This document shows positions 1 through 64,000 of a stretch of 64,000 nucleotides of DNA, one piece after another (positions within the stretch are counted from its first letter, which is position 1; every line of letters starts with the position of its first letter). The DNA lies in contig CM049306.1 of assembly GCA_026874595.1 (NCBI GenBank), positions 14,283,019-14,347,018 of the forward strand, written 5' to 3'. Position numbers and translations under genes: made by a program. The notes under the pieces are model-generated. The model was not told the DNA's origin, did no database searches, and saw only the letters and a list, made by a program, of their open reading frames with translations. Source of the stretch: Sipunculus nudus (Eukaryota > Annelida > Sipuncula > Golfingiida > Sipunculidae).

Positions 1-545
1 AAAATACTATACTCAGTGCTCAGGAACTATATATAGGGTTTAAAGATTGGGGGGGGGGGGGGGGGGGGGAAGAGTTACAACACCTTTGGATATAAATACA
101 GAATAAGGAATTAAATTCAGTGGTGCTTACAGGGACTGGTGGGAGTTATACATATACATAAAGGATAAAATTTAATTTAAATGAAATTATTTTTAAATAT
201 TTTAAAACAGGCAAAGAGATGGAAAACAAAGCAAATAACTTTGATTTCCATTCTACTGAGACAGGAAAATAATGAACAAATATTTGCATTAGATCCTATT
301 TTTTCTTTTGTAAAGTCATTTTTTAAGTTTATAAATTTTACTATATATTCACAGTATATCATATATATCTGAATATTTAAATTGATTCACAAATCTAAAT
401 TGCATCAACATTTATACTTAATTTAGTCAGGTAACATCACATTATGCACACAGATATATTTCTTTTTTTTTTAATATATTTTTTAAATTTGCAAAGCAAT
501 AAATATATGAAAATAACACTCCAGACTTCACAATTATAATTGCAC
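1..545. repeat. Dispersed repeat R1, copy 1, with internal poly-G
   Basis: Shares its first part (ctcagtgctcaggaact, a long G run, then 'ggatataaatacagaat', 'ggtgcttacagggactgg', 'aaaggataaaattt') with 59113-59310. Shares its second part ('acaggaaaataatgaacaaa', 'atatatctgaatat', 'gcaataaatat', a final 'ttcacaatt...aattg') with 21845-22205. The G run at 49-69 is 21 bases. The repeat is cut by the window start, so its left end is unknown. No terminal inverted repeat or open frame of note; class unknown. Short open frames here fall in repeat sequence and are not credible genes. Confidence 0.75.
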
Positions 546-2748
546 CTTGGAAAAGAAAAGTTGTGCACAGAATGGTGACCCATGTGAATGCAAAGTCAGA
601 CTTATCTTGGCAGAAAGTTTATGATTTGTGAACTGCTAACTGACTGATAGGAGGGCAGTGTCCCATTGTTACAGCAAAGCCTGATTGAGATTCAGCTGAG
701 ATATTTAGTAAGCAAAACTCATAAAATGGTCAAAGGTTACTTTAAACATCTTACTCAACTTGTCATGTGTACATGTAAAAAGGGGAAAAGTACTACATAT
801 CCAAAACAAAGAAAAACAGCTTTGTGTATGCATGAATTACTTCTCATTAGTTCCTGGTATACAATAGTAAATTATACATTTAAAAGTTGATAACATCTTT
901 GTAATACCCATTTTTATTTCTTTAGACAATGAAAATTCACAAAGAGTGTAATTTCTGGATTTAAAAAGAGTTGTACAGTTAATTCAGGGAATGTAATTGC
1001 AGGACTTAAAAAGCTCAGTTTCTTAGTACCAGGCAGCTGTTTTGAGCACACCATTTGCCATTTGGGTATGACACGTACAGCTTTACTGAGTAGAACGCTC
1101 ATACCATTAGCTTGGAAAAAGCACTTGTGGCAGCCCTGGGAACAACATGTTCACCCTGTGAAAGTGTCGATAACTTGTGACAACAATAGTGGCCGGTAAG
1201 TGCCACCTGGTCAACCACAATTCCTGAATCCCACAAAGTTCAGACTCAGTTATCCAAGATCTGGATGTGACACAACCAGCAGTGAGGTGGTGAGCCCCAA
1301 AATCACATTGGACCTCCTGGCAAAATTAAATCCCTTCACACAATCCCAGAGAGAGTCACCATTAGTACGACTCACACTTGCCTATTTACTACTGCACTCT
1401 GTATGGAGCTGACTGACAGCCCCATTTATTCTGTTATGTCCAGTGCCTGATTCAGTTGCTCACTGCTATGCTTGTGTGGCATTTGAACATGGTTGCTGAG
1501 ACTTTCTCTCATATAATTTCCTCATGACATGGAATGTTCAGCTGTGCAGCAGAGGTCCAAAGATGTCCATTGACAAGGTATAGGATGTATGAACATCATG
1601 CAATCATGTAAGTAACATGAACAGTTTTAAAAATTAAATTATGTTCTCTCCATGCAGAGGCCATCATGGTATTACGCAAGCAACTTGGAAAAGTTCTACA
1701 AATTGAACTAATTAAGTTCCCTCTGGACCAGGCACTGGATGTATGGGTCGATCATCATGTAATTATTAATGTAACTTCAAAAGTTAAATGACCTGAGGTA
1801 ATTCCTGGCAAGAAAGGTGTGGATGTCATGCAATTCAGCAACTCTGAAAGTTCAGTAAATTTATCTGCCAGAAAATCTATTCAAAGCAAGGTTTAACATT
1901 GTTTAAACTTTAAGATGTAATTAATCCAGTTCCACTGTTAAATGTTAATAAAAGTGTGTTAGAATACTCAGTGTTATCTCGAGAACTGTCATGATATACA
2001 TCTTCTACTAAATGACAGATCATGTAAAGATAAGATACAGTTGTTAAGATGGCTTTATGTTACATCAAACAATGTAATTCATCCAGATACCCCATTTACC
2101 ATTAAGAGTTCATATCAATGTATTAAAATAATGAAGTGATCCGTTGAAACTGCCTGGATGTATAGCTGTTTTAGAATGATGAGTTATATAAAATGAAGAA
2201 TAAGTACTCAAGACAGGTAATTTATCCAAAAAACACTATTAACTGCTAATAATTATGCTCTAAAATAATTAGTGAACCATAGAAATTGTTTGGTGGCATA
2301 GCTTCTATATATTGATAGATCATGTGACAACAAAATTTAGTGCTGAATGGTTGCATTATCATGGATTAAGTTCCATGTAATGATGGCCAAACAGAGATTG
2401 GGTAAGTCTACCCTGCTTCATCAACAAATTAATTCCCATAGTGATTGCATCCTCAGCTGGTTTATCTGGGTTAAACCAAATATAAAAAATATCAAGGTGA
2501 CATGTTTAGGAGTATGTTAATTCATACCCTGTTACTCTGTCCACAGTTCCTTCCACATAGCAGAATATTTTTTCAACTGTTGTTAAGATACATTAAGTCA
2601 CTGGAATAACAGTTAGGAGCAAATGGATAAGGATTACACATGAAATAAATCACTACTGACAACAAATAATGCTGATTCCCTCATGGCTTTGTCTAGTGTG
2701 ATATCTGGTAGAATGGGCATGAAAATAGTGCCCGAGTTTCTTAAAGGG
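546..2748. other. AT-rich DNA without recognisable gene
   Basis: No open frame with protein-like features. A good-looking splice acceptor (polypyrimidine then AG at about 924) and donor (GGTAAGTG at about 1195) flank about 270 bases, but all three frames between them stop early, so a coding exon is not supported. Nothing else recognised. Confidence 0.6.
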
Positions 2749-3303
2749 AAATAATCAGGACTGATTTTATGCCTGTTCTTTCACACTATCAGTTCAGTTT
2801 GCTTTATACAAAAGTTTCCCGGCAAAAACTTTCCCAGCATGCTGTTTAAAACATACCTTGTTATGGCTCTGCATATTGGTAAACACAGGCCATGTGTCTC
2901 TGTCTACAATAACAAGGCAGCATGTCCATAGTTCCGACTGTGAGCCATAAAACGCATTGTTTTTGATATTGAGAATATGTATTACATTTTTTTTAACTTT
3001 AACATGCAGTGTTTTAGCCAGTAGAAATATGTATTACATCTTTTTGGCCAAGTCAGTCAGGGTATCACCTGATTGACATGTGTTGTTGCTCTGCAATGCA
3101 CATGGCCCCACCTGCTGTGTTTATGTTGACACCTGTGATTGCACCCAGTCCACTGTTTTTAACACATGATTAAAGCAGTGAGCATATGGTTTAACACAAT
3201 ATTTTGACAGGTACAGATTTATTTGAAAGGGAAGAATTAGCTAATTTACATGTTAATTCAACATGTTATAATTATAGGTGACTTGGCCCCTTTAATAAAC
3301 CTG
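2749..3303. repeat. Dispersed repeat R2, copy 1
   Basis: Matches 35115-35610 over its length in the same orientation. Shared blocks include 'ataatcagga', 'tctttcacactatcagtt', 'acaaaagttt', 'aacacaggcca', 'atgtattacattttttt', 'ggccaagtcagtca', 'gctgtgtttatgtt' and 'aatattttg.caggtac'. Both copies end in 'ggcccctttaa'; read on the minus strand this gives TTAAAGGGGCC, which would fit a TTAA-targeting DNA transposon end (piggyBac or Kolobok type). In this copy a TTAAAGGG also lies near the left end (about 2738), but the second copy lacks it, so the left border and class stay open. Confidence 0.75.
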
Positions 3304-6300
3304 TTCACTTTTAATCAACCTGAGTGAGTCAAATATTTTTTCTGATTCTGCAAAGCTTCTAAAAAAGTTAAAATTAAAGAATTAGAAGTTCAAGTTTATA
3401 AACTGCTGATGATGTAAAGAACAAATACAGTAGCTAGATGATCTTACAGGAAACAAGCCAGAGAACCAGAAAAGTCTATTGACAAGACTTTACTTCACAA
3501 CACCACCCTGGTCTTAATGCAACATTGGCAAAAGGGAAAAAGCTGATTAAAAACAGGAAACTTGTTTTAGGATTTTCCCTAGGAAGCTGTTTTAATGAGC
3601 TTCACATGTCCCTGCTGGACCAATCAAACAGCTTTAAGAAAAGAATTAATCAGGTTTCAACTATTGGGATTTAAATAAGGTTAGATGTTTCAGTGACCTA
3701 TATGCATGTTACCACTGGATAGTCTGTGCACCGGAAGAACCAGTTCATAATACCTCCTTGTGTTCTAGCCTCCACATGGAGGTATAATATGTCATTGATC
3801 TTGGTTGGCTGGTTACTTGGCTCGGTGGTTTGTCTGTTAGCAACATTTTGATAAAAATATTGTGGAGTTTTAGGCACCACAGATACAGTGTTTTTTTCTT
3901 TCTTTTTTTTATAAATTACTGTCTGCCACGGTTGATATCAAAGATTCTCTTTAATAACATGCCATATGATTTTGTCATAACCAGGTTTTAACTACAGTAT
4001 CTGATTCTGAACAATGGTACCACCCTTCAGAACTGTTTCAGCTACTAAATAAGATATATGTTCCCAGCCTCCAATATAACACAAAAATACTTATATTTAT
4101 AGCAGTCACTATGATATAACAATACAGCACGTATAATATAAACTTTTTCTATGTGGCATATTGATTCATATCAATATACTGACCACCCAATCATCTGCTG
4201 GTGGTGGCCCAGGGAGGAATGTGTTTCATACACAGATCAACCTTAAACAGGAATGGGCTCAGCGAAATACAAAGGCTAGTTGTCCTGCATATTTTCATGA
4301 AAATCAATAATTCGACTACTTTTGCATTTTTTTTCTCAACAAGGGATTACAGGCCAGAAAGAACCATATGTGTCATTTAGATGTGTAGGAGTAAACAAGG
4401 ATATGGATATGTGATCAGTGTTTATGTCTCACAAAGGACAAGCTATAGTGCTATAAGTACAATATATAACAAGTAAGAGCTTTAATTCACCCCAGTCATC
4501 TATTGGATTTTGGGGAAGCAGCATTTCTTGTGTGTTTGTTGAGCACAGAACCTGACTCCAAGTAAACATTTTAAGACATTTTATGAACCAGGTAGCAAAG
4601 ACCATCAAAGCACGCAAGAAGTCAAGGTTATACTCTCATAAAATACTAAAAAAGACCAAGAATTACTCAGCTGTAATAAAACATAGCAACCTGTGTATTA
4701 TGGTAAGCCATGCAGTTCTCTCGGAGGTAAAACACAAGCAGAGATGTACATGGCAGGCTGGATGTGAAAGGGGTGCATCTTGAGATAATAAATTTAAACA
4801 TTTTCAAACTTATATTTCTGTATCAGAGAGCTTTGGCAAAAAGAAATATTTAGGAATTCAAGCATTACCAAAGTTACATGTTACATATCAAGATGCGCCT
4901 GTCTAATTAAGTAGCAAGGGAAAAGTTTGTTTATTGAAGGAGTGTAAATGGGCTGTACTTGGCAATGTTTATTGAAAGACAATGAAGACAAACACTAGTC
5001 TATTAAACTGGTACATCTGGGGTCTGCTCAATAGTCTGAAAGCCCATTGGTCCTGCTTGAGCACCCTACAACCCGTCAGACAAATGGGCTCACTAACTGT
5101 AGGGCCTACATGCCTGATACTCATCACATTTTCTGTTTGTCCATCTGTGTCGGTGCCCTGCAGTAACCTTGTTTTTAGTCCATTATTTTGACATGCTCTT
5201 TTTTAACCTTTTGAGATACTGCACTGAAATGTTTTTGCTGTACTCACAGCCTGGCTGACTGTTTTTATTAACTTTACTGGAATATGTTTTTCCCATTCTT
5301 GGAGAGTTCATGTAGTTCCTGACAGACATGTACTGCTGCAATAGCCCCTTCATCAGAAAATAAACAAAAATTCAAGATTTATGAAAAAAATATGGAAATT
5401 ACTGCCTTGTAGGGCTCATCACTGTTCTTGACAGTTTAAGACATAAATGGGCATATCTGAGGCACAGCCAATGAGGAGTTATATGACAAAGTGGTAAAAC
5501 CTCAAATGTTAAATATAGATTAATATCTAGGTTTCATGGATTTCTTTAAATGAGACTATGACTAATCCTGCTCCCAAAACAAGAATGCCATGCTAATAAG
5601 CAAAGATTTCAGGTTTTCAAAACACCGAGCCACAAAGCATGACTCAGTCACAAGAAAAAAACTCAAGCTCTGTTGAATTTCTTTTTTGCTGGGTGGATCT
5701 AGGAAGTTCAAGACCAGGTTTCTCAAGCTTTATAAGGCTGTGCTCTATCCCAAGGATCAAAGTTAAAAGTAACAGATAAAACTTTTCCCTGTCACAGAAA
5801 GATGAATACTTCATATGAAATTGAGGAGATGCACACAGGAGGTGGCAAATAACCCAATCTTTCCTCATTCCTGCAAACATCAGACACTGCTTTTATTGCT
5901 TCCTGAACAGCAGAACTGCATCAGAGAAAAAAATAGTGTATGCCTTTTTATTATTTCTTTTATTTCTTTTATGACCTTACAACTTTCATCTTTCTTTAAA
6001 ATGCTTTCTTTGCCTCTGGTTATCAATTATTACCACTGAATGCAGTGCAAAGGTCCAGCTGCAGCAAATGTCAGGTAAAAGGTCAAAACTATAGCCAAAA
6101 GCCAAGTACATACAGTTTTTGAAGAGACCACAGGCCAAGATAACATATAGTACAAAACAATGAAGTTCTCTTTTTTGTCATATTCATCATTTTTACACCC
6201 CTCAAGGACTTTTGGGGGAAAAGTTTTGTTATAAAACAAGTCTTAACAATAAATGTTGTATTGGAATAAAAAAAATATCATGCCCAACAATAGTTTCAGA

Positions 6301-7573
6301 TTAAAACCTGAATAATAATTTTCAGCCTATATGGTATATGACAAATATATTGCAAATTATTAAAAAATGTATAACTGGCCATTTTATAGGTATCATGTAT
6401 TGACAATTTTTAATAAACTCTGTTTTTTCAATTATTAAATTATATTATAACATATCATTTGGTTGGTATCATATTTCATCAACTTTATATTTCTAAATGA
6501 CAGTTTGAGGAATTTTTTAAAGCTTCTAGATATGCAAGGGCATATTGGAATTCAAGTTTCATTTTTCATTTTCACTGTATGACAGAAATTGGTAGAAAGT
6601 CATAACTTTCATATTTTTATTCTTAAATACCGCTTGTATTAAAATTCTCAATTGCAGTTTGTGACAGTAGGAAAGAGCTTGATCTAAATGCTAAGTTTAC
6701 AGTGTTTAAGTTTTAATAGTAACACATGCTAGTTTTCACAAGTTAGTAGAAAATACCTCAAGCACCAAGCTTCCAGTTTTCTGTTTTAATAGTCACAAAG
6801 TTTTCAAATGGACTTGTGGCTTAATAGGGTCCATAGAACAGTGAGATGTCTATAATTAAGGAAAATGGGGATATGATTGATTTACCATACATATATATAA
6901 ACACATATACATATACAAATATTCATAGAGTATTACCAAAGTTAAGAAAATTTCATATTAAAACTTGAATTTACATGAAGACTATGGCTGAAATAATTCT
7001 ACTGGTAAGTACACCAAAGATATAGTATCAAGTTCTACAATAGTAGAATTCTATAGACAATGATTTGAACAATTAAAAACAGAATAAAACAATTTGAATG
7101 CTCAAAGGTATAACCTTTACTCATAGTTAAGTGGTCACATAAGAGTTCACAACCCTGGCCTGTAATTAGAGAAAGTTGATTGATAAGATTGATAAACCTG
7201 TGTAATTACTCTAGAATCTCACAGGGTGATATGCCAAGCTTCTATACTGCATGTATACACAATCAAGCTGATTCCTCTATGAACTGAAACTGCTTAGATC
7301 GTAAGTGTCACATGAACTACAAAGCAACTTACCTTATTATTAATCATATCCATGAAAACATCTACAGGCTACATTTCACTATGTTGTGGGCAGCCATTTT
7401 TGTCTAGTATGGAAGCTTAAACATTCATTCAAAAAACGGCTGTTACAGCAACTACATGAAATCTTAATCTTACAACCTCTAGGAATACGTTCCATTAACT
7501 CAATTGGTTGATGTGTCTTGCATGAGATGCCATCTTAATTTGATAACATATTTCAAATATTTACAAGGAGATT
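3304..7573. other. AT-rich DNA without recognisable gene
   Basis: Open frames of 60-80 codons occur on both strands but overlap each other, are AT-driven and show no domain, signal peptide or splice context. No repeat within the window was matched here. I see nothing I can name. Confidence 0.55.
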
Positions 7574-7830
7574 GAATGGCCTGGACAGTTGAGGGGTAAA
7601 ATGCTCAGCTCTCTCCGCTGGCTACCTGGGTTCAATCCCCAGTGTGGCCATGAGAGTAGGTTGTAGTTGCCCGTCCAAGGTTGGTGGTGTTCTCTTGGTT
7701 CTCGAGTTTCCTCCACCCCTACAGACTACCAAACGCTATCATCTGAGCCATGGAGAGTGCCTTGTTTGGTTTAATAACTATTTGTACAATCCATGGAAAA
7801 AAGGGCACCGCAAAGCAAAGCATACCCTCG
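7574..7830 (+). mobile_element. tRNA-derived SINE (MetaSINE/BivaMD-like)
   Basis: A polymerase III split promoter is visible: an A-box-like CAGTTGAGGGG at 7586-7596 and a near-consensus B box GGTTCAATCCC at 7629-7639, about 33 bases apart as in tRNA genes. The head reads like a degenerate tRNA but cannot fold into a complete cloverleaf. The body continues with 'ccatgagagtaggttg', 'ccgtccaaggttggtgg' and 'ggttctcgagtttcctcc', which resembles the shared central domain of bivalve MetaSINEs; that family match is from memory and untested. The 3' end is vague, around 7800-7830, and is followed by another repeat. An 84-codon open frame across it is incidental. Confidence 0.75.
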
Positions 7831-7849
7831 CACAGATGATAATTAGAAT

Positions 7850-8808
7850 GGGTGTATTACACAGTGTGAAAATGAGGAGGACAGCTCTTTGGCCTTGACT
7901 TTTGCCTCTGTGACCGTAAACTAAATAGGGTTCTTCATCCTATGGGCAAGCCATATGAGCAAGATGACACTGACAGATGTTGGTCAAATGGTTTGGCCTA
8001 AAATGGGTCCGCAAACTTTTACAAGAAGTGGGTGCTGTTGCCGTGACCTTTGTCCATGTGACCTCAAACTAAATAGGGTTCTTCATGCATGGGTGGATGA
8101 GCCATATGTGGAAGGTTTTGGGTGAAACTGTTTGGCTCACCTACCCATGGATGAAGACCCCTACTGATTTTGAAATCATGGGGTCAAAGGTCACGGCCAC
8201 AGGGCCCACCTCTTGAAAAAGTTTGTGGACACTTTTAAATCCAAACCGTTTGACGAAAACCTTTCATCTTGCACATATGGCTTACCCACCTATGGATGAA
8301 GACCCCTATCAATTTTGAAGTCACAGGGTCAAAGATTACAGCCACAATGCCCACTTCTTGAAAAAGCTTGTAGACCCATTTTAAGCCAGACTGTTTGACC
8401 AAAACCTTTCATCTTGCAAATATGGTTTACCCACCAGACTGTTTCAGGGTCCACAAACCTTTTCAAGAAGTGGGCTCTGTGGCCGTGACCTTTAACCCCA
8501 TGATTTCAAAATCAATAGGGGTCTTCATCCAAGGGTAAGTGAGCCATAATTGCAAGGTTTTTCTTCAAATGGGTCCACAAGCTTTTTCCAGAAGTGGGTC
8601 CTGTGGCCGTGATCTTTGACCCTGTGACCTCAAAATCAATAGGGTTTTTCATGTATGGGTGGGTGAGCAATATGTGCAAGATGAAAGGTTTTGGTCAAAC
8701 GGTTTGGCTTGAAATTGATCCACAAGCCAATTCTGGATGGACAGCTGGACAGACAGACGGACACACAAAAGGAAGTGTTACTTCGTTGCAAAAGTTGCAA
8801 AGGGGATA
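7850..8808. repeat. Repeat R3: alternating-orientation arms of a mollusc-type repeat
   Basis: A unit containing 'gtggccgtgacctttgacc', 'cctcaaaatcaataggg', 'ttcatgtatgggtgggtgag' and 'atgtgcaagatgaaaggttt' is present in plus orientation at about 7880-8130, in minus orientation at about 8130-8445 (seen as 'gggtcaaaggtcacggccac'), and in plus orientation again at about 8445-8800. The minus arm is itself doubled (8130-8275, 8275-8420). The block could fold into long imperfect hairpins. It ends with a 'gacagacagacggac' run, as many mollusc repeats do. A perfect DR1-type nuclear receptor site lies at 8181-8193. Confidence 0.75.
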
Positions 8809-9139
8809 ATATATAAGTTTATATAATTTTTGGTGGTCTGTAGTCTTATTCATTCAGATTTACAGTTATCCAAGTTGGATGCGCATAATAAATTTTAATG
8901 CCTTTTTTATTAATTAATTTTTTAAAATTGCTGCCTTTGTACACAATTTTAGATGTTTCAGAAAACCGTTACATTTATTCAGAAGAACTATTTGGGCTTT
9001 TATGTTAATAAATTGGATGTTGACAGGGATTTACAATTATGATCGAATTAGAATTTATGATCTAATGGGATATTAAATATTATTCCACCAGCCAAGAATA
9101 CAAAGAATATTCTAAGATTTCAAGATTTACAAAAACCCT

Positions 9140-9262
9140 TGTAGAATATAGGTCATATTGACTTAATTTTTTGTTTCTAGGGAGATTTACATGGACCTTT
9201 CTGGATGTCAAGTTAAAACTTTCTGGTCCTAATTATGGTTAAGATCTGTGCTCTGCAAATGG
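9140..9262 (+). repeat. Degenerate single unit of the 340-bp satellite
   Basis: The order 'agaatataggtca', 'cttaatttt..gttt', 'agggagattt.catggaccttt', 'ctggatgtcaagtt' and 'tctggtcctaattatg' follows the satellite units at 11268-12741, especially the last unit. This is a solitary, diverged fragment about 2 kb upstream of the array. Confidence 0.55.
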
Positions 9263-9412
9263 CTGGGTGAGCAGCCAGCTATAGGACACAAATAATTGTT
9301 GCTATATTGATCTGTAGATTAGAAAGCTGATCTTTAGGAAATGAACCTGGCCTTCTTAAAACTTTACAGAACTGCCTTCTTACTGCAATAAGCATCATTT
9401 ACTCATTAACTT

Positions 9413-9570
9413 TGCCAATCCTTAGGAGGTTAGGTTTTCATTCTTGTCTATTTGTTTGTCTGTTTGTCAGCAGGATTATCCAATATCTACTTAATCATTT
9501 TCAATGAAAGTTTGTGGAGGAAAAGAAGCAAGTGAAGACCTCATTAGAAGATCTGGGTAATGGTGCAGAT
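9413..9570 (+). repeat. Dispersed repeat R4, plus-strand copy
   Basis: Contains 'aggaggttaggttttca', 'tttgtttgtctgtttgtcag' and 'caggattatcc', a pattern common in lophotrochozoan genomes. The reverse complement of 48640-48815 gives the same order (aggaggttatgtcactt, gtctgtctttttgtttgttt, cagcagggtgatgg). Class unknown. Confidence 0.6.
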
Positions 9571-11267
9571 CCAGAGAGATTGTTTTACTATAATGGATGA
9601 GCAATTCTAGTTACAGACATAAGATGCTGCATTTTGGAAGGCCTCATTGTAAGGTGGTCAATAGAACAGGTACTGGGTGAAAATGAGTAATGAGTACCAT
9701 AAATGGAAAACATGAATGCCTCATTCACTATAAATAACTCTATGGCTGGCAAGGGGATTTGAAAGTTAAGACACTAATCTCAAAATTATTTTCTTCTGGA
9801 ACCAATCTATATTTCTTCCAGCTGAATGAATACAATGTTTGAAAAGTATCTGAAGACATTACATTCTTGGGACACCATGTAAACTGGTGGAAGTGCAATA
9901 ATTTTATTGCCAGAAAAGTGTCCACAGAGAAGTGTGGTTACTTCAAAAGACCTGCTCCTGCCTGGATAAAAAAGAGACTGGTTATAAGGCAATAACTACT
10001 TTTCTGTTGATGGACTTGACAACGAGTCTCTGTAGTGTTAGAGTGAAAATCCCTCAGGTATCACCTGTCATTTGGTCATTAGTAAACAGAATTTAGAAAA
10101 ATAATAATTCACTGTAAATCAATTATAGTTCCCTGCTAGTGTTCTATAATGATGAAAGCAAGACACTGTACACCCACTGTAAGGTTTCTATTTTCTTACT
10201 ACCAGTGTTATATGTATTTGACTTCATTACTAACATTTTGACGGGAAACATGGGTAATATTATACTTGCATAGTTGTATAAGTTAATACAGGTAAGGTAG
10301 AATTTCAAACAATACAAGTGACCCAAAGGTTATTTCGCTCAGAAGAATCCACAGCACTGTGCAAGCACATCCAAAATATAATGTTACATTAATAAATTTC
10401 ACTTGTACAAAATAAACCATTCTATCAAGTTTGCAGCACATAAAATGAAACTACAGCTTTTACAATGGGAAAATGCATTGAGGTATTAATTGTGACAACT
10501 ACTTATCTGATGTAAGAAAAAATGTTCACTAGGCTGTAACATATTAAGTCCAAGTGACCTCAATCCAGCAAAATATTTAATTATTAATTTAAAATAATAG
10601 AATAATAGAACAATGTATGTATTAAAGTTCTTACTGTTATTAAAATGTACCTTTGGCCTATTTCAAGTTATTTATCTCCTCAGAGATATAAATCTGATTT
10701 TGTAATTAAAAAAAAAATAAGAATGTGTATTATCTTAAATCTATGATGAATATAGGGTTTACCTAAAGTATATATATTCTTAAACAAATATTACAATCAA
10801 AAGCTCAGTTTACTGATGGTGCATGGTAATGATAAATAAAAGAAATACACCTATAGCTTCACAAATTATGTTACAATTCCTATATTAAAAGAACATGAGA
10901 ATATAAATTTGAAACTGATTAAAATACTGTGGCAGGAAAATAATGTAATGTTCTTAGTGACCATGGATGAAAAATCACTGCAGTTCAACATGACTGAAAC
11001 TCAGCTGATTTAAAATCTGTTCTACCTTTCATTAACAAGTGACCCATGGTTCATGACGCTCAACCGACTGACATGTTGATAATATGTCCTTGCACAGACA
11101 ACTAATTAAGATAGGTGGCATCATTGTTCATGCATATTAGCTTAAGTTCATCAAGACCCATAAGCACAACAAATTTGATTACAAACAAACCAACCTGTTA
11201 TGAGAAATCTAGCAATTCGTGTGTATTTTGCATTATTTCTGGTGTGCTCAAACATACTCCAAAACTC
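9571..11267. other. AT-rich DNA without recognisable gene
   Basis: Only short AT-driven open frames on both strands. No repeat partner seen in the window. Nothing named. Confidence 0.55.
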
Positions 11268-12741
11268 TGAGAATATAGGTCACAGTGACCAAATTTCAGG
11301 TTTATGGGGAGAACTTGGATGAAGTCTCAGGATGTCAAATTAGAAGATTCTAGGTCTAGCCGTTATGATTTGTGACCTGTTAATAGATGACTGCATCTTT
11401 TAAGGTTTCAAAATAGAGAAAAAAATAGTAAAAATCGAAAAAAAAAACAGGTGGCGCCACAAGTCTGCAGAAACTGATGAAACACTCCATGGTCAATAGC
11501 CATGCAAAAAATCATGGTGATCAATGCATTAGTTGTTCAGAAATTTGAGCTTTTGTATCAAATTTTTCATTATTCTGGGGGGGGGGGGGGGGGGGTACTT
11601 CAGAGCCCCATAGCTTGAAGAATATGGGTATCAGAGACCTAATTCCAGGTTTCCAAGAAGGCTTTTCATGGACCTCTCTTGATATACAGTGAGAATATTC
11701 CAGATCCAGCAGTTATGATTTGTTCCCTGTTAACAGTTGACGGCATCTTTTAAGGTTTCAAAATAGAGAAAAAATCAGAAAAAAAACAGGTGGCGCCACA
11801 AGTCTGCAGAAACTGATGAAACACTTCACGATCAATATCCACGCAAAGAATCATGGTGATCAATGCATTAGTTGTTCAGATATTTGAGCTTTTGTATCAA
11901 TTTTTTTATTATCGCGGGGTTACTTCGGAGTCCCATAGATGGAAGAATATGGGTAACAGAAACCTAATTCCAGTTTTCCAAGAAGGCTTTTCATGGACCT
12001 CTCTGGATATACAGTGAGAAGATACCAGATCCAGCAGTTACGATTTGTACCCTGTTAACAGTTGACGGCATCTTTTAAGGTCTAAAAATAGAGAAAAAAA
12101 AATAGAAAAAATAAAAAAAAAAAAAACAGGTAGCGCCACAAGTCTGCAGAAACTGATGAAACACTCCACAATCAATATCCATGCAAAGAATCATGGTGAT
12201 CAATGCACTAGTTGTTGAGATATTTGAGCTTTTGTATCAAATTTTTCATTATTCTAGGGGGAGGGGGGGGGTACTTCGGAGCCCCATAGCTTGAAGAATA
12301 TGGGTAACAGAGACCTAATTCCAGGTTTCAAAGAAGACTTTAAATGGACATCGCTTGATGTAAAGTGAGAAGATTCCAGGTCCAGCAGTTACAATTTGTG
12401 CCCTGTTAACAGATGAAGGCATCTTTTGAGGTCTCAAAAATAGAGAAAAAAAATCATTAAAAAATCGAAAAAAAATACAGGTGGCTACACCAGTCTGCAG
12501 AAACTGATTTATCACTCCAAGGTCAATAGCCATGCAAAAAATCATGGTGATCAATGCATTAGTTGTTCAGATATTTGAGCTTTTGTATCAAATTTTTCAT
12601 TATTCGGGGGTTACTTCGGAGCCCAATAGCTTGAAGAATATAGGTAACAGAGACTTAATTCCAGGTTTTCCAAGGAGATTTTTCATGGACCTCTCTGGAT
12701 GTAAAGTTAGAAGATTCCAGGTCCAGTGGTAACAATTTGTG
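11268..12741 (+). repeat. Tandem satellite, ~340-bp unit, about 4.3 copies
   Basis: CAGGTGGCGCCAC or its variants mark the units at 11448, 11787, 12127 and 12478, giving periods of 339, 340 and 351. Each unit then reads 'aagtctgcagaaactgat', 'catggtgatcaatgca.tag', 'gagcttttgtatcaa', an optional poly-G (19 bases at 11577-11595; interrupted at 12257-12271), 'ccatagcttgaagaatatgg', 'cttttcatggacctctct' and 'ttaacagttgacggcatctt', ending in a poly-A-rich spacer. The first unit is partial and more diverged (from 11268), the last ends near 12741. The poly-G length differs from unit to unit and is absent from the second. Frames of about 65-80 codons inside are by-products of the repeat. Confidence 0.9.
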
Positions 12742-12836
12742 CCTTGTTAACGGAAAGACAGCTGGATGGCTGGACGGCTGATGGACAAAGAGTGATCGCT
12801 ATAGCTCAGATGACTTACAGTCAACTGAGCGAAAAA
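12742..12836 (+). mobile_element. Hairpin-bearing tail of the satellite-containing element
   Basis: After the last satellite unit comes a 'gctggatggctggacgg' run and then a hairpin: GCTCAG (12804-12809) and TGACT (12811-12815) pair with AGTCA (12819-12823) and CTGAGC (12825-12830). The same tail closes the element at 22770-23351. This suggests the 340-bp array is an internal expansion of an interspersed element whose 3' end is this hairpin, as in non-autonomous Helitron/Helentron-like elements of bivalves. The superfamily is not proven. Confidence 0.6.
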
Positions 12837-15139
12837 TCAACTTCAACTTCCATTGCACAGAAATTACAAACCAAATTCTATGCACTGTCATTTGTGATCA
12901 AGGTATTTTTACTTGGTTGTTTTGCTTTAATGCAAGACTTATTCTCATAATTTCAAACATGACTTTTGTTGAAATTACAAAGAATGAGAAAGACAATGCT
13001 TCAGCGACAAAACCCTAATTCTGCTTTGAAACATCAATCTGATTGACTTTGTATGACTGTAAAAAGAACTACTTCTTTCTGCAAGAGGCTGGACCAGTAG
13101 CCTTTAATAGGAAAGTACAGCATAAAGTAGCCAATGAATCAGTGCAGACATTGAGTCAAGAACAATTGGCTTCCTATATCATTTGGAATGTTCAAATCTC
13201 TTTTCAACATTTATGCATTTGAATGGACTTTTCACTACACTGCCATTGTAGCACCAGCCAGATATGAAGGAAGTCCAACAAGGTTGGATATGGAATAGCC
13301 CCACAGCAAATGTCTACAAACAGCACTCGGGCAGGAAATCTGGGTTAAGCAATCAATACTTATTGATAGTACTGCATATAAGGATTCTATTCAGGCAGAA
13401 TCAGCAGCAGATATACAAATGAGAGCTGGTGAGTCTTTGATTGAAGGGTTATCCTGATATAGCTGTATTGATCAACGTTTGATGACAGGTTTCTCTCATG
13501 GCAGGTTTCTTCAAGCTTCTTGCCAAATAGCTGGCACCATTGTGTTGTTGTAGTAATGAATGGCTGATAAAAACCACATTCATGTTGTCATTCATTTGAA
13601 TGTTTTTATGTTTTAATTCACAGCCCTGGTAACAAGACACATTCCTAATGCAACAAACAGAAAATTAAGGTGTTTACATTAGTGAAACCCATGTATTCTC
13701 AATCACTTTCACTGGCTCTGTTTTCCACCAAATCTGTTCATTCCAGCCGTCCATTGTTTGTTTTGTAGTATAAATTACCATGACACTGAAAAGCCCTTTT
13801 GACAAGTTCACATGTTGTTGTCTTTTTGTTGTCTAAAATTAGAGTTGTTTGACTTGTCAAAGAAGGAGAAGCTGGAACATGACAAGAGAAAAATTAAAGG
13901 ATAACGTTGCCACCATTTCCCCTGAATATCTGTTAGGAATATGAAATGAATCGAGCACCTGAATACTTTACACATTACTAGAACTCAAGCATTGAGGTCT
14001 TACAGAACCATAATAAAAAAATACACATCAAAATGTCACAATAATTTATAACAAATTTTGGAGAAATTTCAAGGCTCATGTCATTGGTTAGTAAAACAAG
14101 CTATAATAGAACTGGTAGAACAACACCAGCAAAACTAACATCAAATCAGTATAACTATAAGTTTAGAATGTTCAGATTATGTCAAATCACACATATTAAG
14201 TAATTATGTTAAAATGGAAAACCATTCAGAAAACCACCTAAATGCAGACAGTTAAATGGATTTGGTTGTGAATTATTTGTGAGACTGATCAACTTATTAT
14301 TCACAAAATTTTCACACAAAGTCTTCAAGGCTTAATTTAGTACAGAAATTAACCAACATTTAATAAATGCTTTTAAAAATGAACCTCATAAAATAAACTG
14401 TTTCATCTGTAACAAAAATGCTGACATTTCAATTAAATATGAATTGATATACAGGTCCTAGAATAATGTTGGAAAGAATCTTATTTCCTGCATCTCTGAA
14501 ACTCTAAACCTGTTTTTCTCTAAACCCAAGAACATAAATGAACACCATGTTCCTGTCTTCTTCACTCTTTCCTCTGTTTCATCTGATTATCTTTTCTTTT
14601 TCTTCTACATTTCTTCAGTAAACAAAATAATCTCGTTGCTCAAAGTTATCAAACTCTGATCCCTCCATAGGACTATACTATATTACAGTTTTTTCATATG
14701 TCACAGATAGCTGTTGGGTCAGCAGATCTAATTTGTTTACTAATCTGTACATACATTTAAAATGTGTTCACTTTTATGTCTCTCTCTTTCTCTCTCTCTC
14801 TCAAACTGATTTCCAAGTTAACATAGAAGACGACTGAATACATCCTGTTGTGAAGAGGGGTCTATGGACTGAATGACTCCAAGCAGAAACTGACAGAGCA
14901 TGGCAGAATATTCCAACCAAGATTGAGCATTCAAATGAAAAGAAAATGCAAGAATGCATGATGAACAGATTACAATAGAAGGAATTCAACATAGACCACT
15001 GCCTTCATGACCTATAAATGCTGCTACTTGACACAGCCTATCATTAAGGTAAGAAGAAGAAAAAGCATAGGACCAAGAGAGGTTCTTCTGGGTCAAGATT
15101 TGGATAGAGAGAGGAGATTTTCAGTGGAGACTTGGAGAC
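12837..15139. other. AT-rich DNA without recognisable gene
   Basis: No supported gene. A short TC microsatellite lies at 14779-14802. Otherwise nothing recognised. Confidence 0.55.
14779..14802. repeat. (TC)n microsatellite
   Basis: TC dinucleotide run with one interruption. Confidence 0.9.
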
Positions 15140-15140
15140 G

Positions 15141-15630
15141 CCTGGTTCTGCATCAGTATTTGTATAATCACAGGTGAATGAAGATGAGACATGATCCCTA
15201 TTTTGCATCAGGTTCTATATCATTACAGGTCATCAAAGGGAGACATGGTCCTGGTTCTGCATCAGGATCTGTATCATCAGGGGTGATCATCAGGAAAACA
15301 TGATCCCTGTTTTGCGTCACCATCTGCATCATCACATGTGATCATCAGGAATATTTGATACATTTTTTGCATCAGGATTTGTATCATCATAGGTGCATGA
15401 TCAATGGAAAAAACATGATCCTTGTTCTGCATCAAGTTCTGTATCACCACAGGTGATCATTAGGAAGACATGATCTAGCAGTGCCTGTTCTGCATCAGGA
15501 TCTGAATCACCAAAGGAGATCATCAGGAAGACTTGATGCCTGTTCAGGCTGTTCTGCATGAGGATTTTGATTAAGAGACATGATCATAAGGGAAGACATG
15601 ATCCTACTGTTCTGCACTGAAACTGGGATC
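15141..15630. repeat. Minisatellite, 54-64-bp unit, nine copies
   Basis: The anchor 'ttctgcatcagg' or variants starts at 15146, 15201, 15255, 15310, 15366, 15425, 15488, 15552 and 15610, with spacings 55, 54, 55, 56, 59, 63, 64 and 58. Between anchors each unit holds 'atctgtatcatcacaggtga', 'tcatcaggaagacatgatcc' or a variant. The period is not a multiple of three and stops occur in every frame, so it is not a coding repeat. Units lengthen towards the right by small insertions. Confidence 0.9.
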
Positions 15631-18600
15631 AGAATTTACTAAAAAATTGTCATGTTTTTACATGATATCTTGAGCAATCATACCATGAAGTCTTGTAATA
15701 ACTGTTAATATATTCACTAATTTTGGAATAATCATGCTAAGAAAGAGAGAGGGAATGAAAAACCTGGTGTGCCTGAACTCTGCTAAGGTGATATGCCCCA
15801 AACAGTTTTAAGGTCATTGTTTGCGGACTGTGATTTAAATAAATGAATATGTATAAGACTAGACCTTTCTATGTGAAAGTGGTAGAATTAAGTGTTTCAT
15901 AGATAAGGGTCCACTATAGATTGATCAGTAATATCTTATGGTTAAAAACCTTAAATTAGGCTTTTAAAAAAAATGGTCTAAAGGGTTCTGTCATCTGCAT
16001 GCCATAATTGGTACCCTCAATTCAATTACCAGCAGATACTTTCATATAAATGTCACATTTGCATACTGACAAACCAGAGTGAACAGACTAGCATAATTCC
16101 TCCAACACTCTTTGAACAGAGAGAATTGTGTAGACATTTATGCTAAGTTATATTTGCTCATATAAAAGGGAGGCAATTAAACACAAGCATATTGTTTTAC
16201 AAGGACCATCCACTGGGGAGACCAATGTCATTTCTGAGTCAAGAGGAATACCATGTTGGCAGTTGGTCCTACATGCTATGAATTTTTGCTTCACCCTACT
16301 GAAGCAAGCATCCATTGGGTAAATCTGTTCCATTAATTTCTATTATGTAAACTGTTAAGACTTGCACCAATCGATGCTAAAGATCTAGTAAAGAAGAATA
16401 AAAAAATTAAAAAATCCAGTGTTCTGCTAATAACTGACAAATTATTTGAAAGAAAGTTATGTTAAACAGAAAAGCTGAATGCAGGATAGTGAAGATAAAT
16501 TTATAATTTTGGTAATGCACAACCAATGTGGCAGTTGCTGATGACAACTAAGCTGAAGCCATGAATCTGATATAATATGATATATGATACATCTGTTCTG
16601 AGACATGGGTGAGGACCAGACTTTAATGTATAACAAATTCACACACATCACCCAAACAGATGCTAGATGACACCTGTTACTGATGGAGCAGGAAAGGAAT
16701 TTAAATCTGGACAATTATAAATTTATCCATGTGAGAGGAATCAAGGAAATCAGCATCTCTTGGTGCACAAAGTGGCCTCATTAAACACTGGCTTTTGAGC
16801 CTAAATCACAGAATGATGAGAGCAGCTTCATAAATACACACATACAAGACCATCAATAATTCACTTCAGCTCACAGAATGAGGGATAGATTTACTTCACC
16901 ACATCAACTTCTGAGAGTTCTCCATCATCCCTCCCCTCAAGAGACTATCTTCAGACTGGTTTTGCTTCTTTTTCATTGATTTGCTCACCCCTGTGCACCT
17001 CCTGACTGAGGCATCTAATGAAAGAATTTTCAATCTCGCTTTCTTAGGACAGGAAATCCAACTGTTGCCCAAAGGGTGTCAGTAAATTTGTGATAATCAG
17101 GTCTGGCATGACAGTAACAATGGGAGAAGTGTAAGCGAAAAAACCTGGTGTAGGACACACTGGGATGAAGCTATACCAGGCAGGTGCTGCCTATTAAGGA
17201 ACAAGCAGCATGACAGTGACTGTGTTGACAGAAAAGCAGTGCTGATCATGCCAATTAGCTGCAGTCACACATACTGTAACCCTGGTAGACTTTTGAAAAC
17301 AGCTGTGGAATAATAGCTGTGCCCATTTAATAACTACTGGGGACTTTAAAAAGGGGCTCAGAGTCATGCAACTTGGAAATGAATTATCATGTTCATGTTC
17401 AATGTAAATGGTAAAAAGAAGATAACTATTTACCTTAAGAATATGTGTAGATATCCTAGAATTCTCTCTACTAAAGTACATCTGATGTGAACGAAAAGTA
17501 TGTCCAAGAATGAAGTTACAAAAGTTGACAAAAGTCATTGTCATGACTGTTCTAAAAAATATCAATGGAGCCATTATAGTTCAAAAATTGTCTGAGATAC
17601 TATGTAAAAGTCAAAGTACTAAGTTTAACAATGTCTTAAGACATATATATTATATTTGCATTCAGACTTTAAGATTTACATTTACATACAAAAGTACTAG
17701 TTAAATTTACCCAATTAGAATGAATCAGGTGAGGAAACCTTGCAAGTTAAATCAATGTTTCTTATCCAAATTAATACATGACTGGTAAGCTAGAAATTTA
17801 CAGGGACTGACTTTTAATTTAATAGATAATTTTTGAGAAAAAAAAGCTTTTCAGTGATTGAAGTGTAAGTGGTGTGAGCCACATGAAATTCCTAGTACAT
17901 GTAAATAAATAAGTATTGAGTATATTGTTCATAATTTATGTACATCACTTGCTGGTTAAATGTATAAACATAAAAGTCATAATTTTGTCATAATTTTTCT
18001 CAAAATATCACCCTCCTGTTGATACTCAGCAGAAATATTTTTTCATATTTTTATATGGAAAATGTATTTGTGAATCTAGATATTTTTTACTTTTACCTAT
18101 ACAATATGTAGTCTTACTTGTGGTTACAATTAAATTTACACTGAAAACTGACTCCTGTTGTAAACATCAATATGGCAATATGTCTGTATCAGTTACTAAC
18201 TGAGCAAGACCAACAAGGCCATACAGTATGTATCTTCCAGTAGTCTTGGGAATATACTGATCATAATCTGAACCTCAAGTAATGAGTCGTGGGAGTTTAT
18301 TATATTTGGCACTCTTTGCCACTTCCTGCTAAATACAAGCGGGGAAATCTCATTTACTTGATGCTAAGGTTAGGTGTAATAAATAAATGAGGTTTCTTGT
18401 TGTACTAACCTCATTTATACGAACTGGCCACAAGCGTTACATACACCTTTATGACATACTATGAGTAAATTATTTGATACAGTATCAAAAGTCACCTGAC
18501 CTTAAAGTGGCCCTGCTGGATAAAAGGACTGTGTGTCACAGAAGTAAATAATAAAGGAAACATTTATATAAAAAAAAAGCCTTGCTATGCAGATTTGCCA

Positions 18601-19740
18601 TTAAATCCTCATATTCCAGTAATTACACCTAGCTTAATGTAATCAGACTCAGTATTATAAGGCCCTGCCATATATTGAGTCAAATATCCATACATAGTTT
18701 TTACAGCAATAAATATATCATATGTTTCATGGTTTCAATAGCAACTAAACCTAAACTTGGAACCTAAGTTTTAATAAGGTGGTGACCTTTTTCCAGGTCA
18801 CCATTGACAAATAAGTGTTTCAAGACAAAATGTTGCAGGATTTAATGCCAATAGACAAAACTACCAAATAGCTACATGTCTACAGGGCCAAAAGCCTCTA
18901 ATATTCATTCAGTAGATGTTTTCCCTACCCTCAGTTTACATAGAACTTTTTATATATTTCTCATAATTTGATCTTTCTTTCTTTTTGGCACATTTTGCCC
19001 CCAACTGGCAATGCCTGCCCTTTCCTTTCTCCGCATATATATATTGCTTCTAAAAAATCAAATTTTTCACCACAACAGATTTTCTAGATTATTCTGATTG
19101 GATGCTCCCATGCCTTATAAAACAGGGCTTTCCTGGTTTACTTCTTGAAGGGATAATATACCAGTTTTAAACGGAAACATATTAAAATGTTGGCTCAGAG
19201 TGTGCTCTGATTTATTCATGAGTCAAACTGGTTGCACTTTGTCACATCTTTGATTTAAGGTTGCCCCTTTGTCAGCTGTCAGCAGGGGGCATTGACCAAT
19301 AAATCAGGGTCATAATAGCAGCAAGAAGAAATCTCCAGGCTATAGTAAAAGCACTGTCTCTGCATAGTAAAGAAGATATTACTGCTCAATTATTCAATGG
19401 CAGCTTGTCTGTTGTGCTTTAATTGGGATAAGGAATTGATGAACATATAGATTACTATGGATATTCTTACATTTTTATAAAAACCAGTGACTGATCAAGA
19501 GTATAATAATGATGTTACCTGCAGACTACCTGAAGAAAACAAATCTATTTTGACATTAAAGAAAGGAGAGGTAATTAGTGAAAATGATAAACTAGTTTTG
19601 GGATCATGATAACATATGGGGCATGAACAATAACACTGAGTTCCTGACTGATAAATTGTGAATAATTTATGTCAATGAATAAATACCAATGTTGCAAATA
19701 TAAAAAAAAGATCACTTAATGCTAAACAAGCTCCTACACA

Positions 19741-19744
<4 letters not shown>
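15631..19744. other. Long stretch without recognisable gene
   Basis: Contains the longest open frame of the window (126 codons, minus strand, 17194-17574), but with no domain, no membrane pattern of note and no splice context I can defend. A 24-base inverted repeat is at 18780-18803. No matching repeat in the window. Confidence 0.5.
18780..18803. other. Perfect 9-bp inverted repeat, everted receptor half-sites
   Basis: TGGTGACCT and AGGTCACCA are separated by TTTTCC. It can form a 9-bp stem. As a protein site it would be an everted repeat of AGGTCA with 6-base spacing, a layout known for some nuclear receptors. Could be chance; no gene context. Confidence 0.3.

Positions 19745-19821
<77 letters not shown>
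19745..19821. repeat. (TA)n microsatellite, 77 bases
   Basis: Uninterrupted TA dinucleotides. The 99-codon minus-strand frame across it, rich in alternating Y and I, is only the translation of this tract. Confidence 0.97.
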
Positions 19822-19824
<3 letters not shown>

Positions 19825-20639
19825 TGTGTGTTAAATGGGTAAACAGTTGAGAGTGAATTGTCAGAAATTATAAGAGTAAAACTCCATCCTGTGGTTAATT
19901 TACAAATATATAAATTTATAAATAATACAGAAACAATTGACAAAAAGTAATAAAAATGTAGCCAACAAAAATATTCTTCAATGAAAGCCAAATTTTTTAA
20001 GTTTAATAACTGCCTATACCAAAGAAATTCCACTGAAACTTTCCTACCGAAAGTGAAATTAAAATTCTTAGATCAATGAATTCTGATAAATATTACATGA
20101 CAGAACCAGGTAAAGCTTGCAAGCAGGAAAGATTGCACTTCAACTATATGGAATTACCAAAGGTTTTGCTGGGGATATCTCATGTTACACAGAACCATTT
20201 GCGATGGCACATCAGGGTAACTAACATATTCTTACTGGTAATGGCAGGGCAGAAAATCTCCATGAGAATTACTTCAGTACCCTGCTTCATTATTACCATC
20301 AAGAGATTAACTGTATAAGGCTCAGGTAGTGGATTCGTATGTTTAATCATAGTAGATCTGAGTTACAACTAAAGCAGACAGCAATGTTAATTAACAGGAC
20401 CTGAACCAGGAGGCAAGATTTAATTTAGAGTGTCTTGAGAAGGAGACAAGTTTTAATTACCCTTGATAACCCTGAGTAAGAGGCAAGATAAAAAATAACC
20501 TGAATCATTTGTAAAAAGAGGTTTAACTAGAATGGCTTTGTTTTTGCAGCACAGAAACAGAGATACATCTCCCCCCTATGGGCCATTCAAAAAACATAAG
20601 GGGTAAAGTATGCACTTTCTCAAAATAATAAACATCAAT

Positions 20640-21135
20640 CTCAGCAGATTTGACCTTGAAGATCAAGGACAAAGTCAATGCTTTCAAAGAACTGGGATGT
20701 CAAATTTGAAGAAAAAAAATCTTCAGTACTTCTAAAGTTATGGGGGTCACAATAATCCTAGAATTGCATAAATCTGACCTTGAAGGTCAAGGTCAAGGTC
20801 ACTTGATTTCAAACTCATTCGAGATGAGTTTTGGAGGAGAACATGCAGCCCTTCAAAAGAGATTGTGTGCACAAGGCAATAACTATTAATCCGCTGATTT
20901 GTCCTTAAAGATCCTAGTCAAGGTCACAGGGTTTCAAACTCTTCCGAGAACATGGTAGGAACAATTGGTGTATTAAATTTGAGACAAAATATGAATTACC
21001 TCAAAAGTTATGGGGTTCATAAAAATTACCATTTTAGGCAGATTTGACCTTGAAGATGAAGGTCCAGGAGGAAAATATGCAGCCCTCAAACTTATAGACC
21101 AAACTTATCGCATTCACAAGATATCCTACAGACGA
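20640..21135 (+). repeat. Tandem repeat R7, ~125-145-bp unit
   Basis: The phrase 'gatttgaccttgaagatcaa' recurs in diverged form at about 20647, 20772, 20896 and 21042, each followed by 'aaggtcac.tgatttcaaact' or related sequence and an 'atgcagccct' block. The densest run, at 20775-20802, stacks TGACCT, AGGTCA, AGGTCA and AGGTCA. Related but very diverged sequence is at 33800-34145. This type of repeat is widespread in mollusc DNA (general knowledge). Confidence 0.65.
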
Positions 21136-21182
21136 CCATGACAATGACAGATGATGGCACTGAAAACAACATGCCTCAACCT

Positions 21183-21200
21183 GGGGGGGGGGGGGGGGGG
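21183..21200 (+). repeat. Poly-G tract, 18 bases
   Basis: Homopolymer on the plus strand, followed by 'aggagggttcccc'. Length may be unreliable in an assembly. Confidence 0.9.
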
Positions 21201-21844
21201 AGGAGGGTTCCCCTCACATGGAGGAAAGTTTAAGGGAGAAAACCCTGACAGACAACCAAGGTTTATGTCTGAGTACAATGTGAGTAGAATAGGAGATCAA
21301 GTTTGTTTTGAGTATTCTGAGAAGGAGACCACAGATGAAAAAGAAAACCCTGAGAAGGAGAAAATTAAGATGTAGGGAAACCCTGAGTAAGGGTTTTACT
21401 GAGAACATTAATATTAGGATGTTTAATTTATTCTGAGCACAGAAGGAAATATAAGGTTTAAATTTGGAACAAGGGACCTATGGGTCATTGTGCTCAGCTG
21501 ACGTTAACCTTGAAGGTAAAAATCTAAAATAATATCAAATGGAGATAAAGCGTAAGAGGAAGAGGTAATAAAGGCCATGGTTGGTTTGTATGATTGGTTT
21601 GTATTGATGAGCAAGAAATTGTTGCAAAAAATATTTTGTGACCTGACCATGTGTTTCCTAATGTTGAAACTAAAGCATGTGAGCAGTTTGTGAACAAATG
21701 ATCTGTACTATTACCATGATAATAAGTTGGTTTTTCGATTAACTGTTGACATTTCAGTAGTTTATACATTTGTTCAATTGAATCTATTTTTTTGTATAAT
21801 ATATATTATTAAATATATATGTATTTTTTTTATAAAATGTATAC

Positions 21845-22205
21845 AGTTGAAATATAGCTAATTAACAACATAAAACAGGGCAAACAAAGCCTGATCACAA
21901 ATTCTGCTGAGGCAGGAAAATAATGAACAAATGTTTGTAATAAATCCTCATTTTTTTATCACATCAATTATTTTCTAATTTAAGTTTATATTTCTATACA
22001 TTTCCAATTTAACATATATATCTGAATATAAAAGCTGATTCATAATTCTCAATTGCATCATCATAAATCTCAATCTTGTCAGATAACACCACATCATGCA
22101 TACAAATGTTTATTTTTTTTTACCACAAAAATATATCTTTTAAATCTGCAAAACAATAAATATCTAAAAATAATACTCGATTTAGATTTCACAATTTTTA
22201 ATTGT
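21845..22205. repeat. Dispersed repeat R1, copy 2 (right part only)
   Basis: Aligns with 190-545: 'aaacagggcaaacaaagcctg', 'gaggcaggaaaataatgaac', 'aaatgtttg..ataaatcctc', 'atatatctgaatataaa', 'caccacatcatgcatac', 'ctgcaaaacaataaatat' and final 'aatttttaattg'. The poly-G-bearing left part is missing. Confidence 0.75.
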
Positions 22206-22471
22206 GTCTTTATTTATCCATAATGTGCTTCATATTTTATAATAATTTAAGCATACTGATGGGTTCAATTATATTTGTTAAAATCATTTAAAAGAAAATT
22301 GATTTCTTTAAAAATGCTACATTACACAACATTGCATCTTCTGGATTACAACTTGAAATTATTTTTTCAAGGAAAGTTTTTGCATATCGGAGTGGAAACA
22401 GCATTACAATTAAGAAGATACAGTGAAAACAATAACAATTACTGCATAACACTTGGTGGGTTGGGTTTGCA

Positions 22472-22485
22472 GGGGGGGGGGGGGG
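22472..22485 (+). repeat. Poly-G tract, 14 bases
   Basis: Homopolymer followed by 'tgattggggtggtg'. Not clearly part of R1, although an R1-like phrase ('aatggtgcttacagg') lies about 250 bases further on. Confidence 0.85.
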
Positions 22486-22769
22486 TGATTGGGGTGGTGA
22501 TATGAGAATAACTGTACACCTGTCACAGCAGGGGATCTCCCCCAGTGACTGTAACAAATCAGAAACCCTGGCATAGCTGACTTCCAGTGACCTGGAGTGG
22601 GAACCCTGCATCTGTAATCAAAGCAAGTGACTACAGAAAAATAAATCAATAACTAGCTTAATTTTCAAGCTTTTATTTTCAAATTTCAGATTTAGTCAAA
22701 CTAAATATTTATGTTTACATGCGTTGAAAATTAAATCAATGGTGCTTACAGGAAAAAAACGTGCCATGG

Positions 22770-23351
22770 TCAAAGTTGGGCAAAATTTAAGGTACTGATT
22801 TTTTTTTATTTTAATAACTTAAAAAATTTACAAAATTCAGATCTAATTTTGGGTGAACAATTGAATCTTAATTAAACATAGTTATATACTTGAGAAAATA
22901 GACTCTAGTTTTAATATTTTTCATGTTAAGTGAGTTATTATTTTTCCTGATTTTTTACAAAGTCCATTATGTTTTAGCCCATAACTTAAAGAATTTAGAC
23001 TTTACAGACTTAATTTCTGGCATGTACATAGGAACTATATAGAGGAATATTTATCGTAAATATGAGGAAAAACAGATGAGTGGTTTTGATATTAGGCAGT
23101 CCTGAAGTGTGAAAATAGGATTTTAATAAAAAATTGAGGTTTTTCCTTAATTTCTCAAAGGAACGAAGTTGCAAAGACCCAGTTTTCGGCTTGGTAGGAG
23201 ATCTTGGGGACATCTAACATTATGCTGAATTTTGGATTCCTAGGTCTTACGGTTTCAAAACGTGCCACATCTATGGACGGACGGACAGACGGACAGACGA
23301 CGGACAATGGACCACGACTATAGCTCAGATGACTTATAGTCAGCTGAGCTA
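22770..23351 (+). mobile_element. Interspersed element with GACGG run and terminal hairpin
   Basis: The right end has a GACGGACGGACAGACGG-type run at about 23276-23306 and then a hairpin at 23321-23351. In it TAGCTCAG plus TGACT pair with AGTCA plus CTGAGCTA around a TAT loop with one mismatch, followed by 'aaaaatt'. The body has 'agcccataacttaaagaat', 'cttaatttctggcatg' and 'ggattcctaggtcttacgg', the same layout as a single 340-bp satellite unit, without tandem expansion. The left border is approximate. Hairpin near the 3' end and no inverted repeats suit a Helitron/Helentron-like non-autonomous element; not proven. Confidence 0.55.
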
Positions 23352-24038
23352 AAAATTAAGGCATTAAGGGGAGGCATTAAGGTTAAAGAAAAAGAACTGG
23401 GAAAGAGTAAAAGTTTCAGTAAGAGTAGGTGTCAAGGTTTAGTTTGTTTTAAAAATTTACCTTCAGTAGAAGACAAGGACCAGGAAGGTTCAAGTTATTT
23501 TTAGTACTCTGAGCAAACCCTTATTTTTTATGAGAGAGGTGCAATAGCAGCTACCAGCAGTTTACCACCCAAACATTGAATAAATATGTTTTACCAGGCT
23601 CCCATCAATTCATTAAATAGATTGTGAGTCATGGTTTTCATGGCTAAATGGCAGCTTAATGAAGATTTTCTAGTAGCCTGAGCAAGGGTACAAGGACACA
23701 ACTCAAACCCAAAGCAGGAATTAAGCTGAAGGGTCAGCAGGGGACATCATGAGTGGAAAGAAAGGTTGTATTGAGAACATCAGGACCAGCATGCGACAGA
23801 TTTACTCAACCCAGCCATAGGTATTGAAAGGAAATGAACAAATGCTCTGAAGGGGATGCCAGGTTAATTATAAATAGCAAGCAGCATAAAAGATATAGCC
23901 ACCCTCACTTACACCTCCAAGAAAATCATGAGAAAGAAGAATTGACTGTATACATTCATTTGTGTAATACACCTATTATAACATGTAGGACATAGTCCAG
24001 TAGGTTCAAGCAAGTAGATTAATAATCTGTATCTTTTC

Positions 24039-24041
<3 letters not shown>
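23352..24041. other. No recognisable gene
   Basis: A-rich sequence with 'gagtaagaggcaag'-like phrases also seen near 20410-20520, perhaps a decayed repeat. Nothing else. Confidence 0.45.

Positions 24042-24081
<40 letters not shown>
24042..24081. repeat. (TA)n microsatellite, 40 bases
   Basis: TA dinucleotides ending exactly where the CAGTCAACCTC terminus of the next element starts, as expected for an element that inserts at TA. Confidence 0.95.
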
Positions 24082-24084
<3 letters not shown>

Positions 24085-24702
24085 TCAACCTCAGAAGTGG
24101 TTACATTTCCGAGGTGGTCGCCTTAGTAAGGTTTGAATTTCAAGGGTCTTACTACAGCTTGACATGACTTACATTGCTAACATTTAGTGCTCTGTGGCTG
24201 TCATAGCTATTCAATGTAGTTGGAATTACTGATTATGTTTTCCAAATAAATCTTCATAATTAGACAGGAAATTAAGACAATATATGTTGCGTGTAATCTT
24301 ATTTATGAGAAAAAGTTAAACTTTCAAAAAATAAAATTTGATATCCAAGCACATCTTAAGTACAAATACTATTTTTAACAATGTTAAAATATGTACAATA
24401 AATGCTTGTATGATGTTTAAACTTGTTATATCACGAACAAACATTAGATAGCCACAAATCAAACAGATTTATTCTATTTGGCTGTGATATTTATAGGGAA
24501 ACTGATCCGTACAAAATTGCTGAATTTCACACTTGTCATGTACATCTCGTGCTTGCTGCTTGTCTTCCAGCACAGACATTTTCTGCTATTCTGAGGTTTA
24601 AATATATCATACAAAAAGCAAAAAAGGTTGGGACCATGAAAAATTAGTCATAATTTCGAGGTGGTCACTGTACTTAGGTGGTTGTTAGGTGAAGTTTTAA
24701 TG
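24082..24702. mobile_element. Probable mariner/Tc1-like MITE
   Basis: Left end TA|CAGTCAACCTC, followed by 'gaagtggttac' and 'cgaggtggtcgcc'. Near the right end are 'tcgaggtggtcactg', 'ggtggttgttaggtgaag' and a final 'ttttaatg|TA'. CAGTCAACCTC-type ends with repeated 'GTGGTC' motifs and TA target duplication occur in mariner-type MITEs of invertebrates. The right terminus (reverse complement CATTAAAACTTCAC) matches the left only loosely, so the exact end and class are uncertain. A 74-codon open frame inside has no transposase features. Confidence 0.45.
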
Positions 24703-24865
24703 TATTTATATATATTTCCATTAAAACTGGCATGTATTTCATTATTCAATCACATTTCAATGCTAATCAAATCAACAATCTTCAGTTTTTAACTGATGTT
24801 AATACAAAGCCTGATACAGTGATAGCACACAAATAATGAGGCTATTTATTTCAACCAATTTAGAA

Positions 24866-25075
24866 ATACCATCTGTTGACTTCAGATAAATCTTTCAGCT
24901 ATACATTTTTACATTATAAATCTGTTTAAAATGGCATCTAAGATAAGTTTGCCAAGATAAGTTTGAGACAGCCATCTGTTGAAGGTAGATAAACTTCAGC
25001 GATACTGATTAGTTTACATGTAATTGCATAGGGACTAATTCAAGGACAGCCATCTGCTAATGTTAGATAAGATCG
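24866..25075 (+). repeat. Three diverged units around CCATCTGTTGA...AGATAA
   Basis: 'ccatctgttgacttcagata' at about 24870, 'ccatctgttgaaggtagata' at about 24972 and 'ccatctgctaatgttagata' at about 25049 are each followed by sequence with 'cagc.atac' or 'tttatgttttt'. Spacing is uneven (about 103 and 77), so this is an old tandem repeat or chance clustering. Confidence 0.4.
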
Positions 25076-28000
25076 TGAGATTTATGTTTTTAATGATACA
25101 CGTATTTCTATTCCAAAGCACCATGCACCTGGCTTTAAAACAAATGTGTCCTAAAACATCATATCAATTATCAATTAGAAAAATGTTCTCAAAACTTAAA
25201 TAAGATGAACACTCCCCAGGTTGGCCACATTCTGACTGCAAATAAGGATGAGGCAAAGAGACTCTCTAGAGATCATTATATATAACTCATCACACAGACA
25301 AAGACAGGAATTTTAACAAGATTGCCCTGGAGCTCTTGTTGTATGAATATAAACCTGTAGAGCTGCAAATATTTCCTCATAACTTGCTGAAAAACTTAGT
25401 GAGCTACCTATTAAACAAGCTATTTCTGGGCCAGCCTGGGAGCCAATTGTATATGCTAAGTGTTTTCTCTTATCAACAAGTATAATCTCTGGCAACTGAT
25501 TCTAGATAAAATACTTCTTGGCTGAGAAATCCTCTTCCTGAAATAACCCAAGAGGCATTTCATATCTTTTCTTGTGCGCAGGTGCATACATACTTGCAGA
25601 AGCTCTATATCCCGATAACAAACCCTGGATTGCCTTCAAAATTTGTTTTGTTAGTATGAACATTATCCTGAGAGAATTACCCTGACTTACTCATTTATCT
25701 ATAAGAAACAGTACATTAAATCAACTTTTATATTACAATTACTTTGATGACTTCACTTCTGTTCAGTTCTATGAGCACTTTTTTTCTTTTTTATTGATTT
25801 TCTTATATAATAAATCTGCATGACACTGAAGCGACACACCTGAGAAGTATAATGAAAAATTATATTCCAGTAAACTTTACAGACAAAATAACTGAATAAA
25901 TACAACTCCTACTTAGTACTTTGTGGTAACTTGGAGCAAACAATATCACTAATTGAATGACCTTTAGCCTCACATACAATAAATAAACAACACTTTGTTT
26001 GGTTTTCATTAACAAAGACAAAAATCATTTCTGATAAAAAAAATTGCCAAAATATATTCTTGTCATGAGGAAAAAAAACTTTGTTTTGTAGGGCAGGTAA
26101 TTTTCTTCAGTATAACAATTTCTTGTCACAGAGTAACTTTTTTCCACCACAGAACAGAGAATCTTCTGGCATGTAAGAATTTCCTCTTTTGAATGAAATA
26201 TAAGTCTTACACCATAGGGCATGAATAAAAAGCTTTGACCAAAGAAATAGGAGCAAGAGGTAAAAAGACTGCCCCACTTCCACAGAATTCACTGTTTCTT
26301 TTTTGTTTGATTGAAGGATTTCTTCTCTTACAACAAGGAGAGGATCCACAGTGCTCTGTGTACCTTTAACAAGTACTGCTAAGTTTACTGTAACACAGCT
26401 TTTTTATGGCTTGTTTACTGTCTGAAAAGCTTGATATATATGGTAAATCTTATCATTATTCTGACAGACCCTGTTTAAGATGATCAATGGGTGTACATTC
26501 CTTTGAAAACAAGACTTTATTTCATCAACTGTGTTTTTCCCAGGATACAAATACCAGCACATATACCTTAACAGACTGATAACTCATAAAATAACAAGGG
26601 AAATCATCTCAGGTATATAACTCCAGGTACTCTTTGTTTCTTCATTGTTCTAATCCCGGACTTGATAAGATACACCTTGATAGAAGCCACAGGTCTGATT
26701 CGTTCTTTATATCCAAGATGACATTTAGGATTATTTCATTAATATTTACTTTGATACATTTCTTGGCCTTGAAAAAGGTCTGGGTCTTGATTCAGGGCTA
26801 GACTTTGAAGCAAGGGAGAAATGCAGGCTTTATAAAATATGTACAATCCAATGTATACTTTTTATCCTGATTAGAAGAAGTTATATGTTCAAGATGCTTG
26901 CTTGTTTGCATGGATTTGGGCAACAATTTAAATATAACCTACTGCTTATAATGGGCTCCAATATGTTTTGCAGTAATCCCGTGATCACAATTCTATTTTT
27001 TGGCTGGTCTAGAATATTGATATTTATTAATAATTATTGATAATTACCTATCAGCTTTTTACAGGGCTTTATGGAGTAACACTCAAAATGGGGCTTGTTA
27101 TACCTGACCTTTTTTGTTTTTGTCCATATCTTCCAACTTCTTTCACTGTATGCCTCTTGCAAAAGTACTGATGTGTCAAATTTGTGAAAAGTATTCATTT
27201 ATGATTATGTATACCTAATTCTTCATAATCAGCTTTATTATATACCCTACTGATAATAATAATGTCAGATGGTATTAAGAAATTTAAAATTATTTCTCCA
27301 AAGAACACTTTATGTCAAGTTTTTATCATTACAATTATTGGAGAAAAAATATGAAAACATTTAAAACTTTGTTTAGCATACTGTATCTATAATAAATGAG
27401 GGTTCAGGAGTAAGAATATATAAAGCTGTGACTTTTGTGGGATACATGAAACATTAATTATAGGCAGATAAGAAGGAACATCTTAATAACACAAGTCCAA
27501 GAAGCTAGAAACGGTATGATCTACAGAATTATTCTTTTTCAAAAGTACCAAGTAAGGAACATGAGCAATTAATAAGGATACACTTTCATTTAAGTCACTG
27601 GGTAAATGATACCAGGTCTGTTTTTTTTCCTGGATACTGTGTCACCTAATCAACAGCAGAAAGGAACTTATTACAGCCACAGGCCAGACACAAAGGTGCC
27701 AGCATCTGTCACTGAGGTAATCAAATGGTGGTGAGGTAGGTACAGTCCTACAGGTGTGGTAAGGAAGCTGGCTGCAGCCTGTGAATCTGGTAGCATCTTC
27801 AAGAAGACAAGGATATGAGATAATGCATGAGAGGCTTCAGGGTGCCGTCTCTGTTCTGCCATCAAACCAATCATAAACCTGGCCCCCGGGCCCCCTTCAG
27901 CATTAATCAGTTATACAACTATAAATGTCAAACTATGTCATCTTCTGAACACCGCTTGAGAGTTCAGGTAAATGCCATCTCTTGTAAGTTATGCCTTTGA

Positions 28001-31000
28001 TCTTACCACTGCATGATTCCAATAATCTACCATTGAAAAAATCTCTGCAGCCCTCAAGATGTGCTAACATATCACACACAGAAATTGTTTACTTTCCTTT
28101 CCAAATAAAAAATACCCTGTTAAAATAACTTGAACTTCACGCTGCCTGAAGAGTTAATATAGAAACTTGAGACATTTCTGTCTTTAATCATGAAGAGAAC
28201 AAGGTTTTTGCCCATTAGAAAATTAGTTTATCTTTGACCCATATTGTATTAGCTAATGTGTCTTCACTTTCTCATATTCTGGAAAGCAGCACTGATGGTG
28301 TGAAAATTAATCCCCAACCAAATTACAGTAAAACAGACTGGTTTTAGAGTCTATGTGTGGCACTATATTTTGCAGTAAGCTCTATCTGTGACAGAAAAAA
28401 ATGTCTGAGGCATATCCCCCTGAGGGCAGAGAGAAAATTTCTGTGCTTCAAGCATTTGAACAATCTTGTAAAGTATGACAGGCATTGAGAGCATAAAGAA
28501 TAATACATTATGATCACGATGAAAGGATGGAATGTAAAAATATTCTCATTTCCTAAAATTTGAAAAAATACATCCAGATTGATAATTAAATCCCTGGCAA
28601 TGCTTCATTTTTTCTGTTCTCAACATATTTTTATTTGTAATTCTGCATGTCTGAAAGCAGAATCATTATCCTCCTGTAGCTTTGAAAATAATTTGTACCA
28701 TTATAAAAGGCATATACAACCATCAGAAAATAATAAAACCAACATTCTCCATTCTTTTTTCTCATCTGTTTTTCCCATCAGGCTTCATTGATTGAATGTC
28801 ATGTAATGTGTGTTAAAATAACTCCCTGGCTTAGAGCAAGATTGAGTTTTCAATATCACCTTCAAATAAATATCTAGGCAGGATATGATCTGATGGAGAA
28901 CTTCAGCTCTGGTTGATCCTGGAGTCTTGGAACATGTAAATGAAGGCTTGTTCTTGAATCCCATCTGTGGATTCATCTACTTAGCCTTGGATTCTGGCCC
29001 AGCATGGCACAGTGAACTGAATCAACATGGACCACTTGGTCAGATTACATGGGCTGGGTCAGGGGCTTTAGATTTGTTGGCCATAGATTGGCCAGCCTGC
29101 TAAATCAACAAGTCACTTGTCGCAGCTATGTCCATATCTTGTCACTAAATGCTCATGTTCAGTAGTCTGTAGATCCTGATCTTCAGCTCAAAATACTGCC
29201 ACAGTCGCATCAATTGGTAACTGGCTGCTTCCCCATTTTATTCAGGATAAGCTTTAAGCAGCTTTTCCACATCAATGGGCTATCTAGAAAAAGACACTTC
29301 ATTTCTCATATCACAGCACCATTCTTGGTATAATGCAGATTAAGCAAATATATTTACTGGCAAAATGTCCACCAACATGTCCCTAAACTGTCAGAAACAA
29401 TGCTTTATTAAGAGATAGAAGAGGAATAAAACTGATCCTACCAATAATCAATACTAGTGTTGTCTAACAGCCTGATTCAAATGAGATTTTCCTGTGATTA
29501 TTACAACTGTTAGCCATTACAATCAAAAGGAAAAGGTTAAATTTTCCCTGAAGTATCATCATGGCCTGTGGATTACCACAACATATGTACTGAAGAAGAA
29601 AAAGGAATCTATAAGAAAATGGACCATGTGTTAACATGTTATTATCAATGCTAAATGCAAGATTTCCAGTTTTCTAAGTATAGGTCCAGGAAAAACCATA
29701 TAATTATGGCAGATAATAAAGGCAATTGGGTGAATTCCGGTGCTGAGATTAAAACATCCTTTGACAGAATCAGGGACTGATTGAACCAAGAACTATCAAC
29801 TTCAAAAGTATTAACACCTATTTAATTGATAAGGCCATGTTCCACCCCCTGCAGGTATACCAATGATGGACCTTGTGCTGGTAAAGGAATTATCAAAAAG
29901 TAAATTAAACTGGCTCCTGCTCAGACATACACTATGTCAACCACTCTGTCATCAGAATCAAGAACCCATGGTTTCACATGCCTTTTTTAACATTTCAGTC
30001 TCATTATCTTGTTCCTATCTGGTACATTAATGTCAATGTCTGCTGTCTGTCTTATCAAAGTGAAGAAGTGTTTTGTCTGTAGAGGAAACAAAACTCATAT
30101 CAGGTATCAGGAAATATGGCATTATCTGTTGGGACTTGAACCACTTAATCTCTAACAAAAACACATACAAAAAAATTTAAATGATGTTGGTATGATTGTG
30201 TTAGATCAAAATAATGCTAAATGCTTCATGCAGTAAAAATATGAAAGTAAATAAGTTACACTTACAATACAGCTCCCTTTTCTTACTTAATCACCTGTCA
30301 TATCCAGCTGTTGATAAAATCTCTGATCAGATGTTCCATATCATATCATGATAAATCAGTGAACCATTGGATTAGACGCACAGCTGACACCTTTAATATA
30401 CTTTTGATCAGCATAATTCTAATATTAATTGGTTGAACAAGTGCCTTTAAATAATGACTAAAAAGCTTTTAATAGTTGCAGAAAGCACAAGTTTACATCA
30501 AGTTAATACTGGTGTTACAGTGTGATATGGTGTGTGATACTTCAATTAAATTTAATATCAAATATTTAAACTTCAAATTAAACCATTTTAAAAGATATGT
30601 GTATATAAAAACTCGCAGTCAAAACTAGCTGTCTGTATCTAAATTAAAGACAATTAAAAATATGTTGTATCTTGATTTAAGAACAGCAGAAAGAAAACAA
30701 CTGTGAACATATTTGCATTTTTGTCCTTTGTTATTTATGTTCAGCCAAGGACAGCTATCTACAAAATGACTATATTTTATAAGTAATTAACAAGAAAAAA
30801 AATAATAATGAGTGCTTGCAAATTTAAATCAACTACTTTCAATACCACTACTACTATTATTAATTTTAAAGGCTCAAAAAAAGCTGGGAACATATTCTGT
30901 TCCTAAAAGACTGTATTATATATTCAAAATTTATCAAGTTTGATATTACAATATTAAAGTACCATAAAGTTATAAAACAAACAAGAGTTTTATTTTCTCC

Positions 31001-31148
31001 CCTTGGCATTTTGGATGATATATGTTCCAGTGGTTTTGAATGAGGTACAGGAAGTTCTGTTCTTAGTTGTACATGACTCTCATCCTTAATTCATATCAGT
31101 ATGTTGCCAGATAAAGACCTAAAGGTCAAGTGCCCCCTCTTAAACAAA
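25076..31148. other. Long stretch without recognisable gene or repeat
   Basis: Six kb of AT-rich sequence with no tandem structure and no match to other parts of the window. Short frames (for example 25313-25495 and 27671-27874 on the minus strand) look slightly more protein-like than average but have no motif and no convincing splice signals. A GC palindromic tract GGCCCCCGGGCCCCC lies near 27882-27896. This is the most unique-looking DNA of the window. Confidence 0.5.
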
Positions 31149-32302
31149 CTAGAATATGGGTAGTCGACAAGCGACTACATGTATCCGCCGAAATCAGAGT
31201 AGGACGGGTGAAGTGAGGCATGGATTGAGTGGCAAGGGGAAAAAGAGTTACATGTGTTACATATTAGAATGGATCTCTGCCAAGTAAACATGATTGTAGG
31301 TGGCGCCACCTGTTATTTGAACGAGAAACTATCCAGGATGTATATGCATGTCGAATTACAGGTAATTTGGTCAAATCACTGCAGAGATATGAGTTATTTT
31401 AACCCAAGGCAGACAAACAGATGGGCACTGTGCAAAAATGGCTGCAGGTGGTGCCACAATTTTTGTAAAATTTTTTTCCTGATTGGTCAAACGAGTCCAG
31501 AGATATAAGCATGGATGTCTACAGCGTGAACGTGAATGTAGTTGGCGCCACCTGTCATAAAATCAAGAAAGCTATGCGGGACGTATACGCATGCCGAATT
31601 TCAGGTAATTTGGTCATACCACTGCAGAGATATGAGTGATTTTAACCCAAGGCAAACAAACAGATGGACGCTGTGCAAAAATGGCTGCAGGTGGCACCAC
31701 CATTTTTGTGTATGTTACAAAGCTATCCAAGGGCTACATTTGTATAAAATTTTTTTCCTGATTGTACAAACGATTCCTGAGATATGAGCTTGGATGTATG
31801 CAGCATTAACATGAATGTAGGTGGCACCACCTGTCATAAAATCAAGAAGGCTATCTAGGATGAATACGCATGCCGAATTTCAGGTAATTTGGTCAAACCA
31901 CTGCAGAGATATGAGTGATTTTAACTCAAGGCAGATGAACAGATGTACACTGTGCAAACATGGTTGCAGGTGGCGCTACCTTTTTTTTTGTGTATGTTAT
32001 AAAGCTATCCAAGGGCTACATTTGTGTAAAAAATTTTTCCTGATCAGTCAAATGGTTCCCGAGATATGTGGGTTTATGTGTGGAAACAGATGCACAAACC
32101 GATGCTGGGCAGAGAGGAAAGGTCAGAGGTCAAGGCCACTTGGTTAGGCACCAGTTCACATGTGACACGATAATTTGTGTAAGTTTCTGAAAAATCCGTC
32201 CAGTAGTCTCAAAGAGTTCTCCAGAAACGAACGCCGCCGCTGCGGTGACGGAACCCGGTCAAAAACATAGTATCCGCAAAACTTTGTTTTGGCGCATACA
32301 AT
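31149..32302 (-). mobile_element. Helitron-like non-autonomous element 1 with internal dimeric satellite
   Basis: Read on the minus strand it ends in CTAG followed by T (CTAG at 31149-31152). Seven bases inside is a perfect hairpin, GTAGTCG (31160-31166) and CGACTAC (31172-31178) with a 5-base loop. CTRR plus a hairpin about 10 bases away and no inverted repeats is the classic Helitron 3' end. The interior holds about three dimers of two ~140-bp subunits, each opening with GTAGGTGGCGCCACC or a variant (31296, 31445, 31538, 31688, 31817, 31965). A perfect DR1 (AGGTCAGAGGTCA) is at 32120-32132. A GC-rich patch (32229-32250) and an inverted repeat (32270-32282 with 32286-32299) lie at the other end. 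The 5' TC end was not identified. No Rep/helicase coding sequence. Periodic open frames (31254-32147) translate the satellite only. Confidence 0.7.
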
Positions 32303-33003
32303 TAAGGACACTGTAAAACAGAGAGCTTCAGTAGCCTTGCTACATGACAAAGCATTATTTGGGGGAAGTGCTCCACTGATCTGTACATGGACCCCCAAAC
32401 CTAATGAAAAAGTTGGCACTGGTTTTACACACATTTGTGAGTATATGACTTTACTCATTTAAATCAAGTCAGGTATTAATCTACACAGGACCCCATTACA
32501 CTGCCAGGAAGTCATAGATCCATGGATTTTTTGTTCAGGGACAAACTGTATCTAGGCCTGGGGGCAGCCATAAAGACAGGGCCAATTTATTGTGTTAATC
32601 ACATCCTTTATCCCAAGCCTAGGGCAGGCCCACTTCCATAATTGAAAGTTGATTGTAGCTAAACCCTTGTCTAGGTTAGATTAGGGGCATTAGTCCACAG
32701 TATTTATTCATTCTCACTTGACAAGGACAGAAGACCCAACATTACCACTGCTTAATGGATTCTAAATGTGTCAGTAGAAGTCTGGAAAACCTTAAATAAA
32801 ATGACCAGATTTACCTCACATTAGTTTTCTATTATTTTAAACATTTTCCTAGGTTATAATAATAATTTGTAAAAACATAAATATTTTATTTTAAAAGACA
32901 GGGACTTCAGATCCTGAACCTCTTCCAATTTGAGATGGGAAACAGAGAATACTGACCCATCATCACAACAATGATCCAAATGAGAATAACATTTGAAGGC
33001 TAA
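32303..33003. other. No recognisable gene
   Basis: Between the Helitron-like element and the MITE pair. No open frame or repeat that I can support. Confidence 0.5.
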
Positions 33004-33313
33004 AGCCCCCAAAAAATTAAAGGTTTGGACATTTCTCAGGCTCAGCTGCATCAAATTTGACCTTATTTCTGCTGATTTTCCATGTAAATTTATCATTTTT
33101 GAGTTCCAGCTGTTCAGACAATTTTTTTTATAAAATTTTACTGTGTCATGTTGTGTTTTTATCTATTTAGCAAAACAATCCTGTAATTATGATTTTGTCC
33201 CTTGATCAAATGAATTTCATTGAAAACTTGTGATGAAAAGGTAAAAGATTTGCTCCCGAAACAGACATTTCTGAAAAAAGTGCCTGAGGAGCATACCTTT
33301 TTTGCTTTTGGAC
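33004..33313. mobile_element. PIF/Harbinger-type MITE, copy 1 (diverged)
   Basis: Flanked by TAA on both sides (33001-33003 and 33314-33316). Left terminus 'agcccccaaaaaattaaagg' then 'tttctcaggctc'. Right terminus 'gtgcctgaggagcatacc', 'ttttttgcttttggac'. Both are degraded forms of the terminal inverted repeat of the adjacent copy. Internal sequence ('cccttgatcaaatgaa', 'tttctgaaaaaagtgcctgag') also follows that copy. The TAA duplication fits the TWA target of PIF/Harbinger. Confidence 0.65.
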
Positions 33314-33316
33314 TAA

Positions 33317-33604
33317 GGCCAAAAAAAATAAAAGGTATGGTTCTCAGGCACCACCCGCGTCAATTTTTATCCCCCGCATCAACAATTTATATTTTGATTT
33401 TAATCTTTCAAGAAGATGAATATTACAATTTATGTAGTGCTTTTCCCTGTTTTGCAAAAAAAAATTGTTATTTTCATACTTTTCCCTGATCATATGAAAT
33501 TTTTATGGAGACACTCAAAAAAAGGTCAAAAATAAAATACTGCCCGCCTGCGATGATTTCTGAAAAAAAGTGCCTGAGAACCATACCTTATTTTTGTTTT
33601 GGCC
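33317..33604. mobile_element. PIF/Harbinger-type MITE, copy 2 (288 bp)
   Basis: Terminal inverted repeats of 35 bases (33317-33351 and 33570-33604) differ at three positions. They begin GGCCAAAA and end in GGTATGGTTCTCAGGCAC. The element is bounded by TAA at 33314-33316 and 33605-33607, a 3-bp TWA-type duplication typical of PIF/Harbinger. It abuts copy 1, the TAA between them being shared. It is less diverged than copy 1 and so probably younger, inserted next to it or into its duplicated TAA. No transposase sequence inside. Confidence 0.85.
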
Positions 33605-35114
33605 TAACATGGTTTTTTTTATAACATGACCAATCTTTCTTTTTTCATGAAAATCTGCTGAAAAAAAACTGCCAAAAGATCAATTAACTCACAAAAACCA
33701 TGTAAAATTATAAACTGCTGGAATCAAAGATGCTGTACGTAGTATCCCTAGACATTGGTCCAAACCCCTTTAAAAAAGGCCTCCTTCTTCTGAGACATAG
33801 GTCAAGATCACCAGTGTTTGAATGCCTCCAAGAACTTGAAACAATATGTTCACTTAATCCATGGAATAAATTTGCAGTGCTACAGATGTTTTGGGGTTCA
33901 CAAAACTCTAATATTACTGCAGATTATAATTTAAAGATCAAGGTCTATCAAGGTCAACCATCTTGAATTTCAACAGAATTGGTGTATCAAATGTGAGGGA
34001 AAATACGCAGTTCTTTGAAAGCAACTGGGTTGTCAAGAGTCCATTTTTCCAAAGATCAGAGCTTCCGCATCCAACCTTTCTTGAGATATTTTATGTTTGT
34101 GTGATTTTCATCCAAAATGGATTCAATCAAGGTCAAGGTCTCTCCTGGTAAAAGTCAATATTTCAAATAGACTTTGTCCACATGTAAGTTTTGAAAAAGT
34201 TCCATGAATCATTTTTTTCTCCCTTGCAAGGATTCTCAATAGTGGCTGTGCAACCATGCGGAAATCATATAGTACAAATCCCCAACTTTCAGTCTAGGGA
34301 TACAAAGATTTGATGACACTTGTATAGAAATGTGGGACATTTACAAGGATAAAGGTCAGAAATACAGCATGCAGGACAAAATGCATCATGACTTACTTTT
34401 AATAAACAACACAGAACATTATTGGTGGAAATGAAGGGTGGGCTGATATTTTTCACATTAATGCTAAACATGCCCCGTCTGCCCTCATGTCACTTGAACC
34501 TATAAATTAAATCTACAAATTCTGTCAGGTTTTTGCTATCAACAGGCTTGCCAATCAAGTCTTTTCTTTGAGCAACATTAAATTCATGAGGTATGTCCCC
34601 ATGAGAATGAACTGTGAAATGTTTAAGATGCCATGCCCTTCAATACGGATGCCCCTCTTTCTCATCAACGTGAATTGAAACTAGAAAACCTTATTTAGCC
34701 ACTGACAAATTGGTTCACAGCATGAATATGAGATGAAAGAAGGAAACCGGAAGATAGACAGAATAGAATATAATGCCATTCCACCCAATTTTATCACTTG
34801 CTAGTAAAACCAGCTGCCAATAAACTACAATCATCTTCAGAGCATGTGTGCAATCCAAACACCACACTTGTTACCAGAATTTACTTTTCTTGGTAGTGTC
34901 TACAGAATTTTTTAAGAATAAATATGGGATAAACTTTTCATGTTTTAATAAGTTATAAAAGAGCAAAAAATATGACATCCTTGCTTGTTATTATGAGTTA
35001 CATAACAGCAAAAAATAACAATCTTTCACTTCAACAAACAGAAAAACAAGTTTTTTCAAATAAAGGTTCCAATTTCATAAAAATTAATTACTTCAGATAT
35101 TTGTATTATTCGAC
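33605..35114. other. No gene; weak repeat traces
   Basis: 33607-33617 (acatggttttt) and about 33695-33706 (aaaaaccatgt) form a small inverted repeat. 33800-34145 carries 'aggtcaagatcaccagtg', 'aagatcaaggtctatcaagg' and 'ggtcaaggtctctcctgg', a very diverged version of repeat R7. Nothing else recognised. Confidence 0.45.
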
Positions 35115-35610
35115 ATAATCAGGAGCAATATTATGTTTACTCTTTCACACTATCAGTTCTGTTTTGCTTTTTACAAAAGTTTTCCAGCAAAAGCATCCCA
35201 GCACATAGTCTCAGCACCACGCATACGGCTGTTTAACACCTTGTTGTGGCTCTGCTTGTTACTTAACACAGGCCACGTGTGTCTGTTAACCATTACTAGA
35301 CTGCATGACTGAAAGTCAGATTTTGAGTGATAGACCCCAACGTGAAAGCCACAACATGCAATGTTTCAGCCAGCATGAACATGTATTACATTTTTTTTGG
35401 GCCAAGTCAGTCAATGCAGCACTTGTGGTCTGCGCTGTGTTTATGTTCACACCTGTAATCACACACGGTCAACTAGTTTTAACACTCGTGTACAGGAGGA
35501 AGCCATCAGTTTCAGGACAATATTTTGGCAGGTACCGATTTATTTTAAAGGGAAGAAACTTTTTTTGTGTTAATTCGACAGGCTTAAAAGGTGATTAGGC
35601 CCCTTTAACT
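35115..35610. repeat. Dispersed repeat R2, copy 2
   Basis: Matches 2749-3303 in the same orientation and ends 'gattaggcccctttaact'. Slightly shorter than copy 1 through small deletions. A 97-codon open frame across it is not conserved in copy 1 and is not a gene. Confidence 0.75.
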
Positions 35611-35807
35611 AACAAGGCCTACAGGCCTAATGCGAACCTGTGCAATGAGATTACACAAGGTATAATGCTTCAATGCTGGACCATTACTTTTCAAGAACAT
35701 GTGTAACATGTATATGATCAATGCAAGCACTAAACACTTATAACAAGAAACAATTACAAACTAACATCACTGCTGCAATTCTGGCATGGGTGTTCACAAC
35801 ACAAAAA
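35611..35807. repeat. Module R6, copy 1 (AACAAGGCCTACAGGCCT tip)
   Basis: Starts abruptly with 'aacaaggcctacaggcctaa', then 'gcgaacctgtgca', 'caaggtataatgcttcaatg', 'ctggaccattacttttca' and 'agaaacaattaca', ending 'cacaacacaaaaa'. Other copies are at 58324, 59311 and 61271. The left border is sharp in all four while the flanks differ. Two AGGCCT palindromes two bases apart give a compact hairpin at the tip. In this copy the right side is cut by the CTAG end of the Helitron-like element; in the 59311 and 61271 copies it runs on into GTAGCTG(G/A)CACCACC arrays. Confidence 0.75.
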
Positions 35808-37290
35808 CTAGAATATGGGTAGTCAACAAGCGACTACGTGTATCCTCCAAAATCAGAGTGGGACAGGTGAAATGAGGCATCAAATGAGTGGCAAGGGGAA
35901 AAAGAGTGAGGTGTGTTGCATAATAGCCTGGATGTCTGCAGCTGAAATGTGTATGTAGGTTGCGCCACCTACCACAAAATCCAGAAAGCTGTCCAAGATG
36001 TATAACCATGCAAAATTTTAGGCAGATAAGTCAAACCACTACTGAGATATGAATGATTTTAGCCCACGGCAGACAAACAGATGGACACTGTGAAAAATTG
36101 TGGCAGGTGACACCATCAATTTTGTGTATGATTAAGAGATATGTGAGATCTATACACATGCAAAATTTCAGGGGGATATGTCAAACCAGTCCTGATATAT
36201 AATAAGCCTGAATGTGTGCAGCGTATACATAAATGTAGGTGGCGCCACCTGCCACAAAATCCAGAAAGCTATCCAAGATGTATAATCCTGCAAAATTTTA
36301 GGCAGATATGTCAAACCACTGCCGAGATATGAGTGATTTGATCCCACAGCAAACAAACAGACGGCCGCTGTGCAAAAATGATTGCAAGTGGCGCCATCCC
36401 TTTTGTGTATGATAAAGAGATATGTGAGATCTATAAACATGCAAAATTTTTGCCCAATCAGTCAAATGGTTCCTGGGGTATGAGCTTGGATGTCTGCAGC
36501 GTAAATTTGAATGTAGGTGGTGCCACCTGTCATAATATCAAGAAAGCTGTCAAGGATGTATAAACCTGCAAAATATCAGGTGGATAAGTCAAATCAATGC
36601 CGAGATATGAGTGATTTTATCCCAAGGCATTTTATCCCAAGGCAGATGAACAGATGGACCCTGTGCAAAAATGGTTGCAGGTGGCTACACCAGTTTTGCG
36701 TTTGATAAAGAGCTATGGGAGATCTATACACACGCAAAATTTTCGCCCAACTGGTCAAATGGTTCCCGAGATATGAGCTTGGATGTCTGCAGCTTAAACA
36801 TGAATGTAGGTGGCGCCACCTGTCATAAAATCAAGAAAGCTGTCCAGGATGTATACACATGCAAAATTTCAGATGGATAAGTCCAACCAATGCAGAGATA
36901 TGAAAGTTATTATCCCAAAGCAGATGAACAGATGGAGGCTGTGCAAAAATGGTCACAGGTGGTGCCACCATTTTTAGTGTAAGTTATAAAGCTTTCCAAG
37001 GGATACATTTGTGCAAAATCTTTAGCCTTATCAGTCAAACAGTTCCTGAGATATGTGGGTATATGTGTGGAAACAGACGCACAAATGGACACTGGGCAGA
37101 AAGGAAAGGTCAGAGGTCAAACAAAAATGAGGGCGCAGCAGTTCACATGTGACCGATCATAATTCAGAATTTTTAAAAATTCTGCCAAGTGGTTATGGAG
37201 GAGTTCTCTGGAAACCTATGCGGCGATGGCAGCAGCGTCGGCGTCTGACTGAAAACACAGTATCCGCAAAACTCTGTTTTGGCAGATACA
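35808..37290 (-). mobile_element. Helitron-like non-autonomous element 2 with four satellite dimers
   Basis: Minus-strand 3' end CTAG at 35808-35811, then the hairpin GTAGTCA (35819-35825) and CGACTAC (35831-35837) with one mismatch. 'caagcgactac', 'aatcagagtggga' and 'gagtggcaaggggaaaaaga' match element 1. About four dimers follow, opening near 35953, 36235, 36511 and 36806, each with a second subunit opening 'caggtgg..ccacc..ttttgtgtatgat'. The third dimer has a short internal duplication ('attttatcccaaggc', about 36614-36645). A perfect DR1 lies at 37107-37119, and the inverted repeat GTATCCGCAAAAC (37260-37272) with GTTTTGGCAGATAC (37276-37289) ends the homology with element 1. The sequence then runs straight into another array. 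Confidence 0.7.
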
Positions 37291-39540
37291 ATGATTGTAG
37301 CTGGCACCACGAGTCTTATATGCAACGAAGAGATATATAAATATGCCCAATGTCAGACTGATATGTCAAACCCCTCATGTGAAATAAGCAGGGACATACA
37401 CTGTGCAAAAATTACTGTAGGTGGCGCCACAAGTCTTGTACACTATAACGCTACCCAATATGTATAAACATGCCCAATTTTAGGCTGATGTATCAAATTC
37501 CTCTGTAGAAATAAGCAGGCGCATACACTGCAAAAGTCAATGTAGGTGGCACCACCTGTCTTGTAAATGAGAATACCATCAAAGACGCATAGACAGGTCA
37601 AAATATCAGTCCAATACATCAAACTTCCCCAAGTTTGATGCACTGGCCTGACAAGGCTTAGGTGAGTAAGGCAGTTGCCCTCGAGTGACCTGTGACAAAT
37701 TGCTGCCTCAAGCTACTGCACTGAGTAAACTCTTGACTTGAACCTGGCTAGACTGAGTGAATTTTTTACCTATACCTGGCTGCGCTGAGTGAACTCTTGA
37801 CCTGTTGCATAATCTGACACAATTGGCAGTCTGCCAAAGCTATAAATAGATTCAGGCTGAACTTTGGTGCCAAATATGATGCAGTGAGCAGTCTGCCAAA
37901 GCTATAGATAGAATGCAGCTACTGCACTGAGTGAACTCTTGACCTATACCTGGCTGCACTTCTTCCAATCCTGGCACTGCGCCAAAACTATTTATAGAGC
38001 TGACATCATCTTGGCTAATGGCCAACATCAAGGCACTGGCAATCTGCCAATGGTAAACCAAGTGCTGCCATCTGTACACAAAAGTGGTCCCTACTTGAAA
38101 TAACTTTGAAATTTATTTTCCCAATACAAAATGCTTTTCAGCTGACTTTTTATAAAAAAGAAATCAGGAATATATGTAAAATTATTACGGATGCATACTG
38201 AATGCAAAATTAAAATACAAATATCTCACTGAAGGCAAATTCTTGAATCAAGTTGAGTAGGGATACCAATAATTTATAATCCTCCCACAGTTGTCTTTAT
38301 ATACCCACAGAGAGCTGAATATCAATGATTGTAACATTGCCTGGTATGATGAATAACTTAAATCATATATCTAAATTTTTTAAAAGCTTTTAAAAAAACT
38401 TTCTTATCAATATTAACCAAAGATAACCTGAAATCTAATTGTCTAGTGGCATGATGTAATAGATGCTGATTAACTGGTGCCAGGCTAGATGTAACAGCAT
38501 AACACAGCTAACATATATGGTAAAATGACTCAATTCAATCTCCATAATTCAGCCAAAAATTATTCATGTGGAACCATTAATGACAATTATAATAAGAATT
38601 ATTGTAGGGATTATTCTTGTAAAATATTTAACAAAGTGGCTTCAGTGGCATCAGTCAAAAACGTTTTGCATGTTTATAACTCATATAGGAAGACACAGCA
38701 AACTGGCTAAGTTCAGCTTCCTGTAACTCAGGCAAAAAGCACTGAACCAAAACCATTTGAACAAACTTGAATTATCAACATCTGAGGATAATTAATGTGT
38801 GAGATTTAAGAATTTGAGAGTGGTTTTTGAGAAGTAGATCTTTGTAGCCACTGACCTAAAATGGGCTGTTATGGCATATGACTAAATTCAGCTTCCCATA
38901 ACTTAGCCAAAAGTCACTGAAAAGAGACCATTTGGACAAACTTCAGAAAGCACTACCCTAGGATCATTTCTGTGCAATATTAAACATTTTGGCCATATGG
39001 TTTCAGAGAAGATGTTTTTTGTAGCCCTCAGTGTGATACAGGCACTGATGACCCTGTACAAAAAAGGCCGATGCAGGTGGCGCAGCCAATACCTTTATTT
39101 CAGATATGATCTATGTGACCAACATTGGCATAAAATTTGGTGATGATAGCTCCAGCCGTTTCTGAGATTGTAATTTTAATATGCTTTTTTGCACAGTTAA
39201 CAAAGTTCAACCTCCTGTAACTCAGCCAAAAATTTCTGAACTGGAACCATTCGAACAAACTTGAGAAAGATTGTTCCAGGGATCATTTCTGTGAAATATT
39301 GGACAATTTGGCTGGACAGTTTCGGAGAAGAAGATTTTAAACTTTTTTCCCTTTAAAATCTAAGAAAATGCAGTTAGAAAAAAATAAACAAAATCCGATA
39401 TAGTTTTTTGGATGACTGATTATTTGCAAAAAAATTGAAGATGCTAGCTCCTGCCATTTTTGAGATAGCTTTGGTTAACATACAGACAACGCATGACTCA
39501 CGACGGAGGAGGCCGCACAGGTTCGCTAACAATTCACCCA
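37291..39540. repeat. Composite repeat, copy A
   Basis: In order: two to three ~140-bp units opening GTAGGTGGC(G/A)CCAC and followed by 'agtcttgta' (37300-37600); a 32-bp minisatellite 'ctgcactgagtgaactcttg' (starts 37716, 37748, 37780); a palindrome TTGGCAGTCTGCCAA (37823-37837); a block with a 75-codon minus-strand frame (37852-38079) conserved in copy B; an AT-rich block; and about four diverged ~180-bp units around 'taagttcagcttcc.taactcagcc'. It ends near 'cgcacaggttcgctaac'. The 75-codon frame differs from copy B by only a few residues, but so does the surrounding DNA, so this reflects recent duplication rather than selection. Confidence 0.8.
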
Positions 39541-41244
39541 CACTGATTTGAATTTTACAACCAAAGTGACTTATTATGAATTCTTTATCAAATTGAGATA
39601 TTTCCCTCACATACAATGTATGCATAAGAAAACCAGAAAAAAACCTGCTTATTATTACTAATAATGTGTATTTATGGCAAAATGGAGCCTCATTTCAGAA
39701 AAACATGATTAAAATTTTTATAAAAAAATGTGAGCAAACCTGTTAACCTGTTTTAGTGATATGTTTTGATTTTTAATGTCATCTGGGAATTTAACAACCT
39801 CATGTAACTTGATCTCAAGTTATTTTTATGACCATCTGGATTCTTTGCTTTGATCTTATAGGTTCATCTTTCTTAAGCTGTTTACGAGGCAGCATCCCAT
39901 TAGTGACTGTTAAATAGGTTTATAATGTCTTTGATTGGCATCAGTGGCCTTTCAGTGATCTGGATATAGATTATACAAGTTCAGTCAAATATAAATTAAT
40001 TATCTTAAATTTGTTTGAAGGTTTTTGCTTTGTTACAATGCTTTTCATAAGACTCATGCCAAGATTTTTCTTTGCAAATTCTCAATTCAAATTCAGGTTT
40101 CCAGTTGAATAAAAATATGACCCCCGTAGGTGAACAAGGGTAGTAAATAGGGTAATATTTGCTAATATCAGTTTTAACCTGCCATTAAGATCAGACAAAC
40201 ACTCATGGGGAATCCAATGTCTAGTCCATGACTATCTGAGATTAAAATAGAAGCATGCTGGCCTCATGGCATGTGGGCAATACAGTCATAAAGCAAGGTC
40301 TAATTGTTTGCTCACAGAGCTTGTATCATTCCCCTCAGCCGGGCCTAACAGTCTGACAGCCTTCTCCAGTGACTGTAAAATCATTGCACAGTGTAGCCAA
40401 GGGACCTATTTTGGACACTGATAATCACATACTTTGGTATCAGGTGGTCTGTCAATGTCTTCTACTCGGGATGATGATTGTTTCTGAATTAGTCTTATTA
40501 GTCTCTGTGGGCAGATGGACACTTCTTGCCTTACTGTTTGGTGCCACTATGTCTGACACATGCACAGCATGGTCAGCTATAAACATTGATAAAATGGTCA
40601 TTTAAGCCCGTCCACATGTAGTTACCCAACCTGTGGCCAACTGGCAAAACTGCTCAGCTGAATCAGACATTCAAGCAGATTATGTGTATCTATAGTAGGC
40701 TTATATATAAGCTTCTGACACAACTAATGAAAAGGTAGCGGGTAATGATTGAATAAAACCCAGTAAATTGACAACTAGCTCTTCTTCTGTTGCACAGAAA
40801 CATGTTTGAACTTATATAAATCATTGATTTCATATTCTATGATGTTACTTTAATATCAAAGTTAGAATTATTATTCTGATTTTAAATTCAAAATTTACAG
40901 TTTTTATATTTTATTACTAGATTTATGATTTTTTTTGCATAATATAATATTTTTAAATAATAACATTGCTATTAATACTATATCTTCATTTTCTTAAAAT
41001 ATGTTTTGACATATATTTTGACATAACTTAATTGAAGAAGTGTAAACAAAATGCATTTAGATATGAGCTCATACTAAAAGGATTTGTTTACAGTTCAAGA
41101 CTACAACCAGTCGGTAAGCCTGAGAATGAAAAAAGCACAGGACAAGCAGAAGACAGATGAGCAAAGTTAGGGAATAGGTTTGCCCCATTAATCAGAAGAG
41201 ATGGGTTAAATTTCAAGTATGTTTTAGTTACAAAGTTAGATCAG
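39541..41244. other. No recognisable gene
   Basis: A less AT-rich patch at about 40270-40620 holds a 78-codon plus-strand frame with hydrophobic stretches, but there is no family resemblance and no clear splice boundaries. Otherwise AT-rich and featureless. Confidence 0.45.
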
Positions 41245-41775
41245 ATTATACTTCTGAGAGGTTCCTGAAGTTTCAAGTGTGGATCAGAATGGTTCTTCTG
41301 TTGCACAGGAAGCACCAAGTTATGTCAAAATAGGTTCTTGAGACCTTCTTTAAGTCTCAAGTGTGGCTCATATTGGTTCTTCTAGGCACAGTAAGTACCA
41401 ATATAGGCCAGAATGGGTTTCTGAGAGGTTTTTGAAGTCTCAAGTATGGGTAAGAATGAGTTCCTCAGAGGTTCTTGAAGTTTCAAGAATGGGTCAGAAT
41501 GGTTCTTCTGTGGCACAGTAAGTACCATGTTAGACCAGAAATATTTCCTATGAGGTCTTTTAGGTCTCACGTATGGTTAAGAATTGTTTTTCTGTGGCAT
41601 AGTAAGTAGGAGATGAAAAGGTTCCTGAGATGTTCCTAAAAATTAAGTGTGCATCAACTGGTTCTTCCATGGCACAGTTGACCATGTAAGACCATGCAGA
41701 AAATAAATCCTGAGAGGTTCCTGAAGTCTCAGATGTGGATCAGAATGGTCCTTTTCTGGCATGTGTTAGTATCAA
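41245..41775 (+). repeat. Minisatellite, ~85-bp unit, six to seven copies
   Basis: The phrase 'gttcctgaagtctcaagtgt' or a variant recurs, with 'ctcaagtgtgg' or equivalents at 41271, 41356, 41440, 41481, 41566, 41641 and 41728. Most spacings are 77-87; one is 41, so one unit is half length. Between them come 'cagaatggttcttctgtggc' and 'acagtaagtaccatgttaga'. Diverged, with no continuous reading frame. Confidence 0.85.
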
Positions 41776-44575
41776 TTTACAAATGCTTTCCAGCAAGGTT
41801 TGTGGTATGTCCATTATTTGGTTCCTGGAATTAGTCCTATGTGACACTAGAAATGGCAAGCAAGATAAGAATGTATCCCACAGAGGTATGTGAAGTTAAT
41901 CTCAGAAAAGTTACTTGAGAGAAAAATTTATTTTTCCTGTACAACTTTGGAAAGGCCAAAAGAAAAAAAGAAATCCCTTGATGTTCATGCACATACAAGT
42001 CTGGGAAGTAGTTTTGCAAACTGTTTCTCATATTTGTCAAACCTGATGCTGAGATTCCTGATATGATGTGTGAAATCCTTTTTTAATAAGGAGATCCCAG
42101 GAACTCCATGTGAAAGCAAAGCAATTTTCTTTGATAATGACTGAGTAGAAAAGAATAATTAAATCTGCATTGCAATATGTATTTTAATATTAATTGCTCT
42201 ATTTTCATCATATCTCTTTAAAAAATAAGTTACTGTTTTGTGTTAAATGTGCTTGACAGTGAAATTTTCTTCAAATTAAACAATTAATGCAGAGTAACAT
42301 GTATTATTGAGATTATTGAGCGTGTATGTAATTGAATTATTAAACTTTACAACTAGTTTACAATGAATAGTTATATTTTCTTCAAACGGTCTACTCTACA
42401 ATTGTGTAATAAATGTTTAATATGAATTGTACTGTTATTTAATATTTATTACTACAGTAATCAAGCATCATAACATTATTGGCAAAGGTTTATTTTAAAG
42501 ATACAAATTTCCTATGTCAATCAATTCTAGAACCATTGATTTCTTCAATTACAGGAACAGATCACCATAAACTTAAGGGTAAACCAAGGCTATTTAATCC
42601 AGGGTCATCTGATTGATGGTATCTAAGACAAAAGCTTAGAGGCTTTCCTAGGGAGCCCACTGAAGCTTGTACTTAATGTTCTAAAATGGGTCCAGATTGG
42701 TGATCAGTTGGTGTCTCCAGTGCTGTCTCACTGTATTGTTGGAAGGCTTAAAGGGAATTCATTTACAGGCTTTTCTGACAGTGGCTGATCAATATGAGTC
42801 TGACAGTGGTGTCCATACTGCGCCAGTCTGCAGCCCACTCAGGCCTTATTCCCATCTTCAAACTGCCACAATACCTGCATGCACTAACTTGATTATACTA
42901 CCCCTGTTGTATAGCAGAGTGACGGAAATTTTTCCTTTTAATATCCGTCACCACTGTATCTGTAAAGATGGCTTTGTTCCTGAAAAAGATAATGTGAATG
43001 TCTTGCTGTCTCAAGGCAGTGATGGGTTGGGACATTAAATGAATGAAACTTTCACCACCTATTACCCCAAATATGGGATCCTGTTCTGGCAGACATTATG
43101 TCTAAGGACCAAGTTTAACTTTAAGCACATTGCACTAACAGAACTTACTATAAAATACATGAATGATGAAAAGTATTTGGAAAAAAAAATCTCTTATCCA
43201 TAATTGTAAAATTCCCCTAGTTTCATTGTAAAAGAATTGCACAAAAATTATAAATTTTTGAGGATGTGATCAAAATATTAAGTACAATTTGGTTTCAAAT
43301 TTTCTGCATGATTACTTTATGATTAATCCTGCTTAAACAATTATTTTCACTAAATGGTTATAAAATGAGCATTGAACCAACATTTAGAGAGTGACTGAAA
43401 AAAAAATGAAGATTGGGACCCATGATTTGATTACCTGATAACTCTTTCTAATGACCTGACATTTAAAACCTCAGGTCCTCAGCTATTTACCTTTTCAGCG
43501 AGTTCATAAGGTGACAGTACTATAAGCATTTAAATAACATGTTAGTCTTTTTTTGTGTGTAACTTACATTCTTGACTTAAAGATCATGTTCTTTTAATAA
43601 CATGTTTGATTAGATATAAAATCAGGTATATTTCTAAAATACTATGGTAGAAGTTCTCATTTTTTATACTTTTTAATCATGTTGCTGTTACTAATTTTCT
43701 TTGAAATTAATAAACATAAACATTATGATATCATTTATAAAATAAAAATAAAAAGATATTTCTAATTTAACAAAACAGGCCTACCAGTATATTTTGTGTA
43801 TACTTAGATACGTTCATAACTGTATGGAAGTCTTAAGCAACAACGACGGCAAAATGTTCTGGTGGAAATTGACTTAAAATTACGGCCACATAACATTAAC
43901 CTGAAAGTATACCTTATTTCCGGTGAAGACGGACATGTCCTAAAAATATCTGTCCTCTAAACTAAGAAAAACCATTTACGACCAATGATTACAAGATGCC
44001 ATGCAACAACGTCATGTTTCCTAGCAGTAATAGTGAGGGTCTAAAATTAGATGATGAGGTCACTGTGACCTTACATTCTGTGCAGTATTAGTTTAATCCT
44101 AAACTAAGAACGTGCCAGGAAGTCACAAAAAATGTCACTGCAACTGGTGACTGAACCTTGTATTAGTTTTGCAAGAGGCAGATATTAATTTTCTGCTCAG
44201 GAAAACTCTTTCTTGAAATCATACTACCGTACTTTTGACCCTTTTGGTCTTCCTACTTTGGAGGGATATTCTTTTAACTGGAAAGGTCATTATAAATGGA
44301 ACTATATAAAACTGAGGCAGAATATCTTCTAAATAACTTATTAATTAATATGATAAGACGAAACTGTTCAAAACATTTTTCACAACCTTACTTATTTTAG
44401 TTAAGGTCACTGGTCACATAATGAACACCTTTTGATTCAGCAGATGCTGACTGATAGAGTAGATGCTAACATGAAAACACAATGAAAAATCATCAGCTAA
44501 AAGAAAGTAACAAGTCAACCAAGTTTGATATTCAACATGTCAGAGAATAAGTATAAAACTTTGTAAAGTTAAGCA
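41776..44575. other. No recognisable gene
   Basis: Contains a 113-codon plus-strand frame (42697-43038) in a less AT-rich patch; no domain, no coiled coil and no signal peptide I can defend. From about 43780 to 44250 the sequence is somewhat richer in CpG and includes the palindromic site at 44057-44071. No repeat partner in the window. Confidence 0.45.
44057..44071. promoter_or_regulatory. Perfect ERE-type palindrome (candidate)
   Basis: AGGTCACTGTGACCT is an exact inverted repeat of AGGTCA with a 3-base spacer, the consensus of steroid-type and estrogen-receptor-like nuclear receptors. It is not inside a recognised repeat. No promoter or gene is visible nearby, so function is unproven and chance is possible. 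Confidence 0.25.
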
Positions 44576-44584
44576 TTTATTATA

Positions 44585-46081
44585 GGAAGTGTCCAGTCAG
44601 CAGACACTGTTGGCTGCGAAGTGTTAGACCCCTGGACTGTCCAGGCAGCCGACAATGTAGACACTGTCAGCTACCCAGAAAATCCACACTCCACCCACTG
44701 CGCAGCTGACAATGCTTTAACTGACATCACTAAGTGTCAGCTGCCTAGATGTGTGACATTCTAGACCTAGTAGCTATTTATTTATTGTACAAAATATTCA
44801 TATATATATATATATTCATAGCATATATGACACTGAGATATAGTATGGTCTGGACTGGTTACATATACTTAACTATACATTAAGGTAGTGCTCTGGACCG
44901 GTTCATTTCCTCAAAATTAATGTTTTTGCAATAAAAAGTATACTTAATATTCCAATCAAATTAAAAAAGCTTATGATTCAAATATGTTCCTCCAAAACAA
45001 AGTTTTAATTTATCAAAATGTAGAAAATCTCCTTAGCTTTCAGAAAATGTATACTTTAATGGGTCCTATGGCATTGAATTGTCCAATGCAAAGGAAAAAA
45101 TGAAACAAAAGTCAGGTCATGTGGGGGGACCAGTCCTGCTACCTAAAATCAGAATAGACAAAATTTTTATATTTGCGGCCACCATGGACACCTGCTTATG
45201 TGTACAAGGGATGTATATTTTATTTCAGGGTTAAACGACTTATTAGAACACTGCTTCTCAGACCCAGCAATGGTTTTAGAATCCCATTTCCAGAATTTGA
45301 CATGATGGACTTTTGTTACAGATCTAACTTTGTCTCCAAATCACAAAAAGAGGGAAATTCATCCCTAAATGAGATGATGACTGCCATGGTACTGACAAGC
45401 CACTATTTACTACCCTTGATTTCAACCCTTCATTCTATGTGAAACCCTAAAGACCAACATATATTCAGTATCTACTCACTCACCAGGAACTCAGAATCTG
45501 CTCTCTCATCACTAGTTACCTATGAAAAAGTCATTGGTGTTCCTGATTGCCAAACTATTAAGCTAATAAATACCCACAATAACATCAATGGATCATCACA
45601 GGGGTCTAGTGCAAAACAAACGCACAATAAAGTGTACACTGCATCCATCATCTGACCTGGTCAGTCATGTAGTGTAGGTGTATGTATTCTAGTGCATAAG
45701 ATTTAAATTTTTACAATATCTTTATACTTAAATTACATCAAATGTGATGCTGCTTTTAGTGTTTTCATTTTCCAAGTTACAAATCCAACCCTGTTACCTT
45801 TTTTTCTTAATTCAGCAACATTTTACTAACTATTACTACTAGGTCTAGAATGTCAAACACCTAGGCAGCTGACACTTAGTGATATCAGTTAAAGCATTGT
45901 CGGCTATGCAGTCACCTAGGCAGCTGACCCTTAGTGATATCAGTTAAAGCATTGTCGGCTATGCAGTGGGTGGAGTGTGGACTGTCTAGGCAGCCGACAG
46001 TGTCTACATTGTCGGTTGCCTAGACAGTCCAGGGGTCATTCCAGAGGGGCAGCCCACATTGTTGGCTGCCTAGACACTTCC
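44585..46081. mobile_element. Complete non-autonomous DNA transposon, long TIRs, 9-bp TSD
   Basis: Perfect 9-bp direct repeats TTTATTATA flank the element (44576-44584 and 46082-46090). Terminal inverted repeats start GGAAGTGTC; the left arm runs to about 44775 and the right starts about 45837. The arms are built from repeated 'GGCAGCCGACAATG' motifs in both orientations, so each arm is internally palindromic. The right arm carries a tandem 54-55-bp duplication (about 45858-45967) absent from the left, making it about 245 rather than 190 bases. A 9-bp duplication plus long inverted repeats fits Mutator-like or foldback elements, with Merlin (8-9 bp) as an alternative. The 1.05-kb interior has no transposase; an 89-codon frame (45173-45442) is unrecognised. 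Confidence 0.85.
44883..45144. mobile_element. Possible nested MITE with AGGTAG ends
   Basis: The left end 'aggtagtgctctggaccggt' and the reverse complement of the right end 'aggtagcaggactggtcc' form imperfect inverted repeats of about 18-20 bases. The element lies wholly inside the larger transposon, so it would be a later insertion or an old passenger. The target duplication is not clear (TTAA-like on the left, AAAA on the right). Confidence 0.4.
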
Positions 46082-46090
46082 TTTATTATA

Positions 46091-47202
46091 AAAACTTTAA
46101 TGATACTCTAGGCTTCAAAACTGTGTTGTTGCCTTCATTCAAAAAGGGACAAAAATGAAAACATTTTTGAAAATTAAAAAAAAAAAAAAATAGGTGGTTT
46201 TGGTGAAATAGAGTGTAGTCATAAGAAAAATCATAGTAAATAGAAGTTAATGATACTGTATAGGAGGTTAGACAGTATGTTCCAATCAAACTATCCAAGT
46301 ACCACTATGAAAATTCTACATAATCTTTACATTTTTATTTATTGTGAAAATGCCTATGTTTCAAGCACCTCTATACCATTCTCGTGTACAATATATCAGT
46401 ACTGATTTGATGTTAAAGAGTGGGTGCCACAGCATGGAGCAGGGCCAAGTTATCTATTTGACACTGATGTAACAATTAAGCCACGTGTCTGAGGTTAATT
46501 TGGAACATAAGCCATGTCCGGTCAGAGAAAATGTTTGCTATGTGCCGCTTGTGGCTCTAGCTCTAATGTGTAATCACTCTTGATGGATGCTGGGTTCAGG
46601 GGATCTTTCACCACAGTTATAATGACAGATTCCCATGCAAACACTGTGGAGCTAGGCCAGTCAGGGATCAACATGCATGTCAACAGTGGCCATTGTGGGC
46701 TGGAACTTGGAATCAATGTCCAGCCATATTCCAAATCACAAGGCAGGCAGAGCGCAGGGACTGTACGGTGTTGACTCAGATGCTATCACTGCTAACTGTG
46801 TGCTGCCACAGCTTTGTCCTTCAGGATCTATGGATGTGGACTCGCACAAAGTGGATATGGTTCTTATCCACACGAGGCTGGGGTTTTACTCATTTATGAA
46901 TCAACAGGAATCCATATGGATCTAATACTATTAGCTTTTCTTCAAGGAGCAGCTCGTACATTTCTCCATGTGTTTCGCAAGGTATGCTTAATGAGACTTT
47001 ATTTATTTCTTACTCACAGCTTTATTTATTGTATGTGTGATATACTGTGTGGTCCTGATATTCTGTGGGATTAAATGTGTATCAGTTTTAACAGTGACCA
47101 TATAATTACTTAAATAATAGTTTTATAGAATACATCCACAATCCTAATATGAATACTATATGCCTTATTCTTGAACTTTAATTACCCATGAAATAAAGTA
47201 TG

Positions 47203-47210
<8 letters not shown>
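46091..47210. other. No supported gene; exon-like patch inside
   Basis: 46440-46990 is less AT-rich than its surroundings, with overlapping open frames on both strands (see 46825-46981). No complete gene can be built from them. The rest is AT-rich. Confidence 0.4.
46825..46981 (+). other. Candidate internal exon (unrecognised)
   Basis: A polypyrimidine-AG acceptor ('ctttgtccttcag' ending 46824) and a donor ('cgcaag|gtatgc', 46982) bracket 157 bases with one fully open frame of 52 codons (IYGCGLAQSGYG... to ...RTFLHVFRK), starting in phase 1 and ending in phase 0. The composition looks more protein-like than elsewhere. A 52-codon open frame in such DNA arises by chance fairly often, and I recognise no family. 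Just upstream, a frame starting at 46583 has DAGFRGSF, which loosely recalls motif 3 of the dUTPase/dCTP deaminase fold, but it lies in a different frame and the other motifs are missing. Low confidence. Confidence 0.15.

Positions 47211-47279
<69 letters not shown>
47211..47279. repeat. (AT)n microsatellite, 69 bases
   Basis: Uninterrupted AT dinucleotides. Confidence 0.97.
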
Positions 47280-47283
<4 letters not shown>

Positions 47284-48639
47284 TTTGCTTCATCAAGCTG
47301 CTGTTTCTAGAAGCAATTAGCACTTTCAAGAATCATAAACACCCATTACTCCTTGACTTGTCTTAGTTTTCCTGTGTATTTCTTCTGCACAGTGAAATGA
47401 AGCATTTCCATGAGCTTACATGTACTGGACAAGCTTCTGACATTTTCAGAAATGAAAAAAAGGCCTTTAGATGATGAAGTTTTTAGCACATGCAGACATT
47501 ACACTAATGGGTCAGAGATTTGTTGGATAGCTGAATTCACTTTGAAGTTACCAACAGTGATATATTCAGAGAAGTTTCTAATACCATATCTTATTTCAAG
47601 TGGAGTAATACATATATCAGAGAATTTTCTATTAATATCTCTTATTTGAAATAATGTCATGGTCCAGTGATCATAACACAAGGAATGGTACATTAGTTAC
47701 TGTAACAAATTTAGTTGTCATCGTAATGGATCATGGTCTTGCTGTAACGGAAGACATCAAACAAGATTTGTACATGTCACAAGAAATCTGTCTGAAATCT
47801 GAAAACGCTTAACTCAGGCAATTAATCTGCCACTTACATCTTTAGCCTTGCATGGTTATTTATTAAATGATGAAAACTGGTTAGCATATGGCTCATGTGC
47901 CATAGGGTTATATCCCATACACATGAGTACTGAAGTCTACCAAATCAATGAGTGATCCGTCTAACACTGAATGGCCAATTTTTTAGTTCATTAACATTGC
48001 ATTTATGGTGCAGATCAAATGAAAGTCACTTTTTCTTGATCACAGCTGGGGCACCTGAAGGTGTACTGGAATAACAGCACATGTCAATAAAACCAACAGC
48101 TAAGGCAGCAACAAATTGATGAACAAATGGCTTTTTACCTCACTGCATAAACATTTATCCAGCAAGCTCAGCGGATTTTACCCGAGGGCACACACAGATC
48201 AGTTGTAGTAAAAGAGCAGACATTGACTAAAGCAACAAGTTAGTGAGCATAATCCCACACAGCTGGCTTCAAAGCATCAAGACATAACACCATTTATTTT
48301 TATTGAAGCAAAATCACTCTGCATACTTACTGCAGTTAGGTATTTTAATCCTTCATTTGGTTAACAATACTACTTAGAATCTCAAAAGTCTTTCCTGCAA
48401 AAAAATTGAGGCTTAATCAACAACTCAAAGTGTTTTAAGTAAATAAGCAAAATTCAACCACACTGATCTGATTCTATAACAAAGACAAATTTGAGAATAC
48501 ACCAATAAGACATGTATTAATATCTTAAATTTGGGCATTCTTTAGATTATAAACCCAATTCCAAAAGGCCATACACTGAGATCCAAGAGACAGAGTGAAG
48601 ACTAGAATGACACTCAGTTTTATCCTTATTAATAAGGCA
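47280..48639. other. No recognisable gene
   Basis: AT-rich; short overlapping frames only; no repeat partner found. Confidence 0.5.
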
Positions 48640-48815
48640 AAACAACCCTACTAGATCTGTCCCTATATCAAGATTTGCATCAAATTTCAATGGGGTTTTC
48701 CTTGGAAGTGGTAAACAATCAGTTCAGTATTTTTTCCATCACCCTGCTGAAAAACAACAAACAAACAAAAAGACAGACACAAGTGACATAACCTCCTCGG
48801 AATGGATAACAAGAT
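48640..48815 (-). repeat. Dispersed repeat R4, minus-strand copy
   Basis: Reverse complement reads 'aggaggttatgtcacttg', 'tctgtctttttgtttgtttg' and 'cagcagggtgatgg', matching the plus-strand copy at 9413-9570. Confidence 0.6.
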
Positions 48816-48898
48816 CAAAATTAGGCCAACTGCAACTGGGCAGAATAAAATATGCCTCTTTTGTAGTGAAGCAGATATTTTACATATATTCACTTTAA

Positions 48899-49164
48899 CC
48901 CTTTACTGTTTACAAGCCACTAAAGAGCACTCTAAATGGGCAACTAGAATGCCATGATATGTATAGATTCTTTCAGGACAAAAATATTGCATATTATTTC
49001 TAAGTTTCAATGATTTTCAATAATCTTCAGCAAACCCTCTTAGTGGGAAATGTTGAAAATTTTATAAAGATACAAAAAAAGCTTGAAAAGATATGGCTGT
49101 TAGTGTAAATATTAATAGTGTCAGAATTTGTCGGAAATCCAAAATAAATGTAAACAGTAAAGGG
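48899..49164. mobile_element. piggyBac-type MITE (266 bp)
   Basis: Perfect 16-base terminal inverted repeats CCCTTTACTGTTTACA (48899-48914; complement at 49149-49164), flanked by TTAA on both sides (48895-48898 and 49165-49168). TTAA duplications with CCC-starting ends are the hallmark of piggyBac elements. The 266-bp length and lack of coding sequence make it non-autonomous. Identity of the ends suggests a fairly recent copy. Confidence 0.9.
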
Positions 49165-49168
49165 TTAA

Positions 49169-50953
49169 TACTGGTCCAGAAAACTTAAATAAAAGGTCAA
49201 TCCAGACAAGAACTAAAGGCTCAGGCTGGTTTTGTTAAAAAAGCCCCCATGGATGAGCTCCTGTTGGGATTTATAATCTTTCAAAAAGGGAAAAGGTCCT
49301 GTACCATATAAAGAACCACAAAGCTTGAATGGTATGCTCCTTATGAGACAGATCATTTTTTTTCAAGTGTTGTTAAAATATTTAGATATATTTCTGAACA
49401 AACCAGGAAAATGACAGAGAAAGAGAACAAAAAAGGAAGAAAACTGGTCAAACCATGGTACAGTACTAGATGTTCAGCAGCAAACCTGGACAAGCACAGC
49501 TGTCCCAGACACGGGCTAAGGGGCACCTCTATTAAATATTACATGTTTCCTGCATTTATAAATTCTACAAATGCTAGCTGTTCTGGCTGCCTTAAATGTT
49601 AATTTTCCAGTGCTGGACACACCTAAGAGGCAGTACATGTGGATGCTGGAACATATAATTTTTGGAAGACCACTGGCTTCTAAGTCAACTGTACTTATTT
49701 ATACCATTCTGTGTCATATGTTTTCTGCCATATTTTACAGTAGAATATTGTATTTTGACAGCTGCAAGATGTATAAAAGTATCAGCAAATATCTAGGGAG
49801 GAAAAAACCTTTATATCAAATAGTTTTGTTCATAATAAATTTCAACAGCTGCATTGTACTGACAATGGAGGCACCACACAAATGACAAAACCAACCATTC
49901 TAAAAATGTCTTTGTGATATACAAATCATTTTTTTTATGAAACAAATTTGTTTTTCAATAGATACAGAGCAATATTGCATGCACAGCTGTTTTTTATCAT
50001 CTATAAATGGTTTACCTAAAAATAATAGATCACATGTACCATGTAAGAGCAATTAAGTATACAACAAATTAAGCAGAATGTTTTCAGTATTATACTTTGG
50101 TACTGTACTACAAAATGGGTCTTTCAAATGCCATATTGACTGACATTTCAGCCAAAGTTACTGCCTATGTAGCAGATAGTACCTGCAGTTTTTTTTGTAA
50201 TCATATTGTATCATGTAATATACACCATACAGAGTTACAATGTATGAAAATTTATAATTATCAATATCAAAAGATATACTGTATGAAATAAATACTTGAT
50301 ATTGTTACCAATCTTACTAACACATTAATATCAAATAACAGAATGTGTCAGATAAATGCCAGACTGTTTTATCACTTTGTCAACATTATCTGTACTAATG
50401 ATAAATGTACAAATGAATAAATACAATTTATTGTCATCAATATTCTAAACATTATCTTTCTAAAACACCAGATGATGAAATTAATACTATACACTATTAC
50501 AAATTTGTCAACATAATCAGTACAAAGTGACTGTATTTGAATGTACTACCTTAGCATAGCCCTTTTGGGCATAAGCCAGCAAAATGTCAAGGTTACTTTG
50601 ATCAACGCATGCATGAGAAGCACCAAATAAACATTTACACAATATATCAATTTACGGATTTTGACAATAACTTTGATAGCCATTGAACTACCCTGTAAAC
50701 AGGAATTTATTGTTGAACAGTAATGGTCTCATTAGGATTCTCAGTTGGGATAATTAATTGATATACTGAACAATATGAAAATCCACCATATGGTACTGAC
50801 TGTGTCACATTTTCACATATTATTTGGCTGTATCTAGGGAAATCGTTAAATGGTAGCATACAAGTGTTGTATCTATTACATTCCTGATAGTGAAATCATT
50901 CAATCAAAAAGGAGATATTCACTGATGAGCAACTGTTAAATTTATGGCATGAA

Positions 50954-50955
<2 letters not shown>
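49169..50955. other. No recognisable gene
   Basis: A 104-codon plus-strand frame (49571-49885) and a 63-codon frame just before it overlap in different phases; neither resembles a known protein. 50370-50550 has two weak similar stretches ('tttgtcaacat.atc.gtac') about 128 bases apart. Confidence 0.45.

Positions 50956-51040
<85 letters not shown>
50956..51040. repeat. (TA)n microsatellite, 85 bases
   Basis: Uninterrupted TA dinucleotides, the longest in the window. Confidence 0.97.
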
Positions 51041-51043
<3 letters not shown>

Positions 51044-51987
51044 AAGTTCCAATGCAATTATTTGTGGCTCCTTACAAGAAGGAATAAAGGAATGTATAAT
51101 CATTAATGGATGTGGCTGGCACTGATAATTATAGATGGCTCTGACATGACTAGATATAAATTAAATACAATCTTTATCATTATATTTTTAGGTTTTTCCA
51201 AGTCTGGTTTCACATGAGACAAAACCAATTTTCAGAATTAACCAAGGTATGTAAAAGCAAGTTCAGGGCAGCGGAAACAGGTAGCCTTTTTGGCTTCCAC
51301 AAGCAATATTATTATTTAAATATTTGTTACTCTTTTTATGAAAATATTGATAATTAATTACTGATAATCTTGTGCTGATAATTGATTTTCCCCCTGATAC
51401 TCATCACTAGTGTCATCAATGATCATCACTAGATCCAGGCTGATACTGAATGTTAAAACTTCTAAAAAAAAGAAAATGCAGCACTATTTCATATGTTGTC
51501 ATCCTATACAGGCACTTTAACTCTTACTGCAGTCCTAGTGAGGTTTCAGGGCTGGCACTATACACTAGACCACCATGCTGATTGAGCTGCAATATATCAA
51601 AGGTGGTATCATTGGTGCAATATATTGTAGCGAACCTGAGGGACAGAAACCATAAACATATAGTTATACTGATAGACAGGGAACAAATGTCTTTGTTTCA
51701 CATTTTAATCTGGTGAAAATGGGATCCTATTAATGATGGTTCTTAAATTGTCAGGTGAGCCAAATAAAGGACCATTTGACAAATTTCAGTGGAAACAGAA
51801 TGCTCTTATCAGGAAGTGACAAGCAGGAAGTGATAAAAGAATCTAAGTGTATACTCATGGAACCTCATAAATACTCCTGGAGAATGTAACGAACTCGATC
51901 ATGTGTTTATTTGAAAGCCCACCTCTGTTTGGAACAATATGGTCAAGAGCACTGCAAATGAGCATTATATGCCCATCCTGTATCTGG
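51041..51987. other. No recognisable gene
   Basis: AT-rich with frequent stops in all frames. Nothing recognised. Confidence 0.5.
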
Positions 51988-52410
51988 TGACCTCTGACCT
52001 CATTTAATATATGTGAATTTTGATGAGAAGGAATTCAGGTGAGAAACTCTACTGGTAAATATTCATAATGAGTTTCAAGAAAATCCATAGGAATTTGGTA
52101 AGTCACCAAGGTGTCTTCTTAGTGTGGTGTCCTCTGACCTCAGTAAATATGCATGGATTTTGCTAGAAATCGCACTTAGGTGAGATAATTTATTGATTTA
52201 AATTTCTGATATGTTTGATTAAAATCCTTTATATCCTTAATAAGTTATCGCTGCCACACCACAAAGTAGCCTAATGACCTGTGACCTTATAAAATATGCG
52301 TGGATATTGCCCATAATTGAACTCCTGCCAGATAATCTGTTGGTAAGTAGTCATGGTGAGTTTGGTGAAAATCTATCAATGCCCCAGTAATTTATTGTGG
52401 CGACAATAAA
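51988..52410 (+). repeat. Tandem repeat, ~140-147-bp unit, three copies
   Basis: Units start with 'gtgacctctgacct' (51987), 'gtgtcctctgacct' (52127) and 'atgacctgtgacct' (52274). Each then has 'aatat.tg.at.gattttg', 'ggtgaga.a', 'ggtaa.ta.tcat..tgagttt' and 'gaaaatc.at'. The first and third openings are perfect DR1 sites on the minus strand (51988-52000 and 52275-52287). Confidence 0.8.
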
Positions 52411-55400
52411 AATTGACGGAAGGTTTATCATAAAACTCCCGTCATAAGACAGGCATATAATAAAATGGGAAGACATCATATTTGGAGACAGCTAGTGTTT
52501 TTATCTGGCATGTTTGCCTTGGCATAGCCAATACCATGATGGTAAAAGCATAGCGTATAAATAAGGGGCAAAAAAGTATTCAAAACCTGGGTAATCATTC
52601 AATAATTGTAGTTTAATTGAATATTCAGATGCTGAGTGTAACTTTCAGTCATTTTGTATTGTAAGCTTTTGTAAATTAAAAACTATAAGATTTAAAAAGG
52701 AGCTTTGTCTTGAACAATTACAGATTTCCTGTCCAGTATTACTAATAATTTCAGACACTGATTATTGCGTTAAGCTGTATTATGATATAAGATACAGGTG
52801 GTCAGCCACAGGGCTTGGCAGGGCTGATAGTAAAAGATACATCACTGTCAGTGAGCTAGAACAGGCTGGCTGCCATGCTGAACTGGTCACAGTGACAGCA
52901 AGCCATAAATCACTTGAAGCAGGACTGGCTGGAGGTGTTAATGCAAAACAAATTCACTGTTCTTCTCATTAAGCATCTAATTTATTATGAAAGTCACTTG
53001 AGTTGTTTCCTATTGTAATGGCATTTCACATATCATGACTGACGTGGAATGATTACTTTATACATCCTGTGACAAGACTATACCACATGAGGCTACAGAC
53101 TATGCCCTGTCCGGGTGTTAATCATTCAACTGTTGTGGGCTGGCTAAATCATGTAATATCCTATAAGCTTATCAAATGATGGGCTAGGAAGTTAATATAT
53201 TGGTAATACCTGAATCTCTGCCATCCATCACATCTGTCTCTGTCTACTTCTGATGGTTAGCCTGTCTTCACCAGTTCCCTCCTCAGCCTTACAGGTTGCC
53301 ATGGTTTTGACCTGATCTTTTCCAACTCTTTTTTTTTTATTTTGATATTGACAGTCAGCCATATGTAAAGAATATATTACCCATAAAAATGAAAAAAAAA
53401 GTGTGAGGAATACTTGTATTTTCCAAGGGGAATGGTAATGTAATCTACAGCTAGGCTTGGGCATAAAAAAACAAGAATCCATCAATAAGGCATCATTTAG
53501 TCATAAATTAATATTTATAGCTATCTACTGCAAAACTGACATGTTGTCATTTGAATGAAAGTGGGCCTTATATCTTGATAACATCTGGTGTGTTTATTTT
53601 GCAGCAGTTTAAGACTGATTTACATTTTATTTTCACTTTAAAGTATAAGTAATGCATTAATTACATCAGTAATATATTCCATTATTTGGAACAGAGAAAT
53701 GGGTGTGCATCAAAAAAGGAAACACTTTATTTGTGTTATTTCCTGAAATAACATCACTGCCAAAGTTCTTGCCTGAAGTAATTTGTAAAGGGACATGCAC
53801 ATTATAAGGCACTCGCAACAACTTGAAAACTCTACCAATTTTGAATCTGTCAACATATCCAGTATCCAGTTTGGAAGTATTTTGACACTACCAAGCCTAG
53901 CTGTTTTCTATTCTCTGAATATAAAGTGCAGAAGCTGAAATATGAAAGACACTTTGTCTAAATGCTAATGGGACAGCTAGTCTTATTTTGAGCATCGAGG
54001 CCACTGTAGAATAAAATACAGATTTTGAGTAACCTGATAAAGTTAATTTTCCTACAACTCAAAGCGAATAATTTAGATTTGGTACCATTTTCATGCCTAA
54101 TACTGCAATTTGATGGGAAGTCAAGGTTTGGGTGAAATTTGAGTTTCCTTGTAACCAGAGACTCACTAATTGCTTTATAGATCATCATCTGAGGAGGACC
54201 CAGAATAAGTCTTTGTCCTTCCTGCCAGCCATACCTGGTGATTCTGGAGCAGTTTAAAGGGATGAAAACCTATACTATGACATCATGCACAAGACCTTAT
54301 CTGGGCATATACAGATGGTGGCCTTCAGAAGAAGAATACTGAAACACCTGAAACAATTCTAAAATCAAAGCCTATGACTAAAACTAATTGCATGATGCTT
54401 AATATACCTGACTTTGATACAAAAGAGGAGCTTGACTTTACATATCCTAAGATTAAAATTTTCTCTAAAAAAGATTCAATTTTGAAAAATATATCAGTAA
54501 CTAAAAAGATATAATGAGCACAAATCAGGGAGCTGCACAATTTAAATTTCTCCATAAATAGGGTGTTAATAAACTGTGGATATAAAAACATTCAGCTTCA
54601 GTGCTTGTTTATTCTTTGTATCCTGATATGTTAGTAACCTGTTATTTGTAAGTGTTGATTATATCTGAAAGGGGATATTATTTAAATATGTATATAACTA
54701 TGGGTTTGTTGGATATAGTTCATATATAGGTTCACAGCTGCATCATGCTTAACCAGAATTTGTAAATAACAATGGCTGGTCATCATTTTACAATAAAAAA
54801 TTTGACATAGGATTACTACCTAAATACTTAAATGTCACACTTTTTTAAAGTTTATATCTGATATCAAACTATAAAAAAAAAAGAAAAAATATAATAAAAG
54901 TAACAGTTACATATTTTTTATAGAGTTCTAAATAAGGAAGCTATGATGTTATTGCAGCAGTGCAGCATATATTATTTCCAAGATGATATGACAGCCAAGT
55001 GACAAAGACAGCCTGTGGCTTTCTCTGAAGCCACAAAATACCAGCAAACACCTGTAATTGATGCAGCTCCAGGGCTGCCATGGGTGGTCCCAGAGCAAAC
55101 AGGAAAAAAATTTGCCAACACAAAGAAACAGGATCGGGTTTTAGCACCTTTGATTCTGCTGGGCTTTAGATGACATCAGCAGATAATTTATAATACTACT
55201 ACATCAGGCTGGCACTTTTTTGCCAGCTTAGTACAGTCTGGAGCAGTGCTGGCCATGTAAAGCTGGCATCTGATTTGATGACACTGATCACAAGTTATGG
55301 TGTGGTCTGTTAAAATCCCATCATGACTTATGGCCAAGTTATACAATACCAGACCTCATTTATTGTCTTTTCCGCACATATGACATTCATACAAAACCTA

Positions 55401-56309
55401 TATTTAGAAAGCATCTACTTCAAGGGAAAATTATTACATGCTAAATACAGGGAAAGGTCCTTTCATAGTTCTTTAGTATAGGCAGGGTATTACAGGATTC
55501 CAATCATGACTTAAAGGAATTTATAACTTTCAGATCTTCATTCTCTACAATCTTTGAACATGTGGTATGAAATGTATGTACAATACCCTTTGTTATTCAG
55601 GAACAAACAAAAGGAAGTTTTATTATCTAATAAAAGAAAGGTCAATGTTATTGTATAGATCCATACTGTTCACATGTTGTTTATGTTCCCAGTAAATCAC
55701 TTTCAAATTTTTTATCTGATTATATGAGACATCATAGTGACATATGTACAATATCAACTGGTATATAGCTAGCAAGCAAGATTCATTGGTAGTTTTATCT
55801 ACTGATGTCCGGCAATAAGTCTAGGGGAGTTTTATTTCTGGTAAAACACAAGAAATGGTTATTTGATGGATTCAGATTGATTAAAAGTTATTGTTGTGGT
55901 CTATTTTAATTCAGGACAACAGTTTGTAGATGTTTTATACTGCACCATACCTTGATTTATAGTTTGTCATTTTTATGTTTAAATGGATGCCATATACACA
56001 CCATCCATTGTTCGCTTGTTTTGTTTATAATATGAATAAATGCAGGAAAGTCTTATATCATAGACCTTTATCTTCACAGTACGGACTGGTAATTAGCCTA
56101 TATGTATATTGCAGTTGTGATATATTTCTTATATACTGGTACAGATGATACAACAGCTCACTCATTAATTTTTAGAATTATACATATGTACAGAAGTCTT
56201 TAAAAGTGAAGAGCTGACATATTTTTTAACAGGTGATCATATAAACACAACAAACGTATGAAACAAATATACGTAATAAAATGTAAAATGATCAGATATA
56301 TATTATAAG
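52411..56309. other. No recognisable gene
   Basis: AT-rich, with short frames such as 54325-54591 (88 codons, minus) that are AT-driven. No within-window repeat match. Confidence 0.5.
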
Positions 56310-56447
56310 TATTCACAAACATATTTTTTAAATATAGCAATATAGTAAATATATAGTTATAATGAAACTTATAAAAGTCTTCACAAAGATATTTTTTAAA
56401 CATAGTAATAAAGTTTATATACAGTTATAATTTAACTTATATGTAAT
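56310..56447. repeat. 69-bp tandem duplication
   Basis: 'ttcacaaacatattttttaa' at about 56311 and 'ttcacaaagatattttttaa' at about 56380 open two similar units that continue 'atag.aata.agt..atata' and 'agttataat..aacttata'. Confidence 0.75.
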
Positions 56448-57396
56448 TTAGCATTCAGATAAATAATACATATGATTTCTCAACAAATCAGAATAATTAC
56501 TGTTGTTCAAATAAAACACTTGGCAAAAGTGGCATATGGGCTTCAATATTTAAACTGTTTGATCAAGGCAAACAATAAGCATATGGTAATGAATAGGTCT
56601 GTGTGAATGTTCTAGAAAACTGTTATGTTTCAACTGTTTGTGTTCTATCAACCATGTCTTAATATAAACAGAAATCACACAAAGCAAAAGTCAATTAACA
56701 TCACACTGGGAAATTTGTAGTGTGGAACATGGCAGTCTCTATATTGATTATGTATAAAAAAACTGGCCACCTTATTTCAAAACCTATCAAAGTGTGTTAA
56801 CTGGCACATGGATTTACCTAAATCAGAATTCAGGACCAACATATCATAACAATAGCACAGCTTTCCTTCCTACCACTAACATTAACAAATTAACTAAGAA
56901 TATTGTGTTTTACCTTTAGCTGAAGGTAATAACTGAAACCACTGACTAGAGTGATTATAATATTCATAATAACTTTTTCATTTTCCCCAGATATTGTACT
57001 AAATTTTATAATAAAATAATGACATCCTATACATGAGTAAAGTGCCAAGAGTAAGTTTTTATAGACATTTAGTCTTGATGTTCATCTTGTCTATCTGGTC
57101 TCACTCTCAGCATTATCAAATACATCACTGTCTGCTCTTATTACCCCTTTGCAGGACACCTTCACTCATAAACTGCTCCCAGTAGCTGTACCATGGGCAG
57201 AAATAGACAGGTTTGATGTTTCCTTTTCATGGGTTATTAAAGGAATGAATAAAAAACATGTTTAATGCTGATTGAAAATTGAACCTATTCTGAAATAATT
57301 ACAGCCTCCATCTAGCAACTAATTAAAGGTCTGGCTGAGAGGAAGATTATATACATGCTCATGATGTATGGCCTATCCATACAGGTTTAATGCATA
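56448..57396. other. No recognisable gene
   Basis: AT-rich and featureless. Confidence 0.5.
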
Positions 57397-57399
57397 TAA

Positions 57400-57798
57400 A
57401 GCTTTGTTTCCATGTATCCGCAAAAAACGTATCCGCAAAAGACGTACGTACGTTCTATAGTGTGCAATCTGCAAAAACTGTTTCCATAAGTACGTACGTT
57501 TTTCTTGTGGATAACCTTTAATGTGCCTCTTTTTAAACTGCAAGGACGACAGGCAGGAAGAAGGTCAATATGTCTCATCACACCCGGCGCCGGGGCACTG
57601 TTGGGAAATGTATAGGCATTTTTGCCAACCATAAAACGGATGAATTGCTCACCGATCCGTTTCGATGCTGTCAGCTTTTGCGGATATGCATGCGGAGCAC
57701 GTTAAAACTGACATATGTAAACAGTTCATCTTAAAAAGAGGGATCCGATTTTTTGCGTACGAGATGTACGAGATTTACGGATGAATGGAAACACAGCT
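57400..57798. mobile_element. CpG-rich PIF/Harbinger-type element (399 bp)
   Basis: TAA duplications at 57397-57399 and 57799-57801 flank imperfect inverted termini: AGCTTTGTTTCCATGTATCC at the left and, reverse-complemented, AGCTGTGTTTCCATTCATCC at the right. The subterminal parts have many 'tatccgcaaaa' and 'cgtacg' motifs. TWA duplication fits PIF/Harbinger. The element is much richer in CpG than its surroundings ('acgtacgtacg', 'ccggcgccgggg'). Short frames inside (57387-57632 minus; 57570-57731 plus, 53 codons) have no transposase or Myb motif I can point to. Confidence 0.75.
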
Positions 57799-58078
57799 TA
57801 AGACGTAGGCATATAAATCTTCAGGCCTCAAAACTGTGTAATACTGCAATACGAAAAATTATTACACTATTTTTTATGATCTCATCTTGCTAACCAGACT
57901 AATCTGTCTCTCTAATATCCCCCTTAGTTCATAGACAAGGCAGGCAGGTATTCCTGCAGTTTAAGCACCAGGATCTGTATCACTAGAGAGACCAGAGAGT
58001 CGTCATATAACTGAAGAATCCCAGTTAGTGTACAGAGCAGGTACATCTGCTGTGGCCAGATATTCAGTCATATTTAAA

Positions 58079-59112
58079 CTAGAATACGGGTAGACCACAA
58101 GCGACTACATGTCTCTGCCATATCACAGAGGCGTGGGTAAAGTATAGGCATGGAATATTCCTGACATGACATGACTCCAAATTTATGGCATCAGATGTCA
58201 ATTAAACTCCTTTATATATGTGCTATTTTCACCAATAACAGACCTACAGATGCATACACCATGCAAGATTTTAGGCTAAGACACTAATCCACTACAGAGA
58301 AAAAGTGCATTAATGTATTCTATAACAAGGCCTTCTGGTCTAATAGGAGCCTGTGCAATGGGATATACACCAGGTATAATACTTCAATGTCAGACCATTA
58401 CTTTTCAAGTACATGTGTAACATGTATTGCAAGTACTAAACGTTTTGAACATTGAAGAAACAATTACAAAAATATTATAGACCGTATCCAAGAACTATGG
58501 ACATGCACAATTTCAGGCCAATGGCAAACTGCTCCAGAGAAAAGGGCATTAATGTATTCTAAGAAAATGGGAAGGTAGGTGGCACCACCGGTCTCGTCTA
58601 CGAGAAAACTTTCCAAGATGAATGTACATGCCAAATTTCATACAAATACATTGAACCACTCCTGAGACATGAGCAATTTTGACCTAAATCAAATGTACAA
58701 ATGAGCATCACACAAAAAAGGGATGCAGATGGCACCACCAGTCTTGAATACGAGATGGAGGTATCGAAGATCTGTGAACATGCACATTTTCAGACTAATG
58801 AACTAAACCAATCACTAAGACAACAGATGGCAAATGCATGGATGGACGCAATGCAGAAATCATTGTAGATGGTGCCACCAATCTTGAGTAGGGATGGAGA
58901 GATCCAAGATCTAGTGACATGCAAAATTTCAGCTCCTGAGATATGGGCTGTTATCAAGAAGACACTCAGATTCATACCGCACAATAAGGACTGCAGGTGG
59001 CACCACCAGTCTTTGTTAGACACAGCTACATAAATGAGTAAATAACTATTCTGGGTTCAGGAAAGATCAGTCCAAGGGTCTCAGAGGAGATCTCTGGAAA
59101 CGAACGCGACAG
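58079..59112 (-). mobile_element. Helitron-like non-autonomous element 3 (diverged)
   Basis: Minus-strand 3' end CTAG at 58079-58082 and 'gggtagaccacaagcgactac', whose hairpin has decayed on one arm. Inside are an R6 module (58324-58480) and four ~145-bp units opening near 58575, 58728, 58873 and 58990 with 'gtaggtggcaccacc'-type cores, mostly carrying CpG-decayed versions. The right end shares 'gtctcagaggagatctctgg' and 'aaacgaacgc' with the ends of elements 1 and 2, then breaks off into repeat R1. Confidence 0.65.
58324..58480. repeat. Module R6, copy inside Helitron-like element 3
   Basis: 'aacaaggccttctggtctaa', 'cctgtgcaatggga', 'caccaggtataata', 'accattacttttcaagtaca' and 'gaagaaacaattaca'. 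More diverged than the other copies; the AGGCCT palindromes are partly lost. Confidence 0.7.
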
Positions 59113-59310
59113 TGGAATCTCAGTGCTCAGGAACTAAGGCTCAATGACTCGGGGGGGGGGGGGGGGGGGGGGAGGGGGGGAATTACAACACCATTGGATA
59201 TAAATACAGAATACAGAATTAAACTCAATGGTGCTTACGGGGACTGGTGGCAGTTAACGCAATTCTGCATATATGTAAAGGATAAAATTTAAAAGTGTTT
59301 TTAAATATTT
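59113..59310. repeat. Dispersed repeat R1, copy 3 (left part, with poly-G)
   Basis: 'ctcagtgctcaggaact', then a G run at 59151-59180 with one A, then 'ttggatataaatacagaata', 'ggtgcttacggggactggtg' and 'aaaggataaaattt', matching 12-190. It stops at the sharp border of the next R6 module. Confidence 0.8.
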
Positions 59311-61270
59311 AACAAGGCCTACAGGCCTAATGCAAACCTGTGCATTTGGAAATACACCAGGTATAATGCTTCAATGCTGGACCATTACTTTTCATGTATA
59401 TGAACAATGCAAGTACTAAACATTTTGTAAAAGAAACAATTACACCAACATCCCTGCTGAAATTCTGGCACTGGTGCACACAACACAAAAACCATTGTAG
59501 CTGACACCACCAGTCTTGTATACTTCGAAGCTATCAGAGATAAACACATATGCCAATTTTCAGACTGATATAACAAACCCCTCCTGAGAAATAAGCAGGA
59601 ACACACATTGTGCAAAAATTATTGTAGGTGGCACCACCAGTCTTGTATACAACAAAGCTATTCGATATGTATAAATATGCCCAATTTCAGGCTGATATAT
59701 CAAATTCCACTGTAGAAATAAGCAGGCACATACACTGTGCAAAAGTCAATGTACATGGTACCACCTGTCTTGTAAATGAGAATACCATCAAAGATGCATA
59801 GACAGGTCAAAATATCAGTCCAATACATCAAACTTCCCCAGAATCTGATGCACTGGGCTGACAAGGCTTAGGTGAGTAAGGCAGTTGCCCCTGTGTGACC
59901 TGTGACAAATTGCTGCCTCAAGCTACTGCACTGAGTGAACTTTTGACCTGCACCTGTCTAGACTGAGTGAACTTTTGACCTGTAACTGGCTGCACTGAGT
60001 TAACTCTTGACCTGTTGCATAATCTGACACAGTTGGCAGTCTGCCAAAGCTATAATTAGATTCAGGCTGAACTTTGGTGCCAAATATGATGCAGTGAGCA
60101 GTCTGCCAAAGCTATAAATAAAATGCAGCTACTGCACTGAGTGAACTCTTGACCTATACCTGGCTGCACTTCTTCCAATCCTGGCACTGTGCCAAAACTA
60201 TTTATAGAGCTGATATCATCTTGGCTAATGGCCAACATCAAGGCACTGGCAATCTGCCAATGGTAAACCAAGTGCTGCCATCTGTACACAAAAGTGGTCC
60301 CTACTTGAAATAACTTTGAAATTTATTTTCCCAATACAAAATGCTTTTCAGCTGACTTTTTATAAAAAAAGAAATCAGGAATATATGTAAAATTATTACG
60401 GATGCATACTGAATGCAAAATTAAAATACAGATGTATCTCATTGATGGCAAATTCTTGATTTAAGTTGAGTAGGGATACCAATAATTTATAATCCATGTA
60501 CAGTTGTCTTTATATAGCCACAGAGAGCTGAATATGCATGATTGTATCATTGCCTGGTATGATGAATAACTTAAATCATAAACCTAAATTTTTTAAAAGC
60601 TTTTAAAAAAACTTTCTTGTCAATATTAACCATAGATAACCTGAAATCTAAATGTCTAGTGGCATGATGTAATAGAAGCTGATAACTTGTGCCAGGCTAG
60701 ATGTAACAGCATCACACAGCTAACATATATGGTAAAATGACTCATTTCAATCTCCATAATTCAGCCAAAAATCATTCATGTGGAACCATTAATGACAATT
60801 ATTATAAGAATTATTGTAGGAATTATACTTGTAAAATATTTAACAAACTGGCTTAAGTGGCATCAGTCGAAAAATGTTTCACAGGTTTATAACTCATAAA
60901 GGACTATACAGCATCTGGCTAAGTTCAGCTTCCCGTAACTCAGCCAAAAAGCACTGAACCAAAACCATTTGAACTACCTTGAATTATCAACATCTGTGGA
61001 TGATTAATGTGTGAGATTTAAGAATTTGGCCCAGTGGTTTTTGAGAAGATCTTTGTAGCCACTGAGCTAAAATGGGCTGTTATGGTAAATGACTAAATTC
61101 AGCTTCCCATAACTTAGCCAAAAGTCACTGAAAAGAGGCCATTTGAACAAACTTCAGAAAGCACTACCCTAGGATCATTTTTGTGGGATATTAAACATTT
61201 TGGCCATATGGTTTCAGAGAAGAAGTTTTTTGTAGCCTTTAGTGTGGTACAGGCCTGATGACCCTCTACA
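59311..61270. repeat. Composite repeat, copy B
   Basis: Begins with an R6 module (59311-about 59495), then GTAGCTGACACCACC and GTAGGTGGCACCACC units, then the same order as copy A: 32-bp minisatellite, TTGGCAGTCTGCCAA at 60033-60047, the 75-codon block (60062-60289), the AT-rich block and the 'taagttcagcttccc' units. From 60040 to 61250 it aligns with 37830-39050 at an almost constant offset of about 2210-2211 with few gaps. It ends at 'gatgaccctctaca', exactly where a new R6 module starts, whereas copies A and C' run on. Confidence 0.85.
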
Positions 61271-62340
61271 AACAAGGCCTACAGGCCTAATGCGAACCTG
61301 TGCATTGGGAAATACACCAGGTATAATGCTTCAATGCTGGACCATTACTTTTCATGTATATGAACTATGCAAGTACTAAACATTTTGAATAAGAAACAAT
61401 TACACAAACATAACTGCTGAAATTCTGGCTTAGGTGCACACAACACTAAAAAGATTGTAGCTGGCACCACCAGTCTTGTATATAAGGAAGCTATCAGAGA
61501 TATATACATACGCCCAATTTCAGACTGATATATCAAACCCCTCCTGAGAAAAACGTGTGCAAAAGTCATGGTAGGTGGCGACACCTGTCTTGTGAGCGAG
61601 AAAGCCATCAAAGACACATAGACAGGTCAAAATATTAGGCCTATACATCAAACTTACCTTGAGTCTGATGCATGGGTCTGACCAGGCTTAGGTGAGAAAG
61701 GCTGTTGCCCCGAGTGAACTGTGACAAATTGCTTGCTCAGACTACTGCACTGAGTGAACTCATGACCTGCACCTGGCTAGACTGAGTGAACTTTTGACCT
61801 GTTGCATAATCTGACACAGTAGGCAGTCTGCCAAAGCTATAAATAGAATGCAGCTACTGCACTGAGTAAACTCCTGACCCATACCTGGCTGCACTGAGTG
61901 AACTCTTGACCTGTTGCCTAATCTGATACAGTTGGCAGTCTGCCAAAGCTATTAATAGATCCAGACTGACCTCTAGCCTGTTGCCAAATCTGAAATAGTA
62001 GCCACACCATTGCATAAGCTCATGCAGGGGCCCTGCCCTGAGGGGCTTGACACCCATGAAGTGATCACATGGTGCCCATGAGGTGTTCACATGTCACCCA
62101 TGAGGTGATCACATGCCATGTGCTTGGCTGCACTGATTGAACTCTTGACCTATATCTGGCTGCACTAAATGAACTCTTGATCTGTTCCCAAATCTGAAAC
62201 AGTTGGCAGTTTCTCAACCTATTTAAAGATACAGATTCAATCTTGGCCTGTTGATATATCTGTTTACACATACTGAAAGACTTTGGTTAAAATTTCTTTT
62301 TTCAAGCCAACATATTCATAAACTTTTTATCAAAATATCT
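61271..62340. repeat. Composite repeat, copy C front part
   Basis: R6 module, one or two array units (61455-61640), then expanded 'ctgcactgagtgaactcttg' units with TTGGCAGTCTGCCAA at 61932-61946. A local 22-bp minisatellite 'cccatgaggtgatcacatg' (starts 62053, 62075, 62097) is found only in this copy. The 75-codon block is missing. Confidence 0.75.
62053..62118 (+). repeat. 22-bp minisatellite, three copies
   Basis: 'cccatgaagtgatcacatgg', 'cccatgaggtgttcacatg' and 'cccatgaggtgatcacatg' at exact 22-base steps. Confidence 0.85.
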
Positions 62341-62780
62341 AGAATAATAAAAGATGCAGTACTTTCATTGTTAAAGGTCCAATAGTTCTGCCAAAAATCA
62401 TTCTAGTAAACTTGAACAAAGGCCACATAGGAATAATTTTTGTGCTGGTGATGATAGCTCTGGCTGTTTCTGAGACTGTCATTTTAGTATGCTTTTTTGG
62501 ACAGATGACTAAGTTCAACTTCCTGAACAAAATTGAGGGAGATGGTATAAAAGATTAATTCTGTGAAATATTGAACAATTTGGCTTGAGTGTTTCGGAGG
62601 AGAAAATTTTTAAAGGGTTTTTTTAGCTTTTTCTCTATAAAATTTAAGAAAAATTTCAGATGGCTAATTTTTTGCATTGAATTTCATGATGCTAGCTCCA
62701 ATCATTTTCAATATAGTATGGGTAAACGTACAGAAGACAAACGCCCCCACACCATCACATTAGTTCACAGGTTCACTAAA
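62341..62780. repeat. Composite repeat, tail fragment D
   Basis: 'ggtgatgatagctctggctg', 'gagactgtcattttagtatg', 'ctaagttcaacttcctg' and 'gaaatattgaacaatttggc' align with 39140-39540 of copy A, with an internal deletion. The end 'ttcacaggttcactaa' corresponds to copy A 'cgcacaggttcgctaac'. Confidence 0.75.
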
Positions 62781-64000
62781 AATTAATACAGATGCATATT
62801 GAATGCAAAACTGTAATACAGATACATCTCACTGATGGCAAAATCTTGAATTAATTTGACTATGGATACCAATTATTTATAATCCATGTACAGCCGTCTT
62901 TATATACCCACAGAGAGCTGTATAGCTGTGATTGTAAACATTGCCTGGCATGAGGAATATCTAAAAATCATAAATATACATTTTTTAAAAGCTTTTAAAA
63001 AACATTCTTGTCAATATTAACTATAGATAACCTGAAATCTAAATGTCTAGAGGCATGATGTAATAACTGGTGCCAGTCTAGATGTATCTAGATGTATCTG
63101 TGTATCTGCTTCACACAGCTAACATATATGGTAAAATGACTCAATTGAACCTTTATAATTCAGCCAAAATTCATTCTTTGGAACCATAAAAGACAATTAT
63201 TATAAGAATTATTCAGGATTATTCTTGTAAAATATTAAACAAATTGGCCTCAGTAGGATCAGTCAAAAAAAATTTTACAGGTTTATAACTCATATGGGAA
63301 AATAAAGCAAAATGGCTAAGTTAAGCTTCCCATAACTCAGCCAAAAATCACTGAACCAAAACCATTTGAACAAACTTGAATTATCAACATCTAAGGATAA
63401 TTAATGTGTGAGATTTAAGAATTAGGCCCCGTGGTTTTTGAGGAGAAGATCTTTGTAGCCACTGAGCTAAAATGGGCTGTTACAGCATATGACTAAATTC
63501 AGCTTCCCATAACTCATCCAAAAGTCACTGAACTTAGACCATTTGAACAAATTTCAGAAAGCACTACCCTAGGATCATTTCTGTGCGATATTAAACTATT
63601 TGGCCATATGGTTTCAGAGAAGAAGGTTTTTGTAGCCGTCAGTATGATACCGGCACTGATGACCCCTGTACAAAAAAGGTCGATGCAGGTGGCGCCACCA
63701 ATACCTCAATTTCAGATATGTCTCATGTGAACAACATTGGCATAAAATTTGGTGATGATAGCTCCAGCCATTTCTGAGATTGTAATTTTAGTATGCTTTT
63801 ATGGACAGATGACTAAGTTCAACTTCCTGTAACTCGGCCAAAAATCACCGAACTAAACCATTCAAACAAACTTGAGAAAGATTATTCCAGGAATCATTTC
63901 TGTGAAATATTGGACAATTTGGCTGAATAGTTTCAAAGAAGAAGATTTTTAAAGCTTTTTTAGCTTTTTCCCTATAAAATCTAAGAAAATGCAGTTAGCC
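62781..64000. repeat. Composite repeat, copy C', cut by window end
   Basis: Aligns with 38190-39374 of copy A ('gatgcatattgaatgcaaaa', 'tataatccatgtacag', 'aacatatatggtaaaatgac', four 'aagttcagcttccc' units). It contains 'gcaggtggcgccaccaat' with an intact palindromic core at 63688-63699. It follows fragment D directly, so tail-to-head tandem copies continue past the window. Confidence 0.85.

Follow-up and report, generated by a model that had tools for sequence, protein, structure and literature searches.

Nested rolling-circle transposons of two families as the probable basis of a seemingly shuffled repeat region in Sipunculus nudus

The repeat-rich parts of the window analysed here, a 64,000-nucleotide stretch of the Sipunculus nudus genome, very probably represent a cluster of non-autonomous rolling-circle transposons that belong to two families with different ends but related satellite-like central repeats. 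What a sequence-only reading had described as shuffled modules is mostly ordinary: small non-coding rolling-circle elements have been inserted into each other, and some of them have spread as nested or fused units. The elements of both families lie on the minus strand and are best read in that direction. Family 1 consists of elements 1 and 2, with element 3 as a distant relative, and is marked by subterminal inverted repeats and by a 3' hairpin with a terminal CTAG; the R6 family consists of copies A, B and C+D, with R6 as its palindromic 3' end. Despite these unrelated ends, a related GGTGGCGCCACC monomer is present in both families. Three recurrent architectures were found among the best-scored genome copies, namely the plain R6-family element (B-type), the R6-family element with element 2 nested in it (A-type) and the fused C+D element (CD-type), and within each of them the order of parts is fixed among the scored copies. 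Because each whole-genome search scored only the best 40 of 8,298–11,724 first-look candidates, all proportions given below come from a biased sample. The features are as follows.

31149..32301, minus strand: element 1, a family-1 non-autonomous rolling-circle element, 5' TTGTATGCGCC... at 32301 and 3' ...CTAG at 31149
31149..31178, minus strand: family-1 3' end, palindrome GTAGTCGCTTGTCGACTAC (31160–31178) and terminal CTAG, 7-bp stem in the predicted fold
31280..32076, plus strand: GGTGGCGCCACC monomer array in element 1, six profile hits that belonged to the profile's training set
32270..32301, minus strand: family-1 5' end, subterminal repeat TATGCGCCAAAAC and adjoining inverted copy
35611..39529, minus strand: copy A (A-type), HINE-like with element 2 nested, ends AACAAGGCCTACAGGCCT... 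and ...GCACAGGTTCGCTAA
35611..35807, minus strand: R6, which forms the R6-family 3' end, with the palindrome AGGCCTGTAGGCCT and, as 3' subterminal repeat, GCACAGGTTCGC
35808..37291, minus strand: element 2, a family-1 element nested in copy A
37292..38000, minus strand: internal R6-family part of copy A, GGTGGCGCCACC monomers and 32-bp minisatellite
38178..39529, minus strand: body of copy A and tail units ('taagttcagcttccc', about 150–177 bp), finishing in microsatellite and 5' end
58079..59115, minus strand: element 3, a distant family-1 relative with a CTAG 3' end, 5' end not recognised
58324..58483, minus strand: R6 fragment within element 3
59311..61270, minus strand: copy B, a B-type R6-family element lacking the last ~460 bp (5' end)
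61271..62779, minus strand: C half of the CD-type element, internal 5' end at 62766–62779
62780..64000, minus strand: D half of the CD-type element, extending about 175 bases past the window (L009:175)

The modules named in the sequence-only reading do recur with clear similarity at two sites of the window: 37294–39069 matches 59494–61279 at 92%, and 38178–39377 matches 62779–63998 at 85%. Elements 1 and 2 are ~73% similar. R6 matches at 35608, 58323, 59310 and 61268, which confirms that, as reported, it lies within element 3, beyond element 2 and at the head of copies B and C. With up to 2 mismatches allowed, the window contains 34 occurrences of the GTGGCGCCAC core; 20 first-order Markov sequences gave 5.05 on average and 11 at most. 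The proposed single mega-repeat over 31149–39540 was rejected, as this interval contains only separate features, element 1 and copy A with element 2 inside it. The intervening segment 32302–35610 has a sole match elsewhere in the window (35112–35608 to 2748–3295, 64%), and where it matches it belongs to neither element family. A '75-codon block' also recurs, probably as two 75-aa minus-strand frames (37852–38079 and 60062–60289), but these lie inside repeat sequence and, on sequence inspection, show no sign of being genes. A known RNA family was excluded as the identity of the region, Rfam giving no match at gathering scores across the 64-kb window.

Element 1 has sharp ends in the fetched copies, and 16 of 39 other scored copies match it near full length at 85–89%. 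Its interior is repetitive, with a period of 279 detected by TRF over 31459–32068. The 5' subterminal repeat with its adjoining inverted repeat, a matching 3' subterminal repeat and the 3' palindrome are all present; the 5' repeat reads TATGCGCCAAAAC in element 1 and TATCCGCCAAAAC in most copies, and the terminal pair in its short form is TATCCGCC / CTAG. The 'CTAG hairpin edge' and the 'CCGCAAAAC inverted repeat' of the sequence-only reading are thus real features, to be read, on minus-strand elements, as the 3' end and the 5' end, respectively. In 29 copies with both ends, A precedes the 5' end in 26 and TT follows CTAG in 26; target duplications of 2, 5 or 6 bp were seen in none, of 3 bp in four and of 4 bp in one. 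These flanks fit insertion at A^T, and the empty sites are compatible with the preceding A as part of either host or element: on the plus strand the base at the empty site of element 2 is T in 3, C in 10 and another base in 2 of 15 B-type copies, and all 5 CD-type copies lack it.

The suggestion of Helitron-like ends and rolling-circle ancestry is supported for family 1 by its 3' hairpin, its CTAG and the lack of a consistent target duplication, and subterminal inverted repeats occur in both families. Family 1 shares with canonical Helitrons a 3' CTRR with a hairpin ~11 nt upstream and the lack of target duplication. However, 28 of 29 copies begin with TT, in a scan that used a motif beginning with TTG and tolerated 3 mismatches, and we have not filed the family as a canonical Helitron because it lacks the canonical 5' TC. 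A 5' TT combined with a 3' CTAG is Proto-Helentron-like as defined in PMC4067079. TRF at its threshold found no microsatellite in 31149–32301; in mites, only some HINE copies are described as carrying one (PMC4067079). Because Helitron and Helentron features are mixed in family 1, the HINE label fits it less well.

The R6 family has subterminal inverted repeats, GCGAACCTGTG near the 5' end and CACAGGTTCGC on the 3' side, and its monomer and minisatellite arrays correspond to the satellite-like central repeats of HINEs. Right ends were found in 12 of 12 fetched copies and left ends in 8 of 8, all of the latter previously known to match the R6 edge. By eye, a GACGCAC-type microsatellite lies beside the right end, and no inverted repeat complementary to the 5' subterminal repeat was seen beside the 5' end; such a repeat is described for Cg_HINEs, and mite HINEs are described without it (PMC4067079). 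The right flank starts with AA (plus strand) in 9 of 12 copies, as expected of a T-rich target. Eight copies with both ends showed, by eye, no common flank beyond A runs and no target duplication. In the B-type search, the match extends from the R6 edge through to the end of the query in 22 of 39 other scored copies, at 93–95%, and 6 more start at the R6 edge but are shorter.

In that same search, 8 of the 39 matches start at q194–200 instead, and element 2 is found there in all 8; its 5' junction is intact in seven of these A-type copies and deleted in one. R6 lies upstream in 7 of the 8, complete and adjoining the CTAG end in five, partial in L072 and reached via L113 in L074; in the remaining copy, L073, no R6 was found within 1.1 kb. 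At the insertion site of element 2, all 15 B-type and all 5 CD-type copies inspected are empty; they were chosen because they match across it. Identity within the nested set is 93–95% for the R6 parts and 90–96% for the element-2 parts. The insertion of element 2 into an R6-family element thus produced no target duplication, and the two then spread together as a unit that kept the outer R6 end. The CTAG end of element 2 and the outer R6 end have the same orientation.

C and D, likewise, are the halves of a single recurrent fusion that has two 5' ends and one R6 3' end. In the CD search, 37 of 39 other scored copies start at q88–96, the R6 edge; 31 continue past the internal 5' end into D, 3 go no further than that end and 5 do neither, which rules out C and D as separate elements joined only in the window. 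The junction is identical in 6 of 6 fetched copies, 5 of which also have the outer right end, and D starts at a T-rich point of the body common to A and B. Relative to most other copies, about 800 bp are absent from the C half at 62445/62446. Among the scored copies, none showed C within a host that retains its own R6 half, as a progenitor would. The flank is plainly unrelated in only one (L137) of the three copies that stop at the internal 5' end of C; L135 and L136 have ~50 bp in common that resemble another CTAG-type 3' end, and are for this reason weak evidence for free C elements. Copy B, which lacks its right part, adjoins CD, and a CD copy at C11:50981882 also has an R6-family tail just upstream, with a different junction.

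Two parts of element 3 match its relatives at 66–88%, and the scan for family-1 copies with both ends recovered no paired 5' end for it. The R6 piece inside it occurs in none of 39 other scored copies and in none of 29 other fetched loci; by eye, it occupies the place that about 90–200 bp of array take up in those other copies matched on both sides. On contig C7, three element-3-family matches are evenly spaced by about 8.6 kb.

These architectures can be explained by nesting and by where copying stops. A C-type element would have inserted into another R6-family element; later copying would have set out from the outer 5' end and finished at the first 3' terminator of the same family, that of the nested C, leaving the R6 half of the host behind. 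In A-type copies, the R6-family machinery may have failed to recognise the CTAG terminator of element 2, and copying would for that reason have run on to the outer R6. The enzymes are presumed to come from an autonomous Rep/helicase element. Published work describes the separate steps: nested Helitrons are modelled as stopping at the first 3' terminus (PMC5148889), multiple termini arise from nesting (PMC3288121), and the 3' hairpin is a terminator that can be bypassed (PMC4778049). That a CTAG end of another family did not stop A-type copying suggests that terminator recognition is family-specific, but the innermost pair of the 3' hairpin in the element 2 of copy A is G.T rather than G-C, so the read-through might reflect weakening and not specificity. 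We give roughly even chances to the fuller interpretation of the two nests as a natural experiment, in which copying halts at a nested same-family 3' end, giving rise to a new, successful element with two 5' ends, and passes over the end of another family in the same orientation; terminators would then be recognised family by family, and new satellite-carrying elements would regularly arise by nesting.

The main competitor to early termination as the origin of the CD-type is ectopic recombination, or deletion, between R6-family neighbours. Such recombination between repeats is common in repeat clusters of this kind, and B, C and D do lie close together. We nevertheless consider it unlikely, since the junction sets the exact 5' end of C against a T-rich point in D, as a nested insertion would, and since 37960–38177, which A and B both contain, is matched, at the thresholds used, neither in C nor in an 841-bp extra piece of one other copy, so that homologous exchange is not obvious. 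Far less probable still is the spread of the A-type and CD-type copies as segmental duplications of the host. The even spacing on contig C7 means that larger duplications may occur in this genome, but the copies are on many contigs and start and finish at element ends, and among the left flanks of 20 A-, B- and CD-type copies no two are alike at E 1e-3.

The sequence-only reading had favoured repeated capture or recombination of modules over simple insertion. Modules do occur in several combinations, a related monomer does lie behind unrelated ends, and the R6 fragment of element 3 does take the place of an array, yet free shuffling is now largely refuted and, as an ongoing process, very improbable. 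The scored copies show fixed orders (end to end in 22 of 39 in the B-type search, the same internal CD junction in 31 of 39), R6 is absent from all 39 other scored element-3 copies and the element-2 site is empty in 20 of 20 copies. The different combinations exist because of nesting and later amplification, the order being fixed for each architecture.

Nor is the system undescribed, as had been thought possible: published precedents are oyster HINEs (PMC7492417), oyster elements of mixed Helitron and Helentron character (PMC7992393) and Helitron nests with several termini (PMC3288121, PMC5148889). A literature text search with the terminal motifs returned no paper with a Helitron title among the matches listed. 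Cg_HINE of Crassostrea gigas (PMC7492417) shares with the elements described here the subterminal inverted repeats, the 3' palindrome, the satellite-like central arrays, the microsatellite and T-rich insertion without target duplication, and the oyster study likewise identifies no autonomous partner. As described there, each array cluster is tied to one flank pair, whereas here a related monomer occurs in two families with unrelated ends; a later review reports the same array types across different oyster Helitrons (PMC12628747). Other oyster Helitron-like elements (PMC7992393) resemble family 1 in being short and non-autonomous, with a 3' CTAG, an upstream hairpin and, in some, subTIRs and an inverted repeat, but they start with TC and insert at A^T; in family 1 the start is TT and the candidate target A^T or N^T. 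The Proto-Helentron of Phytophthora (PMC4067079) has the same 5' TT, 3' CTAG and lack of target duplication, but is autonomous and about 14 kb long, unlike the non-autonomous elements here. The bivalve elements Pearl CvA/CvE/CvG and DTC84 (PMC7492417, PMC11136912), likened here by description, also combine conserved ends with central repeats.

Nested Helitrons of maize (PMC3288121) and Fusarium (PMC5148889) were likewise re-mobilised and gave products in which two 5' ends go with one 3' end, a structure attributed to a stop at the first 3' terminus. In contrast to them, the products here carry satellite-like arrays, the fused form accounts for 31 of 39 scored copies, and this form can be compared with a case in which the terminator of a nested element from another family was apparently ignored. 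Bypass of a 3' hairpin terminator in favour of another terminator is also known from Helraiser (PMC4778049), experimentally and for a bat Helitron; here it is deduced from genome copies alone. What survives of the sequence-only reading is that nests later moved as units with a new composition (A-type and CD-type), and that one monomer family is found with unrelated ends.

An apparently shuffled mega-repeat thus becomes a readable history of insertion, nesting and re-mobilisation, in which satellite-like arrays are found behind unrelated ends. To our knowledge, direct experiments on where rolling-circle copying stops come mainly from Helraiser and few other systems. The contrast between the A-type and CD-type copies would add sequence evidence on where rolling-circle elements stop copying.

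The genome searched was the 1.43-Gb assembly, in which the window occupies C1:14283019-14347018. Self-comparison bore out the sequence-only reading in that modules recur within the window, but they recur in units of set order, some of them nested, and not in a shuffled single unit (22/39, 8/39 and 31/39 scored copies in the comparisons below). The interval 31149..39540, taken for one modular mega-repeat, comprises separate units, element 1 and a copy A that contains element 2. The units belong to two families of non-autonomous rolling-circle transposons, family 1, with a 3' CTAG, and the R6 family, whose palindromic 3' end is R6:

31149-32301, element 1 (family 1)
35611-39529, copy A, an R6-family element containing element 2
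35808-37291, element 2 (family 1), inside copy A
58079 to about 59115, element 3, a distant relative of family 1
59311-61270, copy B (R6 family)
61271 to about 175 bases beyond the window end, C+D element (R6 family)

Between element 1 and copy A (32302-35610), the sole match elsewhere in the window is that of 35112-35608 to 2748-3295 (64% identity, E about 1e-33), the former stretch ending exactly at copy A's left edge. Since the right flank of copy A has no match in positions 1-31000 at E 0.01, 2748-3295 is not an empty site of copy A. The same interval holds a near-palindrome of 73 columns (33280-33351), 82% identical to its own reverse complement. Judged by eye, 57399-57799 is a likely miniature inverted-repeat element with 15-bp ends (AAGCTTTGTTTCCAT and ATGGAAACACAGCTT, one mismatch) and internal GTATCCGCAAAA motifs.

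R6 consists of GCACAGGTTCGC followed by the palindrome AGGCCTGTAGGCCT; the family's 5' end is TTAGCGAACCTGTG, adjoined by a GTCY-like microsatellite, and the interior contains GGTGGCGCCACC monomers, a 32-bp minisatellite and 'taagttcagcttccc' units. Right ends were present in all 12 fetched copies (8 plain, or B-type, and 4 A-type, in which element 2 is nested), and left ends in 8/8 B-type copies, all previously known to match the R6 edge. Free shuffling of modules had been proposed, and the order of parts was tested for fixedness. Copy B served as the query, and the best 40 candidates out of 8,703 from the first look were scored: 22 of the 39 other copies ran from the R6 edge to the query end at 93-95% identity, which speaks against that proposal; 6 began at the R6 edge and stopped earlier, 8 began at query positions 194-200, and 3 elsewhere.

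The minus strand gives the best reading of the family-1 elements. Their 5' end is TTG-TATCCGCCAAAAC, directly followed by its own inverted copy, and their 3' side, which terminates in CTAG, carries TTTTGGCGGATAC and a hairpin (GTAGTCG...CGACTAC). A scan of the window, L009, L010-L028 and L030-L058 found both ends in 29 copies, with A before the 5' end in 26/29 and TT after CTAG in 26/29; four copies had a 3-bp target duplication and one had a 4-bp duplication, and none had one of 2, 5 or 6 bp. The scan was loose, with some loci centred on internal repeats, and also returned 38 five-prime and 10 three-prime unpaired motifs. A further family-1 element lies in opposite orientation just past the window, directly after the end of D (L009:216-1409). 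The insertion of element 2 is clean, because its site is empty in 20 R6-family copies (15/15 B-type and 5/5 CD-type, which carry C+D), all chosen from copies matching across it. The empty site reads CACAAAAA[C/T]GATTGTAG in 10 of the 15 B-type copies and CACTAAAAAGATTGTAG in CD-type copies. The base needed for an A^T target (plus-strand T) is T in 3 B-type sites, C in 10 and another base in 2, and the A before the family-1 5' end may belong to host or element.

Each of the 8 copies beginning at query positions 194-200 has element 2 there; 7 retain its 5' junction whole and 1 has lost it through deletion. R6 stands directly before the CTAG end, at full length, in 5 of these nested copies; in L072 it is joined to element 2 through an internal deletion, in L074 it is present in a further stretch (L113), and in L073 none was found within 1.1 kb upstream. 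The R6 parts of copy A and five A-type copies are 93-95% identical mutually and 88-91% identical to B and C, and their element-2 parts are 90-96% identical. A single formation of the nest, followed by movement as a unit, fits these copies.

With 61180-62900 as the query (best 40 of 8,959 candidates scored), 37 of the 39 other copies start at the R6 edge (query positions 88-96), and 31 continue unbroken past C's 5' end (62766-62779) and into D; another 3 end at this point, and the remaining 5 do neither. At query positions 1266/1267 most other copies are about 700-800 bp longer than the window's C. Because of these unbroken runs, a C/D junction identical in 6/6 fetched copies and an outer 5' end in 5/6, C+D is one fused element, having a pair of 5' ends but a single 3' end, and its parts keep a fixed order in most of the scored copies. 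D begins at a T-rich point within the body common to A and B, the picture expected had C inserted at that point; the R6 half of such a host is absent. Among CD copies, the B/C junction was encountered in the window copy only; another (C11:50981882) has R6-family tail sequence upstream with a different junction. L135 and L136 share about 50 bp adjoining C's 5' end; with its GGCACC hairpin and CTAG, this stretch resembles a 3' terminus from another family.

These copies might have spread as segmental duplications. However, an all-against-all comparison of 20 left flanks of 40 bp (6 A-type, 8 B-type, 6 CD-type) gave no similar pair at E 1e-3, which speaks for transposition and against such duplication. 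In transposition, rolling-circle copying would start at the outer 5' end and end at the first same-family terminator, yielding C+D, as in a published model for Fusarium Helitrons (PMC5148889); the model published for maize (PMC3288121) is related. Element 2 has its host's orientation, and copying of the host would therefore run into the CTAG hairpin of element 2; 0/8 nested copies examined end there. In A-type copies the family-1 terminator would thus be met first and copying would continue to R6. Since copying would have stopped at a same-family end in C+D and passed a family-1 end in A-type copies, terminator recognition may be family-specific, a suggestion drawn from the best-scoring copies alone and against which counts a G.T in place of G-C at the inner end of copy A's element 2 hairpin.

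Shuffling had also been read into element 3. Its R6 stretch (query positions 254-408) is unmatched in 39/39 other scored copies, which goes against that reading, and absent from 29/29 other fetched loci. Because other copies matched on both sides carry an array of roughly 90-200 bp (by eye) at that place, the arrival of R6 in this copy may have been an insertion with deletion. Three element-3-family matches of near equal score, at regular intervals of about 8.6 kb (C7:76296848, 76305492 and 76314141), suggest tandem duplication of a larger segment.

Outside the 25 monomers (elements 1-3, copies A-C) from which it was built, a profile matched the 351-bp tandem array that spans 11325-12751, where four matches lie in register with E from 9.5e-8 to 6.4e-5. 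It also matched tail units in two places, 39055-39176 with E 8.7e-4 and 63675-63785 with E 1.8e-6. The array has 4.2 copies, each unit including a relative of the GGTGGCGCCACC monomer, and by eye the left flank of a CD copy (L096) resembles its unit. Among the BLAST matches, one between element 2 and copy B spans 227 columns at 67% identity (E 5e-13). Sharing between the families looks old, since their monomers average 52-57% identity (a figure with no shuffled control). In C. gigas each array cluster was tied to one flank pair (PMC7492417); a passage of a 2025 review (PMC12628747) states that earlier reports on that oyster include 'shuffled' loci as well as arrays common to different Helitrons. 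The families are, as far as could be told, new but of a known kind. The region is not the undescribed rolling-circle satellite system once envisaged; it holds elements with a readable nesting history, in which orders are fixed among the scored copies and nests would have moved as units.
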